Assembly (NCBI RefSeq): GCF_002159915.1
Contig: NZ_NFJP01000002.1
Location: 62,001 to 126,000 of the forward strand
Direction of reading: 5' to 3'
Length of the DNA stretch: 64,000 bases
Source: Gordonibacter sp. An230
GTDB taxonomy: Bacteria; Actinomycetota; Coriobacteriia; Coriobacteriales; Eggerthellaceae
Position 1 is the stretch's first letter, and each line of letters begins with the position of its first letter. Below are positions 1 through 64,000 of this stretch, one piece after another. The position numbers and the translations under genes were made by a program. The notes under the pieces were generated by a model. It saw nothing but the letters and a program-made list of their open reading frames with translations, was not told the origin of the DNA and ran no database searches.

Positions 1-819
1 CCCTCCGCCGATAACCTTGCCCAAGCACACCAAGTCGGGCAGCACGCCGTAGTAGCGCACGGCTCCGCCCCTGTCCACGCGGAAACCCGTCATCACCTCG
101 TCGAAGATGAGCACGGCGCCTTCCGAAAGCGTCAGGGCCCGCAGGTCGAGCAGGAAGCCGGGATCGGGCGGGACCACGCCCATATTGCCTGCGACCGGCT
201 CCACGATGACGGCGGCGATCTTCTCGTGATAGCGATCAAACAGATCGGCGACGCTTTGGCTGTCGTTGTAGCGAGCCACAAGCGTTTTCTCGGCCACATC
301 CGCCGGCACGCCGGCCGAGCTCGGCACGCCGTTCGTCAGCGCTCCGCTTCCGGCTTTCACCAGCAGACCGTCCGAATGACCGTGGTAGCACCCTTCGAAC
401 TTCACGATGTAGTCGCGACCGGTGGCGGCGCGCGCCAGGCGCAGCGCACTCATGGTGGCCTCGGTGCCGGAGTTCACGAACCGCACCATCTCCACCGCGT
501 CGCACGCCTTGCGCACCTCGAGCGCCAACTCGGTCTCAGCCTCGGTGGGCGCGCCGAACGAACAGCCCGCCTGAGCCGCTCGACACACGGCTTCCACCAC
601 CTCAGGATGCGCGTGACCACAGATGAGCGGACCCCACGAACCCACATAGTCCACATAGCGGTTGCCGTCCACGTCCTGCACGTGCGCCCCTTCGCCATGC
701 GCGAGGAACAACGGAGTGCGGCCGACGGCGCGCGCCGCGCGCACCGGCGAGTCCACCCCTCCGGGAATGACCTGGCACGCGCGCCGATAGGCCTGATCGC
801 TCTTGCACGTTTCGAGCAT
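1..819 (-). CDS. hemL: Glutamate-1-semialdehyde 2,1-aminomutase, 3' end outside window
   Basis: PLP-dependent enzyme that turns glutamate-1-semialdehyde into 5-aminolevulinate in the C5 heme pathway. The 273 visible codons are open to the window edge; the family is about 430 residues, so roughly 150 are missing. The N-terminus ([20 protein letters not shown], then GGVDSPVRA) and the motif [11 protein letters not shown] are typical of HemL. The last visible residues, LGKVIGGG, contain the Schiff-base lysine at residue 268. The ATG is preceded by AGGAGGAGCGC, and only 9 bases separate it from the hemB stop, so it is the distal gene of the hem operon. Confidence 0.95.
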
Positions 820-828
820 GCGCTCCTC

Positions 829-1803
829 CTAGTCTTCCGAAATCCAGCGGGCGGCGTCCAAGGCGTGGTAGGTGATGATCATGTCCGCTCCTGCACGCTT
901 GAGGCTCAAAAGCGACTCCGTGACCACGCGCCTCTCGTCGATCCAACCCTGCGAGGCAGCAGCCTTCACCATGGCGTACTCCCCGCTCACGTTGTATGCG
1001 GCCACCGGCAGCCCGCTGGCGCGCTTGGTGCGGTACAGCACATCGCCGTAGGCGAGCGCCGGCTTCACGATGATCAGGTCTGCACCCTCCTCGACGTCGA
1101 GCATCACCTCGCGCAGCGCCTCGTCTCCGTTCGCGGGATCCATCTGATAGGTGAGCCGATCACCGAACTGCGGAGCGGAATCGGCCGCCTCCCGAAAAGG
1201 ACCGTAGAACGACGATGCGAATTTCGCCGCATAGGACATGATCGCCACGTCCTCGAACCCGCAACCGTCAAGCGCGTCGCGAATCGCCGCCACGCGACCG
1301 TCCATCATGTCGGACGGAGCCACCACATCGGCACCGGCCCTGGCATGCGAAACGGCCGTGGCGGCCAAGAGCGCCACCGTCTCGTCATTGAGGACGCGGT
1401 CGCCCTCCACCACGCCGCAGTGACCGTGAGTCGTGTACTCGCACAGGCACACATCCGTGATGACCGTCAACTGCGGGCAGCGCCTCTTAATGAAGCCCAC
1501 GGCCTGCTGCACCACGCCGTTGTCGCACCAAGCTTGCGTGCCTCGATCATCTTTCGACGCGGGCAGACCGAACAGCAGCACAGCCGGTATGCCCAGACCC
1601 TCCACCTCGTCGATCACCGATCCCAACTGATCGACCGAATAGTGAAACACGCCGGGCATGGAAACTACAGGTTCCCTCACCTTTTTCCCGCTGCACACGA
1701 AGAGCGGGTACACGAGGTCGTCGGGTCGCAGGTTATGCTCCCTCACCATGGCCCTCAAGCTGGCGCTGCTCCTCAGACGACGAGGACGCTTTCGCATCAT
1801 CAT
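829..1803 (-). CDS. hemB: Delta-aminolevulinic acid dehydratase (porphobilinogen synthase)
   Basis: Condenses two 5-aminolevulinate molecules into porphobilinogen. The 324-residue product has the family's usual length. It shows the metal-binding cysteine cluster DVCLCEYTTHGHCG, the active-site lysine segments MSYAAKFASSFYGPF and IIVKPALAYGD, and the C-terminal YHALDAARW helix. An in-frame start exists 18 bases upstream, but the ATGATGATG here has a good ribosome site (GGAAAGGGGG) and overlaps the upstream stop as ATGA, so translation is probably coupled to cobA-hemD. The three cysteines suggest a zinc-type enzyme (inference from the motif). Confidence 0.96.
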   Translation of the reverse strand: MMMRKRPRRLRSSASLRAMVREHNLRPDDLVYPLFVCSGKKVREPVVSMPGVFHYSVDQLGSVIDEVEGLGIPAVLLFGLPASKDDRGTQAWCDNGVVQQAVGFIKRRCPQLTVITDVCLCEYTTHGHCGVVEGDRVLNDETVALLAATAVSHARAGADVVAPSDMMDGRVAAIRDALDGCGFEDVAIMSYAAKFASSFYGPFREAADSAPQFGDRLTYQMDPANGDEALREVMLDVEEGADLIIVKPALAYGDVLYRTKRASGLPVAAYNVSGEYAMVKAAASQGWIDERRVVTESLLSLKRAGADMIITYHALDAARWISED

Positions 1804-3335
1804 CGCGAACCCCCTTTCCAAAGGGAGCAGATGGCGTCCACCAGCCCCTCAATCGTGTACTCATCGGCTTGCACGGCGGGCTCGAGACCCGCATCGCGCA
1901 GGGTTTTCGTGGTCACCGGCCCGATGGAGCACAGCGCCGCGTCCCTCAAAAGCGCCGTGTCGCCGCCTAGGCAGGCCAACAAGTTCGTCACCGTCGATGA
2001 ACTGGTGAACGTCACGGCGTCCACTCGTCCGGCGCGCAGCTCGGCTGCCAGATCAGGCGCCCCCTCGCCCACCGCAATCGTGCGGTAAGCGGCCACGTCG
2101 TCCACGTGCGCACCGGCCGCCTCGAGCATGCGCGGCAGCACGTCGCGGGATTCCTGGGCGCGCGCCACCAGCACGCGCTGACCCGGTCGCACGGACTTCG
2201 CAAGCTCCTCGGCCAAACCCTCCCCGCAGTACTCGCGCCCCATGCCCACTCGCGTGATGCCGTGGCGCGCAAGAGCGGCCGCCGTGGCCGGCCCGATGGC
2301 CGCCACCTCGGCGTCAGCCAACGCGCGCGCGTCGCGCCCAGCCCCATCGAGCGCCTCGAAAAACGCCTCCACCCCGTTCGCGCTTGTGAAAACGACCCAT
2401 TGGTACGCCTCCACGCTCCGCGCCGCCCGAGCAAGCGGCTCGGAGGAAGAGGGCGGGGCGATTTCAATGACAGGAAACTCCGTCACCTGCGCACCGCGCG
2501 CCTCAAGCGCCCGCGTCAAACGCGACGCCTGACGACGGGCGCGCGTGACCACGACGCGCCTGCCGAACAACGGCTTGCGCTCGATCCACTGAATCCGCGG
2601 ACGCAACGCCGCCACCTGGCCCACCACCACAACCGCAGGATTCTCCACGCCCGCATCGCGCACCGCATCAGCGATGCCGTCCAACGTGCCCTCGACGGTG
2701 CGCTGCTCGGGCCACGTTCCCAAACGCACGACGGCTGCGGGAGTCGCGCCATCCATGCCAGCGCCCATCAGGCCCTCGGCGATCTCGGGCAGGCGCTCCA
2801 TGCCCATCAGGAACACGAGCGTGCCCCCGAGGCGCGCCGCCTGGTCCCACGGAACAGCCGGCTCCTCCTTGCCGGCACGACCGTGCCCGGTGATCACCGT
2901 GAACGACGACGCCGTCCCTCGATGCGTCACGGGGATGCCCGCATAGGCGGGAGCCGCCACAGCCGACGTAACGCCTGGCACCACCTCGTACGGGATACCG
3001 GCAGCCCGCAGCTCCTCGGCCTCCTCGCCGCCGCGCCCGAACACGAACGGGTCGCCGCCCTTCACGCGCGCCACCACGTTTCCCTCGCGAGCCAACCGCA
3101 CGAGCAGGCCGTTGATCTCCTCTTGGGGCATCGCGTGGCTACGCGGGCCCTTGCCCACGTAGATGCGCACAGCATCCGGTCGCGCATGATCGAGCGTGCG
3201 CGGCGACACCAAGCGGTCGTACACCACCGCATCAGCGCACGCGATGGCATCGCGTCCCTTGAGCGTGAGCAAACCCGGATCGCCCGGGCCGGCGCCCACC
3301 AGGTACACAAGCGGCTTCGAACTCGCATGCGCCAT
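1800..3335 (-). CDS. cobA-hemD: Fused uroporphyrinogen-III C-methyltransferase / uroporphyrinogen-III synthase
   Basis: Two enzymes in one 511-residue chain. Residues 1-250 are a SUMT/CobA methyltransferase: the N-terminal [15 protein letters not shown] loop, [18 protein letters not shown] and the VVPGVTSA motif bind S-adenosylmethionine. Residues 260-505 are a HemD domain ([13 protein letters not shown] near its start, [29 protein letters not shown]). The chain would cyclise hydroxymethylbilane to uroporphyrinogen III and methylate it to precorrin-2, the branch toward siroheme and cobalamin. The fusion is known in Firmicutes and Actinobacteria. It starts one base after the hemC stop and its own stop overlaps hemB. 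Confidence 0.95.
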
Positions 3336-3336
3336 G

Positions 3337-4263
3337 CTACGCCCCCCGTCCTTCGGGATGCGTCAACAACTCTGCGGCACCGCGTGCCAGCGCCTCTTCC
3401 GCAGCCTCTCGCCCTACGACCTCGGGGTCCTCCCCTATATGCGACACCCTCACCATACGCGTCCCATCCAAACTGCACACCATGCCCAAGAACCTGATGG
3501 TGCGGCCGACGCACACAGCCAAAGCCCCTATGGGGGTTTGGCAGCCGCCTTCGAGCTCGGCCAGAAACGTGCGCTCGGTACGAGCCGCGCGCTCGGAGTC
3601 TCCGTGGTTCACGGCCTGCACGAGCTCGGCAACGTCGGCGCGGTCGGCGGCGACTTCCACGGCTATGACGCCTTGGCCCGCAGCCGGCATGACCGCATCG
3701 GGAGCCAAATACTCGGTGATGCGGTCGCGCCATCCAAGGCGCGCCACGCCAGCTGCCGCCAGCACGATGCCGGCCATGCCCTCGTCCTCCTGCAGCTTGC
3801 GCCAACGAGTTGCCAGATTGCCGCGAATGCTCACGCACTCCACGTCAGGGCGCATGCGCCGCACCTGGGCGGCACGTCGCAAGCTCGACGTGCCCACGCG
3901 CGCGCCTTCGGGCAGCTCCGCCAGCGTGCGGCCCTCTTTGCCCAAGAACGCGTCGCGCGGATCGTGACGCTGGCAGTACGCCCCTATGGCAAAGCCGTCG
4001 GGCAACGTGGTAGGCAGATCCTTCAGGCTGTGCACGGCGGCATCCAGGCTTCCATCGCAAAGCCCTTGCTCGATCTCGGCCGTGAACACGCCCTTGCCGT
4101 CCACGAGCGGCAAGGGCGTGGACAGATCTCGATCGCCCGCCGTATCCAGAGCGGACAGCTCAACTTCAAGGTCGGGGTGCGCCTCGGCCAGACGGTCCTT
4201 CACCCATTGCGCCTGCCACATGGCAAGCTCGCTCGCCCTCGTCCCGATGACCAAGCGCTTCAT
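3337..4263 (-). CDS. hemC: Porphobilinogen deaminase (hydroxymethylbilane synthase)
   Basis: Polymerises four porphobilinogens into hydroxymethylbilane. The 308-residue product begins MKRLVIGTRASELAMWQA, the usual HemC start. It shows GVGTSSLRR-like substrate-binding arginines (RVGTSSLRRAAQVRRM) and the dipyrromethane-cofactor cysteine in LEGGCQTPIGAL. A longer frame extends 106 codons upstream, but that part is antisense to hemA and unlike the family. The chosen ATG overlaps the hemA stop as ATGA, which supports translational coupling. Confidence 0.96.
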   Translation of the reverse strand: MKRLVIGTRASELAMWQAQWVKDRLAEAHPDLEVELSALDTAGDRDLSTPLPLVDGKGVFTAEIEQGLCDGSLDAAVHSLKDLPTTLPDGFAIGAYCQRHDPRDAFLGKEGRTLAELPEGARVGTSSLRRAAQVRRMRPDVECVSIRGNLATRWRKLQEDEGMAGIVLAAAGVARLGWRDRITEYLAPDAVMPAAGQGVIAVEVAADRADVAELVQAVNHGDSERAARTERTFLAELEGGCQTPIGALAVCVGRTIRFLGMVCSLDGTRMVRVSHIGEDPEVVGREAAEEALARGAAELLTHPEGRGA

Positions 4264-5585
4264 GATGCACGCTCCTCCGCATCGTCCCGCATGGCCGACG
4301 CCGACGAAGACGCCGTTTCGGGCTGCAAACGAAACAGCTCTTGCAGCATCGCAGCATACGCACGGCTCTTCTCGGTGCCAGCCAGCGCGTTCATGCGGGA
4401 CACTGGATCGTGAACCAGCTGATGGGCGATAGAGGTCGCCAGACATTGCACCGTCTGTTTCTGAGCCGGAGTCAAATCCGACAGTTTGGACATGGCGCGC
4501 TTGAGCTTGTCGGCCTTGATGCGATCCGCCTTGCGGTACAGCGCATCGATCGTGGGCGCGTACGCAAGGGAGTTCTGCCAACGGGCGAAATCCGCCACGG
4601 CCTCGTCGATGATCTGCGACGCCTTGCGCGCGGCGCGCACCCGCTCCGCTTGGTGACGATCCGCCACGTCGCGCAGCTCGTTGATGTCGTAGCAGCTGAC
4701 ATGAGGGATGCTGCGCACTGCGGGATCGATGTCGCGCGGAAGGGCCATATCAATGCACAGCAAAGGACGCTGCGCGCGCCGCTCCATAACATCCGCAAGC
4801 TGATTGCGCTCGACGAGGAACCCTTTCGCCGCCGTGGCCGAGAACACCACGTCGGCAACCTCCAGGCACCGCTCCATCTCGGAAAGGGGGCATGCGTCGA
4901 AGCCGTATTGTTCGGCCAGCTGTTGCGCCTTGCCGAGCGAGCGGTTGGACACCATGGCAACCGAAACGCCTTGCGCCACGAGGTACTTCATGGTCAGCTC
5001 GCTCATCTCGCCAGCGCCCAAAATCAGCACGCGCTTATCCTTGACGCCGCCCAACTCGCGCACGGCCAGATCGACCGCGATGCGCCCGATGGACGTCGAG
5101 TACCGTCCGATGCGCGTCTGCGTGCGCACCTTCTTGCCTACCGAAAGCGCCCGCTGGAACCACACGTTGATGATCTTGTCAGCAGCGCCCGCGCTGCAAG
5201 CCGCCTGGTAGGCGCGCGACACCTGGCCTGCTATCTCGCTCTCGCCCATGATGAGCGAATCGAGCCCGCACACCACTTCGAACAGATGGCGCACGGCGCG
5301 CTCGTCGTCGTAGGCGTACAGCAGCGAACGCAGCTCCTCGGCCGTCGCGGCGCTTTCACCGTCCAGCAGGCAGTCGCACAGCCGCGCAATGCCCTCGTCC
5401 GCGCTCTCGCACACTCCATAGAGCTCCAAGCGGTTGCACGTGCTCAGCACCACAACTCCAGCAAGCCCCGCAGCCGCCTTGAGGTCGCGGGCCCGCTGCG
5501 CGTTGCCCGAATGATGGACGCTCAAACGCTCGAGCGCCTCAATGGAGGCACGCTTGATGTTGAGCCCTACGACGATGGTATGCAC
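4260..5585 (-). CDS. hemA: Glutamyl-tRNA reductase
   Basis: First committed step of C5 heme synthesis: NADPH-dependent reduction of glutamyl-tRNA to glutamate-1-semialdehyde. I place the start at a GTG preceded by GGGAGGCGGGATC. This puts the catalytic cysteine (VVLSTCNRLELYG) at residue 50, its position in characterised HemA. Other family signatures are GESEIAGQVSRAY, the Rossmann segment VLILGAGEMSELT and the C-terminal dimerisation helix. The product is 441 residues. It is the promoter-proximal gene of hemACDBL, with 131 bases to the electron-transfer gene upstream. Confidence 0.95.
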   Translation of the reverse strand: MHTIVVGLNIKRASIEALERLSVHHSGNAQRARDLKAAAGLAGVVVLSTCNRLELYGVCESADEGIARLCDCLLDGESAATAEELRSLLYAYDDERAVRHLFEVVCGLDSLIMGESEIAGQVSRAYQAACSAGAADKIINVWFQRALSVGKKVRTQTRIGRYSTSIGRIAVDLAVRELGGVKDKRVLILGAGEMSELTMKYLVAQGVSVAMVSNRSLGKAQQLAEQYGFDACPLSEMERCLEVADVVFSATAAKGFLVERNQLADVMERRAQRPLLCIDMALPRDIDPAVRSIPHVSCYDINELRDVADRHQAERVRAARKASQIIDEAVADFARWQNSLAYAPTIDALYRKADRIKADKLKRAMSKLSDLTPAQKQTVQCLATSIAHQLVHDPVSRMNALAGTEKSRAYAAMLQELFRLQPETASSSASAMRDDAEERAS

Positions 5586-5716
5586 GATCCCGCCTCCCTC
5601 TCTCTTCTCGCCCGCGCGCAACGCGGACGCGCCTCGCTTTCCGACCGCGCCTTAGGCGCGAACCCGACCGTCGCCGCTCGCGCTGTCCCAAACGGGACGC
5701 ACGGCCCTGCGAAAGC

Positions 5717-7327
5717 CTACAGAAACTCGAGATAGGGCTTCTCCATGCTGGCCAATCCGTTCACCATGAGCTCCACCAGCCCCCCGTACTGCACGTTGTA
5801 CGTTTTCGTGACCTTGTAAACCTTCAGAATGTCGCGGATGGTGCCCTTGCAGTTCGAACACGGCGCACATACGTACTTCACCGTGTTTTTGTCCTCGAAC
5901 TCCTCCGGAAAAGCATTGATGATCTGCGCGAATTTCATGCGTGCGCTCACCTTGTCGCGGAAGTCGCCAAAGTTGTACGAGTTCATGATGGCGAACCCGC
6001 TGCCACCACCGCAGCAGTAATTGTCCACACCGTGCGGAGTCATCTCGCGGAATTTCGGCGCAATGGCGCGCAAGATCTCGCGCTGAGGTTCGACGATGCC
6101 CATTTGCCGCACGATATTGCACGGATCATGCAGCGTCACCGGAAAGTCGTTTTTCGACGGATCGAACTTCAAGCGGCCCGTGCGCACAAGATCGGCCATC
6201 ATCGGCAGGAAGCTCTCCACCGGCACTCCGCGCTGCGCGCTGTCGGCCATACGGTCCGCGCCCACCACCGACGCCTTGTGGGCATGACCGCACTCGCCCA
6301 CCACGATGCGCCGCACGCCCAGCTTTTTCGCGGCTTCGAACTGCCCCATGGCCACGTTCTTGGCCTGCACATCGTCGTACCAAATGCCGTAGTTCACGCT
6401 GTCGTAGCCCATCATGTCCGAGCTAAGCGTCCAGTCCACGCCAGCCTCGTCGAGCAAGATGGCGAAAGCAGCGGGGTTCTCCGGCCAAGCAAGGAACTCG
6501 CCGGCATTGTGCATGAGCAGCACATCGGCGCCCTTCTTGTCGACGGGGAACTTGATCTTCCTGCCGGTTCGCTCTTCGATGTCCTCCTCGATGAATTCCA
6601 GCGTATCGAGCAGCGCCGCCTTGGACAGGCCCGTGGTAGAGCCCACTTTCAGCTGCAGCTGCGTGCCCTTGTCATGCACGGGAGTGGGGGCCAATCCCAG
6701 CTCCATGCTGAATATCTTGCGTATCTCGCGCGCCAGCATGCCGTTGTCGAGCCCCATGGGGCACACCTGCGCGCAGCGACGGCACAGGTTGCAGCGATAG
6801 GCCAGTTCGCCCAAGCGCGCGATCGTCTCCCAATTCAGATCCACATCGCAGCCCGCGAACGACCCCAAAAGCCTTCCCGATGGCGTGAAATACTTCTTGT
6901 ACAGCTTGCGCAGCACATCGGCACGGAAGATAGGACGATATGCCTCGTCGCCGTTGGTGGCAAGGTAGATATGGCACGCCTCGCTACACGTGTTGCATTT
7001 CGCACAGTACTCCATCGTCAGGCTGAGCGGCTGCATGTACGTGCCGTTAGCATCTTCGAACAGCTTTTCCAATCCTGCGAGAAACTTTCGGCACAGCTCT
7101 TCTTCCTCGGCCTTGGTCTCAGGACGCTTCATGGTGTCGATGGCGCACATGCCGTCCACCGAGCAGCAGTTCGTCTCTGCCCATTCCGGCTTGGGGGACT
7201 TGAAATCGGGCTCGAGACCGTTTGCGTCATACGGCGCAGGCAGCGTCGCCAAATCGTCCAGTTCGCTCAGCAACCCTTCGCGACGCGAGATGTCGGACGT
7301 CTTGAGGTTTTTGTGCTCGAGTGCCAT
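5717..7327 (-). CDS. DsrK/HdrD-like iron-sulfur oxidoreductase subunit
   Basis: A 536-residue cytoplasmic Fe-S protein. It has two ferredoxin-type clusters near residues 108-200 (CAKCNTCSEACH and CNLCRRCAQVCP) and two CCG domains toward the C-terminus (HDPCN ... NYCCGGGSG, and CAPCSNCKG). This architecture is that of HdrD, DsrK and related subunits that reduce disulfides or thiol-bound substrates. It sits 3 bases behind a membrane cytochrome b gene, so the pair should form a membrane complex carrying electrons between menaquinol and a cytoplasmic thiol/disulfide. The substrate cannot be read from sequence; no dsrAB is present in the window. The ATG has AAAGGA six bases upstream. Confidence 0.85.
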   Translation of the reverse strand: MALEHKNLKTSDISRREGLLSELDDLATLPAPYDANGLEPDFKSPKPEWAETNCCSVDGMCAIDTMKRPETKAEEEELCRKFLAGLEKLFEDANGTYMQPLSLTMEYCAKCNTCSEACHIYLATNGDEAYRPIFRADVLRKLYKKYFTPSGRLLGSFAGCDVDLNWETIARLGELAYRCNLCRRCAQVCPMGLDNGMLAREIRKIFSMELGLAPTPVHDKGTQLQLKVGSTTGLSKAALLDTLEFIEEDIEERTGRKIKFPVDKKGADVLLMHNAGEFLAWPENPAAFAILLDEAGVDWTLSSDMMGYDSVNYGIWYDDVQAKNVAMGQFEAAKKLGVRRIVVGECGHAHKASVVGADRMADSAQRGVPVESFLPMMADLVRTGRLKFDPSKNDFPVTLHDPCNIVRQMGIVEPQREILRAIAPKFREMTPHGVDNYCCGGGSGFAIMNSYNFGDFRDKVSARMKFAQIINAFPEEFEDKNTVKYVCAPCSNCKGTIRDILKVYKVTKTYNVQYGGLVELMVNGLASMEKPYLEFL

Positions 7328-7330
7328 CGG

Positions 7331-8194
7331 TTATCCTTTCAACGTCTCCGAGGATGGCTGCGCGGGCTTCGAGGCCGACCAGCCGGTCTGCGCGGGCCGA
7401 GCCGCGGCCTGCTGGAGCCGACGCTCGACATCGCTGCCGGGCAGGTTGGGATCGTTGTCCCACAGCACTTTGTGAAACGCGAAGAACTTGCCCACGTAGT
7501 GGCTCATTTTGGAAAGCGGGATGTACAAGAAGGCGATGCCTAGAAGCACCAGATGAACGACGATGATCGGAGGGAGACCCTCGGCCTGCAACGTGAGCAC
7601 GCGCTCCGCCACGACGAAAGGCGACGCCTCGAACATCCACACGTACGCGCCCGTCAGAAGCACCGACAGCAACAGCACCAGATTCACGTACTCGAGCGGC
7701 GTGGTGTACTTGACGAGCACGCGATCGGTCGTACGGCGCACGAGCAGGATCACCGTGCCGAGCAATCCCAGGGCAAACCCCACGGCACCGACGATCCACG
7801 TTCCGGTCACGAAGAAATCAGGATGCCAAAACACGCTGATGAGCAGCAGAATCGACCAACCGAACAGCACGTAGAAGCCCATGTGCATGGCAAACGACCC
7901 CACCCACAGCGCACGCTGATTGACGTACAGCTTCTTGATGAACAGCATCTCCTTCAGGATGTCCTTGAACTCGTTCACCTCGTCGAGCTGCCGCGGCTTC
8001 GTCCACCACTCGGGCTCCTCCATGTAGGATCCGCCGTAAGCAGCACGGCCCCCGCCTTCGCGAGGCATCGGGTACAGATCCAAGCGCGCATGAATTCGCA
8101 TGCGGGCGAACTGCGCCGCCTTCCTTAGGGAAAGCGCGAAAAAGCCGATCATGGCAACGATGATGAACACCGACACGATCATGTCGATCGTCAT
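7331..8194 (-). CDS. DsrM/NarI-like membrane cytochrome b subunit
   Basis: A 287-residue integral membrane protein of the nitrate-reductase gamma-subunit superfamily. It has an N-terminal anchor (IVSVFIIVAMIGFFALSL), a soluble loop containing GGSYMEEPEWW, and four further hydrophobic helices (residues about 105-265) with histidines able to bind heme b (FAMHMGFYVLFGW, VVHLVLLGIAFLY). It probably oxidises or reduces menaquinone and passes electrons to the Fe-S partner encoded 3 bases downstream. The track allows a GTG six codons upstream; I prefer this ATG because GAGGGGGCG is correctly spaced from it. The neighbouring heme genes fit a need for heme b. Confidence 0.85.
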   Translation of the reverse strand: MTIDMIVSVFIIVAMIGFFALSLRKAAQFARMRIHARLDLYPMPREGGGRAAYGGSYMEEPEWWTKPRQLDEVNEFKDILKEMLFIKKLYVNQRALWVGSFAMHMGFYVLFGWSILLLISVFWHPDFFVTGTWIVGAVGFALGLLGTVILLVRRTTDRVLVKYTTPLEYVNLVLLLSVLLTGAYVWMFEASPFVVAERVLTLQAEGLPPIIVVHLVLLGIAFLYIPLSKMSHYVGKFFAFHKVLWDNDPNLPGSDVERRLQQAAARPAQTGWSASKPAQPSSETLKG

Positions 8195-8615
8195 GGCGAA
8201 TCGCCCCCTCACGTCTGTCCGTCCGAACGTCGCCTTGGCCTGTTCCCCCCGCGGCGACGCAATTCGGCTGTTTCAAAAGTACGCCCCCGTTGCCAACGTG
8301 TAAAATTCGGTTTTGCGATCATGGCATAAAAAGAAGCTATGACCTGATGCGCCTTCACCCTCCGACGAGGTCTTTTCGCCTCCTCATGGCAAACCCAACC
8401 ATGATCGTCGCCAGGCTTTCTTCTTGCCTTGGCGCGGGCCTCCGCCCTGTTCGATCCCCTCATCGCTTGCATGAGGAACCCCGCGATTGAAATTCCGTAT
8501 GGCGCCCGCAGTCCTTTTTATCGTCAAATGATGGGAACAGCGCGTATATTTCTCTTATCCGGACGCGAATCGTCATCCAGAGTCTGTCGTCTGCTCGCCA
8601 TAGCGCTAGAGGAGC
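8195..8615. promoter_or_regulatory. Divergent intergenic region between cytochrome/Fe-S operon and LysR gene
   Basis: The 421 bases hold no convincing gene. The stretch 8260-8345 is AT-richer than its surroundings and probably contains the leftward operon promoter; 8500-8570 (TATATT at about 8547) may hold the LysR promoter. LysR regulators usually bind such divergent regions, so this is the likely site of action of the neighbouring regulator. No precise operator could be fixed by eye. Confidence 0.4.
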
Positions 8616-9548
8616 ATGATGAGTTCGTTAGAGGAGTTCCTGGTTTTCAACGACGTCGCCTTCACAGGCAACATCACCCGCACGTCCGAACGGCTGCACA
8701 TGAGCCAACCGAGCGTCAGCATCCACATCCAGAACCTCGAGAAGGAGTACGGGGTCCGTTTGCTCAACCGCACCAATCGAGGCGTCACGCTCACCGAAAG
8801 CGGGGAGGTCTTCTACGGCTACACCAAGGAAGTGGTGCAGCTCATATCCGAAGCCCGCGAGGCTGTGCACAAGATGTCCAGCGGATACCGGGGCATCCAC
8901 ATCGGAGCCACGTTCACCATCGGCGAGTACATCCTTCCGTATCTGATCCAAGAGTACTGCGTCGGCAACCTCGAGCATCGCATCGACGCGCGCATCGCCG
9001 ACACCGAGACCCTCACGCGCGAGATCATGGACAAACACCTGCACATCGCGCTTATCGAAGGGCCCGTGCCGGAGGAGCCCAATTTCAACGTCAAGACGTT
9101 CTGGCGTGACGAGCTGGTGGTCGTGGTGCCGACGAGCCACCCGTGGAGCACGCGCGAGACCGTCAGCTTCAGCGAGCTGGCCACCGAAACGATCATAATG
9201 AGGGAGCAGGGATCCGGCACGAGGAAGGTTATGGAAACGGCGCTGTCGCGCAACGGATTCAACCCGCGCGACCTGCATATCCGCTTAGAGCTGGGAAGCA
9301 CGCAGGCCATCAAGCAAGCGGTGCTGTGCAACATGGGAATCGCCATCATCTCGGTTCTGACCGTGCAGGACGAATGCCGACAGGGCAAGATGGCCGCCTT
9401 GCGGGTGCAGGACTGCTCGTTCGCGCGCGATCTCAGCATCCTTACGCACTCCAGAGGCGCCTTCACTCCCGACGAGCTGGCCTTCATGCTCTTGCTGCGC
9501 GACCAGCACCGCCTGGGGGAGATACTGCCCGCCCCCTCTGTGCCCTAA
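8616..9548 (+). CDS. LysR-family transcriptional regulator
   Basis: A 310-residue regulator. The N-terminal winged helix-turn-helix covers residues 1-62 (SLEEFLVFNDVAFTGNITRT then SERLHMSQPSVSIHIQNLE). The rest is a periplasmic-binding-protein-like effector domain (IHIGATFTIGEYILPYLI, MREQGSGTRKVMETAL). The effector domain resembles those of CysL/CbbR-type regulators, but no ligand can be named. It is divergent from the DsrMK-like operon and upstream of the CGGC gene, so it may control either. The start is ambiguous between two adjacent ATGs; the second (8619) is better spaced from AGAGGAG. Confidence 0.9.
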   Translation: MMSSLEEFLVFNDVAFTGNITRTSERLHMSQPSVSIHIQNLEKEYGVRLLNRTNRGVTLTESGEVFYGYTKEVVQLISEAREAVHKMSSGYRGIHIGATFTIGEYILPYLIQEYCVGNLEHRIDARIADTETLTREIMDKHLHIALIEGPVPEEPNFNVKTFWRDELVVVVPTSHPWSTRETVSFSELATETIIMREQGSGTRKVMETALSRNGFNPRDLHIRLELGSTQAIKQAVLCNMGIAIISVLTVQDECRQGKMAALRVQDCSFARDLSILTHSRGAFTPDELAFMLLLRDQHRLGEILPAPSVP

Positions 9549-9629
9549 GCGAATCGCCCAAGTTCGCAGGGATCCGTCGCAAGGGGAAAGGCCGCAAGAG
9601 ATCATTGTGAATCCAGAAGGGAGATCCTG

Positions 9630-9962
9630 ATGAAGGTCGGAGTCATCCGCTGCATGCAGACCGAGGACGCATGCCCCGGCGAGGGCTGCTTCCAAGCGAT
9701 GGACGAGCGCTTCGGCGCGTTCGAGGGCATAGATGAGGACATAGAGATAGTCGGGTTCGTCTCGTGCGGCGGCTGCCCTGGCAAAAAGGCCGCCTTCCGT
9801 GCCAAAAACATGGTCAAACGCGGAGCCGACACCATCGTGTTCTCGTCCTGCATCACCAACGGCACGCCTATCGGATATCCCTGCCCCTTCGCCAAGAAGA
9901 TGCGCACGGTGGTGGAAAAGAACGTGGGCGGCGCCATTCGCATCCTCGACCATACGCATTAG
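9630..9962 (+). CDS. CGGC domain-containing protein
   Basis: A 110-residue protein with the CGGC motif that names the family (GFVSCGGCPGKKAAF, residues 41-55) plus further conserved cysteines (IRCMQTEDACPGEGC, FSSCITNGTPIGYPCPF). CGGC proteins are small cysteine-rich proteins thought to bind metal or take part in redox chemistry; the exact role is unknown. AGAAGGGAGATCCTG precedes the ATG. It lies 81 bases after the LysR gene on the same strand and may be its co-transcribed partner. Confidence 0.85.
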   Translation: MKVGVIRCMQTEDACPGEGCFQAMDERFGAFEGIDEDIEIVGFVSCGGCPGKKAAFRAKNMVKRGADTIVFSSCITNGTPIGYPCPFAKKMRTVVEKNVGGAIRILDHTH

Positions 9963-10397
9963 CCCTCGCCGTCAAGCCGAGGTCGGGAGGCTCCGCGAAC
10001 CCGCCGCCCAGGCTGGCCTCGCCAGCCATCGCCCCGGACGGGTCCAAGCCTCGCCCAAGCCCCAGAAAGGCCCGGGTCCCATCCCGGCCCTTTCCCGTGA
10101 TGCGCCGGCGCGCAGGGCGCCGCCGGGCCCCTTGCCGGCCAGGCGTGCACGTATCGGCGCATCCCCAAAACCCGCCAAATCCGCGAGGCGACCTTGGGCG
10201 GGGACGTCGTCGGCCCATGCGGGCCGTCCGCCGAAACGAACGCCTGCCGTCGCATGCGAACCGTCCGCAGCGGTCTCGATCGCCGCTGGATCTCCCACAA
10301 TGTCGACCGCCGCTTCGAAAGCCGACAACCGCGCCGCAACCACCGAAGAGCCCCTTGCCTTGTCCGGCGAAGGGCGGTCAAACACTCCGAAACGAGG
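9963..10397. other. Gene-free GC-rich gap
   Basis: Open frames cross these 435 bases in several phases, but they have low-complexity Pro/Arg/Gly translations, no ribosome site and no recognisable domain. The sequence is dominated by short GC-rich inverted repeats around 10060-10140. I see no supported gene or RNA. Confidence 0.5.
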
Positions 10398-13163
10398 TTA
10401 AGCCGAAACGGCCTCTAAAGAGCGAAGCACGTTCACGAGCGCGTCGTCGGGACGATACCGCAGGCGCAAGCTGAGCAGGCTGCGCGCAACGACGAACACA
10501 CCGGCGTTCGTCGCAGCGACCGCTCCAGCGCCAAGCGCATCGAGCACCTCCTCGCTAGGAGCGACCGGAATGCCGAGGCGAGCGAGCGCGATGTCCACCT
10601 CCTCGCGATCAGGCATCGTCTCGCCCGTCTCCTGGATAAGCTCTTGCAACTCAGCGCTGACCTGCAACACGAAAGCCGGTGACACGGAAAGGGACTTCAC
10701 ATAGCACGCCGCGCCCGCATCCGGCTTGCCCGCCTTCCATAGCACGTAGGCCAGCTGGTAATACAGAAGGGCGATATCACCCGGCTGCACGGCAACGCGC
10801 AAGCCTTCCACCAGCATCTCCGCCGCATTCTCCATATCGCCCACCAGCATGTAGGCCCGCCCGAGCCGGCAGAAACCCGCTGCGACCGTGGGGGCCATCT
10901 CCACGGCACGCTGACCGAATCGGAGCGCCTCGTCGGCGCGCTCGAACGAGTGCTCGAGCAAGCGCACGATCTCGAGATGGCAGAGGTAGAACGAATCCGG
11001 AACAAGGACGACGCGCTTGTCCGCATCGCGAGCGACGCGTGCGATCACAGACGCATACGCCCCATCGAAAGAAGCTTCGCCACGATAGGCGCAAAGGGCG
11101 CGATTGTAGAGCACGCGGCTCGCATACAGGTCGAACGAGCGGTAGACCTCGGAAGAGCCGTCCGAGTACCCGTCAAGCGCAACGGCGTCGGCGACAGCGC
11201 CGATGAGCGCGTTTGCAGCCCCTTCGGGATCGCGCGGGGCAAGCGTTCGAGCATGTGCGAGCGCCGCCAAGCAGCGATCCTCTCCGAGAAACCTGCCGAC
11301 CACGGCGTTCTGGTCGCCGACATCCACCTCCCCTTCGGCGAGCGCCGCCATAAGGCGCATGCAGGCGGAGACCGCGCGGGTGTCGGCTTCGGCAACAGCG
11401 CGGTCCTGGGCCGTGCGCACGATGCGTATGGCTTCGGTGATGTTCGGCGCCCTCACGATCCGATCCGCCAGGCCCTCGCCCGCGCGTCGCAGCGCGGCAT
11501 CATAGCTGATGCGCATGTCGCCGCATCGATCAGTCCCCAGCGCTTCCCGAGCAGAATCCGGCAACAGAGCATCCTCCGCCTCAGGAAGGTCGCCGCGCAG
11601 CCGGGCCGACGGCAACGTCCGCAGCATGCCGAACGCATCGGCCTCAGGAAGGTCGAAGCAAGCGCCGAGCCTGTGAAACAGGGGCTTCGGATCACCCGCA
11701 CGAGCCGCTCCGAAACCATCCGAGGCCTCGTACGTCGCGCGGTCAAACGCAACCTGGTAAAGAGCCGGACCATGCGCCCCCTGCGGAAACTCCTCCGCAC
11801 GCGCGATCCCCTCTGCGCCTTCGGCGTCCTCCGGGCAGGCAATCGCACGCGCGACCACCTCCACCCGTTGCACCGCAGACGAAGCCTCGAACGCAATGCT
11901 CGCCAGCATAATGCCGAGATGCTCGGCGTAGCGAAGCGCCTGCGCTTCGCGCGCCCCCGCGTCCGCTTGTTTCCACGACCCCTCCAAGTCGGACCGCGCC
12001 GACTCGACCCACGTCCACGCGGGCATGAGCGATGCATCGGGCACCGACGCGTCGAACGCGACGACGCCCGCCGACAGGTCGGCGTCAACAACGGCTTCTA
12101 AGCGCACGGGCAGTCGAAGCCGCTCGAGAGCGCCGCCCACAGCGCAGCGAAATCCCCATTCGCCATCGCGCGGTGCGGGCGGCGCATCCACGACCTGATC
12201 GAGGGACGGGCGCTGCACGGCCACCGTCTCGACGAGATACGTGTCCCAACGCGCGCAATCGGCATCGGTCGCTGCCGTGGCCGCATCGCCGAACGCCTCG
12301 GCCACGAGCAGAAAACGATTGAGCGACGCCTCGAGCGCCCACACCGTGCGCATCTCGATGCCCGCATCTTCATCTTCGACGGCCAGGTAAAACGTGTTCG
12401 CATAGCGCGCGGTGCGCACGAGACGCAAAGCTCCGTCTTTCGCGCCGCGCTCGCGCACCTCGCCTAGGCCCGCCTCATCCAGCCACCGCGCCAGACAGCG
12501 CACGAGAGCCGGCGGACGATACGCGGGGTCCGTCGCCGCTTCGCGCACCTCGGCCACGATCTTCTCGAACGCAACAAGGGGCTTCTCGGAGCGCAACCAA
12601 GAGAATACGCCGGCCAATCCGCGCTCGGGAACGTCTCGTGCGCCAAGTTTGGGGCGATGGACAAACGCAAGATACGCACGAGCCAGGGCATCGACGTACG
12701 AAAGCTCCGACGCGCAAGGCCCGAAATCGATCCAAGCATCGAACAGCTGGTAACGGTTGCGAACGCAGCAGTACTGCGCGACCTCTCTCACGCCGTCTTC
12801 CGCATGCAGTTCGACGCATCCGAGCTCTCCATCCGACCCCGGCTGGTCCTTCCAGCGCACGAACGCCAAATCGGGCTCGCGAGCCGGAGGGACGGATAAG
12901 GCCGTGTTCGTCGAGAACACACGGCCATACGGATCGAGGTAAGCGAGAACCACCACGTCGTTTTTGCCGAGGAACTCGACCACGTACGCACCTCCCGTGG
13001 CAGGAGTCGCAATGCCGCCTTCGATCCACCCGTACACCGCATGCTCCGACGAGGAGGCTCCGGGCACCGGCGGCACCGCGCCCGCCAGAACCCTCCTCTT
13101 CGCTCCGAAAAACGCGCGCCCCTTCAGATGAAGCACTGCGCTTGCCTCTGGCCGTCGTCGCAC
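10398..13163 (-). CDS. Large TPR-containing protein of unknown function
   Basis: A 921-residue soluble protein without signal peptide or membrane segments. About residues 1-600 form an unrecognised region that starts with a beta-rich part (HAVYGWIEGGIATP, YVVEFLGKNDVVVLAYLDPY). Residues about 640-860 look like degenerate tetratricopeptide repeats (for example FGQRAVEMAPTVAAGFCRLG and LLYYQLAYVLWKAGKPDAGA). The frame extends 72 codons upstream, but GGAAAGGAAGG seven bases before this GTG is a very strong ribosome site, so I choose it. It stands alone, with over 400 bases on either side. It could be a scaffold or tip-type protein; no function is assigned. Confidence 0.8.
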   Translation of the reverse strand: MRRRPEASAVLHLKGRAFFGAKRRVLAGAVPPVPGASSSEHAVYGWIEGGIATPATGGAYVVEFLGKNDVVVLAYLDPYGRVFSTNTALSVPPAREPDLAFVRWKDQPGSDGELGCVELHAEDGVREVAQYCCVRNRYQLFDAWIDFGPCASELSYVDALARAYLAFVHRPKLGARDVPERGLAGVFSWLRSEKPLVAFEKIVAEVREAATDPAYRPPALVRCLARWLDEAGLGEVRERGAKDGALRLVRTARYANTFYLAVEDEDAGIEMRTVWALEASLNRFLLVAEAFGDAATAATDADCARWDTYLVETVAVQRPSLDQVVDAPPAPRDGEWGFRCAVGGALERLRLPVRLEAVVDADLSAGVVAFDASVPDASLMPAWTWVESARSDLEGSWKQADAGAREAQALRYAEHLGIMLASIAFEASSAVQRVEVVARAIACPEDAEGAEGIARAEEFPQGAHGPALYQVAFDRATYEASDGFGAARAGDPKPLFHRLGACFDLPEADAFGMLRTLPSARLRGDLPEAEDALLPDSAREALGTDRCGDMRISYDAALRRAGEGLADRIVRAPNITEAIRIVRTAQDRAVAEADTRAVSACMRLMAALAEGEVDVGDQNAVVGRFLGEDRCLAALAHARTLAPRDPEGAANALIGAVADAVALDGYSDGSSEVYRSFDLYASRVLYNRALCAYRGEASFDGAYASVIARVARDADKRVVLVPDSFYLCHLEIVRLLEHSFERADEALRFGQRAVEMAPTVAAGFCRLGRAYMLVGDMENAAEMLVEGLRVAVQPGDIALLYYQLAYVLWKAGKPDAGAACYVKSLSVSPAFVLQVSAELQELIQETGETMPDREEVDIALARLGIPVAPSEEVLDALGAGAVAATNAGVFVVARSLLSLRLRYRPDDALVNVLRSLEAVSA

Positions 13164-13354
13164 GTCGTCGCCTTCCTTTCCGTCCGGCAGCAGCATAACA
13201 TGACCAAGCGGCGACACAAAGCGGACATGGGCGACACTACGGAATCGCACGCAGACCGCAAGGCGGCGACCGTTCGAAGCGCGGCATGCCATCGCACCGC
13301 CACGGAGCCGACGCCCTGCAGAGCCGCCATGCGAGCAACAGCCCGCTTTTTGGT

Positions 13355-13559
13355 CGCGAAATCCCGTTCTGGCACGCACACCGTCACTTTACCCTCCCTT
13401 TTTCCCACATGCGAAACGCGCGGCAAGGAAAACCGCAGGTCGCCGCATTCTCGATAGAGCACGGATGGCCGCATCCGTGCCAGAACGGGAATCCGCGGCC
13501 AAAAACGAGGGGATTCCCAACATGGCAGGGCCTCGCGACCCACCGTGCCAGGAATCCCC
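13355..13559. repeat. Cluster of nested inverted repeats upstream of the TPR gene
   Basis: Within the 464-base gap 13164-13627 there are two 22-base arms (13355-13376 and 13476-13497) that match in inverted orientation at 20 positions, sharing CCCGTTCTGGCACG. Between them sits a 9-bp hairpin (13459-13480, GCACGGATG/CATCCGTGC), and just outside a second 9-bp stem GGGGATTCC/GGAATCCCC (13509-13517 and 13551-13559). The arms share a TCCC-spacer-TGGCA theme. Function is unknown; a mobile-repeat remnant or regulatory RNA structure are both possible. Confidence 0.6.
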
Positions 13560-13627
13560 GCCACTGGAATGAAGCGCAACGTCCGCAGCACCGCTTCCCG
13601 ATGCCGCCCGATCATCGGCCCACGCGA

Positions 13628-14008
13628 TCAGTGATGATGGTTGCAAGCCTGATCTGCACCCATGATGGGCGCTTGCCCAGACGCGACGAGCTTAGCGGCA
13701 TCGCCCACAACGGCATGCTCGTTGTCGAAGTACACGGTGATCCCAGCTTGGTTGAAGCCCATGAGCGGACGCATGCCCATACCGGCCGCCACGATGGCAT
13801 CCACCCCCGCGTCGGCCAGAAGGCCCACCGGCCGCAGGCAACCTCCCTCCTCATGCGGCGGGTTAGCGACCTCGGTCGTGCCCGTGATCTGGCCGTCTGC
13901 GATCTCGACCACCGTGAAGCAATCGCAATGTCCGAAATGGCCCGCCCTTTGGGAGTCGAGCCCTGCCGCGCCCATCGTGGGAACGGCCAATTTCATCGTC
14001 TCGCCCAT
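13628..14008 (-). CDS. NifB/NifX-family iron-molybdenum cluster-binding protein
   Basis: A 126-residue single-domain protein of the dinitrogenase iron-molybdenum cofactor family. Family features are the N-terminal MKLAVPTMGAAGLDSQRAGH stretch, FGHCDCFTVVEI, and the central GVDAIVAAGMGMRPLMGF. It ends in CNHHH, a possible metal ligand. No nif genes are nearby. Such small homologues are widespread in anaerobes, where their role in metal-cluster handling is not settled. The start has AGAAGG five bases upstream. It follows the PadR gene on the same strand, 177 bases away, and may be under its control. Confidence 0.85.
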   Translation of the reverse strand: MGETMKLAVPTMGAAGLDSQRAGHFGHCDCFTVVEIADGQITGTTEVANPPHEEGGCLRPVGLLADAGVDAIVAAGMGMRPLMGFNQAGITVYFDNEHAVVGDAAKLVASGQAPIMGADQACNHHH

Positions 14009-14185
14009 TTTCGCCTTCTTTCTCCGGAGCGTTCGCGCCCCGGTGCCTTAGTTGCCACGCCACGCCTTCGCCGCGAGAAACCGTTTGAAAAGCACGGCGA
14101 CAGCCCCACGTCGGTTTCGCAGTTCCAAGAAACATGCCCGTCTCCAATGGAGACGCAATCCCGAACCACGATTTTCAGCCTACTG

Positions 14186-14731
14186 TCAAGTGCCGCCGAA
14201 GCCCCCGTCCGGATCCGCAGAATCGTCGCCTGCATCGGAAATCCTGGATTCGCGCGGCATGGACGCATCCTGCAACGTTTTCAGGCCGCCCTCCAACAAA
14301 CCCACCAAAAGCTCGTCCAAACGCTGACGGTCGCGCAGGGCGTCGAGCCATTGCTCGGCAAGCTCCACGCCTTGATGCGTGAGCTCGTACTCGCGTCTGC
14401 GCGGACCGGACTCGTCGTCGCACCAACGCGAGACGACCGCGCCCTCCTCCTCGAGGCGGCGAAGGCTCCGGTACAGGCCGCCCACATCCACGTCCACCGC
14501 GCCGCCCGTCTTCTCGAGGATGGTCTTGCGCATGTCGTAGCCGTAACCGCCCGCATACAGAAGCGCCGCAAGCGCCGCCGGCTCGACGAGCGCACCGCCC
14601 CCTCCGCCGCGCCTGCGGCAGCACGGCCTGCGCACGGCAGGAACCGACGCGGGCAACGCAGGGCCTCCGTCTGGCACGGAGGAGCCGCACGAAGCCGCGA
14701 ATTCGCTCCCATCGTCCAACGTGGTCCGCAC
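14186..14731 (-). CDS. PadR-family transcriptional regulator
   Basis: A 181-residue regulator. After a cysteine/glycine-rich N-terminal extension (about residues 35-50, CCRRRGGGGG) comes a PadR winged helix: LAALLYAGGYGYDMRKTI, then VDVGGLYRSLRRLEEEGAVV and the wing RREYELTHQGVELAEQWL. The C-terminal tail is short and acidic. A GTG 12 codons upstream is possible, but CCGGAGGAGAAGGAG just before the chosen GTG decides the start. The cysteine-rich extension is unusual for PadR and could sense metal or redox state, which fits the NifX-like neighbour. Confidence 0.85.
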   Translation of the reverse strand: MRTTLDDGSEFAASCGSSVPDGGPALPASVPAVRRPCCRRRGGGGGALVEPAALAALLYAGGYGYDMRKTILEKTGGAVDVDVGGLYRSLRRLEEEGAVVSRWCDDESGPRRREYELTHQGVELAEQWLDALRDRQRLDELLVGLLEGGLKTLQDASMPRESRISDAGDDSADPDGGFGGT

Positions 14732-14770
14732 CTCCTTCTCCTCCGGTCGTCCGAACCCGCTTTTCACTTA

Positions 14771-14820
14771 TATGCCGACAACATATATACTCCCGAAACA
14801 TGTATGTTGTCAACATATAC
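14771..14820. promoter_or_regulatory. Tandem palindromic operator, probably for PadR
   Basis: Two related palindromes lie just upstream of the PadR gene. The right one (14803-14817) is TATGTTG-T-CAACATA, perfect over 7-bp arms. The left one (14771-14785) is TATGCCG-A-CAACATA, imperfect. Their centres are 32 bases apart, close to three helical turns. PadR proteins typically bind ATGT/ACAT palindromes and repress themselves, so autoregulation is the natural reading. Confidence 0.75.
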
Positions 14821-15038
14821 TGCGACGAAACACACCTGTCACAGCGCCGAACGCCGGAAAAGCCGAAACCGCGGCTCCCCATCTTCTCTTCTCGACTGAT
14901 CGACACTGGCAAGTCGGCGCCTCGCAGCGTCAGCCGCGGCAAGGCGGAGAGAGGCCGCTCTGCGGAGGCGGCAAAGCGGAATAAGGTCGCTAGCCGGTTC
15001 GTTGGAATGAGGAAGAACCGCAGATGCGCTCTCACGCA

Positions 15039-15078
15039 GAGAGGCGCCGCAACCGTCGGAACGGTGCAGGCGCCTCTC
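15039..15078. terminator. Stem-loop between PadR and M60 genes
   Basis: A 10-bp stem GAGAGGCGCC/GGCGCCTCTC with a second small stem inside its loop. It lies 30 bases beyond the stop of the leftward M60 gene and could end that transcript, although no T-run follows on that strand. On the plus strand a T6 run follows 11 bases later. Together with the operator this accounts for the structured part of the 376-base gap 14732-15107; I see nothing else there. Confidence 0.4.
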
Positions 15079-15107
15079 ATCGAAGCTCTTTTTTCACCTG
15101 CGCATTT

Positions 15108-18100
15108 TCATCTGCGCATGCGGCAACGGGCGATCATCGCGGCCGCCACGACGGCTGCGACGGCCGCTGCGACCAAAAGGACAAGGTGAATTCCGGCATC
15201 GCCTGTTTTGGAAAGCCCGCCCTCGACGCTGCTCCCACCCTCGTCCTTTTTGGCATCGTCCTCGACGACGCCGTCCTCGACTGCGCCGCCTTCGACGCCG
15301 GTGTCGACCTCAACGCCGTCGCCCCCATCCGCCTCGGAACCGGAGCCGGGCGCCGAGCCGTCTCCCGGCCCGGGCTGCGGGTCAGGTTCGGGCACCGGTC
15401 CCACCTCCTGTTCAGGTGCGAAAGACCAGACGCCCCGGAGGACGAAGTCGCTGCCGGGGACGGTGGAGGGAGGCTCGCTCCATCCGACGAACGTCCACGT
15501 GCCCGACCCTTTCACGACCACCTCGGTCCGTACGGGTTGCGGCGCGGAGAGCGCCGCGCCCGCCGTGAAGGACTGCGCCGTCGGCAGCACGTCAAGAACC
15601 TCCTGAGGCAATTCCTGCCCGTCTTCCGCGGCGAATTCGAACGTGGCCGTAACAACAGCGGCGTCGAGCAGCACAGTCGTCTCGGCGCTCACGTTTCCGG
15701 CCGCATCTTGCGCAGTCGCGGAGACGCTTCCGCCAAACGCCACATCGAGGCCCGAAAGATCGATGGCTCCCTCGAAGACGCCCTCGGCCGCACCAGCCGC
15801 ATCAGCGGCACCGACGACCTGCTCGGCCAACAGCGTGCCGTCAGCAGCGCGCACCGTCCACGACACCGAGCTCACGCCGCTTGATTGCCGCACGTTCGCG
15901 GCGGCGGGGTCGCTCGCCTCGAAGAGCACGGACGACCCGTCCTCGCTGAGCACGAGGGCCACTTCGGGGGCAGTGCGATCAATGCGCACCTCGGTCGCAA
16001 GCGCTGCACTGCGGGCGCCAGCATGCCGTAGAGCATCGGCGGCCGCAGCGAACGTCAGCGAAGCCTCCGTAACGCCCTCTGCGTCGACGACGACCGAGGC
16101 GGCGAACTCCCCGCCCTCTTCGGCGACGAGCGTGTACGGGACCTCGCCATCAGAGAGTTTAGCAGACGGGCTCAGCTTCACCATCCCGCTGTTCGTCCAC
16201 GCGCCCTGCGCAACAGGATTACCGTCCGCATCGAAGGCCTCAAGCCAATCGCCTTGGGGCACATCCTGCTTCACCGTGAGCGTACCGGTCTGCACGGACA
16301 CGTCGTAGCACGCGTGCACGTTCTCCGGGATGGCCGTCACCGTATACTCCCCCGGCTCCATCGGCTGCTCGACCTCCACGCCAGTGGCCACGTCGGCGAA
16401 AGACAACGTCCAGTTCCCCACCGCGACGTCGTTCCCTACCACGGAGCCTCCCGAAAGGCTGGGAACGAAAACGGATGCGGGATCGTAGGTCTCTCCCGCG
16501 TAAATTTCGGCAGAGGGCACCTCGTAGGACAAACTGCGCTTGCCCACCGTTATCGGTACCCGTTTTTCGGACACGCTCGTCTCGGCCGCGGAAGAAAGCG
16601 GCCCCGGACGGCTCTCGACGGCGTACAGGCGAACGATGAGCTCGGTGGAACCCGCCGACACCGGCACGATCGATCCGTTCTCGATGCGAGCGACGCCCTC
16701 GTCGGCGATCTCGTAGGTGTAACGGTAGATGCCGGCGGAGTCGCTCGCAGGAAGCTCGAACGTCTGCCCTTCGCCGTACGCGAACTCGATGGGGTCGATG
16801 TCGAACGCATCGGACGGAATGTCGTCGCTCGCGAATCCGACGGAGCTGGAATTGCAGCGGTTGTCGTAGGCCACCACGCTGTAGACATGATCCGCGCCGT
16901 CGTTTGGCGGGTTGACATCCAGCAGCTTGTCGCCGTAGCGATCGTAGTCGATGAGCTGTCCGTCGCGATACAGCTCGTATCCATTGGTTGACGCGCTCAA
17001 ACCGTCCACGGCGGGCATCGTGGCGGTCACGGGAATCTGGCCATCGGCGTTTTTCTCCCCCACGAACACGATGGGCGCGACCTCCATGCCGTACTCGTCG
17101 TACGTTTTGCGACCGACCCCGTCATTGTTCGCGGAGTCGATGGTGAAGTACTGAACCTTGCGCGGAAGAGAGGGGTACTGCGAGCAGAAGTCCTTGACCT
17201 CCTGGGAGACGTTCGTCTTGCCCATCGACTCCACGTACTCGGCGAAGTTGTAGCCCGTGCTCATCGTGTGCGCCACGATGATGCGCATGGCTTTGTCGGC
17301 GGTAACGTTCGTGACGGCGCTCGCATTCTCGCGCAGGATGCGCATCGACGTGCCGAACGCCCCGTACCTGCCCACCTGCTCGGCCAGCTCTGGCGTGTAA
17401 GGGCTGGAATCGAAATCGTAGTCTGAGTAATCCCACTCATCGAAGAAATGCGTGCCCAGCCACCACATCATGGGGTTGTAGAAGCTGTCGCTCACGCCGC
17501 TGACGACGGCCTTCCCCTGCGGGTTGCGCGCGTTTTCTTTGTTGAGGGCGTAATGCTTCGTCAGACAGGTGTTCTTGATCTGGGGATGGTAATCCTCCCA
17601 ATGAATCTGGCCGTCTTGCCGGTACTTCCCGAGAATGCCGTAAAACACGCACTGCACCGAGTACACGTTGTTCGTCTGCTCAGTGATGACGGTGTTTCTG
17701 TTGTCCAGCATATGGCCGTACTCGTGCGACATGCCCCAAGCGTACATTATCTGACCTGAGAGGAACTGCGCCGCGGAGCTTTCCGGCATATGAAAGTACC
17801 ATCCAGACGCGAACATCGTCGACGGCTTTGTCACCGTGCTGGTGAAGCACGTATGCACGCGCATGGCGCTAGGACGATGCACGGGGTTGGGATCGTTCTC
17901 GTCAAAGCCGTCGAACCTCCACAGCATCTCCAGGCGCTCTTGGATGGCATCGTTCGATTTCTCGATGTAGGCAATGGCGTCGTCAACGCTGTTGATGGAG
18001 GAGTACATGTCCTTTGCAGCTTGAGAACGCAGACTGAACTGGGCATTCCCGTTATCGCCCATCTGGATGGCCGTCATGTTGGACGCACCCTCCGAAACGC

Positions 18101-20195
18101 GCGTGCTCTCGTACTCGCGGATCTCCTGCACGTAGTCCCAGAATTTTTCGGGATGCTCCGTGTCGTGGATGTAGTACGGATGCCTATGCAGAACGGTGCC
18201 GGCGATAGGGTCGTTGCCCTCTACGTTGGCGTCCGACCCCTCGAAGCGCACCCTCACGCCTGTATCCTCCGCGGAATCGTTCGCCACGAACAGCATCCAG
18301 CCTTTGTTCTGCCCGGGGTTGATGGTGATCTGGTTGGGGCCGTTTCGCAAGCCCGACTTGACGCGTCGACTGAGGAACTCGCTTTTGTTGCTGGAGGTCT
18401 CGCCCACCTGGCGCCACACGAGTTTGAGCTTGTCGGGGGTTTTCGCGCCATCGACGTACAGCGTGAACGTGCCCCCCTCCGGCTTGATGTAATACCCCGT
18501 GATATCCAGGTTGTCGAACTGGAAGCTCTGCCCGGTCCTCCCGATATCCGCGACCGGATCCCCCAGCGCCGACACGTCCATCACCGACGCCGCCATCTCG
18601 TCGTAATGCTCGGCAAGATGGGCTTTTTGACGCTTGACCCATTCCAGACGTGCAAGCCTGTCCTCCGATTCCTGGGAGTCCACGCCCTCGTAGAACTCGG
18701 TGACCTTCCGCTCGATCTCGGCGAAACGACCGTCATCGGCGATCTCGTCCTTGAACGTGAAACCGAGGTTGTCGGCGAAGGGGTTGTCCAGGAGGTCGAA
18801 GCACGCCTGCATGTCCTCGCTGGCCACGTACAGCGCATTGTCCCTGCTCTCCAGAGGAACCACCAGCCCGTCGCACAAAAACTTGATGGCGCTGCGGTTC
18901 GGTTCGACCGTCGCTCCGTCAATGAACGAGATCACCTTCGCGCCCTTCGGGTACGCCGCGCTTCCCCCGGCGACGAAGATGAGCGGCGAGTCCTTTGTGG
19001 CGCCGCCCTCGCCGATGTTCTGCGTGAAATTCACGATGGCGTTCTTGTCGATGACGATCCTGTCGCCGCCCTCGACGCGAGCCGTGCCGCCGATGTTGAG
19101 CGTGGCACCGCCGTTGATATGCAGGCCTGCCGCGTTGCCAGAGCTGTTGTTCTTGATGACTCCACCGGTCATCGTGAACGTGCTGCCGCTGACGTTGAGA
19201 ACGCCGTCCGAATACTTCGTGCTGTTGCCGCGTATCTCGCCGCCAGTCATGACGAACGTGCCGCGGTTGGTTCCCACCGCCTGGCTGTAGGAGACGCTGC
19301 CACCGGTCATGACGCCACTTTTGAACTCTATCGTACCGGTTGCCTTGTTCGAGAAGATGGCGTTGCGGCTAGCGTAGCTGCCGGAAATCGTGGCACCGTC
19401 GATGACCAGCAAGCCCTCGTTCTCCAGCATGCCCCATTCGTGGCCGGATTCCTTGTTGTTTACCACTTCGACGTTGGAAAGCAAGTGCAGTTCGGAATTC
19501 ACGCGCGCCACGAGCAGCGGATGGGATGCGTTTCGGTTCTCGCCATCGAGCGTCAGCGTGGCATCTTCGGCGCCTTGCACCTTCAGGACGGTGTTGCCCT
19601 TTGTCTCGAAAATGCCGAAGCCCAAGACCCCCTGCCCTTCGGAGCGAACGATAGCGGCAGGCGCGCCCGGATCGGTCTGGAGCGTCACTGTGCCCTTGTT
19701 CTCCAAGACGACCATATCGGTCGCGATGCTTCCGGATACCACGACGGCATCCCCGTCTCCCGCCGCATCGAAAGCGGCCTGCAGGGTACTGAACACCTGT
19801 TCTTCGCCCGAGGAAGGACGCAGCTTGATGGAGGCTTCGGAATCGACGGACGCCGGCTCAACCGTTTCGGCTTGATCGTTGGACTCGAGGGAGGCTTGCT
19901 TATCGGGCGCAGCCGGATCGTTGCCTTGCGCGACGACGAAGGGGAGCGAGCTTGCAGAAGCATCATCGAACGCAGAGGATGCAGTCGGCGCGATCGAGGT
20001 GCAGGAGTCGAGCGCAGTCGGCACGTCGAGCTGTTCCTTAGGAGCGGAGTCGGACGTTTCCCCCTGCACGTCGGACACGACCTGCGCGTTGGCGACCGCA
20101 AGAGCGGACGGCGTGGCATAGGCCGGAAACGTCAAACCGACCGACAAAGCCACTGCGACGGTGGCGGAGAGAACCTTTTTGCTTTGATGCTTCAT
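15108..20195 (-). CDS. Secreted, wall-anchored M60-family metalloprotease (mucin-type)
   Basis: A 1695-residue surface protein. It has a signal peptide (KKVLSATVAVALSVGLTFPA, YATPS), then a parallel beta-helix region (about 110-400) with repeated TMTGG-type turns, then the M60/enhancin catalytic part. The zinc motif HEYGH is at residues 824-828 with the downstream glutamate at 839, matching HExxH-x-E. C-terminal Ig-like and repeat domains follow from about 1080. The tail has the sortase-like signal LSKTG (1661-1665), a hydrophobic segment and a basic end. M60 enzymes often cleave mucin-type glycoproteins; that substrate is inferred. GAGGGG precedes the chosen ATG. Confidence 0.9.
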   Translation of the reverse strand: MKHQSKKVLSATVAVALSVGLTFPAYATPSALAVANAQVVSDVQGETSDSAPKEQLDVPTALDSCTSIAPTASSAFDDASASSLPFVVAQGNDPAAPDKQASLESNDQAETVEPASVDSEASIKLRPSSGEEQVFSTLQAAFDAAGDGDAVVVSGSIATDMVVLENKGTVTLQTDPGAPAAIVRSEGQGVLGFGIFETKGNTVLKVQGAEDATLTLDGENRNASHPLLVARVNSELHLLSNVEVVNNKESGHEWGMLENEGLLVIDGATISGSYASRNAIFSNKATGTIEFKSGVMTGGSVSYSQAVGTNRGTFVMTGGEIRGNSTKYSDGVLNVSGSTFTMTGGVIKNNSSGNAAGLHINGGATLNIGGTARVEGGDRIVIDKNAIVNFTQNIGEGGATKDSPLIFVAGGSAAYPKGAKVISFIDGATVEPNRSAIKFLCDGLVVPLESRDNALYVASEDMQACFDLLDNPFADNLGFTFKDEIADDGRFAEIERKVTEFYEGVDSQESEDRLARLEWVKRQKAHLAEHYDEMAASVMDVSALGDPVADIGRTGQSFQFDNLDITGYYIKPEGGTFTLYVDGAKTPDKLKLVWRQVGETSSNKSEFLSRRVKSGLRNGPNQITINPGQNKGWMLFVANDSAEDTGVRVRFEGSDANVEGNDPIAGTVLHRHPYYIHDTEHPEKFWDYVQEIREYESTRVSEGASNMTAIQMGDNGNAQFSLRSQAAKDMYSSINSVDDAIAYIEKSNDAIQERLEMLWRFDGFDENDPNPVHRPSAMRVHTCFTSTVTKPSTMFASGWYFHMPESSAAQFLSGQIMYAWGMSHEYGHMLDNRNTVITEQTNNVYSVQCVFYGILGKYRQDGQIHWEDYHPQIKNTCLTKHYALNKENARNPQGKAVVSGVSDSFYNPMMWWLGTHFFDEWDYSDYDFDSSPYTPELAEQVGRYGAFGTSMRILRENASAVTNVTADKAMRIIVAHTMSTGYNFAEYVESMGKTNVSQEVKDFCSQYPSLPRKVQYFTIDSANNDGVGRKTYDEYGMEVAPIVFVGEKNADGQIPVTATMPAVDGLSASTNGYELYRDGQLIDYDRYGDKLLDVNPPNDGADHVYSVVAYDNRCNSSSVGFASDDIPSDAFDIDPIEFAYGEGQTFELPASDSAGIYRYTYEIADEGVARIENGSIVPVSAGSTELIVRLYAVESRPGPLSSAAETSVSEKRVPITVGKRSLSYEVPSAEIYAGETYDPASVFVPSLSGGSVVGNDVAVGNWTLSFADVATGVEVEQPMEPGEYTVTAIPENVHACYDVSVQTGTLTVKQDVPQGDWLEAFDADGNPVAQGAWTNSGMVKLSPSAKLSDGEVPYTLVAEEGGEFAASVVVDAEGVTEASLTFAAAADALRHAGARSAALATEVRIDRTAPEVALVLSEDGSSVLFEASDPAAANVRQSSGVSSVSWTVRAADGTLLAEQVVGAADAAGAAEGVFEGAIDLSGLDVAFGGSVSATAQDAAGNVSAETTVLLDAAVVTATFEFAAEDGQELPQEVLDVLPTAQSFTAGAALSAPQPVRTEVVVKGSGTWTFVGWSEPPSTVPGSDFVLRGVWSFAPEQEVGPVPEPDPQPGPGDGSAPGSGSEADGGDGVEVDTGVEGGAVEDGVVEDDAKKDEGGSSVEGGLSKTGDAGIHLVLLVAAAVAAVVAAAMIARCRMRR

Positions 20196-20259
20196 GCGCA
20201 CCCCTCATCCGTGCAAACGAGACATTCACGCGCATGCCCTCTGGCAATGCAATCTTAAT

Positions 20260-20289
20260 AGTATAAGTTTAATACCATATAAAAAGCAA
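20260..20289 (-). promoter_or_regulatory. Promoter of the M60 protease gene
   Basis: On the minus strand TTGCTT (20284-20289) and TATACT (20260-20265) are separated by 18 bases, in an AT-rich island that stands out from the GC-rich background. Transcription would begin about 55-60 bases upstream of the ATG. An imperfect palindrome (GTATAAG/TTAATAC) overlaps the spacer and may be an operator. Confidence 0.6.
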
Positions 20290-20589
20290 GAGAGGGCTCA
20301 ACCTGCACGCCGAACGATGGCGGACACGCGGCGTCATGCAGATGCAAACTCGTGAACAGGGAGTATGGTGGGTAGGAAGCGCCGCATTTGGGGCAACTGC
20401 CGCACACGACACGGCGAAGCGAGCGCGATCTCGCGATGATGGCATGCGCGTTTTCGCAGACACCTATCAGCGTCGATACGATCCCCCCTTTGCCGCAGGC
20501 AGCGCCCCTCCAACCCCCTTCTTACGCGCAGCAGCCTTCCCGATGATTCGGGTAGGCCGCATAAAGGCGCACGAAACAGGGTTTGCAGC

Positions 20590-20815
20590 CTTGCCGCCAC
20601 GAGGTCGCCCATGGTCGGGGGGGGGGCGATCAGCTTGTCGGCCGGGGCGCCGGGGCCCTGACGTCGCCGATGCGCCAGCATTCGTCGAGCGCGGCGGTCA
20701 CCGCACGGCAGATGTCGTCGGCGGCCTCGCCCATATCGAAACCGCAGCGCAGCATCATCTCGACGGACAGGATCTGCGCGAGCGGACCCGCGGCGCCCCA
20801 CCCCGGGAACTCGCG
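20590..20815 (-). pseudogene. Decayed duplicate of the 3' end of leuB
   Basis: This stretch reproduces, with many substitutions, the last 70 or so codons of the intact leuB at 24613-25722. Matching landmarks are ACGAGGTCGCCCATGG, CAGCTTGTC and a shared run through AGCATCATCTCGACGGA and AGGATCTGCGCGAGCG. The translation reads [11 protein letters not shown], then AADDICRAVTAALDECWR; a one-base loss near 20660 shifts frame before APADKL...TMGDLVAARL. A run of ten G replaces the region encoding VGTVA. There is no upstream catalytic part and no stop at the proper place. The rest of the gap 20290-20941 holds no supported gene. Confidence 0.8.
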
Positions 20816-20853
20816 ATCGGCATCTGCGCGTAAAACGCCCCTACGCCAAACGC

Positions 20854-20876
20854 GTCAAGGGCCCGAGGCCCTTGAC
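20854..20876. terminator. Stem-loop downstream of flavoprotein gene
   Basis: Perfect 10-bp stem GTCAAGGGCC/GGCCCTTGAC with a three-base loop, 65 bases past the stop of the leftward flavoprotein gene. It probably ends that transcript, though the T-run after it is weak (GCGTTT). Confidence 0.5.
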
Positions 20877-20941
20877 GGTTCGCGTCGCGGCAGGAAAGGA
20901 AAATGAGACCTGCCGCACGAGCTGACGCCGAAAGACACAAC

Positions 20942-22558
20942 TTACAAAACCGATGCCGCAATCTCTTCGGCGGCCAGCACGCCGGACGTGTGAGCCCATC
21001 CCACCGTCTGGCCGAGGGCCCAGTAATAATCGTTGTGCATCGTTCCCACCGTTTCGGTGCCAACGGCATACAGGCCTTCGACTATCGCTCCCGGTTCTAT
21101 GCCGCGCACTTCCATTTTGGACGTTACGCTCAAATCGCCACAGGTGCCGAACGGCGTGGGCGCCATGCGTACGGCGTAATACGGACCAGGGCCATAAGGG
21201 ACCAAATACTTTGCGCCTTTGAAAAACACCGGGTCCTCGCCCGCTTCGCACAACTTCCCATACGCCTCGAATTCCTCGGCGAAAGTCCTCGGGTCCCAGC
21301 CAACCGCCTCGGCGAGCTCCTCAGGCGAGTCTCCCTTAAACAAGACGCCGGCATCTTCCATCGAAGTCAAATACGCATCGTCCACGGTTCGATCACTTTC
21401 CTTCAAACCGTCTACGGCCGCTTGGTCGGCAACGACGAACAGCCACGGCTCGTTGTACGACACCCCGTTCGCGCCGCCATACGTGGGCACCCAGCAAAAC
21501 GCGTCTTCAGAATGGAAGCGCCGACCAATCTGGTTCACGTGCATACGCGCTTTTGCCGGGTCTTGCATCACGTTGCCAAGCGCCTGCACACCGCCAGGGT
21601 ACGAAACATAATTCGCATCGATAGGATACAGCGTGTCTACGCAGAGGATTCCCAAATTCCAAGGCTTAGCGGCACCGGCAGCCCATGCCATCTGCGCGCC
21701 CTCGCCATTGTTGAGCACAGGATCGCGACCGAGCAAGGGGACCTTTGCGTACTGCTTGATCAAATCCTCGTTGGCGCCGTACCCGCCCGAGGCGATGACC
21801 ACGGCTTTGCCCATGAAATCCACGGTATCGGCACCGCGCTTGGCGCGCAGGCCGACAACCGCGCCCTGCTCGTTTACGATGAGCTCCGTTCCAGTGCAAT
21901 TGGAATGGAGCTCCCCGCCCGCCGCGCTCACGGCGTCCATCATCTTGCCGTAGGTTTCCTCGCGATTGCCGCCATCCTTCGGCGGTTGCGAGATGCGGTA
22001 TGCGCTTCCGGACAGACCGTTCGTGCTCGGAGTTTCCTTCATATCGAACTCGAAGCCGTATCCGATAAGCCAGTCGACCACTCGCCCGCAGTTGCGCAGA
22101 TAGGCGCTGAGCACCTCGTGGTCGCAGTGGTAATGGACGGCCTCGAGCCATTCTTTGTAAAACGCCGGCACGTCTGCTTCAAGGCCTCGGGAAAGCTGGT
22201 ACTCGCTGTTGAGCGAGATGTAGCAGTTGCCCGACGCGACCATCCCTGTTCCGCCTATGGCGGAGGTCTTCTCAATGACGAGCACCCTGGCGCCCTCTTC
22301 AGCAAGGCGCGTCGCGCACGCGATGCCTCCCGGGCCGCATCCGAGCACAACGACATCGCCTTCGAACGACTCGGTCGGAGCCTCCATGGAGCCGACCTCC
22401 TGCACAGGATAGGACTCGCTTCCGTTCGCTTCGCCTGGCCCAGCATCGACTTTCATCGTTTGCGGCGAGCACCCCTCGAGCAAACCGACTGACGCCGCCC
22501 CGACTCCAACGGTGCCCAAGGCGGCCCCTTTAAGGAAGCTTCTGCGTGAAAGATTCAT
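20942..22558 (-). CDS. Tat-exported FAD-dependent reductase (fumarate-reductase flavoprotein family)
   Basis: A 538-residue flavoprotein. It starts with a twin-arginine signal (NLSRRSFLKGAALGT) ending in a lipobox-like LLEGC. The FAD-binding Rossmann motif follows (VVVLGCGPGGIACATRLAEE, residues about 68-87), with a second dinucleotide segment AVVIASGGYGANEDL and a C-terminal FAD-contact region (GLYAVGTETVGTMHNDYYWA). No heme c motif CxxCH is present, so electrons must come from a separate donor. Eggerthellaceae carry many such paralogues that reduce diverse organic acceptors; the substrate here is unknown. It is divergent from a membrane LuxR gene 185 bases away, the likely regulator. Confidence 0.88.
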   Translation of the reverse strand: MNLSRRSFLKGAALGTVGVGAASVGLLEGCSPQTMKVDAGPGEANGSESYPVQEVGSMEAPTESFEGDVVVLGCGPGGIACATRLAEEGARVLVIEKTSAIGGTGMVASGNCYISLNSEYQLSRGLEADVPAFYKEWLEAVHYHCDHEVLSAYLRNCGRVVDWLIGYGFEFDMKETPSTNGLSGSAYRISQPPKDGGNREETYGKMMDAVSAAGGELHSNCTGTELIVNEQGAVVGLRAKRGADTVDFMGKAVVIASGGYGANEDLIKQYAKVPLLGRDPVLNNGEGAQMAWAAGAAKPWNLGILCVDTLYPIDANYVSYPGGVQALGNVMQDPAKARMHVNQIGRRFHSEDAFCWVPTYGGANGVSYNEPWLFVVADQAAVDGLKESDRTVDDAYLTSMEDAGVLFKGDSPEELAEAVGWDPRTFAEEFEAYGKLCEAGEDPVFFKGAKYLVPYGPGPYYAVRMAPTPFGTCGDLSVTSKMEVRGIEPGAIVEGLYAVGTETVGTMHNDYYWALGQTVGWAHTSGVLAAEEIAASVL

Positions 22559-22743
22559 GGTATCATCCCCTTCAAACGAGTTCTTTTTTCGCTCGATCCG
22601 AATCGGCGTCGCCTTTCAGACGCCCGCTCTCCGAACCTCGCATAGCTCGAGTATGGCGTCTCGCCGAGGATGGCGCACCGTCCCAACCGGTTGGTTTTGC
22701 GGAGCCTGCGAAGAAAGAGCCTACCGACCAAAAGGGGTGGTAT

Positions 22744-24192
22744 ATGGCTCAAAACGGAATTTCAACAGGCATTTCTAGGATGTTGCTCCTCTTTTCCTGC
22801 CAGCTTGCCACCTTGGGACTCCTTCGCCAAACCCCGTCGTATTCGCTTTGGAGGGCAGAGATCGAGGCGTACCCCACGCTGAGCCTTTGGCTCGCTCGCG
22901 TCCTTTCCGTAATCGTCCTCGTTGCAGCCATCGCCGTTGTGCGCCGGGGAACGCGCCCGCTCGACCTTCGGAGGATGCTGGGCGCGAGCGGAATCATGCT
23001 CATGACGGGAGCGACGGTAACGCTGTATGCATCTTCGAGCCTGCCCGTCTATCTAGCGGGGCAAATCCTCATAGGCAGCTCGCATGCATGGGTGCTCGCT
23101 TGCTGGGCAGATCTCCTATCCCGGCTAAAAGCAACGACGCGAAACCACTGCATCGCCCTTTCGGCCCTCATCGCCGTCGTCTTGTTCACTTTGGTGGGGC
23201 TTGCCCCATGGCCGTTTCGAGCTCCGATTTTCCTGGCCATAACACTGGGGAGCATCGTTCCTCTCCTCTCGTCGCGATATGCCGCTCCCTCTGAACCGAC
23301 CTCAGAAAGCTCGCATGCAGTGCGACGGGCTTCCTCCCGGCCCACATCGCTGCGAGAGGCCCTCGCGAACCTGCCTGCTGAGCTCATCATCCTCATGGCT
23401 AGCTACGCGATGGTGTTTCGCATACTCGTGTTTTTCGATTTTCCCGTGCACGATGAGCAGCTGCGTTTCGTCTATGCCTCCCTTTTGCGCATCGGCGGGA
23501 TGGCGCTATTGTTAGCGTACATGGCTCGCACGCGATTCGAGCCCAGCACCAGACAGATCATCTTTCCGTTGCTGTTCCTCACCGTCGTCGGCGTAGCGCT
23601 GCTTCCGCTATCGAGCGAGTTCATGTCCTCGATTTCAGTGGCCATCATCGAATCGAGCTGGACGTTCTTCTACACCATAATGTGGTTGGTCTTGTTCGAA
23701 CTGGGCAAAGGACGCGACAAGGATCCCTTATTCGCGTTCTTGGGCGGATGGACGGTTATGAACACGCTCTTGCTGGCCGCCGCCCCTCTGGCAGCGCTTT
23801 TCAAAACCCAAGTAAGCGAAGGAGTGCTGTCGCTCACCGCGCTCGCGCTGGTGATCGTTTACATGCTGTCGGTGGGCATGCTATTGCTTCGCAAAAGGCC
23901 GATCCCGTGCGCACGCGAAGAAGAGGCGCTCCGCGCTCCAGGATGGAAAGAAGGACAGGAGGCGTACTTCCGGGCTACAGCCCATCGCTACGGATTGACA
24001 AAACGCGAAACCGATGTGTTCGAACTGCTCGTTCAGGGCTACAGCTTGCCCGCTATCGAGGAGAGGTTCGTGCTTTCGCATAGCACGGTCAAAGGACACG
24101 CGCGCAATGTTTACCGCAAATTCAAGGTGGACAACAAGCAGGAGCTCATCGAATTGGTCAATCGCTTGCGAACGGAAGAGAGCGTTTTCTAG
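22744..24192 (+). CDS. Membrane-bound LuxR-type transcriptional regulator
   Basis: A 482-residue protein with about ten to twelve hydrophobic segments (residues about 12-375) followed by a C-terminal LuxR helix-turn-helix (YGLTKRETDVFELLVQGYSL, then IEERFVLSHSTVKGHARNVY). The membrane part looks like a transporter-type sensor. The frame opens 66 codons upstream, but AAAGGGG six bases before this ATG fixes the start. This sensor-regulator type is typically encoded beside a respiratory flavoprotein in Coriobacteriia and should switch it on in response to the acceptor. The stop falls right at the junction with a truncated CPBP gene. Confidence 0.88.
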   Translation: MAQNGISTGISRMLLLFSCQLATLGLLRQTPSYSLWRAEIEAYPTLSLWLARVLSVIVLVAAIAVVRRGTRPLDLRRMLGASGIMLMTGATVTLYASSSLPVYLAGQILIGSSHAWVLACWADLLSRLKATTRNHCIALSALIAVVLFTLVGLAPWPFRAPIFLAITLGSIVPLLSSRYAAPSEPTSESSHAVRRASSRPTSLREALANLPAELIILMASYAMVFRILVFFDFPVHDEQLRFVYASLLRIGGMALLLAYMARTRFEPSTRQIIFPLLFLTVVGVALLPLSSEFMSSISVAIIESSWTFFYTIMWLVLFELGKGRDKDPLFAFLGGWTVMNTLLLAAAPLAALFKTQVSEGVLSLTALALVIVYMLSVGMLLLRKRPIPCAREEEALRAPGWKEGQEAYFRATAHRYGLTKRETDVFELLVQGYSLPAIEERFVLSHSTVKGHARNVYRKFKVDNKQELIELVNRLRTEESVF

Positions 24193-24475
24193 GACGATCC
24201 TCGCCTGCCTGGCGGCGGCCATCGGCCACGGGGCGATCAACGGGTTCGTGAGCGCGGCGGTGCTGTTCTCGGCGACGGGCGGCAATCCGTTCGTGGGCCT
24301 CCTGCCCGTGGGCATCATCGGCGGCAGCGCCTTCATCGTCGTGGCGGCCCTCATGCTGTGGGACCTGCATCGCCGCGAGAAGGCGGGCACGCTCGACATG
24401 CCGAAGGCCGGCCTGCCCGACGGCATGACGAAGGCCGACCTGGCCCGCGCTCCTAGGGAGCAGCCCAGCGGCTAG
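24193..24475 (+). pseudogene. 3' fragment of a CPBP-family intramembrane protease gene
   Basis: About 93 codons without their own start, in a different frame from the LuxR gene that ends immediately before. The translation ILACLAAAIGHGAINGFVSA, then NPFVGLLPVGIIGGSAFIVV and a charged tail resembles the last two membrane helices of CPBP (CAAX/abortive-infection type) proteases, including the HxxxN motif (GHGAING). The 5' part, with the other catalytic motifs, is missing. The simplest reading is that the LuxR/flavoprotein module was inserted here and removed it. Confidence 0.65.
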
Positions 24476-24480
24476 CACAC

Positions 24481-24510
24481 GAACGGATGTTTCACGTGAA
24501 ACATCCGTTC
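24481..24510. promoter_or_regulatory. Perfect 30-bp palindrome containing a consensus parS site
   Basis: Arms GAACGGATGTTTCAC and GTGAAACATCCGTTC are perfectly complementary. The inner 16 bases (24488-24503), TGTTTCACGTGAAACA, equal the classic chromosomal parS sequence bound by ParB/Spo0J. It lies in the intergenic space between the CPBP remnant and leuB. parS sites usually sit in the origin-proximal part of the chromosome. A role as a terminator hairpin is also possible, but the exact parS core argues for ParB binding. Confidence 0.85.
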
Positions 24511-24525
24511 CCGCCCAACGGAAAA

Positions 24526-24557
24526 CGGGTCCCGATCTGCCGCCAGATCGGGACCCG
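24526..24557. terminator. Bidirectional terminator-like stem-loop after leuB
   Basis: A perfect 14-bp stem CGGGTCCCGATCTG/CAGATCGGGACCCG with a four-base loop, 55 bases beyond the leuB stop and between two convergent reading directions. No T-run follows on either strand, so termination by this structure is inferred. Confidence 0.55.
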
Positions 24558-24612
24558 CCCTGTCCGTGCCTGCCGCACCGCCGGACCTTCCGATCCGCCG
24601 GGCCGCCTTCTT

Positions 24613-25722
24613 CTACAGGCGCTCCACCACGAGGTCGCCCATGGCCACGGTGCCGACCAGCTTGTCTGCCGGGGTGTCGGGGCCCTTGATGTCGCCGGTG
24701 CGCCAGCCCTCGTCGAGGACGGCGGTCACCGCGCGGCGGACGTCGTCGGCCGCATCCTGCATGTCGAAGCTGTAGCGCAGCATCATCTCGACGGAGAGGA
24801 TCTGCGCGAGCGGGTTCGCGATGCCCTGCCCCGCAATGTCAGGCGCGCTGCCGTGGCTGGGCTCGTAGAGCGCCGTGCCGTCGCCGAGGCTGGCGCTGGC
24901 CAGCATGCCGAGCGAGCCCGTGATCTGGGCCGCCTCGTCGGAGAGGATGTCGCCGAACATGTTCTCGGTCACCACGACGTCGAAGTCGGCCGGGCGGTTG
25001 ATAAGCTGCATGGCCGTGTTGTCCACGAGCAGGTCCTCGAGCTCCACGTCTGCGTACTCCTCGTCGTGGATGCGGTGCACGATCTCGCGCCACATGCGGC
25101 TCGTCTCCAGCACGTTCGCCTTGTCGACGCTCGTCACCTTGTTGCGGCGCTTGCGCGCGGCTTCGAAGGCTTGGCGCGCGATGCGCTCGACCTCGTACTC
25201 GCGGTACTCGAGCGTGTCGTAGGCGCGCTGGCCGACAGCGCCGTCCGTGCCGCAACCTTCCTCGTCGTAGAAGCGCTCGCGACGGCCGAAGTACAAACCG
25301 CCGGTCAGCTCGCGCACGATCATCATGTCAACGCCGTCCACGATCTCGGGCTTGAGCGTGGACGCATCGGCCAATGCGGAGAAAATCTGCACGGGACGCA
25401 GGTTCGTGTACAGGCCGAGCGCCTTGCGGATGCCCAGCAGGCCCTGTTCGGGGCGCGGCTTCGCAGGATCGGTGGTGTCCCACTTCGGGCCGCCGACGGC
25501 CGCCAGCAGCACCGCGTCGGAGGCTTCGGCCGCGCGCAGCGTCTCGTCCGGCAGCGCGGTGCCCGTCGCGTCGATGGCGCACCCGCCGATGAGCGCCTCA
25601 GTGTAGGAGAGCGTCGTGTCGTACTTCGCGCCCACCGCGTCGAGCACCTTCACGCCTTCGGCGATGATCTCAGGCCCGATGCCGTCTCCGGGAAGCAGGC
25701 AGATGGTGTAGGTTGTGGTCAT
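24613..25722 (-). CDS. leuB: 3-isopropylmalate dehydrogenase
   Basis: Oxidises and decarboxylates 3-isopropylmalate to 2-oxoisocaproate, using NAD, in leucine synthesis. The 369-residue chain starts [17 protein letters not shown]. It carries the substrate-binding [10 protein letters not shown], the catalytic YxxxxY/K region ([20 protein letters not shown], then [16 protein letters not shown]) and the cofactor segment [29 protein letters not shown] precedes the chosen ATG; the frame is open upstream but that part is intergenic. It is the last gene of a leuC-leuD-leuB cluster without leuA. Confidence 0.97.
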
Positions 25723-25872
25723 GAGTTCCTCACTTTGCAGGTTCGATAAAGTCGGCGAGGGTTTCTGCGGTAGTCCGGATCGTGGGGAAGGCGAAGGCGG
25801 CGCGTACTTCGGTACGCGAGCCTTCGGATTCGCCGCGAGGCGGGCCGCCCCAGAAAGCCGCAGCGTCGAGCC

Positions 25873-25900
25873 GTTCCGCCGTTCGGCAGAACGGCGGAAC
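25873..25900. repeat. Perfect 12-bp stem-loop between leuD and leuB
   Basis: GTTCCGCCGTTC, loop GGCA, then GAACGGCGGAAC. It begins 4 bases past the leuD stop inside a 181-base leuD-leuB spacer that also holds GCGTACTTCGGTACGC. It may be an mRNA-stabilising or attenuating hairpin, or a REP-like dispersed element. Confidence 0.6.
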
Positions 25901-25903
25901 AAC

Positions 25904-26398
25904 CTACTTCCCCAGCTTCGCCTTCGTGCGGTTGATGAGGCCGCCGGCTTCGATGATCTCCTTGATGAACGGGGGGAACGGCTGCGCCTGGAAGGTCTGG
26001 CCCGTCGTTTCGTCCACGATGACGCCCGCGTCGGCGTCCACGCTCACCACGTCGCCCTGGCTGATGGCGTCCACCGCCTCGGGGCATTCCATGATGGCGA
26101 GGCCGGTGTTGATGGAGTTGCGGTAGAAGATGCGTGCGAAGCTCTTGGCGACGACCACGTCGACGCCGGCCGCCTTGATGGCGATGGGCGCGTGCTCGCG
26201 CGACGAGCCGCAGCCGAAGTTCTCGTCGGCCACGATGATGTCGCCCGGCTGCACGCGTTCGATGAACGACGTGTCGAGGTCCTCAAGGCAGTGCTTCGCG
26301 AGCTCGGCCGGATCGGACGTGGTCAGGTAGCGGGCCGGGATGATGACGTCGGTGTCGATGTCGCGCCCGTAGCGATGCGCGGTTCCTTTGAAGTGCAT
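25904..26398 (-). CDS. leuD: 3-isopropylmalate dehydratase small subunit
   Basis: Small subunit of the isopropylmalate isomerase that converts 2- to 3-isopropylmalate with LeuC. The 164-residue product has the usual length of the short bacterial/archaeal-type LeuD. It shows [13 protein letters not shown], the substrate-loop [12 protein letters not shown] and [20 protein letters not shown] precedes the ATG by six bases. It lies between leuC and leuB, all leftward. Confidence 0.96.
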
Positions 26399-26416
26399 GG
26401 TCGATCCTTTCAACAT

Positions 26417-26447
26417 GTCCCAAATGGGGACAGTCCCCATTTGGGAC
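26417..26447. repeat. 31-bp palindrome between leuC and leuD
   Basis: Arms GTCCCAAATGGGGAC and GTCCCCATTTGGGAC are perfectly complementary around a single A. The element fills almost the whole leuC-leuD spacer: one base from the leuC stop and close to the leuD ribosome site. Such an element could fold in mRNA and tune leuD translation, or be a dispersed palindromic repeat. Confidence 0.7.
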
Positions 26448-26448
26448 A

Positions 26449-27717
26449 CTAGTCCAAGTCTTCCGGCAGGCCGATGTGGCCGAGCACGGCGCTCGCCGCG
26501 GCGATGGCCGGCGAGGACAGGTAGACCTCGCTCGTGGGGTCGCCCATGCGGCCGACGAAGTTGCGGTTCGTGGTGGCGATGGCGCGCTCGCCCGCGGCGA
26601 GGATGCCCATGTAGCCGCCGAGGCACGGGCCGCACGTGGGCGTGGACACGGCGCAGTTCGCGTCGAGGAACACGTCCATGAGGCCCTCCTCCATGCACTG
26701 GCGGTACACCTGCTGCGTGGCGGGGATCACGATGCAGCGCACGTCGGGGTGGATCTTCCGCCCGCGCAGCACCTCGGCCGCCTGGCGCATGTCGACGATG
26801 CGGCCGTTCGTGCAGGAGCCGATGACGGCCTGGTCGATCTTGATGTCGCGCGCCTCGGCGGCCGGGCGCGTGTTCGACGGCAGGTGCGGGAACGACACGG
26901 TGGGCACGATGGAGGCGGCGTCGATCTCGTACACCTTCGCGTACTGGGCATCCGGGTCGGAGTGGTACTCGGTGTAGGGGCGCTCCACGCGGCCGTCCAG
27001 GTAGGCGCGCGTCACGTCGTCCACCTCGATGAGGCCGGCTTTGCCGCCCGCCTCGATGGCCATGTTCGAGATGCTCATGCGCTCGTCCATGCCCATGGTG
27101 CGGATGGCGCTGCCCGTGAACTCCATCGCGCAGTACAGCGCGCCGTCCACGCCGATCATGCCGATGATGTGCAGGATGACGTCCTTGCCGGTGACGCCGG
27201 GGGCCAGCTCGCCCTCGATCTTGAACAGCAGCGACTCGGGCACCTTGAACCACGCCTTGCCGGTGGCGTAGCCCACGCCCGCGTCGGTGGAGCCCACGCC
27301 CGTGGCGAACGCGCCGAGCGCGCCGTACGTGCAGGTGTGGCTGTCCGCGCCGATAATGAGGTCGCCCGCGCCGACGACGCCCTGCTCGGGGAGCAGCGCG
27401 TGCTCGACGCCCATGCAGCCCACCTCGTAGTAGTGGGTAATGCCCTGCTCGCGCGCGAAGTCGCGCACGATCTTGGCCTGCTCGGCGCTCTTGATGTCCT
27501 TGTTGGGGACGTAGTGGTCGGGAACGAGGGCGATCTTCGTAGGATCGAACACGCGCTCGACGCCGATCTTGCGGAACTCTTTGACGGCGATGGGGGCGGT
27601 GACGTCGTTGGACAGCACGAGGTCGAGATCGCATTCGATCAGCTGACCCGGCTCCACAACGTCCAGCCCCGCATGGGCGGCGAGAATCTTCTCCGCCATG
27701 GTCATGGGACGTGGCAT
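26449..27717 (-). CDS. leuC: 3-isopropylmalate dehydratase large subunit
   Basis: Aconitase-family [4Fe-4S] subunit of isopropylmalate isomerase, 422 residues. The cluster cysteines are visible in [12 protein letters not shown] and [12 protein letters not shown]. Other signatures are [33 protein letters not shown] and [20 protein letters not shown] six bases before the ATG fixes the start; the frame opens further upstream in non-family sequence. It is the first gene of the cluster. I looked for a leucine T-box or leader peptide in the 230 bases upstream and found none. Confidence 0.97.
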
Positions 27718-27947
27718 GGGCTGCTCCTTGGTTGCGGTGGGCCGTGCGAACCCGCGCGAGGCGGGCAGACGAAAATCGTCCATCATTGTAGCACTCGCTT
27801 TAGCGTGCAAAAGAGAAGAGCCCCGAAGGGCCCTTCGTTGTGAAGCGATTTCCAGATTTCATCGAAGTCGACAAGGACACGACCTGCGACGACCGGCATC
27901 CACGCAGTCGCCTCGCATCCACGCATCAGAACCCGATAAGCTGTGGC

Positions 27948-28493
27948 CTACCACGTTCCGTAATAGCTGCTGTGTCCGCCATAGTCTCCCACGGCGCCAA
28001 AAAGCGCGGCAGCGAACAGACTGCCGATCGCGAAACTGTACAACAGCCACAAAATGATCGAAATGGCAAAACCGATGAGGGAGAACTTCACCGCATCTTT
28101 TTTCACCTGCGGCAACTTGTCCACATTCACCAACCAGGCTATCACAACGCCGGCAACGCCGATAAACAGGCCCACAACGAGCCATCCGAACTTCATGCCG
28201 CCGGTCAGCTGCATAAGCGGCGCAGGCGGATAGAAAGGTTGGGGCTGGGGTTGGGGCGCGTACGCCGGAGGATGCTGCGGCTGAGGTTGGGGCGCGTACG
28301 CCGGAGGCTGCTGGGGCTGGGGCTGCGCCGAATGCATCGGCGGTTGTTGGGGTTGCGGTTGCGCGGGCGACACTTGCTGGCCCATCGGCGGCTGCTGCGG
28401 CGTCGGCGGCGCGACGGAAGGCTGCTGGCTGCCGGGATCGATGGACTGCGGCGGCTTGGGCACGCCCTGATCGTTGCGCTGCTCTTCGGTCAT
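27948..28493 (-). CDS. Pro/Gln-rich two-helix membrane protein
   Basis: A 181-residue protein of unknown function. Residues 1-95 are disordered and made of imperfect repeats built around PQPQPQ(H/Q)PPAYA, with three near-identical units at about 52-88. Two hydrophobic segments follow (FGWLVVGLFIGVAGVVIAWL and FSLIGFAISIILWLLYSFAI), joined by a lysine-rich loop. The tail ends GGHSSYYGTW. Similar proline-rich plus membrane layouts occur in envelope proteins of Gram-positive bacteria. The ATG has GAAAGTAGGTGCACC upstream. Confidence 0.75.
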   Translation of the reverse strand: MTEEQRNDQGVPKPPQSIDPGSQQPSVAPPTPQQPPMGQQVSPAQPQPQQPPMHSAQPQPQQPPAYAPQPQPQHPPAYAPQPQPQPFYPPAPLMQLTGGMKFGWLVVGLFIGVAGVVIAWLVNVDKLPQVKKDAVKFSLIGFAISIILWLLYSFAIGSLFAAALFGAVGDYGGHSSYYGTW

Positions 28494-29229
28494 GGTGCAC
28501 CTACTTTCATTGTGAGACGATCCGTCGCATCTATCCGAACCGCCCGCGCAGGGCGCTGCGGAAAGATGCGACGTCCGCGGCTACTCCGCGGTTCGCACCC
28601 AGTATACGGCGCGAACCGCAGACTTCGGAACAATCGCCATGGAACCGACAGCAAATACACCGCATGACGCAAAGATTGCACGAACAGCGACGAGGCGGAA
28701 GCAGACGGCCGCCCTCATCCAACATTGATCTTGCGGCGCGCCTTTCACGCACTGCGAGAAACCGCCCTCCGCCCTTCCAGACGAATCCCAATGCAGCAAG
28801 CGGTCAACCCCAGCCACCGCGCATCGTCGCAATTCGGGCGGTCGGCCCTCGGACGAACATCGAGCAGCTTAGACGGCGCTGCAGGAACGCCCTCCGCCGT
28901 AATCGCCCGATGCTCGGCGCAGCGCTCGTCGTGGGCGCACGTCGGCAAAACCGCGCCGGCCAGCAGGACCGTGTACACCGATGCGCCACGCAGGATCGAC
29001 CCCCCCCCGAAAACGGGCACCCTGAGCCATCGTCGAAAGGACGCAACGTTCCGGGAGCGAAAGGCGACTCCGCACCGCGATATGGCGCGCATTCGCAAGG
29101 AATAGACCCGATCCAGATCGCCGAGCAAGCAGCGCCCAAGGCCGCATCCCGACCGAAGAACAGCCAAAGCCCCATCGCAAAAAGCAAGGGTCGACCTCGA
29201 GACGACGCAAGAAGAAGCGGAATTCCCAA
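28494..29229. other. 736-base gap with one inverted-repeat promoter element
   Basis: A 9-bp inverted repeat GCGGTTCGC (28588-28596) / GCGAACCGC (28611-28619) encloses TATACT on the minus strand, a likely -10 box for the Pro/Gln-rich gene under an operator-like palindrome. A C9 run lies at 29000-29008. Downstream of it on the minus strand (about 29000 down to 28745) a roughly 85-codon frame has coding-like third positions and a lipoprotein-like start (SVYTVLLAGAVLPTC), but there is no clear start or ribosome site. I do not call it as a gene. Confidence 0.4.
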
Positions 29230-30126
29230 TTACGACAACGCCACGCAGAGTGCGTCGAGGAGAGTGATGGCGAAATGCTGCGCGGAACGGCCTTCGCCCG
29301 CATCTTCCCATTTGATGCCGGGCAGCTCAACGGCAATGCGCGAGGGCGATGCGGCATCGGCCACGCCGATGGCCGTCTCGAGACGCAGCGACAGCGTACC
29401 CTCGTCCTCAAAACTCACGCGAGGAACGTTTTCAACCATCCGCTCCTCGGGCAGGACGATATGGACGAGCAGCATGCTCTCGTCGGGAGCGACCAGCAAC
29501 GAGTCCGCGCTCATGATCTTGGAGGCAGGATTCGTGGCCAGCGCGAGGTTCGACATGCGCGAAGCGACGCTGCGCGTGAACCCACTCGTACCGAACAGGC
29601 ACAGCGCGTTGCTTTCGAGCACGTCGGCCGCGCGGGCGAAACCGAGATGATCCGTACCGTGCACGGCCTCCTTGCCTTCCCATGAATGATGAAGGTTGCG
29701 AATCGCCTCGTAGGTGTACGCGCCGGCGATGCCGTCCGAAGGCAGCCCGAGATTCAGCTGAAACTTGCGCAGCGCAAGCTCGGTGAACGCGCCGAAGATG
29801 CCGTCCACCGCGCCGCACGCGAAACCAAGCGCCCCCAGCGCATGCTGCAGCTCGAACACGTCATGACCATGGAAGTGGGGCATGCGCAAATAGAGCGTGC
29901 GGTCGCCCAGGCGAAACGAGGCATCCACCAGCGCCGACCACACTTTGTCGGTGACCTCGTCTGAAGAAGGCAACCCCGAACGCTCGCAGAAGGCACGTAC
30001 AGCCGCGGCGGTCGCATCGCCGAACACGCCGTCCACGTCGGCCTCGTCGAGCACGCCAACCGTTACAAGCCGCTGCTGCACGTCCTCGACAGCGGGGCCC
30101 TTATCATGTCGTTTGATGGTTTCCAT
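29230..30126 (-). CDS. Peptidoglycan-binding-domain protein
   Basis: A 298-residue protein with two tandem PG_binding_1-like modules: residues 6-65 (DKGPAVEDVQQRLVTVGVLD ... GVFGDATAAAVRAFCERSGL) and 85-140 (DVFELQHALGALGFACGAVD ... AFTELALRKFQLNLGLPSDG). The C-terminal 150 residues are unrecognised; no catalytic amidase motif and no signal peptide were seen. It could be an inactive or regulatory cell-wall-sensing protein. The ATG lies 7 bases from a perfect TATAAT, so the mRNA may be leaderless; an ATG three codons earlier is possible. Confidence 0.75.
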   Translation of the reverse strand: METIKRHDKGPAVEDVQQRLVTVGVLDEADVDGVFGDATAAAVRAFCERSGLPSSDEVTDKVWSALVDASFRLGDRTLYLRMPHFHGHDVFELQHALGALGFACGAVDGIFGAFTELALRKFQLNLGLPSDGIAGAYTYEAIRNLHHSWEGKEAVHGTDHLGFARAADVLESNALCLFGTSGFTRSVASRMSNLALATNPASKIMSADSLLVAPDESMLLVHIVLPEERMVENVPRVSFEDEGTLSLRLETAIGVADAASPSRIAVELPGIKWEDAGEGRSAQHFAITLLDALCVALS

Positions 30127-30133
30127 ATGGGGC

Positions 30134-30139
30134 ATTATA
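30134..30139 (-). promoter_or_regulatory. -10 box of a probably leaderless promoter
   Basis: TATAAT on the minus strand, 7 bases before the ATG of the peptidoglycan-binding gene, so transcription should begin at or next to the start codon. No good -35 box was seen. A C9/G9 run lies at 30179-30187, about 45 bases upstream. Confidence 0.5.
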
Positions 30140-30312
30140 TCCTAAAACCACGACGGACGTTCGGAACCATGCGCGCAGCCCCCCCCCAAAGACAGCGAAG
30201 GCCCTCCGAATCGAAATCACGCTGACGGCAGGACAAAGCGCCAGCCCCGCGCCACCGCGCATCGGGAAGCAAGGGGGCCTCGAAGCAACAAAGCGCCACG
30301 CCGACGGCCAAA

Positions 30313-31362
30313 TCAGCGCAACCGCTTCACGAACCAGTCGGCCATGCTCACGAGCAGATCGCGCGACGCTGACGGGCGCACCATGTCCACCAGGCGGTTC
30401 TTCGCTATGCTCGTGAGGTTCTCGGCGTAGTTGCGGGCGTACTCGATGCTGCCCGAGGCCTCCATGATGCCCACGGCCTCGGCAAGCACGGCCTGGTCCT
30501 TCTCCTTCGACGACAGGATGTCGATGAGGCGGTCGCGATCGGCGGAGTGCTGCAGCGCGTGCACCACCATGAGCGTGCGCTTGCCCTCGGTGATGTCGTT
30601 GCGGAAGTCCTTCTTCGTGGACTCCTCGGAGCCGATGAGGTTCAGCAGGTCGTCTTGGATCTGGAACGCGAGGCCCGTGTCCAAACCGTAGTTGCGCAGC
30701 GCCTCGATCTCGGTCTCGGTGCCGCCGCCGATGATGGCGCCGATGGCCAGCGGCACGGCGCCGGAGTAGTGCGCCGTCTTGTGCGTGGCCATGACCAGGT
30801 AGTCCTCGGGCAGGATGTCGTAGCGGCCGTCGCGCGCCCAACCGATGTCGAGCGCCTGGCCCTCGATGGTGCGGCGCGTCATCTCTATGAGCTCGTTCAC
30901 CACGCGCACCTTCGTGGCGTCGTCGAGCAGCGGGTCATTGATAACCGTGCCGTTCACCAGCGACAGCGCGAGGTCGCCCATGTTGATGGCCAGCCCCATG
31001 CCCTCGACAAGGTGCAGGCAGGGCTCGCCGCGGCGCAGCTCGGCCTCGTCGGCGATGTCATCGTGGATGAGCGCCGCCGTGTGGAAGTGCTCGATGGCAG
31101 CCGCGGCGCTCGTGGCGCGCGCCATGTCGCCGCCTACCGCGCGGCAGGCTGCGAAGCAGATGAGCGGCCGATGGCGCTTGCCGCCGTTTTGGCTGTAGTC
31201 GAGCAGCGGATTGTAGAGGTACCGGTCCATATCAGGGTGCGAACCGCGCGGAATATACTCGTTCACCAGGTCGCCCACGCGATCGGCATAATAGGAAAGG
31301 TACTCTTCGAAAGACTGGGGAGGCTCCTCCACCGCTGCGATGATCTCGTTGATGGTATTCAT
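30313..31362 (-). CDS. Polyprenyl (trans-isoprenyl) diphosphate synthase
   Basis: A 349-residue enzyme that extends allylic diphosphates with isopentenyl diphosphate. It has the first aspartate-rich motif DDIAD at residues 101-105 followed by RRG, the IPP-binding GGKRHRP (60-66) and the second motif FQIQDDLLN. Chain length (GGPP versus hepta- or octaprenyl, as for menaquinone) cannot be decided reliably by eye. The next gene upstream is divergent in function (LuxR) and lies 28 bases away on the same strand. Confidence 0.9.
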   Translation of the reverse strand: MNTINEIIAAVEEPPQSFEEYLSYYADRVGDLVNEYIPRGSHPDMDRYLYNPLLDYSQNGGKRHRPLICFAACRAVGGDMARATSAAAAIEHFHTAALIHDDIADEAELRRGEPCLHLVEGMGLAINMGDLALSLVNGTVINDPLLDDATKVRVVNELIEMTRRTIEGQALDIGWARDGRYDILPEDYLVMATHKTAHYSGAVPLAIGAIIGGGTETEIEALRNYGLDTGLAFQIQDDLLNLIGSEESTKKDFRNDITEGKRTLMVVHALQHSADRDRLIDILSSKEKDQAVLAEAVGIMEASGSIEYARNYAENLTSIAKNRLVDMVRPSASRDLLVSMADWFVKRLR

Positions 31363-31390
31363 GGCGCTTTCTTGGTCGACCCTGACAGTT

Positions 31391-32908
31391 TTACCGCCCG
31401 GTCATGGTATCACAAGAAACCCCACCGCATTCTCCGCCACCCTCAAGCGGCGCATATTTCCGCAATTGCCCCTCGACAAAGCCGGCTCGACCCAAACCGT
31501 CGCCAGAGAGCCTCTCTATGAGCTCATCCCTCGAATGCACCCCGAGTTTTCGATACGCGCTTTTCATATGGCTTTGAACAGTGCTTGCCGAAACGAACAG
31601 AAGCGACGCAACCTTCTTCACGCTGTACCCGCGAGCGAACAGCGACACAACCTCAACCTCGCGCTCCGTCAGGCTTAATGAGCCTGTGCCGAATCGGGGC
31701 GGATGCGCAATCGGCAGCGCCGAACCCCCGTCCCCCTCAGCGAAACCGACAGGAAAGCCCCTCTTCGTTAGCAACGCCCCCAAAACCACGACGACAGAGG
31801 CAAGCGAGACGAACGCGGCCAAAAGGATGAGAGCGTCGAGAGCCCCGACAGAGCCGCCGTCGATCCAAATGCCCGAGATGCCGGGAATTGCCACGTAGCT
31901 CAAAGCCCACGAAACGACATCGGTCGGAATACCGAATACGGAGAACACCAGAACCGGAGAGACCCCCCTCGCATGAGACAAGCCGCATAGCGCCACCCAG
32001 AAAAGCACATCGAACATCGAGCGCACCGCCACGACGGCATTCCCCGAAAAAACGTAGGTTCCCTCCAGAACGCCCCCGAAGACCGCGGCGAAAAACAGGA
32101 GGGAGAGCGCCATCCACATTTTGAACGTCATTCGCTCAACCAACTGGGTCGGGCTTGCGCCGCCTTCGCCTGAAGCGCCCCGTCCGACGCCCTTCCGACT
32201 TTGCGCGCATCGCACGACGCACGCAAGCATCCCTCCCGACAATACGATCGAAAGCAGCCATCGAAACGTCAACCCTGCGGAGTCGGAGCCAGGCTCGACC
32301 GTGTCCACAACGCCCCTCAAAACGCTTCCCGCCATCAGAAACGCGATGAGTAAAACTACGCAGGGCGTTCCCCCTTTGAGAGCAACAAGCCCCTGACCTT
32401 CCCAGCGGCAAGCACGGAGAGGGGGCGCGAAGCGCCACGTCACACCAACAACCGCGGGAACCGCCACCGCAACGAGATGAGGGAGTCCGTGCGAGAGCGC
32501 CAGCAGGCTCGCTCCGAAGGAGGCGACCATCACCGCGACGCTCTCGAAGGAGAACCGCTCGCAGAAGAACAGAGCCCACGCCAAGCAGCCTACCTCGAAG
32601 GCGAAGACCACGAAGGGGAGAGCCGCCCATGCGATCCATGGAGGAAGCAGGCCCTCGGCGGCGGCGAAGCTCAATGCGACGCCCGCCGACCCAAAAACAC
32701 CTGCAAGCGGCACGAAAAGCTTGCTCTCATGCATGACACGTCCGAGCAACCCACCCAGCGAAACCGCGGCGGCGCACAACACAAGCAGGAGAGCGAGCAG
32801 CGCCGGGTAAACCAAGGAGAGCCCCTCGGTCTCGAAAGGATAGAGCAGCCCGAAAAAGGACTGGTAGCGAAAATACACCCAGAAAAACGACATGCCGAGA
32901 AAAGGCAT
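31391..32908 (-). CDS. Membrane-bound LuxR-type transcriptional regulator
   Basis: A 505-residue sensor-regulator with roughly twelve hydrophobic segments (residues about 1-395) and a C-terminal LuxR helix-turn-helix (LSLTEREVEVVSLFARGYSV, then KKVASLLFVSASTVQSHMKS). It has the same plan as the protein at 22744-24192 but is clearly diverged from it. AAGGA seven bases before this ATG fixes the start; the frame opens 31 codons earlier. It is divergent from a Tat flavoprotein gene 260 bases away, which is its likely target. Confidence 0.88.
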   Translation of the reverse strand: MPFLGMSFFWVYFRYQSFFGLLYPFETEGLSLVYPALLALLLVLCAAAVSLGGLLGRVMHESKLFVPLAGVFGSAGVALSFAAAEGLLPPWIAWAALPFVVFAFEVGCLAWALFFCERFSFESVAVMVASFGASLLALSHGLPHLVAVAVPAVVGVTWRFAPPLRACRWEGQGLVALKGGTPCVVLLIAFLMAGSVLRGVVDTVEPGSDSAGLTFRWLLSIVLSGGMLACVVRCAQSRKGVGRGASGEGGASPTQLVERMTFKMWMALSLLFFAAVFGGVLEGTYVFSGNAVVAVRSMFDVLFWVALCGLSHARGVSPVLVFSVFGIPTDVVSWALSYVAIPGISGIWIDGGSVGALDALILLAAFVSLASVVVVLGALLTKRGFPVGFAEGDGGSALPIAHPPRFGTGSLSLTEREVEVVSLFARGYSVKKVASLLFVSASTVQSHMKSAYRKLGVHSRDELIERLSGDGLGRAGFVEGQLRKYAPLEGGGECGGVSCDTMTGR

Positions 32909-33168
32909 CGCGAATTCCTTGGCCATCGGTCTCGGTTCCACGGAGCGCCCCCTTCCCCATCGGAAAATCCTATCACGGAAGCGGAAAGCTCCCGTTCGCA
33001 AAATGCCGACTTATCAACATTCCCCTCTTTTATGGGCGACCCGCACATCGGGTCCTCCTTGATTTCCCGGATTTCAGGGGAAGGCGATCCTCGTGTTTCG
33101 GCAGACAATCGACCCGAGCTGCGCTAGCACTGGCGCGGCCGCGAAACATCGAAGGAAAGGAGACAAAA

Positions 33169-34833
33169 ATGGATCTGAGCAGACGACGCTTCCTCGCAGG
33201 CGCGGCGACGATCGGAAGCGCCGCCGCAATCGGGGGCCTGCTTTCGGGTTGCCAGCCTCAAAAGCAGGCCGATCAAGATCCCGTCAGCGAGAGCGGCCAA
33301 TATCCAAAAGGCACGACCCACGAAGATTTCCAGAACTCCGTCGTGGAACTTGAGCCCGTGGACGAATTCTCGGAGGAAAAGGATTTCGACATCGTCGTCA
33401 TCGGCGCGGGAACCGCCGGCGTTCCCGCAGTATGCACCGCGCTCGAGGAAGGCGCCCGCGTCGCCTGCCTTCAAAAGGAATCCGTCGTCATCGCGCACGG
33501 AAACGGCTCTTCGGGACCTATTCTCGAGGAAAGCACTGCCTTAGGCGCCCTGCAGTACAAACAAGCTTGGCGCGCCGCCGGAGGGTACCGCATGAATCCC
33601 GATCTTCTCGACCTGTACGTGAACCATGCCGGAGAGACCATCATGTGGATGATGCGCAAAGGCGAGTCGGCAGGCCTTCCTCCCCAGGCGTCCAAGGCTC
33701 GAACGGACTTCGACGAGGGAAGCTACATCACCGTTGCCAGCAACTACTTCGGGCCGAAGCCCATCAACAACCAAGACATCATGACGAGGCTCGCCGAGGA
33801 GGCCGCAGGCGCAGGCGCTGAGTTCTTTTACGAGACGCCTGCCGTCCAGCTCGTCCGGTCGGAGGACGGAAGAGTGAAGGGGGTGGTCGGCAAGACCGGG
33901 AACAGCTATGTCAAATTCAATGCCTCCAAAGCGGTGATCGTGGCAGCCGGCGACTACCAAAACAACGAGAGCCTCGTTGCGCGATACTCTCCGGATGTCG
34001 TCCGTTTCCAGCGCAAGCAGTCCAACATGACCGCCGACGGCATCCTCATGAGCATGGCAGTAGGGGCACGCATGGTTCCCGTCAACCATGCGAAGACCAT
34101 GCACGACATGGATGCGGCCCCTTTGGCTTTGACCGGCCTGCCCTTCATGGCGCTCGATGATCATGGAGAGCGCTTCATGAACGAGGATATCCCCATGGAA
34201 TCCTGGGACCTCTCGCTGCAATGGAACAAAGATGCGGATGACCCTGGCCGCTTCTTCCGCATCTTCGACAACGATTTCGCACGAAAGTACGGAGCGAGCG
34301 TCACGACCGAGCAGCTCGAGAACTACATTCCGGGATTCAAGGAGAACCCGGAAGGGGTCTACGAAGGCCTCATCGACACCCACCGGGCGGACACGCTCGA
34401 AGAACTGGCCGATGCGCTCGGCATTCCGGCCGAAGCGCTCAAGAAAAGCGTCGCCGCATGGAACGAGTGCTGCGCCCGGGGAGCCGACGATCAGTTCGGG
34501 CTCGCTCGCGACAAGCTCAAGCCCATCGACACCCCTCCATATTGGGGGATTCGTCAATGGATACGATGCAGCGCTATCAACGCAGGGGTCGTCGTGGACG
34601 GGTGCTGCCGCGTGCTCGACGAGAACGACGAGCCCATACCAGGATTGTACTCGGTCGGCTCGGGAGCCGGCAACGTATGCGGAGGGCTGGAGTGGAACCT
34701 GTACCAAGGAGGCCTTTGCTGCGGTTCATACATGACCATGGGGCGCTATGCCGCAATCCATGCCCTGACGGGAGGGCTCGAGCCATCTCAACCCGCAGCA
34801 TATGATGAAGTGAAAGGCATGTGGAGCGCGTAG
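33169..34833 (+). CDS. Tat-exported FAD-dependent reductase lipoprotein
   Basis: A 554-residue flavoprotein of the fumarate-reductase/3-ketosteroid-dehydrogenase type. It has a twin-arginine signal (DLSRRRFLAGAATIGSAAAI) ending in the lipobox LLSGC (cysteine 28), so it is probably a lipid-anchored extracytoplasmic enzyme. The FAD motif is DIVVIGAGTAGVPAVCTALE. AVIVAAGDYQNNESL and GLYSVGSGAGNVCGG are the later FAD contacts. No heme c motif is present. Substrate is unknown. GGAAAGGAGACAAAA gives a strong ribosome site. A terminator hairpin follows. Confidence 0.88.
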   Translation: MDLSRRRFLAGAATIGSAAAIGGLLSGCQPQKQADQDPVSESGQYPKGTTHEDFQNSVVELEPVDEFSEEKDFDIVVIGAGTAGVPAVCTALEEGARVACLQKESVVIAHGNGSSGPILEESTALGALQYKQAWRAAGGYRMNPDLLDLYVNHAGETIMWMMRKGESAGLPPQASKARTDFDEGSYITVASNYFGPKPINNQDIMTRLAEEAAGAGAEFFYETPAVQLVRSEDGRVKGVVGKTGNSYVKFNASKAVIVAAGDYQNNESLVARYSPDVVRFQRKQSNMTADGILMSMAVGARMVPVNHAKTMHDMDAAPLALTGLPFMALDDHGERFMNEDIPMESWDLSLQWNKDADDPGRFFRIFDNDFARKYGASVTTEQLENYIPGFKENPEGVYEGLIDTHRADTLEELADALGIPAEALKKSVAAWNECCARGADDQFGLARDKLKPIDTPPYWGIRQWIRCSAINAGVVVDGCCRVLDENDEPIPGLYSVGSGAGNVCGGLEWNLYQGGLCCGSYMTMGRYAAIHALTGGLEPSQPAAYDEVKGMWSA

Positions 34834-34850
34834 CGACGTCGAGCAAGACG

Positions 34851-34880
34851 GGGCTCGCCATGGCGAGCCCTTAGGCTTTT
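34851..34880 (+). terminator. Rho-independent terminator of the flavoprotein gene
   Basis: A perfect 20-base palindrome GGGCTCGCCATGGCGAGCCC followed by TTAGGCTTTT, 17 bases past the stop. It marks the end of the chromosomal gene just before the prophage boundary. Confidence 0.8.
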
Positions 34881-34886
34881 AGCGTC

Positions 34887-34939
34887 TGGTAGGGGCGGCG
34901 GGACTCGAACCCGCACGACCGGAGTCGGAAGATTTTAAG
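34887..34939 (-). other. Left attachment site: 3' fragment of tRNA-Leu(UAA)
   Basis: On the minus strand the sequence runs from the anticodon loop (CTTAAAA, anticodon UAA) through a Leu-type long variable arm (CGAC-TCCG-GTCG), a full T arm (GCGGG TTCGAGT CCCGC) and the acceptor 3' strand CGCCCCT-A-CCA. The 5' half is absent: sequence upstream is the integrase 3' end. This is the usual outcome when a phage integrates into a tRNA and rebuilds it on its far side, so the intact tRNA should lie at the right prophage end. Confidence 0.85.
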
Positions 34940-34944
34940 AGCCG

Positions 34945-36237
34945 TCAGCTGTTGGAGGCTCGCTTGAAGTCAGGCTTGATGATCTTGAAAATACCAGGTG
35001 AAACGATGTTTTTAAGATCATTCCCACCATTGCCCTCCGGGCGTTTTCCGTCGTTTTTCGGAGGTTTGGGACAATTTGGGCCAGTCGGGCGAGCCCTCTT
35101 GTTCATGGCGGCCACGGCGCGCTCGACCGACTCCTCCCCCGCCTGCACGTAGAACTCCGACGTGACCACCGGAGTGCTGTGCCCGAGCAGCTGCTGCACG
35201 TCGGCGATAGGCAGGCCGTCCTCGCGCACGAGCATGGTGCCGCAGCTGTGGCGCGTGTTCTTCAGCGGCATGTCCACCGGCAGCCCGGCGGCCTTCGTCA
35301 CCTCCCGCCAATGGCGCGACAGGTGGTCGGGGCGCATGCGCTTGCCGTCGTGCACCACCAACGGACCCGTGCCCTGCGCAAGGGGCCACACGATCTCCCC
35401 GGCCCATCGCGGGAGCAGCAGCGTGCGCGCGGAGGTGAACGACTTGGGCGGCTCGAAGTACCCCTCCCCGTCCATGTAGTGGTACGACCGCCAGACGCGG
35501 AACCGACCGAGAGCCTCCGGCGTCGAGACCGACCAGTCGATCTCCTCGCGGTCGATGGCGAGGATCTCGGAGCGCCGCAGCCCGACCGCGAAGGCGATGA
35601 CGACGGCGGCCAGCGCTTCGTCGCCTTCGAACGCGTCGATGTAGTCCCACATCTGGCTCGACTTCACGACGGGCTTCACGGCCTTCTCGGGCATGGGCTC
35701 GTCCACGGCGTCCGTGACCACGAACGTCGCGAGCTGCCACTTGACGGCGCGCCGGTAGCCCTGGCGCAGAACCTTGTACACCACCCTGCGCGCGCCTATC
35801 GTGGGGATCGTGGACAGCTGCGACTCGACGTAGTACGGCTTCAGGTCCGTGAGGCCTATGCTCCCGAACATGGGGACGATGCTGCGCCGGACCGTCTGCT
35901 CGTAGTTGCGGTACGTCTCGCGCGTGATCTTACCCTTGTCGCGAGGGCCGCCGTCGTAGGACCCCCGGCGCACGCGGCTCTTGGCCCAAGGGAGGTAGAC
36001 GCCGACGAAGTACTCGGCGACGGTCAGGCCCGTGGTCGGGACGAGGCCGCGCTCCACCTTCATGGCCATGGCGCGCAGGTTGGCCTCCGTCTCCGTCCCC
36101 TCGAAGGTCTCGTAGGGGCGCAGGCGCTTGCCCGTCACGGGATCGTGGCCGGCCGACACGCGGATCATCCAGCGCCTGCACTTCTCCCGTGGCACGCCGG
36201 GCTCGAGCGGCTCGACGCTGTACGGCTTGCGCTTCAT
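34945..36237 (-). CDS. int: Tyrosine-recombinase integrase
   Basis: A 430-residue phage integrase. An N-terminal arm-type and core-binding part (LTVAEYFVGVYLPWAKSRVR) precedes the catalytic domain. Catalytic residues are visible in AVGLRRSEIL (first Arg, about 221), NTRHSCGTML (second Arg about 329), LGHS (His 353) and SEFYVQ (nucleophile Tyr 363). The usual His three residues before the second Arg is Lys here. Its stop lies 6 bases from the tRNA fragment, as expected for an integrase next to its attachment site. A GTG four codons upstream is an alternative start. Confidence 0.95.
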   Translation of the reverse strand: MKRKPYSVEPLEPGVPREKCRRWMIRVSAGHDPVTGKRLRPYETFEGTETEANLRAMAMKVERGLVPTTGLTVAEYFVGVYLPWAKSRVRRGSYDGGPRDKGKITRETYRNYEQTVRRSIVPMFGSIGLTDLKPYYVESQLSTIPTIGARRVVYKVLRQGYRRAVKWQLATFVVTDAVDEPMPEKAVKPVVKSSQMWDYIDAFEGDEALAAVVIAFAVGLRRSEILAIDREEIDWSVSTPEALGRFRVWRSYHYMDGEGYFEPPKSFTSARTLLLPRWAGEIVWPLAQGTGPLVVHDGKRMRPDHLSRHWREVTKAAGLPVDMPLKNTRHSCGTMLVREDGLPIADVQQLLGHSTPVVTSEFYVQAGEESVERAVAAMNKRARPTGPNCPKPPKNDGKRPEGNGGNDLKNIVSPGIFKIIKPDFKRASNS

Positions 36238-36273
36238 GGTACAATGCACCTGCCTTTCCGTTCAGGTTAGGTT

Positions 36274-36311
36274 GCACCCCCGCCCCGGTCGCCAAACTAG
36301 CGCGGGGGTGC
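36274..36311. terminator. Stem-loop upstream of integrase
   Basis: Perfect 10-bp stem GCACCCCCGC/GCGGGGGTGC with an 18-base loop, between the SHOCT gene and the integrase. No T-run follows. It may separate repressor-side transcription from integrase expression or be an arm-type binding structure. Confidence 0.4.
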
Positions 36312-36420
36312 GCTATTCACTCTATGTAGTCATCGTAGATAAGTATGGATTCGGGACCTTCTATGATGACCTGTCCCTCCTTTCCTAGAACATCACCACG
36401 CTGTCGCCGACGACGCTATT

Positions 36421-37284
36421 CTACAGGCCGAGCAGCTCTCGCTTCTTCGCATCAAACTCCTCTTGGGTTAGCGCCCCCATATCGAGAAGCTCTTTGAGCT
36501 TCTTCACCTTCTCGATTGAGTCATCAGATTGTGCTACAGCACCTGCGTGCTCGACAACGACGCGCTGCGGCTCGACGGGCTTCATCTTTTCCAAAGCATC
36601 CACGATCATCTGCAAGCACGACACGGTCTGTTGCGCCTCGCTCAGCGCTTTCCGGTAGTCGTTGCTCGTTTTTTTCACCGTCTTCTTCACGTAGGGGATG
36701 AGGATGCATGGCATATCGACGCTGTTGAGGTCTATGCGCAGGATCATGCTGTCGCAGGTCTTCTTAGTCTTCTTCCCTCCGGCGATAGAGCCGGCGACGG
36801 CTCCCGCCGCGCCGAAGAAAGCCCCTCCGACAAGCGCCATGCCGACGCCACCGCCGACCACCTGAGAATCGTCTTCAAGGAGTTCGAAGCTGCGGATCTC
36901 TTCGAAGCGAAAGATGCGGTCGCTCGGCTTCATGGCGTGCTCGATAGCCACCGACGCACCGAGTGTGTAGACGGCAGCAGTCGCTTTCATGGCCTTCATC
37001 ATCGCTCCGGACTGCTTGGGGATGTCAGCAGATGCGCGCCTCACCCTGAACAGGCCGTTCGTGCTGTCTATCGAGACGTCTCCCATATCGTTTGTTGCGT
37101 GGAAAATCCTTTTGTACTCGTCCTGTTGAGCTTTGTCGGCATCCTTCGCCTGACGGTCCAGCTCCTTACGTTCGGCCTTTGCGATCTGTTCTTGCTTTGC
37201 CTCGTCCACTTTTTGCATTGCCATGTCGCCGGCTGCGCTTGCCGCGCTCGCCGCCATCTCCTTAGCCTTGCCGAACAATCCCAT
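36421..37284 (-). CDS. SHOCT-domain protein with a glycine-rich hydrophobic core
   Basis: A 287-residue phage lysogeny-block protein. An N-terminal alanine-rich helix and a basic/acidic coiled stretch (residues 1-60) are followed by a beta-rich region containing SIDSTNGLFRVRR and RIFRFEEIRSFELLEDD, then a glycine-zipper-like hydrophobic segment (VGGGVGMALVGGAFFGAAGA). The last 30 residues are a SHOCT motif (KKLKELLDMGALTQEEFDAK), a short domain found at the ends of many proteins and believed to aid oligomerisation. The role in lysogeny is unknown. It lies downstream of the repressor on the same strand and may be expressed from the prophage. Confidence 0.8.
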   Translation of the reverse strand: MGLFGKAKEMAASAASAAGDMAMQKVDEAKQEQIAKAERKELDRQAKDADKAQQDEYKRIFHATNDMGDVSIDSTNGLFRVRRASADIPKQSGAMMKAMKATAAVYTLGASVAIEHAMKPSDRIFRFEEIRSFELLEDDSQVVGGGVGMALVGGAFFGAAGAVAGSIAGGKKTKKTCDSMILRIDLNSVDMPCILIPYVKKTVKKTSNDYRKALSEAQQTVSCLQMIVDALEKMKPVEPQRVVVEHAGAVAQSDDSIEKVKKLKELLDMGALTQEEFDAKKRELLGL

Positions 37285-37350
37285 TTCAAATCCCTTCTCT
37301 TCGCTTCTCCTTGCGTGCCACCCCGTCCTGAGCGAGCTTACTCCATCTCC

Positions 37351-38013
37351 TTACTCCATCTCCTTACTTGGCTGGAACCACACGACGGTGCCGACGACAC
37401 GCACCGGTCCGTCGTCCATGCCGAAAACCATGTCCTCGTGCTTCTCGTAGCTGTCAGCGGTGAGCATGAGCGTGCTGCTCCCCCGGTACCATCGCCTCAT
37501 CACGGCCTGATAGCCCTCAGTCTCCACCACTACGATGGAGCCGTTCTGCGGCTCGCGGTCGGGATCGACCAGTACGTGCGAGCCCTCCGGTATCACGCGG
37601 TTCATGCAGCCGCCCTCAACCACGAGGGCGAAGGCGCGCGGATGCCGCGAGCAGATGGACGCGGGTACCTCCACGCGGCGCTCCACCCCCTCCTCGTCGG
37701 TCAACGCACCCGCATGGACGCGCCCGAGGGTGAGCAGCGGGACGGTCGCCTCGCCGGAAGAGTAGACGGGCATGGCACCTTTCGGAAGCACGTAACCATG
37801 CTCTTTCGCGGCGAGACCAACACTACTGGACAACATGTCATCCTCGGTAAGGCCAAAATAGTCGCAAATTTTTTCAAGCGGTTCACGCCTCATCTGGGCA
37901 CCATTCCGCCAACGAGTAACCGAAGAAGGAGCCACACCTGCAACACGCGCCAACGCATCCTGATTTATGTCAAATTTCACGAGCAACGCGTCGATGTTTT
38001 CCGGTAGGCCCAT
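37351..38013 (-). CDS. CI-type phage repressor with S24 domain
   Basis: A 220-residue repressor. Residues 1-60 form a helix-turn-helix (NQDALARVAGVAPSSVTRWR). Residues about 85-215 are a LexA/CI-like S24 fold with a possible Ala-Gly cleavage site at 101-102 (GRVHAGALTD). The catalytic serine of the canonical SM motif is Cys136 (EGGCMNRVIPEG), and the position of the catalytic lysine appears to be Met172 (QAVMRRW). Self-cleavage may therefore be altered or lost. It is divergent from a Cro-like gene, the standard lysogeny switch. Confidence 0.9.
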   Translation of the reverse strand: MGLPENIDALLVKFDINQDALARVAGVAPSSVTRWRNGAQMRREPLEKICDYFGLTEDDMLSSSVGLAAKEHGYVLPKGAMPVYSSGEATVPLLTLGRVHAGALTDEEGVERRVEVPASICSRHPRAFALVVEGGCMNRVIPEGSHVLVDPDREPQNGSIVVVETEGYQAVMRRWYRGSSTLMLTADSYEKHEDMVFGMDDGPVRVVGTVVWFQPSKEME

Positions 38014-38027
38014 CTCTTCTCCTTAGT

Positions 38028-38107
38028 TTGCGTTTTATTCATTTTACACTGTGTTAGTTCTCTTTTCCAAAATAGTTCTTGCGTTATACGGAATTGCAGA
38101 TTATCAT
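38028..38107. promoter_or_regulatory. Back-to-back lysogeny-switch promoters and operator repeats
   Basis: AT-rich intergenic switch. Leftward repressor promoter: TTGGAA (38065-38070), 18 bases, TAAAAT (38041-38046). Rightward early promoter: TTGCGT (38079-38084), 17 bases, TATCAT (38102-38107). A 10-base direct repeat TTGCGTTTTA (38028-38037) and TTGCGTTATA (38079-38088) overlaps the rightward -35 and lies downstream of the leftward start, so it is a good candidate operator. Confidence 0.65.
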
Positions 38108-38130
38108 GGGGAATTGAAAGGAGGTGGCAA

Positions 38131-38349
38131 ATGAATATCGACAGCTCCAAATTTGCGGATGCACGAAGAGCATCCGGCCTCACTCTTGAAAATGCCGCAT
38201 CTATCTGTGGAATTGCTCGTCAGACTTACCAGCTTCGCGAGAAGAAGGCCGGGGACTTCCATCTGTCAGAACTGGCAGCCCTCAATGCTTCGATGAACGA
38301 ATCCGGAAAGAAGCTGCTGCGAGATGCTATCTACGGCATCTTTTTTTGA
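38131..38349 (+). CDS. Small Cro-like DNA-binding protein
   Basis: A 72-residue protein with a helix-turn-helix (FADARRASGLTLENAASICG, IARQTYQLREKK), read from the first rightward phage promoter and divergent from the repressor. Size and place match Cro-type antirepressors. GAAAGGAGGTGGCAA gives a near-perfect ribosome site. Lower GC than the following genes. Confidence 0.8.
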   Translation: MNIDSSKFADARRASGLTLENAASICGIARQTYQLREKKAGDFHLSELAALNASMNESGKKLLRDAIYGIFF

Positions 38350-38396
38350 GTACAAAATTCTGTTTAACGAAATTGCAAAGGAGGTGAAGCTACCAG

Positions 38397-38615
38397 ATGA
38401 CCGAGAAGAACGCCGCCGATCTGCGCAGCGCGGCCATCGTCAGCGACCGCGTGAGGAGGATCGCGAACAGGACGTTCGGGTTCGATCCTTTTCAGGTGGT
38501 CCCCCTCGAAGCCGACGACGACCCCTCGCGCTACTGCATGTTCGAGGTCTGCGGCATCGAGTACCAAGTCAATGACGGCGAGCTCTCCATCTGGCGGGAC
38601 GAGAGCCGCCGATAG
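38397..38615 (+). CDS. Hypothetical early phage protein
   Basis: A 72-residue protein, not recognised. It is a mixed charged protein (RRIANRTFGFDPFQVVPLEA, then EVCGIEYQVNDGELSIWRDE) with no clear motif. AAAGGAGGTGAAGC precedes the ATG. It is the second gene of the rightward early operon, 47 bases after the Cro-like gene. Confidence 0.75.
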   Translation: MTEKNAADLRSAAIVSDRVRRIANRTFGFDPFQVVPLEADDDPSRYCMFEVCGIEYQVNDGELSIWRDESRR

Positions 38616-38637
38616 GAAGCGAAGGAAAGGAGATGAA

Positions 38638-38994
38638 GTGGCAACGCCGAGGAAGTACCCCACCCTCGCGGAGTTCGAGGAGCTGAAGGAGGCGGTGGGC
38701 CGCCTCGAGGCCCGCCTGGGGCCGAAGGCCGAGCGCGCCTCGGTCTGGATAGACGCCGACGAGCTGGCCGATCGGCTGGGGCTGGCCGACGCCTACGGGG
38801 TCCCCGTGGCCGTCGGCGACGAGATCAGCCCGATGGACCGCGACGATCCGCGGAAGGTCGTGGAGGCGTCGATCAGAGCGGCCGCGCGGAGCGGCAAGGC
38901 GACCATGACCGTCCGCACGGGCAACGGGCAGACGGTCACGGCGGTCGATATGCGCCTGCCGGGCCACGTAGTGACGAAGAAGGCCACGGCATGA
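38638..38994 (+). CDS. Hypothetical early phage protein
   Basis: A 118-residue unrecognised protein. The N-terminus has a short coiled-coil-like helix (YPTLAEFEELKEAVGRLEAR), the rest is mixed alpha/beta. I chose the GTG because AAAGGAG lies five bases before it. The stop overlaps the next ATG. It is part of the early operon. Confidence 0.7.
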   Translation: MATPRKYPTLAEFEELKEAVGRLEARLGPKAERASVWIDADELADRLGLADAYGVPVAVGDEISPMDRDDPRKVVEASIRAAARSGKATMTVRTGNGQTVTAVDMRLPGHVVTKKATA

Positions 38995-39066
38995 GCCGCG
39001 GCCCCGAGAAAGAGCGGGCGCGCCTTGCAGGGATCGCCGCCCGCATCCGAGAGAAAGGATACCACA

Positions 39067-39309
39067 ATGGAGGCGCTTGCAGCAGCGTCGGAGCAGGGGG
39101 AGGAGCGCGCCGCGCCGCGGGGGCGGCTCACATGCTCTCTCCAAGAGGCCGCGGAGATCGCCGGGCTTTCGTACGAGTACCTTCTTGGGCAGAGCAAGGT
39201 GGCCAACCCGCGGGACCGCCTGCCCGGGTTCAAGACCGGGAGGAGCACCTACCGCGTCATAGTCGGCGAGCTGCCCGGATGGCTCCGGCGCAAAGCGGGG
39301 CTCGAATGA
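39067..39309 (+). CDS. Excisionase-like small DNA-binding protein
   Basis: An 80-residue protein with an MerR/excisionase-like winged helix (CSLQEAAEIAGLSYEYLLGQ ... RLPGFKTGRSTYRVIVGELP), in which the conserved aromatic and basic wing residues are seen. It may be the phage excisionase or an early regulator. AAAGGATACCACA lies before the ATG; an upstream start is possible. The 72 bases between it and the previous gene carry no separate gene that I can support. Confidence 0.65.
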   Translation: MEALAAASEQGEERAAPRGRLTCSLQEAAEIAGLSYEYLLGQSKVANPRDRLPGFKTGRSTYRVIVGELPGWLRRKAGLE

Positions 39310-39428
39310 GGGCGCCGAGGCTCGACCCGAGGACGCTCGTCGAGGGGCTGCTCCTGATCGGCATCTTCGCCGCCGGCTACGCGGCGATGCTCCTCGTCGC
39401 CCACGGCATGCAGGCTGGATGGTGGTGA
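39306..39428 (+). CDS. Single-pass membrane micropeptide
   Basis: A 40-residue peptide, too short for usual gene calls. It is MRAPRLDPRTLVEGLLLIGI followed by a hydrophobic helix to residue 33 and AGWW. The ATG overlaps the previous stop as ATGA, so it is probably translated by coupling. Function unknown. Confidence 0.55.
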   Translation: MRAPRLDPRTLVEGLLLIGIFAAGYAAMLLVAHGMQAGWW

Positions 39429-39430
39429 CC

Positions 39431-39811
39431 ATGGTCGAGCGAAACCCCGCCATGGCCGCGGCCGAGGCCGCCGTCGCCTGGGCCATGGAGGAGAGCGGGG
39501 GCGCGCCCGGAGAGACCAACTACGAGCGGCTGCTCGCCGACGCCCTGCGCGCCGTGCGGGAAAACGACCCCGGAACCCCCGTCGTGCTCGACCTGCCGGG
39601 CCTGAGCATGGCCCATTGGGCGTGCCTGTCGCGCATGCTCGTCATGGACCGGCCCGATCTCTCCGAGAGGGTACACCCCCAGTACGTCGAGGCGCTCGAC
39701 GGCCAGGCCGGCGTCGCATGGCTGCAGCTGCAGTTCCACCGCGTGACGGGACGGCGGCCGGCGGTGCGCAGCTGGCGACACGCGCCCAGGAGGGGGTGCG
39801 CCTCCCTGTGA
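39431..39811 (+). CDS. Hypothetical phage protein
   Basis: A 126-residue protein (138 bases of uncertainty are not involved; an ATG four codons upstream is the alternative start). It contains EETNYERL-like acidic helices, then GTPVVLDLPGLSMAHWACLS and a basic tail RRPAVRSWRHAPRRG. No recognised domain. It overlaps both neighbours in the early operon. Confidence 0.6.
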   Translation: MVERNPAMAAAEAAVAWAMEESGGAPGETNYERLLADALRAVRENDPGTPVVLDLPGLSMAHWACLSRMLVMDRPDLSERVHPQYVEALDGQAGVAWLQLQFHRVTGRRPAVRSWRHAPRRGCASL

Positions 39812-40374
39812 CGCGCAAGGGCTCGGCCCAGAGGCCGTGGACGACCGACGACGTCGAGGCACTCAGAAACATGGCCGGAAGGATCACGCGACGCGAGATA
39901 TGCCGGCAGCTCAAGCGCTCGCGCAAGTCGGTGGAGCACGCCGCAGCCCGCTTGGGCCTGTCGCTTCGATGCTACGTGTCCAAGCTGGTCTGGTGCGACG
40001 AGTGCGCCAGCTGGCGCTCCCGCATCGACAAAGACGGCAGGTGCCGCGTGTGCGCGATGCGCGAGAGGCTGGCCGGACGCGAGGCCGCGTGCGCCGAGGC
40101 GCTCGCGGCGATGACGCCGGAGCAGCGCGCCGTGTACGACGAAAACGAGGCCAAGAGGGGGACGAGGCGGTTCCCCGCCCGCCCGAAGCCGAGGATCGCC
40201 GGGAGCTGCCCCATCAGCCGCTACGAGCGCGAGCGGGCGAAGGCCGCCTACCTGCTCGACATCGAGGAATGGGAGCACCGCCGCCTCAAGCTCCCCTACG
40301 ACGCCGCCAAGACGAGGCTGCGCCGCATGCGGGAAGTGACGGGGACGAACCCGCGAAAGAGTTTGAAACAATGA
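39808..40374 (+). CDS. DNA-binding protein with HTH and zinc ribbon
   Basis: A 188-residue protein. The N-terminal 50 residues look like a SANT/Myb- or sigma-like helix-turn-helix (WTTDDVEALRNMAGRITRRE, SRKSVEHAAARLGLS). A zinc ribbon with paired cysteines follows (CDECASWRSRIDKDGRCRVC, residues 71-90), and the C-terminal half is charged and helical (YERERAKAAYLLDIEEWEHR). It starts at a GTG overlapping the previous stop. It is a likely early transcription regulator or DNA-processing accessory. Confidence 0.65.
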   Translation: MTRKGSAQRPWTTDDVEALRNMAGRITRREICRQLKRSRKSVEHAAARLGLSLRCYVSKLVWCDECASWRSRIDKDGRCRVCAMRERLAGREAACAEALAAMTPEQRAVYDENEAKRGTRRFPARPKPRIAGSCPISRYERERAKAAYLLDIEEWEHRRLKLPYDAAKTRLRRMREVTGTNPRKSLKQ

Positions 40375-40380
40375 AATAAG

Positions 40381-40403
40381 TGGGGGTTTCGACAGAAACC
40401 CCA
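40381..40403. terminator. Stem-loop before the ParB-like gene
   Basis: TGGGGGTTTC, loop GACA, GAAACCCCA: a 9-bp stem 7 bases after the stop of the zinc-ribbon gene and 16 bases before the next start. No T-run. It may attenuate the early operon ahead of the replication genes. Confidence 0.45.
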
Positions 40404-40418
40404 GATAGGAGAAGAATA

Positions 40419-41711
40419 GTGGAACTCAGAGAGATACCCGTCGAGGACGTCTACCCCGACGAGAAGAACCCCAGGAAGGACTTCGGCGACATCGCCGCGC
40501 TCGCCGAGAGCTGCATGCTCAACGCGATCAGCCCCGGCGAGCCGGTGAACCCGATCGTCGTGGTGGCCGACGGGGGTATCTACCGCATCGTGGACGGCGA
40601 GCGCCGGTACAAGGCGATGAAAATGAACAAGCTCAAGCGCTGCCACGCCGTGGTGTGCGAGGACCTGGACGAGGCCAACTCCCTGGTGGCCATGGTGGCG
40701 ACCGACGACAAGCAGCAGCTCTCGGAGATCGAGCGCAGCCGCGGCGTGCAGCAGATGCTGCTCCTGGGAGTCGACCCGGAGCGCGTCGAGCGGGTCGGCC
40801 GCATGCCGAAGGGCAGCGCCGCCAGGCTGCGCCGTGCGCGGGCGGCCGTGGACGACGCGGGCGACGACATGACGCTCGACCGGATGCTCGCCATCGCGGA
40901 GTTCGAGGAGGCGGGCGACGCGGAGGCCGTGGAGCGGCTGGCGAGCTGCCGGGAGGCCGAGTGGTCGGCCGTGGCGCGCAGCATCCGCGAGGAGCGCGAG
41001 ACCGCCGAGAAGACCGAGGCCCTGCGCCGCGCGTGCGCCGAAGCGGGGATCGCGCTCGAAGAGGACGTCCCGGGCTACGAGGACGGCTACGTGTACCGGA
41101 CGAGCGAGAGCCGCCCGTCGGCGGTGGCGGAGGCGTTCGGAAGGCTCCCCGAGGGCTCGCTCGCGTGGCTCTGCGAGAAGAGCTACGGCGGCCCCGAGGT
41201 GCGCTTCTACTGGCCCGTGAACGGAGCGGCGGACCCCGATGCAGAGAGGCGCGCCGAGCTCGCCCACGAGGCCGAGGGGATGATCAAGTCGGGCGCGGAG
41301 AGAAGGCTGCGCTGGTTCGCGCGGACGGTCGCCGACGCCGACGCGTGCCCCAACGTGAGGGGCATGCTGCTCGACTCCTTCTTCGACGAGTCCAGGCTCG
41401 ACAGCGATCCGACCGACAAACTGGAGAGGTTCGTCGAGCGCGCGGGGATCGCGCCCGATATCCCCCGCGCGCTGTCGGGCGCGATGGCGGCGTACCTGTA
41501 CGAGACAGAGAACGGCGAGCTCCCGCTCTGGTACGCCCGCAACCTGGTCGACGGAGGGAGGCTGCGCGAATGGGAGGTCGGATATGCTGAGCGGTGGTTG
41601 CGGTGGCTGAACACGTGCTGCCTCGACGGGTACAAGGCCGACGAGGCCGACGAGGCCCTGGCGGACATGGTCGACGACGCGCTGGCCACCGCACGAGAGG
41701 AGGAGGAGTAG
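40419..41711 (+). CDS. ParB/Srx-domain protein
   Basis: A 430-residue protein. The first 90 residues are a ParB-like nucleotidase fold (LREIPVEDVYPDEKNPRKDF, then IYRIVDGERRYKAMKM, with the GERR box). A helical DNA-binding part and an acidic unrecognised C-terminal half follow. In phages such proteins may act as nucleases, DNA-binding factors or modification adaptors rather than in partition. I chose the GTG behind TAGGAGAAGAATA. It leads the recombination/replication block. Confidence 0.85.
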   Translation: MELREIPVEDVYPDEKNPRKDFGDIAALAESCMLNAISPGEPVNPIVVVADGGIYRIVDGERRYKAMKMNKLKRCHAVVCEDLDEANSLVAMVATDDKQQLSEIERSRGVQQMLLLGVDPERVERVGRMPKGSAARLRRARAAVDDAGDDMTLDRMLAIAEFEEAGDAEAVERLASCREAEWSAVARSIREERETAEKTEALRRACAEAGIALEEDVPGYEDGYVYRTSESRPSAVAEAFGRLPEGSLAWLCEKSYGGPEVRFYWPVNGAADPDAERRAELAHEAEGMIKSGAERRLRWFARTVADADACPNVRGMLLDSFFDESRLDSDPTDKLERFVERAGIAPDIPRALSGAMAAYLYETENGELPLWYARNLVDGGRLREWEVGYAERWLRWLNTCCLDGYKADEADEALADMVDDALATAREEEE

Positions 41712-41712
41712 C

Positions 41713-43131
41713 ATGGCCGTGAAGATCAGCAGCCTGGAGATCGAGAACGTCAAGCGGGTGAAGGCCGTCGCCATGGAGCCGTCCGAGAGCGGACTCACCG
41801 TCATCGGCGGGCGCAACGGGCAGGGCAAGACGAGCGTGCTGGACGCCATCGCGTGGGCGCTCGGCGGCGACCGCAAGCGCCCGACCGACGCGAGGCGCGA
41901 GGGCAGCGCGACCGACCCGCATCTCAAGGTGACACTCTCGAACGGCGTTGTCGTGGAGCGCAAGGGCAAGAACTCGTCGCTCAGGGTGACCGACCCCGAG
42001 GGGCGCAAGGGCGGCCAGCAGCTGCTCGACTCGTTCGTCGAAGCGCTCGCCCTCGACCTGCCCAAGTTCTTGATGAAGTCGGACAAGGAGAAGGCCGACG
42101 ACCTGCTGCGCATCATCGGCGTTGGAGAGGAGCTGGCGCGCCTCGAGGAGAAGGAGCGGACGCTCTACAACCAGCGGACCGGCATCGGCCAGATGCGCGA
42201 CCGGAAGCGGGGCGCCGCCGCGGACATGCCGATGCACCCCGACGCGCCCGCCGAGCCCGTGAGCGCCATGGATCTGATACAGGCGCAGCAGAAGATCCTG
42301 GCCCGCAACGGCGAGAACCAGCGCAAGCGCCAGCGGCGCGCCGAGCTCGAGGGAGAGCGGAGCGCGGCCGCGGCCGAGGTAGCGTCGGCCCAGGAGCAGG
42401 TGCGCCTCGCCAACGAGCGCCTCGCCGCCGCGGAGAGCAGGCTCGCGGGCATCGCGTCCGAATGCGCGGAGGCGGCGAAGACCGCCGAGCAGCTGGTCGA
42501 CGAGTCCACCGTCGAGATCGAGGAGCAGCTGGAGCGGATCGAGACGGTGAACGCCAAGGTGCGCGACAACCAGCGCCGCGCCGACGCAACGCGCGAGGCC
42601 GAGGAGCTGGCGGCCCAGTACGAGGACATGACCGAGCGGATAGAGGCCGTGCGCGCCGCCAAGCGGGCGCTCCTCGACGGGGCCGACCTGCCCCTGCCGG
42701 GGCTTTCCGTGGAGGGCGGCGCGCTCGCCTACGGCGGGCGGCGATGGGACTGCATGAGCGGGTCCGAGCAGCTGCGCGTGGCCACCGCCATCGTGCGCAG
42801 GCTCAAGCCGGAGTGCGGCTTCGTCCTGGTGGACAAGCTGGAGCAGATGGACGCGGAGACGATGCGCGGGTTCGGCGAGTGGGCCGAGGCCGAGGGGCTG
42901 CAGGTGATCGCCACCCGCGTGTCCACCGGCGGCGAGTGCAGCATCGTGATAGAGGACGGCTACGGGATGGCCGCGGACAGGGCGACGGAGGAGATCGCAG
43001 TCTCGAAGAGCCTGGCGGAGTGCGCCGACGGCAACGGCTGCGGCGAGTGCTCGATCCCGCGCAACGGGACGTGCGAGCGCGCGGACGACCCCGAGGAGGC
43101 CATCGATCCGGCCGCGAAGTGGGTGATGTAA
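41713..43131 (+). CDS. SMC/RecN-like coiled-coil ATPase
   Basis: A 472-residue ATPase of the RecF/SbcC/SMC type. Walker A is GGRNGQGKTS (residues about 32-41); a central coiled coil spans about 190-320; the ABC signature region is CMSGSEQLRVATAIV and Walker B FVLVDKLEQMD. The C-terminus has a cysteine cluster (CADGNGCGECSIPRNGTC) that could bind metal and is unusual. Such phage ATPases take part in recombination-dependent replication. The ATG overlaps the upstream stop region by one base spacing. Confidence 0.85.
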   Translation: MAVKISSLEIENVKRVKAVAMEPSESGLTVIGGRNGQGKTSVLDAIAWALGGDRKRPTDARREGSATDPHLKVTLSNGVVVERKGKNSSLRVTDPEGRKGGQQLLDSFVEALALDLPKFLMKSDKEKADDLLRIIGVGEELARLEEKERTLYNQRTGIGQMRDRKRGAAADMPMHPDAPAEPVSAMDLIQAQQKILARNGENQRKRQRRAELEGERSAAAAEVASAQEQVRLANERLAAAESRLAGIASECAEAAKTAEQLVDESTVEIEEQLERIETVNAKVRDNQRRADATREAEELAAQYEDMTERIEAVRAAKRALLDGADLPLPGLSVEGGALAYGGRRWDCMSGSEQLRVATAIVRRLKPECGFVLVDKLEQMDAETMRGFGEWAEAEGLQVIATRVSTGGECSIVIEDGYGMAADRATEEIAVSKSLAECADGNGCGECSIPRNGTCERADDPEEAIDPAAKWVM

Positions 43132-44166
43132 ATGGCCCTCAACATCACGCGCGGCAAGATGGACAAGGCCCAGAGGGTCGTGGTGTACGGCCCCGAGGGA
43201 ATCGGCAAGACGACGCTCGCCGCGCAGTTCCCCGACCCGCTCTTCATCGACGTGGAAGGATCGACCGGGCATTGCGACGTGGCGCGCGTGGACCCCGCGC
43301 CGGCGAGCTGGCAGGCGCTGCTGGAGACGGTGCGCGCCGTCAAGGCGGAGCGCCCCTGCGCCACGCTCGTGCTCGACACCGCCGACTGGGCCGAGCAGCT
43401 CTGCATCGCCCACGTGTGCGCCGAGCGGAAGTGGAAGGGCATCGAGGATCCGGGCTACGGGAAGGGCTACACCTACCTCGCCGAGGAGTTCGGAAAGCTG
43501 CTCAACCTGCTCTCCGACGTCGCCGCGGCCGGGATGCACGTCGCGGTGTGCGCGCACGCCATGATGCGGAAGTTCGAGCAGCCCGACGAGGCGAGCGCTT
43601 ACGACCGGTGGGAACTCAAGCTGCAGCGCAAGACCGCGCCGATGGTGAAGGAATGGGCCGACGCGGTGCTGTTCCTGAACTGGAAGACGACCGTCGAGGC
43701 CGTCGGGGACGGAAAGGCCAAGGCGCGCAACGCCAGGCGCACCATGTTCTGCCAGCACCACGCGTGCTGGGACGCGAAGAACCGCTGGGGGCTCCCCGAC
43801 GAGGTCCCGGCCGACTACGGGCAGATCGCTCCGTTCCTCCGGCCAGCCTCCGCGCCGGAGGCGTCCCCCGCCCCGGCGCCTCAAGCCCCCGCGCCCCATG
43901 GCGGGACGCCCGACGCGGCCCTGCCCGGCTTCTGGGCGCCGGCCCTGCAGCTCATGGAGGGCATCGGGGCCACGGTAGACGAGGTGCGCGCGGTGAGCGC
44001 CGCGAAGGGCCACCATTCCACCGACACACCCGCCAAGAACTACGAGCAGGCCTACGTCGAAGGATGCATCGTGGCGCAGTGGCCGAAGTGGGTCGAGGAG
44101 ATCCGCAAGCTGCGCAAGGAGCGCGAGCCGGTGCCGTTCGGCGCTCCGGACATGACCAAGATCTAA
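43132..44166 (+). CDS. Sak4-like RecA-fold ATPase
   Basis: A 344-residue ATP-binding protein (AAA_24 type). Walker A GPEGIGKTT is at residues 20-28, and the Walker B-like strand is TLVLDTADW. The C-terminal third has a Pro/Ala linker and a helical tail. Sak4-family proteins act in phage single-strand annealing recombination, together with an SSB-like protein, which here is the next gene. It starts directly after the stop of the SMC-like gene. Confidence 0.82.
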   Translation: MALNITRGKMDKAQRVVVYGPEGIGKTTLAAQFPDPLFIDVEGSTGHCDVARVDPAPASWQALLETVRAVKAERPCATLVLDTADWAEQLCIAHVCAERKWKGIEDPGYGKGYTYLAEEFGKLLNLLSDVAAAGMHVAVCAHAMMRKFEQPDEASAYDRWELKLQRKTAPMVKEWADAVLFLNWKTTVEAVGDGKAKARNARRTMFCQHHACWDAKNRWGLPDEVPADYGQIAPFLRPASAPEASPAPAPQAPAPHGGTPDAALPGFWAPALQLMEGIGATVDEVRAVSAAKGHHSTDTPAKNYEQAYVEGCIVAQWPKWVEEIRKLRKEREPVPFGAPDMTKI

Positions 44167-44182
44167 GAGAGAGGACCGACAC

Positions 44183-44716
44183 ATGGCAGACAACACCGAA
44201 TTGGGCGAGGCCCTGGACTGGGACGACGAGGTGTCCGACGAGGGAGGGTTCACCCTCCTGCCGGCCGGGACGTACCCGTTCGAAGTCGCGAAGGTCGAGA
44301 AGGAGTACTTCGAGGGATCGAACAAGATGGCTCCCTGCCCGCGCGCCGCGGTCACCCTCAACGTCCTCACGGACACCGGATGGGTGCCGCTTGTGGACCG
44401 GCTCATGCTCAACACCAAGACCGCATGGCGCGTGGCCAGGTTCTTCGAGAGCCTCGGGTTCGAGAAGGAGCCGAACGCCGAGGGCAAGATGGTCATGCGC
44501 CCCCACTGGAACGAGATCGTCGGCAGGCAGGGCTGGGCGAAGATCAAGGTGCGGACGTACGCCAAGAAGGACGGCGGCGAGGGCGAGGCCAACGACGTGG
44601 ACACCTACCTCAGGCCCGCCGAGTGGCCCGAGCGGCCCGAGCCCGCGCAGACGAGCATCCCCGTTCACGAGCAGCCCGCGCCCGCCCAGCCCGCGCACCA
44701 GAGCTGGGACATGTGA
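44183..44716 (+). CDS. DUF669-type single-stranded-DNA-binding-like protein
   Basis: A 177-residue protein of the phage DUF669 type. An acidic start (EALDWDDEVSDEGGF) leads to LLPAGTYPFEVAKVEKEYFE and a beta-rich OB-like body with AWRVARFFESLGFEKEP. The C-terminus is a Pro/Gln linker ending QSWDM, much like the acidic tip of SSB proteins that recruits partners. It sits between the Sak4-like and helicase genes, which supports a ssDNA-binding role. AGAGAGGACCGACAC is a plausible ribosome site. Confidence 0.78.
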   Translation: MADNTELGEALDWDDEVSDEGGFTLLPAGTYPFEVAKVEKEYFEGSNKMAPCPRAAVTLNVLTDTGWVPLVDRLMLNTKTAWRVARFFESLGFEKEPNAEGKMVMRPHWNEIVGRQGWAKIKVRTYAKKDGGEGEANDVDTYLRPAEWPERPEPAQTSIPVHEQPAPAQPAHQSWDM

Positions 44717-46326
44717 TGGCGCCGGTGGAGCTCAGGCCGTACCAGCAGGAGGCGCGCGAGGCCGTCGAGCGCGAGTGGGGCGAGGGGCGCGCGAAGACGC
44801 TCCTCGTCCTGCCCACCGGCACCGGGAAGACCGTCGTGTTCGCGATGGTCGCCAAGGACGCGGTGGACGCCGGCGGACGCGTGCTCGTGCTCGCCCACAG
44901 AGGCGAGCTGCTGGAGCAGGCCGCGGACAAGATAGGGGCCGCCACGGGGCTCGGGTGCAGCGTGGAGAAGGCCGAGCGCACGAGCCTCGGCGAATGGTTC
45001 CGCGTGACGGTGGGCAGCGTGCAGACGCTGATGCGGGAGAGCCGACTTGCGCGGTTCGGCCACGACCACTACACGCACATCGTCGTGGACGAGGCGCACC
45101 ACGCGCTCTCCGACAGCTACCGGGCGGTGCTCGACTGGTTCCCGGAGGCGCGCGTGCTCGGCGTGACCGCCACGCCCGACCGCGGCGACCGCAAAAACCT
45201 CGGCGCGCTCTTCGACAGCATCGCCTACGAGTACACGCTGCCCCGCGCCATCAAGGAGGGCTACCTCTGCCCCATCAAGGCGCAGACGGTGCCGCTCGAG
45301 ATCGACCTGTCCGCCGTGAAGGTGCAGTCGGGCGACTACGCGGCCGGCGACCTCGGCACGGCGCTCGACCCGTACCTGGACCGCATCGCCGATGAGATGC
45401 TGGCGGCGGGCTGCATGGAGCGCAAGACCGTGTGCTTCCTGCCCCTCGTCAAGACCGCGAAGAAGTTCCGCGGGATCCTCGCCGCCAAGGGCTTCAACGC
45501 ATACGAGGTCGATGGCGAGAGCTTCGACCGGGCCGAAGTGCTGGCGAAGTTCGACGCGGCGGGAGGCGGGACCGCGCTCTGCAACTCGATGCTGCTCACC
45601 GAGGGATGGGACTGCCCGAGCGTGGACTGCGTGGTGGTGCTGCGCCCGACGAAGGTGCGCTCGCTGTACTGCCAGATGGTCGGGCGCGGCACGCGCCTGT
45701 CCCCGGAGACGGGCAAGACGGAGCTGCTCCTGCTCGACTTCCTGTGGCACGTCGAGCGCCACGAGCTGTGCCGCCCCGCGCACCTCGTCGCCGAGGGCGA
45801 GGAGGTGGCCCGCGCCATGACCGCGCGCTTGGAGGCGGCCGGGCGCCCCGAGGACCTGGAGGAGGTGGAGCGCGAGGCCGCCAAGGACGTGGTGGAGGAG
45901 CGCGAGCGGAGGCTGGCCGAGGAGCTGGCGTCCATGCGCAGGCGCAAGCGCCGCCTCGTGGACCCGCTCCAGTACGAGATGAGCATCATGGCCGAGGACC
46001 TGTCCGGCTACGTGCCGTCGTTCGGCTGGGAGGCGGCCCCGGCGAGCGAGGCCCAGCGCAGCGCCCTGGAGAGGGCCGGCATCGACCCCGACGGCGTGGA
46101 GTGCTCCGGCAAGGCGAGCCTGCTGCTCGACCGCCTGGCCAAGCGCAGGGCCGAGGGGCTGGCCACCCCTCGCCAGATACGGCAGCTCGAGGGCCGGGGC
46201 TTCCGGCGCGTGGGCGAATGGACGGCCGGCCAGGCGTCGGCGCTCATCAGCCGCATCGCCGCCAACGGCTGGCGCACGCCCGCCGGCATCCGCCCCGCCG
46301 AGTACGACCCCGCCCTGGGGAGGTAG
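44716..46326 (+). CDS. Superfamily-2 DEAD/DEAH-box helicase
   Basis: A 536-residue helicase of the SSL2/RAD25 and type III restriction-like group. Motif I PTGTGKT, motif II DEAHH (VVDEAHHALSD), motif III VTATPDR and motif VI QMVGRGTRLS are all clear. The C-terminal 150 residues are an extension with coiled coil (REAAKDVVEERERRLAEELA). It probably unwinds phage DNA during replication. The ATG overlaps the SSB-like stop by one base. Confidence 0.92.
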   Translation: MAPVELRPYQQEAREAVEREWGEGRAKTLLVLPTGTGKTVVFAMVAKDAVDAGGRVLVLAHRGELLEQAADKIGAATGLGCSVEKAERTSLGEWFRVTVGSVQTLMRESRLARFGHDHYTHIVVDEAHHALSDSYRAVLDWFPEARVLGVTATPDRGDRKNLGALFDSIAYEYTLPRAIKEGYLCPIKAQTVPLEIDLSAVKVQSGDYAAGDLGTALDPYLDRIADEMLAAGCMERKTVCFLPLVKTAKKFRGILAAKGFNAYEVDGESFDRAEVLAKFDAAGGGTALCNSMLLTEGWDCPSVDCVVVLRPTKVRSLYCQMVGRGTRLSPETGKTELLLLDFLWHVERHELCRPAHLVAEGEEVARAMTARLEAAGRPEDLEEVEREAAKDVVEERERRLAEELASMRRRKRRLVDPLQYEMSIMAEDLSGYVPSFGWEAAPASEAQRSALERAGIDPDGVECSGKASLLLDRLAKRRAEGLATPRQIRQLEGRGFRRVGEWTAGQASALISRIAANGWRTPAGIRPAEYDPALGR

Positions 46327-46329
46327 GCC

Positions 46330-48579
46330 ATGGACGGGAGAGGATACGACCTGGCCGAGTGCCTGGCCGCCATCGACCCGGCCTCGCTGAGCTACGAGGA
46401 GTGGCTCCATGCGGGCATGGCCCTGCACGCCGAGGGGTACGGCTGCGATGTGTGGGAGGCGTGGAGCCGGCGCGACACGGCGCGCTTCCGCGAGGGCGAG
46501 TGCGCGAAGAAGTGGCGCGGCTTCGGCCGGTCGCCGAGCGAGGTCAAGGGCGGCACCCTCGTCCAGATGGCCCGCGACGCGGGATGGTCGCCGGACGGCG
46601 CGGACGGGCGCGGCGAGGCGCTGGGCTGGGACGACGACGTGGGCGGCGACGGGACGGGCGGACGCATCGTCGACCCGTCGTGGGTCGAAGCGCGCGAGGT
46701 CGTCGAGCCGGCCGGCGAGTGGCGCGGCTGGCAGGAGGCCGTGCGCTACCTCGAGGCGCTGTTCGACGCCGACGAGGTGGTGGGCTACGTGGTGGAGGCC
46801 TGGGACAAGGACGGGCGATGGGTGCCGTCCGGCAAGGGGCCGCACGGCCGCACCGCCGGAGAGCTCGTGGCGGCGCTTACAAAATACAAGGACGACCTCG
46901 GCGCGTCCATCGGGCAGCCCAACCCCGAGGCGGGCGCGTGGATCCGGTTCAACCCGCTCGACGGCAAGGGCGTGCGCAACGAGAACGTCGCGGAGTACCG
47001 CCACGCCCTCGTGGAGAGCGACGACATGCCCGTGGAGCGCCAGCTGGCCATCATCGAGGAGCTGGAGCTGCCCGTGGCGGCCCTCGTGCACAGCGGGAAC
47101 AAGAGCCTGCACGCCGTCGTCAAGGTGGAGGCGAAGGACTACGACGAGTACCGCAGGCGCGTGGACTACCTCTACCGGACATGCCTCGACAACGGGCTCA
47201 AGATCGACACCCAGAACAAGAACCCCAGCCGCCTGTCCCGCATGCCGGGCGTGATGCGCTCCGGCCGCAAGCAGTGGCTCGTGGCCACGGACGTTGGAAA
47301 GGCGTCGTGGGACGAATGGCGCGAGTGGATCGACGAGCAGAACGACGACCTGCCCGATCCCGAGAGCCTGGCCGGCGTCTGGGACGACCTGCCGGAGCTG
47401 TCCCCGCCGCTCATCGACGGGGTGCTGCGCCAGGGCCACAAGATGATGCTCGGCGGCCCCAGCAAGGCGGGCAAGTCGTTCGCGCTCATCGAGCTGTGCG
47501 TGTCGATCGCGGAGGGCGTCCCCTGGCTCGGCTTCGGCTGCGCCCAGGGCCGCGTGCTCTACGTGAACCTGGAGCTGGACCGGGCGAGCTGCCTGCACCG
47601 CTTCCGCGACGTGTACGACGCCATGGGCGTGGAGCCGGCGAACCTGGCCAGCATCGACGTGTGGAACCTGCGCGGCAAGGGCAAGCCCATGGACCGGCTG
47701 GCCCCCTCGCTCATACGCCGCGCGCTGAAGACACGGCCCATCGCGGTCGTGATCGACCCCATCTACAAGGTCATCACGGGCGACGAGAACTCGGCCGACC
47801 AGATGGCGGCGTTCTGCAACCAGTTCGACCGCGTGGCCACCGAGCTGGGGTGCGCCGTCGTGTACTGCCACCACCACAGCAAGGGACTGCAGGGCCAGAA
47901 GCGCAGCATGGACCGCGTGAGCGGTTCGGGCGTGTTCGCCCGCGACCCCGACGCCCTCCTGGACATGATCGAGCTGGAGCAGACCGACGCGCTGCGCCGG
48001 CAGCAGGAGGACGCCGCCGTGTGCGCCGCGCTCGAGCGCGTCATGGCCGAGCGCGGGCCGGGCGGCTGGCAGGACGTGGTCGGGGAGGACGACCGCGCGA
48101 GCGCCGAGCGGTTCCTGGAGGGCGCGCGGGCGCTCCTCGGCCGGGAGGACGAGCGGGCGATGCTCGACGCCGTGCACACGGCGCGCAAGGCGGCCTCCCA
48201 GCGCACCGCGTGGCGCATAGAGGGCACGCTGCGCGAGTTCCCTCGCTTCGAGCCGCTGAACCTGTGGTTCGACCACCCGGTGCACCGGACGGACGCCACG
48301 GGCGCGCTCGCGGACCTCGAGAGCGACGGGGCGGGCAACGCCTGGGCGGGGAGGCCCGGGCGCAACCGCCAGGCGAAGAGCAAGGCGGAGAAGGCCGCAG
48401 AGCGCAGGCAGGCCGTCGAGGAGGCGTTCGGGGCGTGCGACATGGGCGAGGGCGTGACCGTCAAGGAGGTGGCCGATTTCATGGGCGTGAGCGAGAAGAC
48501 GGCCCGCGCGAGGGCCGCGGAGCACGGCGGGTTCTGGGTCAAGGGCGGCACGATCGGAAGACGGAAGGAAGGAAAATAG
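46330..48579 (+). CDS. Phage primase/replicative helicase (PriCT_2 and AAA RepA-like)
   Basis: A 749-residue replication protein. The N-terminal part (LAAIDPASLSYEEWLHAGMA) is a PriCT_2-like primase C-terminal module; a primase/polymerase-type region follows at about 130-340 (HSGNKSLHAVVKV, PSRLSRMPGVMR, as in D5-like or bifunctional primases). The ATPase half (about 365-560) has Walker A GGPSKAGKSF and Walker B VVIDPIYKV with CHHHSKG. A helix-turn-helix (VTVKEVADFMGVSEKTARAR) closes the protein. The gene ends inside the first copy of an origin-like repeat. Confidence 0.85.
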   Translation: MDGRGYDLAECLAAIDPASLSYEEWLHAGMALHAEGYGCDVWEAWSRRDTARFREGECAKKWRGFGRSPSEVKGGTLVQMARDAGWSPDGADGRGEALGWDDDVGGDGTGGRIVDPSWVEAREVVEPAGEWRGWQEAVRYLEALFDADEVVGYVVEAWDKDGRWVPSGKGPHGRTAGELVAALTKYKDDLGASIGQPNPEAGAWIRFNPLDGKGVRNENVAEYRHALVESDDMPVERQLAIIEELELPVAALVHSGNKSLHAVVKVEAKDYDEYRRRVDYLYRTCLDNGLKIDTQNKNPSRLSRMPGVMRSGRKQWLVATDVGKASWDEWREWIDEQNDDLPDPESLAGVWDDLPELSPPLIDGVLRQGHKMMLGGPSKAGKSFALIELCVSIAEGVPWLGFGCAQGRVLYVNLELDRASCLHRFRDVYDAMGVEPANLASIDVWNLRGKGKPMDRLAPSLIRRALKTRPIAVVIDPIYKVITGDENSADQMAAFCNQFDRVATELGCAVVYCHHHSKGLQGQKRSMDRVSGSGVFARDPDALLDMIELEQTDALRRQQEDAAVCAALERVMAERGPGGWQDVVGEDDRASAERFLEGARALLGREDERAMLDAVHTARKAASQRTAWRIEGTLREFPRFEPLNLWFDHPVHRTDATGALADLESDGAGNAWAGRPGRNRQAKSKAEKAAERRQAVEEAFGACDMGEGVTVKEVADFMGVSEKTARARAAEHGGFWVKGGTIGRRKEGK

Positions 48580-48708
48580 CGTGCTCGCTTCCCTGCTCCC
48601 TGATCGGGAAAATAGCGATTATTTTCCCTTCCTTCCCGATCGGGAAACCTCCGCTATTTTCCCTTTTCCGGATCGGGAGGAAAAAAGCGGGAATCCCGGC
48701 TATTTTCC
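48571..48708. repeat. Inverted decanucleotide repeats, putative phage replication origin
   Basis: Four copies of GGAAAATAGC: two forward (48571-48580, 48607-48616) and two reversed (48653-48662, 48699-48708), spaced 36, 46 and 46 bases. CCGATCGGGAA/GATCGGGA palindromes and T/A-rich tracts lie between them. The first copy includes the primase stop codon. Position right after the primase gene and iteron-like spacing suggest an origin, or a binding array for a phage replication protein. Confidence 0.65.
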
Positions 48709-48725
48709 CGATCCGGGAGTAACGG

Positions 48726-48828
48726 TACCCCCCTACGGGGGGTAAAGGGTTTCCCTTCCCTCCGGTCAGAGGGGAAAGGAAGGCGGGCTAAAGCTGCGCC
48801 CGCCGTCCTCCCTTCCCCTGCCTCTGAC
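48726..48828. other. Strong stem-loops after the repeat array
   Basis: First a palindrome TACCCCCCTACGGGGGGTA (48726-48744). Then a large imperfect hairpin from GTCAGAGG (48765) to CCTCTGAC (48828), with a GCGGGC/GCCCGC top. These could terminate the early transcript or form part of the origin. They account for the rest of the 295-base gap up to 48874. Confidence 0.55.
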
Positions 48829-48874
48829 AAAGCATGCAATTCTCAAGTCTAACTGATAGACGAAAGGTAGCAAT

Positions 48875-48970
48875 ATGAATTTCGGCAGGATCGTGAGAAC
48901 GGACATCGCGGCGGACGAGAACGGCGTCACCGCCACCATGCGCCCCGAGAAGGGAGGCGATGCATCATGA
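48875..48970 (+). CDS. 31-residue phage micropeptide
   Basis: Very short gene: MNFGRIVRTDIAADENGVTA followed by a charged tail ending GGDAS. AAAGG sits seven bases before the ATG, and the stop overlaps the next ATG as ATGA, so it is likely to be translated and coupled. Function unknown. Confidence 0.55.
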   Translation: MNFGRIVRTDIAADENGVTATMRPEKGGDAS

Positions 48971-49230
48971 GCTGGGAAATGGAGGCGACAACCACGTGTC
49001 CTTACGAAGACGCGGCCGAGGCGAGGCGCAAGGGGTACACGGCGTGCGGCACGTGCGCGGTGCCCGACTACGCGTGCGGCAAGATCGACGAGCGCGAATG
49101 GGCGAAAAGGCACTGCCCGAAAGGCTGCCCGGATCCCGAGCGGTGGAACCTTGGTTGCTGGAACTGCGAGGAGATGCATGACGCCAACAGCGTTGCCTTG
49201 CCATGCAGGCGAAAGGAGCCTGGGGCATGA
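48967..49230 (+). CDS. Cysteine-rich small phage protein
   Basis: An 87-residue protein with ten cysteines in patterns that suggest zinc binding (CGTCAVPDYACGK, HCPKGCPDPERWNLGCWNCE). Unrecognised family. ATGA overlap with the upstream micropeptide and with the downstream membrane protein shows tight coupling. Confidence 0.72.
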   Translation: MSWEMEATTTCPYEDAAEARRKGYTACGTCAVPDYACGKIDEREWAKRHCPKGCPDPERWNLGCWNCEEMHDANSVALPCRRKEPGA

Positions 49231-49427
49231 GGACGGCTGCCATGTGGCTGCGCGACGAGCTGCCGTACTACCTCGCCATGGCGCTGATGACCGCAGCGAT
49301 GATCCTCGCCTGCATCGCATTCCTTGCCTGGGCGCTGCTGTGCCGGCTCGCCAAGCCCGTTGCGGCGGTAGCCTGCGTCGCCATCGTCTGCTGGGCCGCC
49401 CTCAAGGCCATGGGGGTGCTGCCATGA
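49227..49427 (+). CDS. Two-helix phage membrane protein
   Basis: A 66-residue protein with two hydrophobic helices (YYLAMALMTAAMILACIAFL and VAAVACVAIVCWAALKAM). Both ends overlap neighbouring genes by four bases. The start follows AAGGAG by eight bases. It might be holin-like, but its place between early genes and RusA argues against a lysis role. Confidence 0.65.
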   Translation: MRTAAMWLRDELPYYLAMALMTAAMILACIAFLAWALLCRLAKPVAAVACVAIVCWAALKAMGVLP

Positions 49428-49855
49428 TCGAGTTCTTCGAGCCGATGGTGCCGCCGACGGCCACGCACAACGACCTGGAGCCGTGCATGCGCCGAGGGAG
49501 GCCCTCGATCCGCAAGTCCGACGCGCTGCTCGAGGCGGAGGCGGCATGGCGCGCGCATCTGGCCCGCCACGCCCCTGCAGCGCCCCTCAGGGGCCCGATC
49601 TCCGTCGAGATGCGCATCTGCTGGCCGACGGGGGGAACCCATCCCCAAGGGGCGCCCCACGCCGTCAAGCCGGACGCCGACAACGTGGAGAAGACCGTGT
49701 TCGACGTCATGGCCTCCCTCGGGTTCTTCGAAAACGACAGCCGGATCGCGCTGCACACGACGGCGAAGCTGTGGAGCGACCCGGCGGGAATCTACGCGAG
49801 GATGGAGGAGCTGCCGGGATCGCGCGGGGAGGGGGCGGCGTGCGATGGGGTTTAG
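49424..49855 (+). CDS. rusA: RusA-type Holliday junction resolvase
   Basis: A 143-residue nuclease of the RusA family. The diagnostic acidic motif KPDADNVEKTVFDVM holds the metal-binding aspartates. The start overlaps the previous stop as ATGA. It resolves branched recombination and replication intermediates and fits the SMC/Sak4/SSB set upstream. Confidence 0.9.
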   Translation: MIEFFEPMVPPTATHNDLEPCMRRGRPSIRKSDALLEAEAAWRAHLARHAPAAPLRGPISVEMRICWPTGGTHPQGAPHAVKPDADNVEKTVFDVMASLGFFENDSRIALHTTAKLWSDPAGIYARMEELPGSRGEGAACDGV

Positions 49856-50270
49856 ACTCGAAGCGGCCAGGCCCGGCGAGACGGAGAGGGTGTGCGAGAG
49901 ATGCTTGCGGGCCTACTTGCCCGCAAGCAGGACGCAGCGGTTCTGCCCGGATTGCGGCAGGCCGAGGCCTTACACGAGCGAGACCGCGGCGAAAAGAGAA
50001 TCCAATGGTGCGAAGGAGGCAGAGAGGTTCATGGACGCGAACCTGAAGGGCTTGAACGACGCGCTGTTCCGCCAGCTCGAGCGAATCGAGGGCGCGGGAA
50101 CGTCCGACGAGCTCGAGACGGAGGTGAGCCGCGCCAACAGCGTGTGCAAGATCGCCGAGACCATCATCGGCAACGGCAAGCTGGTGCTCGAGGCCAGCAG
50201 GGCGAGTATGGCCACGGCGGAGTCCGTGCAGGTTCCCAAGATGCTCCTCGGAAGGGGCGACGGAGAGTGA
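49845..50270 (+). CDS. Zinc-ribbon phage protein
   Basis: A 141-residue protein. The first 45 residues carry a zinc ribbon (CERCLRAYLPASRTQRFCPDC). A helical part follows (AERFMDANLKGLNDALFRQL). It overlaps the rusA end by 11 bases and the HNH start by four. The function is unknown; it is possibly a late regulator or HNH accessory. Confidence 0.65.
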   Translation: MGFRLEAARPGETERVCERCLRAYLPASRTQRFCPDCGRPRPYTSETAAKRESNGAKEAERFMDANLKGLNDALFRQLERIEGAGTSDELETEVSRANSVCKIAETIIGNGKLVLEASRASMATAESVQVPKMLLGRGDGE

Positions 50271-50932
50271 GGACGAGGTACACGCCCGAGCGCGTCGGGT
50301 TCCTGAGAGAGCATTCCCCCGGCCATTCAGCGCAAGAGTTGGCCGACATGTTCAATTCGAGGTTCGGCACGACTGCGAGCCGCAAGGCCATCTACATGGC
50401 GTGCAGGGCCAACGGAATAGGAGGGCTTGTCAACAAAGGACGCTTTCACAAGGGCATGACCGCGCCGAACAAGGGTAAGACGTGGGACGATCTGTACACG
50501 CCCGAGCAGCAGGAGCACATCCGAGCGCACCTATACAAGCCGGGGAACATGTCGGCAAAGGGTATGCGCTACCCCGTCGGTTCCGAGCGCGAGGGCAAGG
50601 ACGGTTACGTGTACGTGAAGGTGTGCGAGAGTTCGCGCGATGCGATGGCCACGGGTGCGAAGTCCTCGCAGTGCTGGCGCTTGAAGCATCACCTAGCGTG
50701 GGAGCGCGAGAACGGCAAGCCCGTCCCCGATGAATCCTTCATCGTGTTCGCGGACGGAGACAAGCGCAACTTCGCGCCGGAAAACCTCGTGTGCGTCAGC
50801 CGCGGCGACTACAACCTGCTGAACAACACGAAGATGCCCCGCTACTACGACGCGGAGTCCCTGAAGGCGTGCAGCGCGCTGGCGAAGCTTAAGAGGGCGG
50901 CGAAAGGGAGGGCGCGCGACCCGCGCGGGTGA
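50267..50932 (+). CDS. HNH endonuclease
   Basis: A 221-residue protein. An N-terminal helix-turn-helix for DNA binding (YTPERVGFLREHSPGHSAQE) precedes a C-terminal HNH_3 nuclease (WRLKHHLAWERENGKPVPDE, then VFADGDKRNFAPENLVCVSR). The GTG overlaps the previous stop as GTGA. HNH enzymes encoded next to the terminase are needed for DNA packaging in several cohesive-end phages, so this one may cooperate with the terminase; a free-standing homing-type endonuclease is the alternative. Confidence 0.85.
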   Translation: MRTRYTPERVGFLREHSPGHSAQELADMFNSRFGTTASRKAIYMACRANGIGGLVNKGRFHKGMTAPNKGKTWDDLYTPEQQEHIRAHLYKPGNMSAKGMRYPVGSEREGKDGYVYVKVCESSRDAMATGAKSSQCWRLKHHLAWERENGKPVPDESFIVFADGDKRNFAPENLVCVSRGDYNLLNNTKMPRYYDAESLKACSALAKLKRAAKGRARDPRG

Positions 50933-51045
50933 CACCTCCCCCATCATGCACCTCGCCGGCCGAGAGGGCCGGCCCCTCCTCGGGCGGCCCGCGGTCCCCC
51001 TGCCGCGGGCCGCCTCCCTGTGACGCGTCCCCCATCATTGGCGCC
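50929..51045. repeat. Structured spacer before terminase with direct repeats
   Basis: Two 19-base direct repeats (50929-50947 and 51020-51038) match at 17 positions and share CCCCCATCAT. Between them are a 7-bp stem GCCGGCC/GGCCGGC (50955-50973) and a perfect 12-bp stem GGCGGCCCGCGG/CCGCGGGCCGCC (50983-51014). The location between HNH and terminase genes is where cohesive-end sites are often found. The terminase frame is also open through here from a GTG at 50929. Confidence 0.55.
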
Positions 51046-52734
51046 ATGCCGAACCCCGAGAACATAGAGCCGCACAAGATCCGAACCGCGAGCGAAGCGC
51101 GGGAGAAGGGCCGCGCCGGCGGCCTGCGCTCGGGCGCGCGCCGCCGCGAGCTCGCCAGCCTGCGGAAGGCCGCCCGCGTGGTGCTGTCGATGGACGTGGT
51201 GAGCCCCGAGGCGCGGGAGAACCTGGCGACCCTCGGGCTGGATCCGGACGAGCGCACGAACGCCGCGCTCGTCACGGCGCGCATGGTGATGGCCGCCGCC
51301 GGCGGCGACGTCAAGGCGTACGAGGCCCTGTCGCGCAACATGGGCGCGCTGGACGATGCGGAGGCCGCCGAGGAGGCGGAGCGGGCCGCAGGGGCAGCCT
51401 CCGGGCGCGAGGGGGGCCTGCCCCTCATCGACACCGCGTCCCTCGTCCCCGGATGCTACGCCGACGCGTGGCGCGACATCATGGAGCACGGGCACTCGGA
51501 GTACATCGGCGAGAGCGGGCGCGGCTCGCTCAAGTCCACGGTGCTGCTGTCGCTCGCCCCCGTCGTCCTCATGCTCAAAGACCCGCGCCTGTGCGGCGTG
51601 GCGTTCCGGCGAGTCGGGAACACCCTGCGCGACTCGATCTTCGCGTCGCTCGTGAGCGCGATCCGCCGCCTGGGCGCGGAGTCCGAGTTCGAGTGGACGA
51701 GCTCCCCCATGCGCATCCTGCGCCCCTCCACCGGCCAGACGATCATGTTCCGCGGCCTGGATGACGAGGATAAGGCGAAGTCCCTCACGCTCGACAGCCC
51801 TGATCTCTACATCGGTTTCGCCTGCTGGGAGGAGTTCGATCAGATCAAGGGCGAGCGCTCCGTGCGCCGCGTCGAGCAGACCGTCAAGCGCGGCGCCGCC
51901 CCGCGCTTCTGGACGTTCCGCGCTTTCAACACCCCCGCCGACCCCGAGCATTGGGCGCACCTCTACGCGCAACGTATGGAGGAATCCGGCGACGCGCTTG
52001 TTCTGCGCAGCACGTATCTGGACGTGCCGCCCGAGTTCCTGGGCGAGGAGTTCTTCAAGGATGCCGAACGGCTCAAGTCCGTGAGTGAGGAGGCGTACCG
52101 CAACGAGTACCTCGGCGAGCCCGTGGGCCTCACCGGGCGCGTGTTTAATAACGTGGAAGCGGCGGAGGTGGCGCCGGAGGACGTGGCGGCCATGAAATGG
52201 GTGCGCCGAGGCATCGACTGGGGCTTCGCGAACGATCCGTTCGTGTGGCTCACGGTCGGCTACGACCGCAAGACCGCGACGCTGTACATAGCCGACGAGG
52301 TGTTCTCGACGGGCGTGCTCGACGCCGACAACGTGCGCGCCGTCAAGGAGCGCATGGCCGAGCACGACGAAAGCGGCGCGGTTCTGCGCCTGCCCGACGG
52401 CTCGCCTGCGTTCGAGCGCCGCAAGCCGGAGAACGAGTGCCGTGCGGACGCTGCCGCCCCCAAGGACATCGCCACGTGGCGGTCGCTGGGGATCGAGTGC
52501 GTGCCCGCCAGCAAGCGCGTGCCCGTGGCCGACGGCATCAGATGGCTCGCCAAGCGCCGCCGCATCGTGATCGACCGCAGGCGCTGCCCGCTCGCCTACC
52601 AGGAGTTCGCGCGGTACCGGGCACTGGAGGACGACGAGGGGCGCTTCCTGGGCTTTCCCGACAAGGACAACCATACCATCGACGCCGTGCGCTACGCGGC
52701 GTTCGACCTCATATCGGACCCCGACATAGCGTAA
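51046..52734 (+). CDS. terL: Terminase large subunit with N-terminal small-subunit-like extension
   Basis: A 562-residue packaging motor. Residues about 130-330 are the ATPase (Walker A-like GESGRGSLKST, Walker B IGFACWEEFDQ). Residues about 370-555 are the nuclease (RRGIDWGFANDPFVW ... DNHTIDAVRYAAF). The first 115 residues (ASEAREKGRAGGLRSGARRR ... AYEALSRNMGALDD) look like a separate small terminase-type/DNA-binding protein found upstream of terL in related phages, here in the same chain. No separate terS was seen. Start choice is uncertain (ATG without a clear ribosome site versus coupled GTG at 50929). Confidence 0.9.
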   Translation: MPNPENIEPHKIRTASEAREKGRAGGLRSGARRRELASLRKAARVVLSMDVVSPEARENLATLGLDPDERTNAALVTARMVMAAAGGDVKAYEALSRNMGALDDAEAAEEAERAAGAASGREGGLPLIDTASLVPGCYADAWRDIMEHGHSEYIGESGRGSLKSTVLLSLAPVVLMLKDPRLCGVAFRRVGNTLRDSIFASLVSAIRRLGAESEFEWTSSPMRILRPSTGQTIMFRGLDDEDKAKSLTLDSPDLYIGFACWEEFDQIKGERSVRRVEQTVKRGAAPRFWTFRAFNTPADPEHWAHLYAQRMEESGDALVLRSTYLDVPPEFLGEEFFKDAERLKSVSEEAYRNEYLGEPVGLTGRVFNNVEAAEVAPEDVAAMKWVRRGIDWGFANDPFVWLTVGYDRKTATLYIADEVFSTGVLDADNVRAVKERMAEHDESGAVLRLPDGSPAFERRKPENECRADAAAPKDIATWRSLGIECVPASKRVPVADGIRWLAKRRRIVIDRRRCPLAYQEFARYRALEDDEGRFLGFPDKDNHTIDAVRYAAFDLISDPDIA

Positions 52735-52744
52735 GGAGCAGATC

Positions 52745-54193
52745 ATGGTCGTGGCGATAGCAGAACGAAGCGGAGCAATGACGGACTGGCTCGCGTCGCT
52801 GGGGTATCCGGCGGCGAGCCTCGCGACCCCGATGGACGCGAAGATCCGCGAGTGGTGGGGCTACGTCAACGCCGAGGCGGAGTTCTACGTGCGCGAGGAG
52901 CGCGACCAGAACGGCAAGGTGGTGAAGGTGCCCGTGCGCAGCTGCACGCCCGCGGGCATGGTGTGCGAGGACATGGCCGGCCTCATCTACAACGAGCGCG
53001 CGAGCGTGAGCGTGCCCGACGACCCCGGCGCCGACGCATGGCTGCAGCAGTGGCTCGCCCGCATCATGTGGGCGGACCGCGCCCCGCTCGCCGTGGAGCG
53101 CATGTGCGAGACGGGCACGGCGGCCTGGGCGCTGCACATCCGCGGCGTGGCCGAGTACGGGCGCAGCGACTCGCTGGATGTCGTTCCCGTGCGCTACGAC
53201 GCGCGCCAGATAGTGCCGCTGTCGTGGGAAACCGACCGCTGCACCGACTGCGCCTTCGTCGCCGACGTGTGGCTGCGCGGCGAGCGGTGCACGCAGGTGG
53301 AGGTGCACCGCCCCCGGGACGACGGCGACTACGAGATCATGTGCGCGTTCTTCGGCGACGACGGGCGCCGCATCGAGCCGCCGGGCTACATCGGGGGAGG
53401 TTTCAGCATCAACACGGGGCAGACGACCCCCACGTTCGCGCTCATCCGCCTGGCCAAGGACAACCGCGTTTGGGAATACAGCCCGATGGGCGTGGCGCTG
53501 TTCGCCGACGCGATAGGCGCGCTCGAAACGGTGGACCTCGCCTTCGACATGGTGGGCAACGATCTCGTGCTGGGCCGCAAGATGCTCGCCCTGCCCGAGT
53601 CGATGATGCAGCGCGACGAGAGCGGCGTTCTGCGCCTGCCGATGCTGGAGGGCCAGCAGTTTTTTCTGAGCTTGCGCGACGGCAACGTGTTCGACGGCAA
53701 GCTGGGGGTCTTCGAGTACAACCCCGATCTGCGAGCCGACCAGGACCGCCAGATGCTCGCCACGGCGCTGCAGATGCTCGGCAAGCGCGTGGGCTTCGGA
53801 ATGAAGTGCTACGCGCTCGACAGCCAGGGCGGCATCACCACCGCTAAGCAGGTGGCCGCCGACAACGCCGAGATGATGCGCACGGTGCGTCGCCACGAGC
53901 ACTTGGTGCGCCCCGCCATCCAGCAGGTCATGGAGGCGGCGTGCGGCATCTACCGCAACCTGTCCACGCGCTGGGCGTCGCTGCCCGACGTGGCCGGCAT
54001 GGTCAGCGTGGAGATGGGCGACTCCATCGTGCAGGACGACGACAGCCTGCGCGAGCGCGACCGGGCCGACGTGGCCGCCGGGCTGCTCGAGCCGTGGCGC
54101 TACATGGTGCGCTGGCAGGGCTACACCGAGGACGAGGCGAAAGCCGCCCAAGGCTCCGACGCGTCCCTGCCCGACGTGCCGCCGGAGGCCTAG
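52745..54193 (+). CDS. Phage portal protein (SPP1 gp6-like)
   Basis: A 482-residue portal subunit that forms the DNA gate at one capsid vertex. The typical portal layout is seen: an N-terminal wing (MDAKIREWWGYVNAEAEFYV), CEDMAGLIYNERASV, a central NxDLVLGRKM region, and the C-terminal crown (DDDSLRERDRADVAAGLLEP). TAAGGAGCAGATC gives a good ribosome site. It follows terL by 10 bases. Confidence 0.9.
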   Translation: MVVAIAERSGAMTDWLASLGYPAASLATPMDAKIREWWGYVNAEAEFYVREERDQNGKVVKVPVRSCTPAGMVCEDMAGLIYNERASVSVPDDPGADAWLQQWLARIMWADRAPLAVERMCETGTAAWALHIRGVAEYGRSDSLDVVPVRYDARQIVPLSWETDRCTDCAFVADVWLRGERCTQVEVHRPRDDGDYEIMCAFFGDDGRRIEPPGYIGGGFSINTGQTTPTFALIRLAKDNRVWEYSPMGVALFADAIGALETVDLAFDMVGNDLVLGRKMLALPESMMQRDESGVLRLPMLEGQQFFLSLRDGNVFDGKLGVFEYNPDLRADQDRQMLATALQMLGKRVGFGMKCYALDSQGGITTAKQVAADNAEMMRTVRRHEHLVRPAIQQVMEAACGIYRNLSTRWASLPDVAGMVSVEMGDSIVQDDDSLRERDRADVAAGLLEPWRYMVRWQGYTEDEAKAAQGSDASLPDVPPEA

Positions 54194-54196
54194 CGC

Positions 54197-55942
54197 GTGG
54201 CGCTCACCGAGGCGGACATCCAGAAGCTGGCGGACTCCATCGTGCACGGCAGCGAGGAGCGCATGGTCGCCGAGCTGTTCTCGCGGCTGTGCGACTCCCT
54301 GGCCGACGGCGCGATGGGGCTGGCTGACGAGGCGGCGCTCGAACGGCTGGCCTCGGCCAACGCCGCCATGGCGAACGAGCTCATTGCCGAGTACGCCGGG
54401 ACCGTGGACGACGAGGTGCGCGGGCTCGTGGAGTCCGTCCTGATCGAATCGTCGGAGGCCGACGAGGCATCCCTGGCCGCCGTATACGGGCAGGATGCGG
54501 CGGCCAGGGCGGCGCTCGCCTTCGCAGGCGGGTACTCCGCGCACTTCGCCGAGATAGCCGCCCAGACGGCCTTGGGCGTGGCCGAGGTGATACGCCGCCA
54601 GAACCTGGCGATGACGGAGCGTGCCGAGCGGCTGTGGTACGAGGCCGCGGGCGAGGCCGTCGCGGCGTTCAACCAGGGGCTGCTTCCGCGCGAGGAGTGC
54701 GTGGCGCGCGCCGTGTCGCGGCTCATGGCCGAGGGCATGGAGACGGTGGACTACGCGAGCGGCGTGCGCAACCAGCTTGACGTGGCGGTGCGCCGCCACG
54801 TGGTCACGCAGGCGAGCCAGGCGGGCGGCAGGATGACGCTCGACCGCCTGGAGGCGTACGGCCACGAGCTCGTGGTCACGTCCGCCCACTACGGGGCGCG
54901 CCCCAGCCACGCCGAGTGGCAGGGGAAGCCGTGCGCGATCCATGGGGCGGCAGAGGTGGACGGCGTGCGCTACCCCGGCCTGGCCGAGCTCACGGGCTAC
55001 GGCACCGTGGGCGGCCTCAAGGGCGCGAACTGCCGCCACTCAATCAACCCCTACTATCCCGGCATCACGAAGCTCCCCGCGAGGGAGTGGCCCGAGCACG
55101 AGGCGAGGTTCGGCATGAGCTCCGAGCGGTACTACGAGGCCACGCAGCGCCAGCGCGAGCTGGAGCGCCGCGTCCGCAAGACCAAGCGCGAGGTGTCGGG
55201 CATGGAACGGGCGGGCATCGGGTTCGAATCGCCCACGTACGTGCAGAAGCGACTCGTGCTCGGCCGCCAGCAGGCCGCGCTGCGCTCGCACTGCGCCGAC
55301 AAGGGATTCGTGCGCCAGTACGCGAGGGAGCGGGCCTACGGCGTGGGGGCGCAGCCCAGGGCGCTCAGAAGCGCGTCGACGAAGCTGTACGTGAGTCAGA
55401 TGCACGGTCGCGCGAATACCAAGATCGATCGGTTTGTCCCCTGCCTGCTTGACACCAAAACCGGCGAGCTCGTGGACACCCAGGTCTACAAGCTCACGAC
55501 AAGAAGCCAGCTAAAAGGGTACAACTCCAAAACAGGCTGGGACATCAACTGGGAGAAGGCGCCGAAAGGGGTCGACGTGTACGGTCTCACGATCAAGGGG
55601 CAAAGCGAGCTGCAGGGGCTCATCGCGCTCAGGGAAGACCGGGACGCCCAGGCGGTCTACTTACACTATGCGAAAACCGCGCCCAGAAACGACAAGCATG
55701 CGACGGGCAAGCAGGATTACGAAGGGGTCGGAGGGCACCTTTTCGCGCTCGCCGTCGAAATATCCGAAAAGGCCGGGTTTGGCGGCTACCTCTACGGGTT
55801 CGCCGAGGACGCCAAACTCGAGCGGCACTACATCGAGAAGTTAGGGGCAACGCACCTGGGGATTCTGCACCCCTACCATTTCGAAATCGACGAACGTGCG
55901 GCACGAAGGCTGCTCAAGGAGTATAATTACGAATGGAAATGA
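54197..55942 (+). CDS. MuF-type minor capsid protein with C-terminal GNAT-like domain
   Basis: A 581-residue protein. Residues about 1-395 are a phage minor capsid 2/MuF head-morphogenesis protein (helical N-terminus, then HELVVTSAHYGARPSHAEWQ and NCRHSINPYYPGITK). From about residue 411 the protein changes to a module with lower GC and different codon use. GVGGHLFALAVEISEKAGFG, then LYGFAEDAKLERHYIEKLGA matches the CoA-binding helix and last strand of GNAT acetyltransferases. MuF proteins are known to carry toxin-like tails in some phages; an acetyltransferase effector is an inference. A tiny gene overlaps its end. Confidence 0.82.
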   Translation: MALTEADIQKLADSIVHGSEERMVAELFSRLCDSLADGAMGLADEAALERLASANAAMANELIAEYAGTVDDEVRGLVESVLIESSEADEASLAAVYGQDAAARAALAFAGGYSAHFAEIAAQTALGVAEVIRRQNLAMTERAERLWYEAAGEAVAAFNQGLLPREECVARAVSRLMAEGMETVDYASGVRNQLDVAVRRHVVTQASQAGGRMTLDRLEAYGHELVVTSAHYGARPSHAEWQGKPCAIHGAAEVDGVRYPGLAELTGYGTVGGLKGANCRHSINPYYPGITKLPAREWPEHEARFGMSSERYYEATQRQRELERRVRKTKREVSGMERAGIGFESPTYVQKRLVLGRQQAALRSHCADKGFVRQYARERAYGVGAQPRALRSASTKLYVSQMHGRANTKIDRFVPCLLDTKTGELVDTQVYKLTTRSQLKGYNSKTGWDINWEKAPKGVDVYGLTIKGQSELQGLIALREDRDAQAVYLHYAKTAPRNDKHATGKQDYEGVGGHLFALAVEISEKAGFGGYLYGFAEDAKLERHYIEKLGATHLGILHPYHFEIDERAARRLLKEYNYEWK

Positions 55943-56127
55943 AGCCTAAGATGATCGACATACCGAGCGGCCCGCAGGGGGGCCTGGTCTACAACCCGGA
56001 CCCCTATCGCGTCACGACGTGCCCCTACAGGCTGCGCGACGCGACGGAGTACGCCCGATCCGTCGGCAAGGAGCCGTCCGAGCTGACGAAAGACGAATGG
56101 GAGCGCTTCAGGGTCCCCGCCCGATAG
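55933..56127 (+). CDS. Small protein overlapping the MuF-GNAT gene
   Basis: A 64-residue protein (MEMKPKMIDIPSGPQGGLVY, then PYRVTTCPYRLRDATEYARS and a charged helix). It overlaps the preceding gene by 10 bases, so production would be coupled. No recognised domain. If the upstream GNAT-like domain is toxic, this is the obvious candidate immunity or regulatory partner; that is inference only. Confidence 0.65.
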   Translation: MEMKPKMIDIPSGPQGGLVYNPDPYRVTTCPYRLRDATEYARSVGKEPSELTKDEWERFRVPAR

Positions 56128-56189
56128 CCGCGGGTCGACCGATCGGAAACCGCCCGCCCCTGTCCGTTGAAAACGTGCTACAATAAAGC

Positions 56190-56270
56190 CAATCGGTGCC
56201 CCGCCTACCCGGGCAGCATCGGTTACTTAACGAAGCCGGTTATCCTTGCAGGGGCGACCGGCTTTCTTCA
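56190..56270 (+). ncRNA. Antisense antitoxin RNA of a type I toxin-antitoxin locus (RatA-like)
   Basis: An extended -10 promoter TGCTACAAT (56176-56184) is followed by about 80 bases of unique sequence and a terminator stem AAGCCGGT (56233-56240) / ACCGGCTT (56257-56264) with a T-rich tail. Transcription converges on the toxin gene at 56289-56372, so the RNA would pair with the 3' part of the toxin mRNA, as RatA does with txpA. It is not coding. Confidence 0.7.
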
Positions 56271-56288
56271 TTCTCCCAACACCGTCCG

Positions 56289-56372
56289 TCATTCATCTTT
56301 CCTCGTCAGGTTGACGATTCCGACGACCACCAACAGCAACTCGCATACCGCTATGACTGTCTGCGCGTCCAT
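56289..56372 (-). CDS. Holin-like type I toxin peptide
   Basis: A 27-residue hydrophobic peptide, MDAQTVIAVCELLLVVVGIV followed by a basic/acidic tail NLTRKDE: a single membrane helix as in TxpA/Fst-like or holin-like toxins. GAAAGGAG six bases before the ATG is a near-perfect ribosome site. A TACAAT box (56423-56428, minus strand) lies about 50 bases upstream. It is opposite to all neighbouring phage genes and convergent with a small antisense RNA. Confidence 0.72.
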   Translation of the reverse strand: MDAQTVIAVCELLLVVVGIVNLTRKDE

Positions 56373-56477
56373 GAGCCTCTCCTTTCGGATGCCGCCCAGG
56401 GACATGACGGAGCACCGCGCCCATTGTAACGCATGGCGGCGCTCGGACGATCGGCGTTCCGCGCCCGACGGCGCCGG

Positions 56478-57291
56478 GTGACGCGCGCGGGAAGATGTCC
56501 CTCGCAAGCGAAGCGAGGAGGAGCCGTGTTCGAGAAGATCGCCACCCCCCCCCCCGGCGACCTGCAGGATAGCCTGCGGCGACGCCGTCAGGGTCCTTAG
56601 CAAGCTGCCCTCGGGCGGCATCGACATGCTGCTGACCGACCCGCCGTACTGCTCCGGCGGCCTGACCAGGACGGAGCGAAAGGCGCCGCCCTCGAGGAAG
56701 TACCAGCAGGACGGATACGCGAAGTTCGCCGACTTCCCGGGGGATGCCAGAGACGAGCGTAGCTTCCTCAGGTGGTGCGCGCTGTGGATGTCGGAGTGCT
56801 GGCGGATACTGCCGCCGGGCTCGTCCGCCGTCGTATTCAGCGACTGGCGCCAGCTCGCGAACACGTGCGACGCGCTACAGATCGCGGGGTTCGTGTTCAG
56901 AGGGATAGTCCCGTGGATCAAGACGGCGGCCCGCCCGCAGCCGAACAGCTTCAAGGCGGACTGCGAGTTCGCGGTCTGGGCCACCAAGGGCGAGATCGAC
57001 CGCAAGCCGACGCCGGGGGCCAAGTACCTGCCAGGGCATTACGAGCACGCGGCGCCTCGCGAGCGGGAGCACATGAACCAGAAGCCCGTGGCCCTCATGC
57101 GCGACCTCATGGCCATAGCGCCGGAGGGCGGCGTTGTGCTCGACCCTTTCATGGGCAGCGGTTCCACGGGCGTCGCGTGCGCCGAGACGGGCCGCTCGTT
57201 CGTCGGCGTCGAGATGACCGAGCACTACTACAGCGTGGCGCGCGCCCGAATCGCCGAGACGTACGCCCGCGGGTGACGCGCGTCGCATCAT
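56478..57291. repeat. Direct repeats flanking the methyltransferase gene
   Basis: GTGACGCGCG occurs at 56478-56487, just before the methyltransferase region, and at 57273-57282, across its stop codon. The right copy continues into TCGCATCAT and so resembles the two 19-base repeats at 50929 and 51020. Such repeats around a lone accessory gene suggest insertion as a unit (moron). Confidence 0.5.
56526..57276 (+). pseudogene. DNA (adenine/cytosine-N4) methyltransferase, out of frame at a C11 tract (predicted phase-variable)
   Basis: Beta-type amino-methyltransferase with DPPY (motif IV) near the start and DPFMGSGSTGVACAETGRSF (motif I, AdoMet binding) near the end. The catalytic frame has a typical family beginning CRIACGDAVRVLSKLP upstream of its first ATG (56626), so 56626 is too late. 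A GTG at 56526 with GAGGAGGAGCC upstream reads MFEKIATPPP, then meets 11 cytosines (56545-56555) and stops after 24 codons. Loss of one C would join it to the methyltransferase frame (249 residues). So the gene is off as sequenced, or the run is miscounted. Confidence 0.8.
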
Positions 57292-57401
57292 GCCAACTAT
57301 CGCAGGGGCCGAGCGCAGAGGCCCGACCGCACGCGCCGAGCGAAGAGGCGCCACGTCAAGCGGGCGGAGAAGCCCGGAACAAACCCGACGGGAGGACAGG
57401 C

Positions 57402-58004
57402 ATGGAAAACGGCGAAGGTCAGAATCAGCAGCAGGAGCTGGCGAAGCCGCAACAGGGCGATGCCCAGCAGCGGGAGCCGAAGGGCGGCCCCGACCTCGGC
57501 CAAGCGAACAAGCGCCTCAACGAGGAGAACAAGGCCCTCAAGGCGAGCATCGAGCAGATGCAGGCGCAGATGGGCGAACTCACCAAGAAGTTCGAGGGCG
57601 CCAAGACCGCCGAAGACGTAGCGGCCGCGGTGGAGGCGGCCAAGAAGGAGGCCGAGGAGGCCAGCGCCAAGACGAAGGCCGACTACGACGCGCGCATGAA
57701 GTCGCTGACCGTGCAGAACGCGCTCATTCAGGCCGGATGCTCCGACACCGTGGCGCTCATGGCCCACATCGACATGGAGAAGGTCGAAGTTGCGAGCGAC
57801 GGGCACATCAGCGGCATGGACCCGGCGAAGCTCAAGGAATCGTATCCGTACCTGTTCCAGTCCGCCAACACCCAGCAGACGGTCAGCACTGCGGCCGCTC
57901 CGGGCGGGGCAGGAAAGAAGATGACCAAAGAGGAGATCGTCGGGGTGAAGGACCCGGCGGAGCGCCGACGTCTCATCGCCGAGAACATGGACCTCTTCCA
58001 GTAG
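57402..58004 (+). CDS. Phage scaffolding protein
   Basis: A 200-residue protein, very rich in Glu, Lys, Gln and Ala, with a central coiled coil (KRLNEENKALKASIEQMQAQ). The end MTKEEIVGVKDPAERRRLIA then NMDLFQ is typical of scaffolding proteins of Gram-positive phages. It lies directly before the major capsid gene, as expected for a capsid assembly scaffold. GGAGG lies six bases before the ATG. The 125 bases upstream hold no gene. Confidence 0.85.
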   Translation: MENGEGQNQQQELAKPQQGDAQQREPKGGPDLGQANKRLNEENKALKASIEQMQAQMGELTKKFEGAKTAEDVAAAVEAAKKEAEEASAKTKADYDARMKSLTVQNALIQAGCSDTVALMAHIDMEKVEVASDGHISGMDPAKLKESYPYLFQSANTQQTVSTAAAPGGAGKKMTKEEIVGVKDPAERRRLIAENMDLFQ

Positions 58005-58017
58005 AAAGGAGCCAGGA

Positions 58018-58893
58018 ATGGCAGCGGACCCCAACCAGATGAAGGCGGCCGATTTCGCCAAGGTCAGCGAAATCGATTTCGTCACCCAGTTCAACAAGGG
58101 CATCAAGGTGCTCCAGGAAATCCTGGGCATCACGCGCAAAGTCGAGAAAGTCCCCGGCCAGGTCATCAAGACCTACAAGGTCACGGGCACGCTGGAGAGC
58201 GGCGAGGTGGCCGAAGGCGAGACCATCCCCCTGTCCAAGTACAAGACCGAGGTGGCGGGGCTGTTCGAGCTCACGGTCAAGAAATGGCGCAAGCAGACCA
58301 CGCTCGAGGCCATCAACGACAAGGGCTACGAGCAAGCTGTGACCGACACCGACGACAGGATGATCAACGACATCCAGGGCGGCATCCGCAAGGACTTCTT
58401 CGAGTCCATGGCGACCGGCACCGGCGAGGCGTCCGGCGAGGGCCTGCAGGGCGCCCTCGCCCAGACCTGGGGCCAGCTCAAGGTGTTGTTCGAGGATTAC
58501 GACGTGGCCGATTCCGACTTCCTGTACATGGTCAACCCGCTCGACATCGCGGGCTACCTGGAGAAGAAGGACGTGACCGTGCAGACCGCGTTCGGCATGA
58601 CGTACGTCGAGAGCTTCCTCAGCCTCTACAACGTGCTGGTGCACACCGGCGTCCCGCAGGGCACCGTGTACGGCACCGCGAAGGGCAACCTCATCCTGTA
58701 CTACGCGAACCCTCGCAACGCCGACGTCGCCAAGGCGTTCGACTTCACGACCGACGCCACCGGCTACGTGGGCGTGCACCACGAGACGACCTACGACAAC
58801 TTGACCACGGACACCGTGGCCATCTGCGGCATGGCGCTGTACGCCGAGCTCATCGACCGCATCGTGAAGGGCACAATCGAGGACCCTCGATAG
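58018..58893 (+). CDS. Major capsid protein
   Basis: A 291-residue HK97-fold coat protein. Its core reads IDFVTQFNKGIKVLQEILGI, EGETIPLSKYKTEVAGLFEL and DFFESMATGTGEASGEGLQG, followed by YVGVHHETTYDNLTTDTVAI near the C-terminus. AAAGGAGCCAGGA precedes the ATG. Position after the scaffold gene supports the call. A second frame is open through its 3' third and continues into the next gene. Confidence 0.88.
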   Translation: MAADPNQMKAADFAKVSEIDFVTQFNKGIKVLQEILGITRKVEKVPGQVIKTYKVTGTLESGEVAEGETIPLSKYKTEVAGLFELTVKKWRKQTTLEAINDKGYEQAVTDTDDRMINDIQGGIRKDFFESMATGTGEASGEGLQGALAQTWGQLKVLFEDYDVADSDFLYMVNPLDIAGYLEKKDVTVQTAFGMTYVESFLSLYNVLVHTGVPQGTVYGTAKGNLILYYANPRNADVAKAFDFTTDATGYVGVHHETTYDNLTTDTVAICGMALYAELIDRIVKGTIEDPR

Positions 58894-58910
58894 CCGATCC
58901 CGGGGCAGAG

Positions 58911-59306
58911 GTGACCGCCGGCACGCCCGCCGGCGGCGCCACCGGGATCGGCTCGGTAACGTTCGAGCAGCTGGGCGAAGTGAGCGTGGAGCAGAACGGG
59001 CGAACCGTGCGCGTGACCGGCGCCCTGAACGACGTCGAATGGCCCGAGTTCAGCTCCGAGGAGAAGGACCGCACGGGATTCTACGTCCCGCTGACGCTCA
59101 AGGGAACGGGCTACGTGGGCAAGACCACTCCGAGCGGCGCATGGAAGGTGAGCGACCTGGCCGACTGCGCCGACGGCTGGATAGTTGCCGTCTCGAACGC
59201 TCAGAAGAGCTTCACGTTCCGCACGTTCGCCGACAGGGCGAAGGCCGAGGCGAAGCAGGGCGGCATGGTCTTCACGGTGGATCTGTCGGACGTTTCCTAT
59301 GAGTAG
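58911..59306 (+). CDS. Small capsid-associated protein (beta-rich)
   Basis: A 131-residue protein. A Gly/Ala/Thr-rich start (TAGTPAGGATGIGSVTFEQL) is followed by beta-strand pattern (VSVEQNGRTVRVTGALNDVE ... GWIVAVSNAQKSFTFRTFAD). It could be a head decoration protein or an Ig-like extension of the capsid. The start is a GTG with a weak ribosome site, 17 bases after the capsid stop. The same frame is open backward into the capsid gene, so a frameshifted fusion is possible. Confidence 0.65.
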   Translation: MTAGTPAGGATGIGSVTFEQLGEVSVEQNGRTVRVTGALNDVEWPEFSSEEKDRTGFYVPLTLKGTGYVGKTTPSGAWKVSDLADCADGWIVAVSNAQKSFTFRTFADRAKAEAKQGGMVFTVDLSDVSYE

Positions 59307-59637
59307 CGCAGACCCGACACACAAGTGGTACCGAGAAGAGTACATGGGCGGGGCCGACGGCATGGGCGATGACGCCTTCGCGGCGGCCCTGCCCGAGGCC
59401 CGCGCCCGCGTGCGCCGCCGCCTGGCCCTGTTCGACTGCGACGCGCTCGACGAGCCCGAGCTGACGGCGTACCGCCGCGCCGTGTGCGCGGCGTGCGAGG
59501 CCGCCGATTCCCCCGCCGTCACCAGCTACAGCGCGGGCAAGGCCAGCGAGACGTACGCGGACGCCGCCACCATGGGCGCGGACGCCGCTATAGAGCGCGA
59601 GCTGGCGGGCAGCAAGCTCGCCTGTTCGTGGGCGTGA
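59299..59637 (+). CDS. Head-tail connector protein
   Basis: A 112-residue acidic, helical protein (ADPTHKWYREEYMGGADGMG ... ALDEPELTAYRRAVCAACEA) at the usual place of the first head-tail adaptor after the coat protein. The ATG overlaps the previous stop by eight bases. Assignment rests mainly on order and size. Confidence 0.7.
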   Translation: MSSADPTHKWYREEYMGGADGMGDDAFAAALPEARARVRRRLALFDCDALDEPELTAYRRAVCAACEAADSPAVTSYSAGKASETYADAATMGADAAIERELAGSKLACSWA

Positions 59638-59647
59638 GGAGGCCGGG

Positions 59648-59980
59648 ATGAACCCGAGGATGACGCCGAGCACGCTCACCGCGTGGCGCAGGAAGCAAGA
59701 AGGGCGCGCCGTCGCATGGATCCCCATGGGCTCCATGCGCTGCCGCTGGGACGAGTCGCGCGAGACGCGCGCGGGAACGTCCGGCGACACCGCGTCGTGG
59801 AGCGCCGAGCTGGTGCTCCCATGCGTGACGGACGAGCCGCCGCTGTTGAGGGGCGACCGCGTTGCCCCGGGGGTGCGGGACGATGCCGAGCCTCCCGCCG
59901 ACGCGCTGGAAGTCGTCAACTGCTATCCGGTGCACCTGAGCGGGGTGCACCCGCACCACTGGGAGGCGGTTGCGCGATGA
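59648..59980 (+). CDS. Head-closure/minor capsid protein
   Basis: A 110-residue beta-rich protein (AWIPMGSMRCRWDESRETRA, then SWSAELVLPCVTDEPPLLRG and NCYPVHLSGVHPHHWEAVAR). Location and length suit a head-closure (stopper) protein. It is coupled to the next gene by ATGA overlap. Confidence 0.68.
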   Translation: MNPRMTPSTLTAWRRKQEGRAVAWIPMGSMRCRWDESRETRAGTSGDTASWSAELVLPCVTDEPPLLRGDRVAPGVRDDAEPPADALEVVNCYPVHLSGVHPHHWEAVAR

Positions 59981-60336
59981 CCGTGTCCTTGAGAATCGGC
60001 AGAATAGACGTGGCCGCCGCCGAGGCCAAGAAGGGGCCCATCGCGACGGCGGCCACGTCCGCGTACGTCATGGCCGCACGCCGCGATAGCGAGCAGTACG
60101 TGCCCTACTTGACAGGCGACTTGAGGCGCAGCGCTGAGACCGAGAGCCAGCCCGAGAGGGCGCTGCTCGTATACGGCAGCGCGGCCGTGCCGTACGCAAG
60201 GCCGCAGTACTACGGATGCCCGCGCAAGACATGGCCGGGCACGACGACGGAATGGTTCGACGCCGCCAAAGCCGCGCATGGTCCCGAATGGATCAAAGAG
60301 GCGCAGGCCGCAGCTAGGGAGGCAGCAGGAAGATGA
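59977..60336 (+). CDS. Minor capsid protein 2-like neck protein
   Basis: A 119-residue basic protein with the neck/minor capsid signature YVPYLTGDLRRSAE ... VYGSAAVPYARPQYYG and a C-terminal helix (EWFDAAKAAHGPEWIKEAQA). This pattern matches HK97 gp10/minor-capsid-type proteins of Gram-positive phages. ATGA overlaps on both sides. Confidence 0.78.
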   Translation: MTVSLRIGRIDVAAAEAKKGPIATAATSAYVMAARRDSEQYVPYLTGDLRRSAETESQPERALLVYGSAAVPYARPQYYGCPRKTWPGTTTEWFDAAKAAHGPEWIKEAQAAAREAAGR

Positions 60337-60785
60337 GCGAGGATCGGACCGTGTACGATCCCGAGGCGGCGGAGATGGTGCTGGACGCCGCCAATGCGAT
60401 AGCGCAGGCCATGGAGCCGCCGTGCCGCGCGATGTTCGAGGAGCTGACCGCCGAGCCCGGCGAGATGCCCAGGCTCATGCTCAAGCCCACGGCGTCGGAC
60501 GCGGTGGAGCGCCGCTACATCAGCGGCGAGGCCATCCGCAACTTCCCGTTCAGCGCCACCCTGCGCACGGCATGCGACTCCGAGCAGGACAGCCTGGACG
60601 CGCACGCGTGGCTCACGGCCTTCTGCGCCGCCTTCGAGACCGCCGATCTGTCCATGGACGGCTACGCGGTGTTCCGCACGCCCGGCGGTCGGCAGCGCAC
60701 CGTCCCCACCTGTCTGGGACGCACCGAAAGGTTCGAAGACTGGCAGGTGACGTTCGAGTTGAAATACAAGCAGATCATCCGATGA
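60333..60785 (+). CDS. Tail terminator / minor capsid protein 3
   Basis: A 150-residue protein (YISGEAIRNFPFSATLRTAC, AHAWLTAFCAAFETADLSMD, VTFELKYKQIIR). The pattern and location between neck and tail-tube genes fit the Gram-positive phage minor capsid 3/tail terminator type. Overlaps the previous gene by four bases. Confidence 0.75.
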   Translation: MSEDRTVYDPEAAEMVLDAANAIAQAMEPPCRAMFEELTAEPGEMPRLMLKPTASDAVERRYISGEAIRNFPFSATLRTACDSEQDSLDAHAWLTAFCAAFETADLSMDGYAVFRTPGGRQRTVPTCLGRTERFEDWQVTFELKYKQIIR

Positions 60786-60797
60786 GAGGAGCGCCGC

Positions 60798-61295
60798 ATG
60801 GCGGAGACCGAGGAGCCCATCTGGGGCGACGAGCTTGAAGACTACATCGACACCGGCACCGAGGGCTCAGAGAGGTGGACAAAGGTCACAAACCTGCTCG
60901 GCTGGGAGTTCAGCGACGACGACGTGACATACGAGCCCGACTACATCGACGTGAAGGTGTCCCCTACATACGTGGTGGCCAAGAAGGCCTCCATCGAGTA
61001 CGAGAAGGACGCTTACAAGAACAACGCCCTCGATCAGTGGCTCATGCAGCACGAGGACGAGACGAACATACCAACGAGGGTGTGCCGCGTGCGAACCTGG
61101 GAGGATGCGGCGGACGGCGCCGGCAAGGCCGCGAAGATGGCGGTCTTTCTGCTCACGCCGCAGCAGCTGGACAAGAACAGCGCAGGGGAGCCTGTAAAGC
61201 TTAAGGGCACTCTCTCGATGAAGGATCAGGCGTGGACAAAGGGGTCATTCAACGCTGGGACGTTCGCCGCCGAAGACGCGAAGATCGAGCAGTGA
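60798..61295 (+). CDS. Major tail (tube) protein
   Basis: A 165-residue protein (YIDTGTEGSERWTKVTNLLG, DVTYEPDYIDVKVSPTYVVA, LKGTLSMKDQAWTKGSFNAG) with the beta-rich make-up of tail tube subunits. Position before the tail assembly genes supports it. GAGAGGAGCGCCGC lies before the ATG. Confidence 0.8.
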   Translation: MAETEEPIWGDELEDYIDTGTEGSERWTKVTNLLGWEFSDDDVTYEPDYIDVKVSPTYVVAKKASIEYEKDAYKNNALDQWLMQHEDETNIPTRVCRVRTWEDAADGAGKAAKMAVFLLTPQQLDKNSAGEPVKLKGTLSMKDQAWTKGSFNAGTFAAEDAKIEQ

Positions 61296-61311
61296 AGGAG
61301 AAAAGAGAGCC

Positions 61312-61692
61312 ATGGGTTTCGAGTGGAGCGATCCGGCGGTACGGATCGAGATATTCGGCGCGTCATACGAAGTCGAGATAGGCGATCCCTACACCATTGG
61401 CCGGCTGCAGGAGGCGAGCGCCAAGCTGCAGAAGTTCGACGTCGAGAAGGCCGGGAAGGAGGCCGCGGTCGCCATGTCGAGCGAGCTGCGCGGCGTCGTG
61501 CGCGCAGTGATCGGCGATGAGGCCGCCGAAAAGGTGTTCGAGGGCCGCAAGCCCAACCTCGCAATGGAGGCAAGCATGATCGCCTACATCTTCGAGCAGA
61601 TCGCCGGCGCGAGCGCTCGCGCCGGCGCCGCGATGTCCGACTCCGTATCGCGCATCGCCGCGCTGAGCAAGCCCATCGGCGACGAGGAATAG
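61312..61692 (+). CDS. Tail assembly chaperone-like protein
   Basis: A 126-residue protein (EWSDPAVRIEIFGASYEVEI ... MIAYIFEQIAGASARAGAAM). It occupies the place of the gpG-type tail assembly chaperone before the tape measure. The next gene (Gp15 type) follows in another frame after 3 bases; no slippery heptamer could be confirmed at the junction. Confidence 0.7.
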   Translation: MGFEWSDPAVRIEIFGASYEVEIGDPYTIGRLQEASAKLQKFDVEKAGKEAAVAMSSELRGVVRAVIGDEAAEKVFEGRKPNLAMEASMIAYIFEQIAGASARAGAAMSDSVSRIAALSKPIGDEE

Positions 61693-61695
61693 CCC

Positions 61696-62310
61696 GTGAG
61701 GCCCAACGTGCTCCTGTACGGCACTCCGTCAACCGTGGAGGTCAGCGGGGCGCCCCTGCGCATAAAGACCGACTGGCGCGTGTGGGTGCGCGTGCAGATG
61801 CTCATGGACGATCCGGAGGTTCCCGACCGGATGGCGAGCAGCCTGCTCCTCGACGCGGTTTACCCCCGGCGAACGACGCCCGGCGAGGACGTGCCGCCGT
61901 ACGAGGCCGCGACGAGGAGCCCGGGCGACGCCGTGGACGCGGCGATCTGGTTCGCGCGCATGGGGGTCCCCGAGCGTCCGCAGACCGCCGAGGAGCGGCG
62001 CGTGTCCAGGCAGCGCACATGGGACTGGGGATGGGACTCCGCGCCCGTGGTGGCCGATTTCCAGAGGTTCTACGGCATAGATCTGACTGATCCCGGACTG
62101 CGCATGCACTGGTGGCGTTTCTGGAGCTTGTTCTGCGGCCTTGGCGAGGACAGCGAGAGCGTGCGCGTCATGGCGGTTCGCGCCGCGGACGGCGGCAAGC
62201 TGAAGGGCGAGGAGAAGCGCCGGCTCGCCGAGGCCAAGCAGCGGACCATGCTGCCCGCGCGAACCGAGGAGGAGCGAAGGAGGAACACGGCCATAAGATT
62301 CGGAGTGTAG
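61696..62310 (+). CDS. Gp15-family phage tail protein
   Basis: A 204-residue protein of the bacteriophage Gp15 family: DWRVWVRVQMLMDDPE, TWDWGWDSAPVVADFQRFYG, then the characteristic LRMHWWRFWSLFCGLGEDSE and a basic tail. These proteins lie between tail tube and tape measure in Gram-positive phages and probably act in tail assembly. The start is a GTG four bases after the previous stop. Confidence 0.85.
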   Translation: MRPNVLLYGTPSTVEVSGAPLRIKTDWRVWVRVQMLMDDPEVPDRMASSLLLDAVYPRRTTPGEDVPPYEAATRSPGDAVDAAIWFARMGVPERPQTAEERRVSRQRTWDWGWDSAPVVADFQRFYGIDLTDPGLRMHWWRFWSLFCGLGEDSESVRVMAVRAADGGKLKGEEKRRLAEAKQRTMLPARTEEERRRNTAIRFGV

Positions 62311-62315
62311 CAACC

Positions 62316-64000
62316 ATGGCTGACGGCAAGGTAGTCATCGAGATAACGGGCGACGAGAGCGAGTACCGCGAGGCGATCGACCGGCTCAAGGGCGAAACGA
62401 AAAGAAGCGCGTCGAGCATTACTTCGTCGCTCAAGGGCGTCGGAACCGCCCTCGCGGGAGCCGCGGCGGCCATCGGGTTCGGCCAGCTGGTGGCGGAGGC
62501 CGCGGCCGCGACCGATGCCACCCAGAAGTTCAGGCAGACGCTCGACTTCGCGGGGCTGGGCTCCGACCAGATAGAGGCGCTGGCAGCCAGCACGCGGGCC
62601 TACGCCGACCAGACCGTCTACGAGCTGGCCGACATCCAGAACGTGACCGCCCAGCTCGCGGCCAACGCCGTCCCGAATTACGACAAGCTCGCCGAGGCCG
62701 CCGGCAACCTCAACGCCGCCGCCGGCGGAAACGCCGACACGTTCAAGAGCGTCGGCATGGTGCTCACGCAGACGGCTGGAGCCGGCAAGCTCACCACCGA
62801 GAACTGGAACCAGTTGGCCGAGGCCATCCCCGGCGCGAGCGGGATGCTCCAGGACGCCATGGAGAAGAACGGCGCCTACACCGGCAACTTCCGCGAGGCG
62901 ATGGAGAAGGGCGAGATAACCGCGGAGGAGTTCAACCAGGCCATCATGGACCTGGGCATGACCGACGCGGCGGCCGAGGCGGCGACGTCCACCAAGACGT
63001 TCGAGGGCGCCATAGGAAATCTCAAGGCCACCGTGGTCGGCGGGCTCTCCGACATCCTCGCGCAGATGCAGCCCGCGATGACGGGGGCGATAAACGGGCT
63101 CAACGGCTTCATCGCCGGCATCCCGGCGGCGCTCAGCCCTCTGGGGGACGCCGTGTCGGCTGCGCTCTCCGGCGGCGGCACCGACGGAGTTGCGCAGGCG
63201 GTGTCCGGCCTGATGTCGCAAGGGGTGGGAGCGCTCGTCGGCGCGATCCAGACGGCCGCCGCCCAGCTGCCGGCCATCATGCAGACGGTGCTGCCGATCA
63301 TCACCACCGCCGTAATGTCGCTGTTGACCACGCTGCTGGGCCAGCTGCCGTCGCTTCTCATGGCGCAGCTGGACCTCGCCATATCGGGAATCTCGTCGTT
63401 CGTCTCGACTCTGGCGACGCAGCTTCCGACCATCCTCCCCCAACTCGCTCAGGCGGCCATGTCGGCGGCGAACGATCTCGTTACCCAGCTCATGACCAAC
63501 CTGCCCACGTACGTGGGGCAGATGGTCCAGGCCGCGCTCGACCTGTTCAACGGCATCGTCCAGGCGATCCCGCAGGTCATCCCCGTGGTGGTCCAGGGGA
63601 TCGGCGATCTCGTGCGCAACGTGCTGACGAACCTGCCCGCGTTTCTCGGACAGATGATTTCCGCCGCCGTGACGCTGTTCAACGGCATCGTGTCTGCGCT
63701 ACCTCAAGTGGTTCCGGCGGTGCTCCAGGGCGTAGCCGACCTCCTGCAGCAGATATGGGACGCGATATCGTCGTTTGACCTGCTTCAAGCCGGCAAGGAT
63801 CTCGTCCAAGGGCTCATCAACGGCATTGCGAGCATGGGCCAGGCGGTGATCGACGCCATCGGCGGCGTCGTGAGCGGCGCGGTGGACTGGGCCAAGAGCC
63901 TGCTCGGCATTGCCAGTCCGTCTAAGGTGTTCCGCGAGATAGGCGAGTTCACCATGCAGGGCATGGAGGACGGCATAGAGGACTACGGGAAGCTGGCCGT
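62316..64000 (+). CDS. Tape-measure protein, 3' end outside window
   Basis: At least 561 residues, open to the edge. An N-terminal part with the pattern VIEITGDESEYREAIDRLKG and the region TKTFEGAIGNLKATVVGGLS belong to the phage tape-measure family. A long hydrophobic stretch (about 250-510) has repeats built on LPxxxGQMxxAAxxLFNGIV. The motif SPSKVFREIGEFTMQGMEDG near the edge is well conserved in this family. It sets tail length and takes part in DNA ejection. Confidence 0.92.
   Translation, partial: MADGKVVIEITGDESEYREAIDRLKGETKRSASSITSSLKGVGTALAGAAAAIGFGQLVAEAAAATDATQKFRQTLDFAGLGSDQIEALAASTRAYADQTVYELADIQNVTAQLAANAVPNYDKLAEAAGNLNAAAGGNADTFKSVGMVLTQTAGAGKLTTENWNQLAEAIPGASGMLQDAMEKNGAYTGNFREAMEKGEITAEEFNQAIMDLGMTDAAAEAATSTKTFEGAIGNLKATVVGGLSDILAQMQPAMTGAINGLNGFIAGIPAALSPLGDAVSAALSGGGTDGVAQAVSGLMSQGVGALVGAIQTAAAQLPAIMQTVLPIITTAVMSLLTTLLGQLPSLLMAQLDLAISGISSFVSTLATQLPTILPQLAQAAMSAANDLVTQLMTNLPTYVGQMVQAALDLFNGIVQAIPQVIPVVVQGIGDLVRNVLTNLPAFLGQMISAAVTLFNGIVSALPQVVPAVLQGVADLLQQIWDAISSFDLLQAGKDLVQGLINGIASMGQAVIDAIGGVVSGAVDWAKSLLGIASPSKVFREIGEFTMQGMEDGIEDYGKLA

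Follow-up and report, generated by a model that had tools for sequence, protein, structure and literature searches.

The window analysed here, a stretch of 64,000 nucleotides from Gordonibacter sp. An230, carries an exact copy of the 16-base parS sequence, TGTTTCACGTGAAACA, which is the sole match in the window even when three mismatches are allowed; any match at this tolerance (up to 3 mismatches) was obtained in 5 of 100 shuffled windows. The site has arms on both sides, in the order GAACGGA-parS-TCCGTTC, and it is because this 7-bp arm flanks parS both left and right that the whole forms a perfect palindrome of 30 bp (Table 1). The preliminary description of this DNA had named the exact 16-base parS, the 30-bp palindrome and an adjacent leuB, and all three were recovered, the 3' end of leuB lying 109 bp to the right of parS. 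On the left, the site is preceded by a short ORF without a Pfam match, possibly a gene fragment. A GC-rich hairpin followed by TTTT, read from the sequence on the leuB strand, is the likely terminator of leuB; it was not called by a strict terminator scan and is likely separate from the parS palindrome. Elsewhere in the window, a phage-like block (40419-55039) contains genes for a ParB_N-domain protein (40419-41711) and a terminase large subunit (50929-52734), and a 1697-aa ORF (15108-20201) encodes a protein that by eye looks secreted and cell-wall anchored.

Table 1. Features at the parS site beside leuB, and places of the 64-bp parS doublet (window positions unless a contig is given)
Feature	Position	Strand	Basis or remark
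Short ORF, possible gene fragment	24248..24475	+	Markov-model gene finder; ends 12 bp left of core
Left arm, TCCGTTC on minus (GAACGGA on plus)	24481..24487	-	sequence
30-bp perfect palindrome (arm, parS, arm)	24481..24510	.	RNA: 13-pair hairpin, -24.1 kcal/mol
parS core TGTTTCACGTGAAACA	24488..24503	.	exact; 63 exact copies in genome
Right arm TCCGTTC, fits TYYGTDC	24504..24510	+	sequence
GC-rich hairpin then TTTT, likely leuB terminator	24522..24557	- (leuB strand)	read from sequence; inference
leuB, 3-isopropylmalate dehydrogenase	24613..25722	-	PF00180, E 6e-137
64-bp doublet	G053:C1:190833-190896, 15814-15877, 316842-316905; G000:C8:152-215		

At the leuB loci of seven relatives, ~1.5 kb of DNA was searched for parS with a tolerance of 3 mismatches, and 0 of 7 had such a site; the sequence directly 3' of leuB differs by eye from that of the window in the seven relatives compared. 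On this comparison by eye, the insertion hot spot that the preliminary description had placed at the site is plausible. Since it is found in none of the seven, the window site may be young, and any function of its own is putative.

The genome-wide count of exact parS sites, which the preliminary description had proposed as a check, returned 63 copies in the source genome (G000, 3.88 Mb in 73 contigs), rising to 95 when up to two mismatches are allowed, while the reversed 16-mer used as a control has 0 copies there. Among 138 genomes of Eggerthellaceae, 28 genomes from 11 genera contain 20-148 exact copies, and most genomes contain 0-8. Outside this family, the maximum was 4 copies in a sample of 396 genomes of the class and 33 copies in a sample of 396 genomes of the phylum searched with a shorter, inner 14-mer; the latter value falls in a genus with genomes of 6-10 Mb and a range of 8-33 copies, which is probably Streptomyces. 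By these counts, the chromosome-wide parS array is peculiar to part of the Eggerthellaceae. Additional records from the family are Eggerthella sinensis DSM 16107, with 12 parS sites in the 21 kb around parB and an 80% identical ParB, and a Gordonibacter record with 12 parS sites and a ParB that matches the one from genome G066 exactly. Copy number correlates with genome size (Spearman 0.49 over the 95 of 138 genomes with at least 90% completeness, phylogeny being ignored). We found no report of parS proliferation in Eggerthellaceae in the literature searched, which did not cover the 2007 parS survey.

The distribution of the sites along the chromosome was reconstructed in G053, a relative with a closed genome (3,632,260 bp in one contig), where 124 of 130 parS sites were mapped and 6 remained unmapped, and where the origin and terminus were placed by the GC skew of sampled stretches together with a DnaA-like ORF at 1.2 kb. 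The skew is mostly positive to ~1.85 Mb and negative past 1.9 Mb, and parB lies at 3,625,821. The density of parS is 330 per Mb within 50 kb of the origin and 150 per Mb at 50-100 kb, and beyond 100 kb it takes the values 70, 35, 40, 20, 7, 18 and 8 per Mb in the outward direction. Thirty-two sites, a quarter of those mapped, lie more than 600 kb away from the origin; three of these, at 1.836-1.844 Mb, adjoin the skew switch near the terminus. The assembly of the source genome is divided into 73 contigs, and the window was positioned by leuB synteny: leuB is separated from parB by ~416 kb (G066), 483 kb (G020), 732 kb (G063), 746 kb (G053) and 867 kb (G052) in five closed relatives, and the window therefore probably lies in the middle of a chromosome arm. 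The preliminary description had reasoned from parS to an origin-proximal window, and this reasoning fails in a clade whose parS sites reach the terminus and in which five closed relatives have leuB 0.42-0.87 Mb from parB. That the window site marks origin-proximal DNA is in keeping with the position of the densest parS sites of the clade at oriC, but we consider it very unlikely in view of these leuB-parB distances and of the arms of the window site, which are a feature of distal sites. A location far from oriC had also been named as a ground for dismissing the site; the location is probable by synteny, but it does not discredit the site, since purifying selection acts on parS sequences as a class, as judged from the sites of relatives.

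This selection was assessed in G053 and G052, two related species of one genus, over the 118-140 kb adjoining the origin to which the test is confined. Seventeen sites of G052 gave 13 syntenic intervals in G053, 12 of which contain an exact parS; in the reverse direction, the initial 118 kb of G053, with 26 sites, provided 22 intervals, 15 of which contain an exact parS in G052. In a comparison with another genus (G063), an exact parS was present in 4 of 7 intervals. Across the 12 orthologous pairs, the core is 100% identical, whereas the flanks, compared without gaps, agree at 56% of positions over 10 bp and at 50% over 30 bp; at 87% base identity, 12 exact cores out of 13 would have a probability of 3e-11. 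The spectrum of mismatches in the fetched G053 DNA is likewise dominated by intact copies, with 111 exact sites, 14 with one, 4 with two and 1 with three mismatches. As for the sparse distal sites, they could alternatively be tolerated and not useful.

Most distal sites have in their flanks a common motif, TYYGTDC, which follows the 16-mer immediately and on one side only. It was found as 81 oriented matches in G053 and, with a slightly looser pattern, as 52 in G020, and any match to it occurs in 34 of the 138 family genomes, namely 27 of the 28 high-copy genomes and 7 others; the high-copy exception is G084, with 33 parS sites and no arm. In G053, the arm accompanies 1 of the 24 sites that lie no farther than 20 kb from the origin and 75 of the other 100 (p 9e-11). 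In the source genome, where the context of 43 of the 63 exact copies was inspected, none of the 18 sites around parB is armed, against 14 of the 25 others (p 6e-5). Of the 76 armed sites of G053, 5 have the two-armed form seen in the window. Two candidate roles for the arm were rejected. A KOPS-like polar guide is ruled out by the lack of strand bias of the arm between the replichores of G053 (23:26 vs 8:14, p 0.45). The Gram-positive LexA/SOS box has the form CGAAC-N4-GTTCG, and a LexA box composed of the arm and half of parS is unsupported, with 2 boxes in the fetched G053 DNA vs 2 in its shuffle.

Between co-directional genes, the arm points downstream in 26 cases and upstream in 8 (p 0.003), as counted with approximate gene calls and with some sites orthologous between G053 and G052; the calls came from a home-made Markov finder that is poor in the AT-rich origin region, together with a rough long-ORF rule. 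This directionality is what would be expected if the armed sites were gene-regulatory operators, bound by ParB or another protein, and did not organise the chromosome. We regard this as improbable, given that the distance to the next gene varies from 16 to more than 1000 bp, that sites occur in all orientations and within genes, and that no promoter-like site was seen near the window copy. In two regions of G053 (C1:72603-74007 and 194661-196999), exact parS sites fall within predicted coding sequences, up to three per gene.

The extended palindromes could be explained in another way, as being mainly transcription terminators whose hairpin contains parS or is built on it. Perfect palindromes extended by at least 6 bases, with unrelated stems, enclose 28 of 223 sites, many of them within ~25 bp of a gene 3' end, one site of G052 combines an A tract, a GC stem and a T tract, and the RNA hairpin of the window site, at -24.1 kcal/mol, has a z of -4. 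Some parS sites thus appear to be fused with terminators. As a general account, however, the terminator function is quite unlikely: the extension is shorter than 6 bases in 195 of the 223 sites, sites are found in all gene orientations including divergent ones, 40 of the 223 are inside called genes, and a terminator with a variable stem does not need an exact 16-mer. Nor does a common terminator repeat, raised in the preliminary description as grounds for doubt, fit the window site, which is without a T tract and next to which leuB seems to have its own, separate hairpin. In the regions around parB (L181, L183, L087 and L088), several parS sites near the origin form the apex of long, perfect, terminator-like hairpins, which lie next to the 3' ends of genes and differ in their stems.

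A one-sided arm beside a palindrome is a REP-like architecture, and the armed sites resemble it, which raises the possibility that parS is the passenger of a spreading REP- or MITE-like repeat, mobilised by a transposase and sometimes present as a 64-bp doublet. Such doublets, in which two parS sites are separated by 32 bp with an inner inverted repeat, were found in ~9 places in three genomes; the order of their elements is parS, a TTTGTTC arm, the inner inverted repeat around TTGTCGCA...TGCGACAA and the second parS. A mobile repeat is nevertheless an unlikely source of the array, as no flank beyond the 7-8 bp arm is common to most sites (the doublet being a partial exception), degenerate copies are few, the core is under selection, density tracks the distance from the origin, and the arm is nearly missing from the origin cluster.

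The protein expected to bind these sites was found throughout the genomes searched, with a ParB match over the whole parB_part model in 30 of 30, and no second match covering the whole model was present among the matches listed for these 30 genomes. Alignment with Caulobacter ParB (6t1f) places R, A, E and G at the positions equivalent to Caulobacter 173, 179, 184 and 201 in the recognition region SKGRSTVANALRLLELP...TAGHAR. The parS-specific state of ParB has been described as RXXG, with the equivalents of R173 and G201 and no K at 179 or 184 (PMC7383237), and by these specificity residues the source genome encodes a parS-type ParB. An altered specificity of ParB was rejected, the residues of the recognition helix being nearly invariant in 15 aligned ParBs. 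A short stretch, VSRET, in the N-terminal linker of ParB from G053, G052, G058, G010, G011 and G085 can be encoded by the 16-mer, which suggests that a parS site lies inside parB. All 92 good-quality genomes of the family keep ScpB (131 of 138 when every genome is counted), and therefore loss of Smc-ScpAB does not explain the tolerance of many sites, as far as ScpB shows. A tree of 28 of the 30 ParBs (the two omitted come from shorter loci than the others) brings most high-copy genomes together, but only 6 of its 25 inner branches are well supported; for this reason the tree cannot say how often the high-copy state arose, and a simple single origin of this state is not established by it.

Taken together, we favour the reading, with a probability of roughly 0.7, that the window site is a functional, armed, ori-distal loading site for ParB within a chromosome-wide array, its binding by ParB being predicted. 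We infer ParB occupancy, clamp loading, SMC loading and a role of the arm from evidence that is sequence-based, namely the copy number, the gradient, the selected core, the arm with its rarity around the origin, the ParB residues and the presence of ScpB. In the proposed mechanism, the canonical chromosomal ParB would recognise the 16-mer and load as a CTP-dependent clamp, with the dense and mostly armless cluster at oriC and parAB forming the partition complex. The sparser, mostly one-armed sites on both chromosome arms would seed more ParB clamps, and probably load SMC as well, in a graded manner around the chromosome. The 7-bp arm probably serves to tune the ori-distal sites, either by an additional contact with ParB or by way of a second protein, and such tuning would keep them from competing as centromeres. 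More tentatively, and at less than even odds, the centromere of these gut actinobacteria may consist of two classes of sites, in which plain parS at the origin builds the partition complex and armed parS provides a ParB-loading array graded from ori to ter.

The array shares with the chromosomal parS of B. subtilis, Caulobacter and Corynebacterium the identical 16-mer, a canonical ParB, a cluster at oriC and parB, and ScpB. It differs from chromosomal ParABS systems in the number of sites, 1-23 there versus 63-148 in the richest genomes here, and in their spread to the terminus with a one-sided arm on most distal copies. Arrays of many parS sites, mostly near the origin, are also known in Streptomyces and Listeria, for which 20-23 sites near the origin are described (PMC7333895, PMC5815017); the sites reported in these accounts are near the origin, whereas in the Eggerthellaceae array a quarter are more than 600 kb away and the copy number is several-fold higher. 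The nearest analogy is provided by the half-parS sites of P. aeruginosa, 7-bp sequences (GTTCCAC, GTTTCAC) that are proposed to retain ParB on the nucleoid (PMC10419367) and that are genome-wide targets of ParB beyond the origin, as the sites described here are predicted to be; the sites of the present array differ from those reported half-sites in being full exact palindromes that are conserved and armed. In Firmicutes, Noc is a ParB paralogue with chromosomal 16-bp palindromes, NBS (PMC7383237), but here the sequence is that of parS, not NBS, and the ParB has parS-type residues.

Published work sets limits on such arrays. The counts of parS given in PMC7333895 and PMC5815017 range to ~20-23, and extra parS is described there as tolerated only when no more than ~500-650 kb away from the origin or the native cluster, while both Caulobacter and P. 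aeruginosa are harmed by additional copies at a great distance from the origin (PMC5815017, PMC7333895). In B. subtilis, moving strong parS sites apart is reported to lead to noticeable collisions of Smc (PMC8357415). Given the harm in Caulobacter and P. aeruginosa, free loading of ParB at distal sites would need special tolerance. A clade that has ScpB and yet carries more than 100 parS sites, some of them as far away as the terminus, constitutes a natural exception to the published limits, and makes it testable what confines bacterial centromeres to the origin, with the arm, scarce near the origin, as a concrete molecular handle. In this clade, parS copies extend to the terminus, and parS is therefore unfit as an origin marker in genomes or metagenome bins of Eggerthellaceae. 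If the distinction between plain and armed sites is true, a directional arm, recognised by ParB itself or by another factor, would license parS in chromosomal regions in which additional centromeres are toxic to other bacteria.

Follow-up and report, generated by a model that had tools for sequence, protein, structure and literature searches.

A homopolymeric C tract in a prophage methyltransferase locus of Gordonibacter: a candidate slippage switch

Is the DNA methyltransferase encoded by a prophage of Gordonibacter sp. An230 switched on and off by slippage in a homopolymeric tract, or has a dispensable gene simply been interrupted there? The window, i.e., the whole stretch of 64,000 nucleotides analysed here, contains a run of eleven cytosines (C11) at positions 56545-56555, and such a tract is expected 0.05 times in window shuffles. 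An earlier note, made from the sequence alone, had proposed that a GTG with a strong ribosome site opens a 24-codon frame that runs into the C's and stops, that the methyltransferase frame lies one base away, and that other tract lengths would join the two.

A split reading frame at the tract

The locus comprises the following features.

56495-56497, plus strand: a second possible start, an ATG with a weak ribosome site that shares the enzyme frame at C9 or C12 only
56516-56521, plus strand: AGGAGG, a Shine-Dalgarno-like sequence 4 nt 5' of GTG 56526
56526-56600, plus strand: upstream 24-codon frame, translated as VFEKIATPPPGDLQDSLRRRRQGP and followed by a stop; its FEKIA matches the in-frame FEQVA N-terminus of the homologue L057
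56545-56555, plus strand: C11, proposed to act as a slippage switch, with C11 as the OFF state and the frames joined at C10 or C13
56551-57276, plus strand: methyltransferase frame (N6_N4_Mtase, PF01555; phrog_67), with DPPY first and FMGSGST last, which is the beta-class order
56626-56628, plus strand: first in-frame ATG 3' of the tract (M26 of the translated protein, P0001)

Translation from GTG 56526 passes through the tract and ends at TAG, as the earlier note had it. The enzyme frame is indeed one base off this register; it stays free of stops from 56482 up to the one at 57276 and reads PPATCRIACGDAVRVLSKLPSGGIDMLLTDPPY... 3' of the tract, where its sequence includes TCRIACGDAVRVLSKLPSGGIDMLLTDPPY...LDPFMGSGSTG.... 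The frame arithmetic is also right: a tract of C10 or C13 fuses GTG 56526 to the enzyme frame, giving 249 residues, and a tract of C9 or C12 joins the enzyme frame to ATG 56495, the frame of which is open to the tract. Initiation at this ATG, however, is doubtful, because GGGAAG lies directly against it and makes a poor ribosome site. A simple scan found no sigma-70-like promoter or terminator near the locus, and an Rfam search around it gave no match.

The in-frame codons leading from the tract to the GD motif are CCC CCG GCG ACC TGC AGG ATA GCC TGC GGC GAC, i.e., the enzyme frame has no ATG, GTG or TTG in this interval. Of the homologues whose tract differs, L057 is the closest; it is 68% identical, resides in a prophage where terminase and portal genes adjoin it, and carries the N-terminus MTAFEQVAHGCEIARGD in one frame (MTAFEQVA..., compared to MFEKIAT... 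at the window locus). In the single-frame stretch MTAFEQVAHGCEIARGDSLQVL of this homologue, FEQVA and IARGD align to FEKIA, before C11, and to IACGD, after C11, respectively, so that homology places both sides of the tract in one protein. Since there is no start between the tract and the core, and since the N-terminus of L057 is read in a single frame, the comparison indicates one methyltransferase gene split exactly at the tract, with the 24-codon frame as its predicted true 5' end. The locus has the makings of a contingency gene, that is, a slippery repeat (C11) within the frame, the length of which sets ON or OFF.

The affiliation of the enzyme is clear. The Pfam N6_N4_Mtase match (PF01555) has an E-value of 5.7e-30 and 105.4 bits, compared to a curated cut-off of 26.7, and starts at residue 24; the PHROG assignment is phrog_67 (8e-62). 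The motifs DPPY (residues 30-33) and FMGSGST (residues 200-206) follow each other as they do in beta-class methyltransferases. The AlphaFold2 model has a mean pLDDT of 89.9, with a confident strand at residues 5-9 and a confident helix at residues 12-16, and residues I7, D11 and L16 are invariant across four close homologues. The solved folds closest to the model are those of CcrM (6pbd) and M1.HpyAVI (5hfj), both beta-class N6-adenine methyltransferases with 23-26% identity to the window enzyme; the enzyme may, however, act on N4-cytosine instead. The best 25 of 57 PADLOC matches included 22 type II methyltransferases, 2 orphan methyltransferases and one mad2; none of these 25 was PglX or BrxX, and the genes beside the methyltransferase are phage structural genes and not Pgl or BREX partners.

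The 241 codons 3' of the tract are open, and the catalytic motifs are intact. The dN/dS ratios for the comparison with L057 are ~0.27 and 0.51, on either side of the tract that L057 itself carries, where synonymous sites in the first part are near saturation. Such values point to protein constraint since the divergence from L057, and not to constraint on the present state. Judging from the long open frame, the intact motifs, the low dN/dS and the intact prophage neighbours, the methyltransferase does not look like a decayed gene.

The prophage and tracts in related phage enzymes

A prophage location had been claimed for this gene, and the surrounding sequence bears it out. Ten proteins in the region 34945-58893, all with open frames, have PHROG matches (integrase, repressor, Sak4-like annealing protein, helicase, primase, terminase, portal, minor head, scaffold and major head), i.e., genes for integration, repression, replication, packaging and head formation are found around the methyltransferase. 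Those needed here are as follows.

34945-36249, minus strand: prophage integrase (phrog_1, 1.1e-28)
50929-54193, plus strand: terminase large subunit and portal protein, in the same prophage as the methyltransferase (phrog_3717, phrog_533)
54197-55942, plus strand: minor head / head morphogenesis protein, the upstream neighbour (phrog_581, 9.4e-63)
57402-58004, plus strand: head scaffolding protein, the downstream neighbour (phrog_194, 7.5e-22)
58018-58893, plus strand: major head protein (phrog_544, 1.3e-49)

The prophage is apparently intact, and the methyltransferase gene is located between the minor head protein and scaffold genes, on the same strand. A phasevarion would have a type III Mod or a type I HsdS with a nuclease partner; the neighbours found here are head proteins. 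Placed as it is among late head genes, the gene is more naturally read as one expressed late, in lytic growth, with a product that methylates the DNA of virions, and judging from gene position this is most likely; the switching of host methylation that the earlier note had envisaged is less supported.

Upstream of the methyltransferase, after the minor head gene, lies a small element (56187-56418) with 74-84% identity to sequences in two other genomes (G005 and G006) and a partial match in a third (G002). Its minus-strand ORF (56289-56372) encodes a hydrophobic peptide of 27 residues, MDAQTVIAVCELLLVVVGIVNLTRKDE, with the relatives MDTQTVIALCELLLVVIGIVGLARKDE and MDTQTVIAVCEILLVIIGIIGLVLVRRE. 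Pfam and Rfam searches with this element gave no match; in appearance it resembles Fst-like type I toxin-antitoxin units.

Similar runs are found among other Coriobacteriia prophage enzymes: in phage METHYLTRANSFERASES, we observed a frame broken at C9, a frame broken at G10, and two open frames with G9. The first is L057, which is broken mid-gene. The second is a different methyltransferase, in Adlercreutzia caecimuris B7 (L165; NZ_KE159646.1, about 1782133-1783153), broken exactly at its G10; endolysin and reverse transcriptase genes adjoin it, the latter possibly a part of a diversity-generating element. The open frames, each with G9 in frame, belong to another locus of A. caecimuris B7 (L153) and to a locus of genome G163 (L258), the latter adjoining HNH and terminase small subunit genes. 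Thus, phage genes are neighbours in L057, L165 and L258. In a metagenome virus (L295), the methyltransferase is likewise broken at G10. Three virus records from Eggerthellaceae-like phages contain this gene family (the window copy, L057 and L046), and in each the only G/C run of at least 9 bases is in the methyltransferase gene or at its end.

We compared the frequency of such runs in and around the methyltransferase genes to that in the flanking sequence. In 40 Eggerthellaceae regions with PF01555, there are 5 runs in 45.7 kb of gene +-200 bases and 5 in 293 kb of flanks; thus, 5 of 10 runs fall in 13% of the sequence (P=0.006, or P=0.02 without the window locus). It should be kept in mind that this test is small, that the pattern was noticed before being tested, and that two of the five gene-side hits are 3'-end tracts, maybe overgrown ribosome sites. 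For 66 other phage-type enzymes, we counted 2 runs in 52 kb of gene +-60 bases, compared to 4 in the 336 kb that flank them. The recurrence of tracts in prophage methyltransferases looks real, albeit with small numbers.

The position of the tract differs among orthologues: it is at the 5' end in the window copy, in the middle in L057, and at the 3' end in L046, L093 and the copy in genome G114, and there is none in the A. caecimuris orthologue L092. Since orthologues place the tract differently, there is no single conserved switch; the differing position speaks for tracts that arose repeatedly and makes programmed recoding less plausible; neutral growth of runs is compatible with it, too. The 3'-end tracts (G9 or G10) in L046, in L093 and in the copy from G114 were excluded as frame switches because they overlap with, and form part of, the ribosome site from which the following gene is translated. 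Such an overlap of G9-G10 runs is seen at L169:5407, L046:3708 and L093, where a length change could alter translation of the next gene.

Slippage switch and competing explanations

To us, the probable explanation of the locus is that a methyltransferase carried by the phage varies in phase through slipped-strand mispairing and is OFF in the assembly. In the proposed mechanism, an orphan methyltransferase gene carried by the phage has its 5' end, from GTG 56526, and its body out of register via C11, and slipped-strand mispairing in replication would add or remove C's. C10 or C13 would be the ON state, with the 249-residue enzyme, and C11 the OFF state, with a 24-residue peptide, as assembled. 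The enzyme would be made in lytic growth and would methylate phage DNA before packaging; ON and OFF phages would then yield differently marked virions. Here, we infer reversibility at the window tract, the timing of expression, the activity of the enzyme and the benefit. Recurrence at similar runs in related phages suggests, at the sequence level, a recurring on/off switch and not a one-off mistake.

The claim of a tract-switched methyltransferase is upheld in part: the gene is split at the tract, relatives and host genes are arranged alike, and at a PucR-type regulator of the host (see below) tract length and frame differ between sister species. On the other side, no variation in tract length was seen at the window locus, where the sole other copy found is identical. 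This copy (L045, in IMG/VR) shows no difference over 6723 bases and is probably the same assembly as the window, not an independent confirmation. Searches of IMG/VR with variable-gap patterns for other tract lengths, at five loci, returned only the source records or nothing. When 11 nearby genomes were searched at the DNA level, only the small upstream element was matched; a further copy of the methyltransferase was not found in them.

The competing explanation that survives best is that of a slippage pseudogene, in which a tract grew neutrally in a dispensable phage gene and one slip killed that gene, leaving it mutable, with switching that serves no function. We regard this as unlikely, although two observations speak for it. 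The tract position is not common to orthologues, and long G/C runs seem to arise easily in the host genome, where 153 runs of at least 9 bases were counted versus ~140 expected by a simple independent-base estimate (0 to 153 runs per genome across the sampled family members), i.e., near the level set by composition only. We sampled 93 of the host runs and classed them according to how codons are used in their 120-base flanks: 56 were non-coding, 28 were at gene edges, 2 lay between opposite genes, 3 had shifted frames, 1 was in frame, and 3 were at contig ends; the window C11 is classed as an edge in this scheme, as most of the sequence on its upstream side is intergenic. Six of the 93 runs lay between two coding flanks, versus 38.5% in-frame coding at random places (P about 1e-12). 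Therefore, runs of at least 9 G/C are common in the host genome but kept out of genes, and because of this avoidance a tract inside a gene is unusual there. The pseudogene explanation has to accommodate this strong exclusion together with the recurrence in prophage methyltransferases; furthermore, coding on both sides of the tract is intact with a low dN/dS, and two such tracts (L153 and L258) are open.

Another explanation is an assembly error, the true tract being C10 and the gene constantly ON. The assembly is a draft of 73 contigs with poly-G artefacts: a 73-base poly-G run ends contig C4 (positions 118631-118703) and is probably a sequencing or assembly artefact. In a published case, the reference G-tract was one off from the culture majority, and drafts can misjudge such tracts (PMC9187656). 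Nevertheless, we consider an error improbable, since comparable tract breaks are found in genomes that were each sequenced on their own (A. caecimuris B7, L057 and L295). Moreover, a true C10 would still be a long slippery coding tract, so that an error would change the assembled state more than the mechanism.

Recoding, i.e., ribosomal +1 frameshifting or RNA-polymerase slippage on C11, would give a steady low amount of the enzyme from unchanged DNA. In principle, C11 is slippery for polymerases and ribosomes, and the two frames overlap across the tract; however, programmed sites are conserved in place, whereas the orthologues have the tract elsewhere or none, and a +1 shift would be needed, whereas -1 is the common kind. 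We consider recoding very unlikely. Translation of the enzyme from the internal ATG 56626, with the tract as an irrelevant leader, is scarcely credible: this ATG is in frame and the Pfam match begins at residue 24, but the product would lose the predicted strand 5-9, helix 12-16 and the conserved I7, D11 and L16, and no ribosome site is evident before 56626.

Several described systems can be set beside the proposed switch. One is the phage growth limitation enzyme PglX, which is much larger than the window methyltransferase. The Streptomyces coelicolor system resembles the window gene in that an actinobacterial, phage-linked methyltransferase is switched by a coding G/C tract, in this case a G8 tract that switches at 1e-2 to 1e-4; in contrast, it is a chromosomal defence system with partner genes, whereas the window gene is a small orphan on the phage itself (PMC4365076). 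Mod phasevarions of Helicobacter, Neisseria, Haemophilus and Moraxella also have simple repeats in a methyltransferase frame that set ON or OFF (PMC13076061); however, Mod proteins are type III restriction-modification subunits beside res, whereas the window enzyme is small, lies between phage head genes and has no adjoining nuclease gene. In the gut actinobacterium Bifidobacterium breve, sortase pilus genes are split or fused by G-tract slippage: a tract of G10-G11 splits the gene into two frames, with a one-base fusion as in the window, and G11/G12 mixtures were found (PMC9187656). That switch affects a chromosomal surface pilus gene and its variation has been measured; the window gene is a phage-borne methyltransferase. 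The orphan methyltransferases of Gordonia, Mycobacterium and Propionibacterium phages in phrog_67 are of the same protein family, phage-borne and solitary, and PamA of a Staphylococcus aureus prophage is a phage-encoded orphan methyltransferase, as cited in PMC13076061. Among related phage-encoded orphan methyltransferases, a G/C run of at least 9 bases occurs in the gene or within 60 bases of it in only 2 of 66.

Searches of open-access papers yielded no matching description of a phase-variable prophage methyltransferase, or of homopolymer switching in Eggerthella or Coriobacteriia; the Coriobacteriia phase variation in the papers found is confined to inversions, tyrosine recombinases and diversity-generating elements (PMC13174815, PMC8778435). 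The prophage-borne, recurrent Coriobacteriia form seems to be undescribed in the papers searched. As a tentative generalization, possible but not one we would lean on, temperate phages of Coriobacteriia may repeatedly carry late-module orphan methyltransferases under poly-G/C slippage, such that one lysogen lineage releases both methylated and unmethylated virions, bet-hedging against restriction enzymes and methyl-targeting nucleases. Switchable methyltransferases are known mainly from bacterial genes that alter the host methylome or defence; if the generalization is true, phages would vary how their own DNA is marked and so pass differing host restriction, and simple-repeat phase variation would be shown in a gut class, Coriobacteriia.

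Host genes split at tracts

The three sampled host runs with shifted frames are in a surface protein gene (G10; L064), a LuxR-type regulator gene (C11; L197) and a PucR-type regulator gene (G10; L211). The PucR-type gene (L211:1502; contig C19, 22503) is broken at its G10, with the Pfam domains PucR and HTH_30 on opposite sides. The orthologue in a sister species (L342, genome G001) is open, with 387 residues, 93% identity and G12, and the tract flanks are nearly identical between the two genomes. Because the G10 gene is broken and the G12 gene is open, tracts in the genus do, as seen at this one gene, change length and switch the frame, which makes the PucR-type gene a clear candidate for a phase-variable regulator of the host.

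The LuxR-type membrane regulator (L197:675; contig C12, 181574) carries C11 in a linker before the DNA-binding domain, which Pfam places 3' of the tract. The C11 is kept in both species (L197 and L349), the flanks having diverged, and is out of frame in both by our reading. The third gene (L064:1500; contig C1, 109231) encodes a secreted leucine-rich-type surface protein; its frame is interrupted by G10 directly behind the signal peptide, with the Pfam LRR domain 3' of the tract. These regulators and the surface protein seem to be switched like the methyltransferase. Most G/C runs of at least 9 bases are intergenic or at gene edges, e.g., a G12 immediately in front of the likely start of a LysR-type gene (L001), and promoter-located switching is possible at intergenic host runs.
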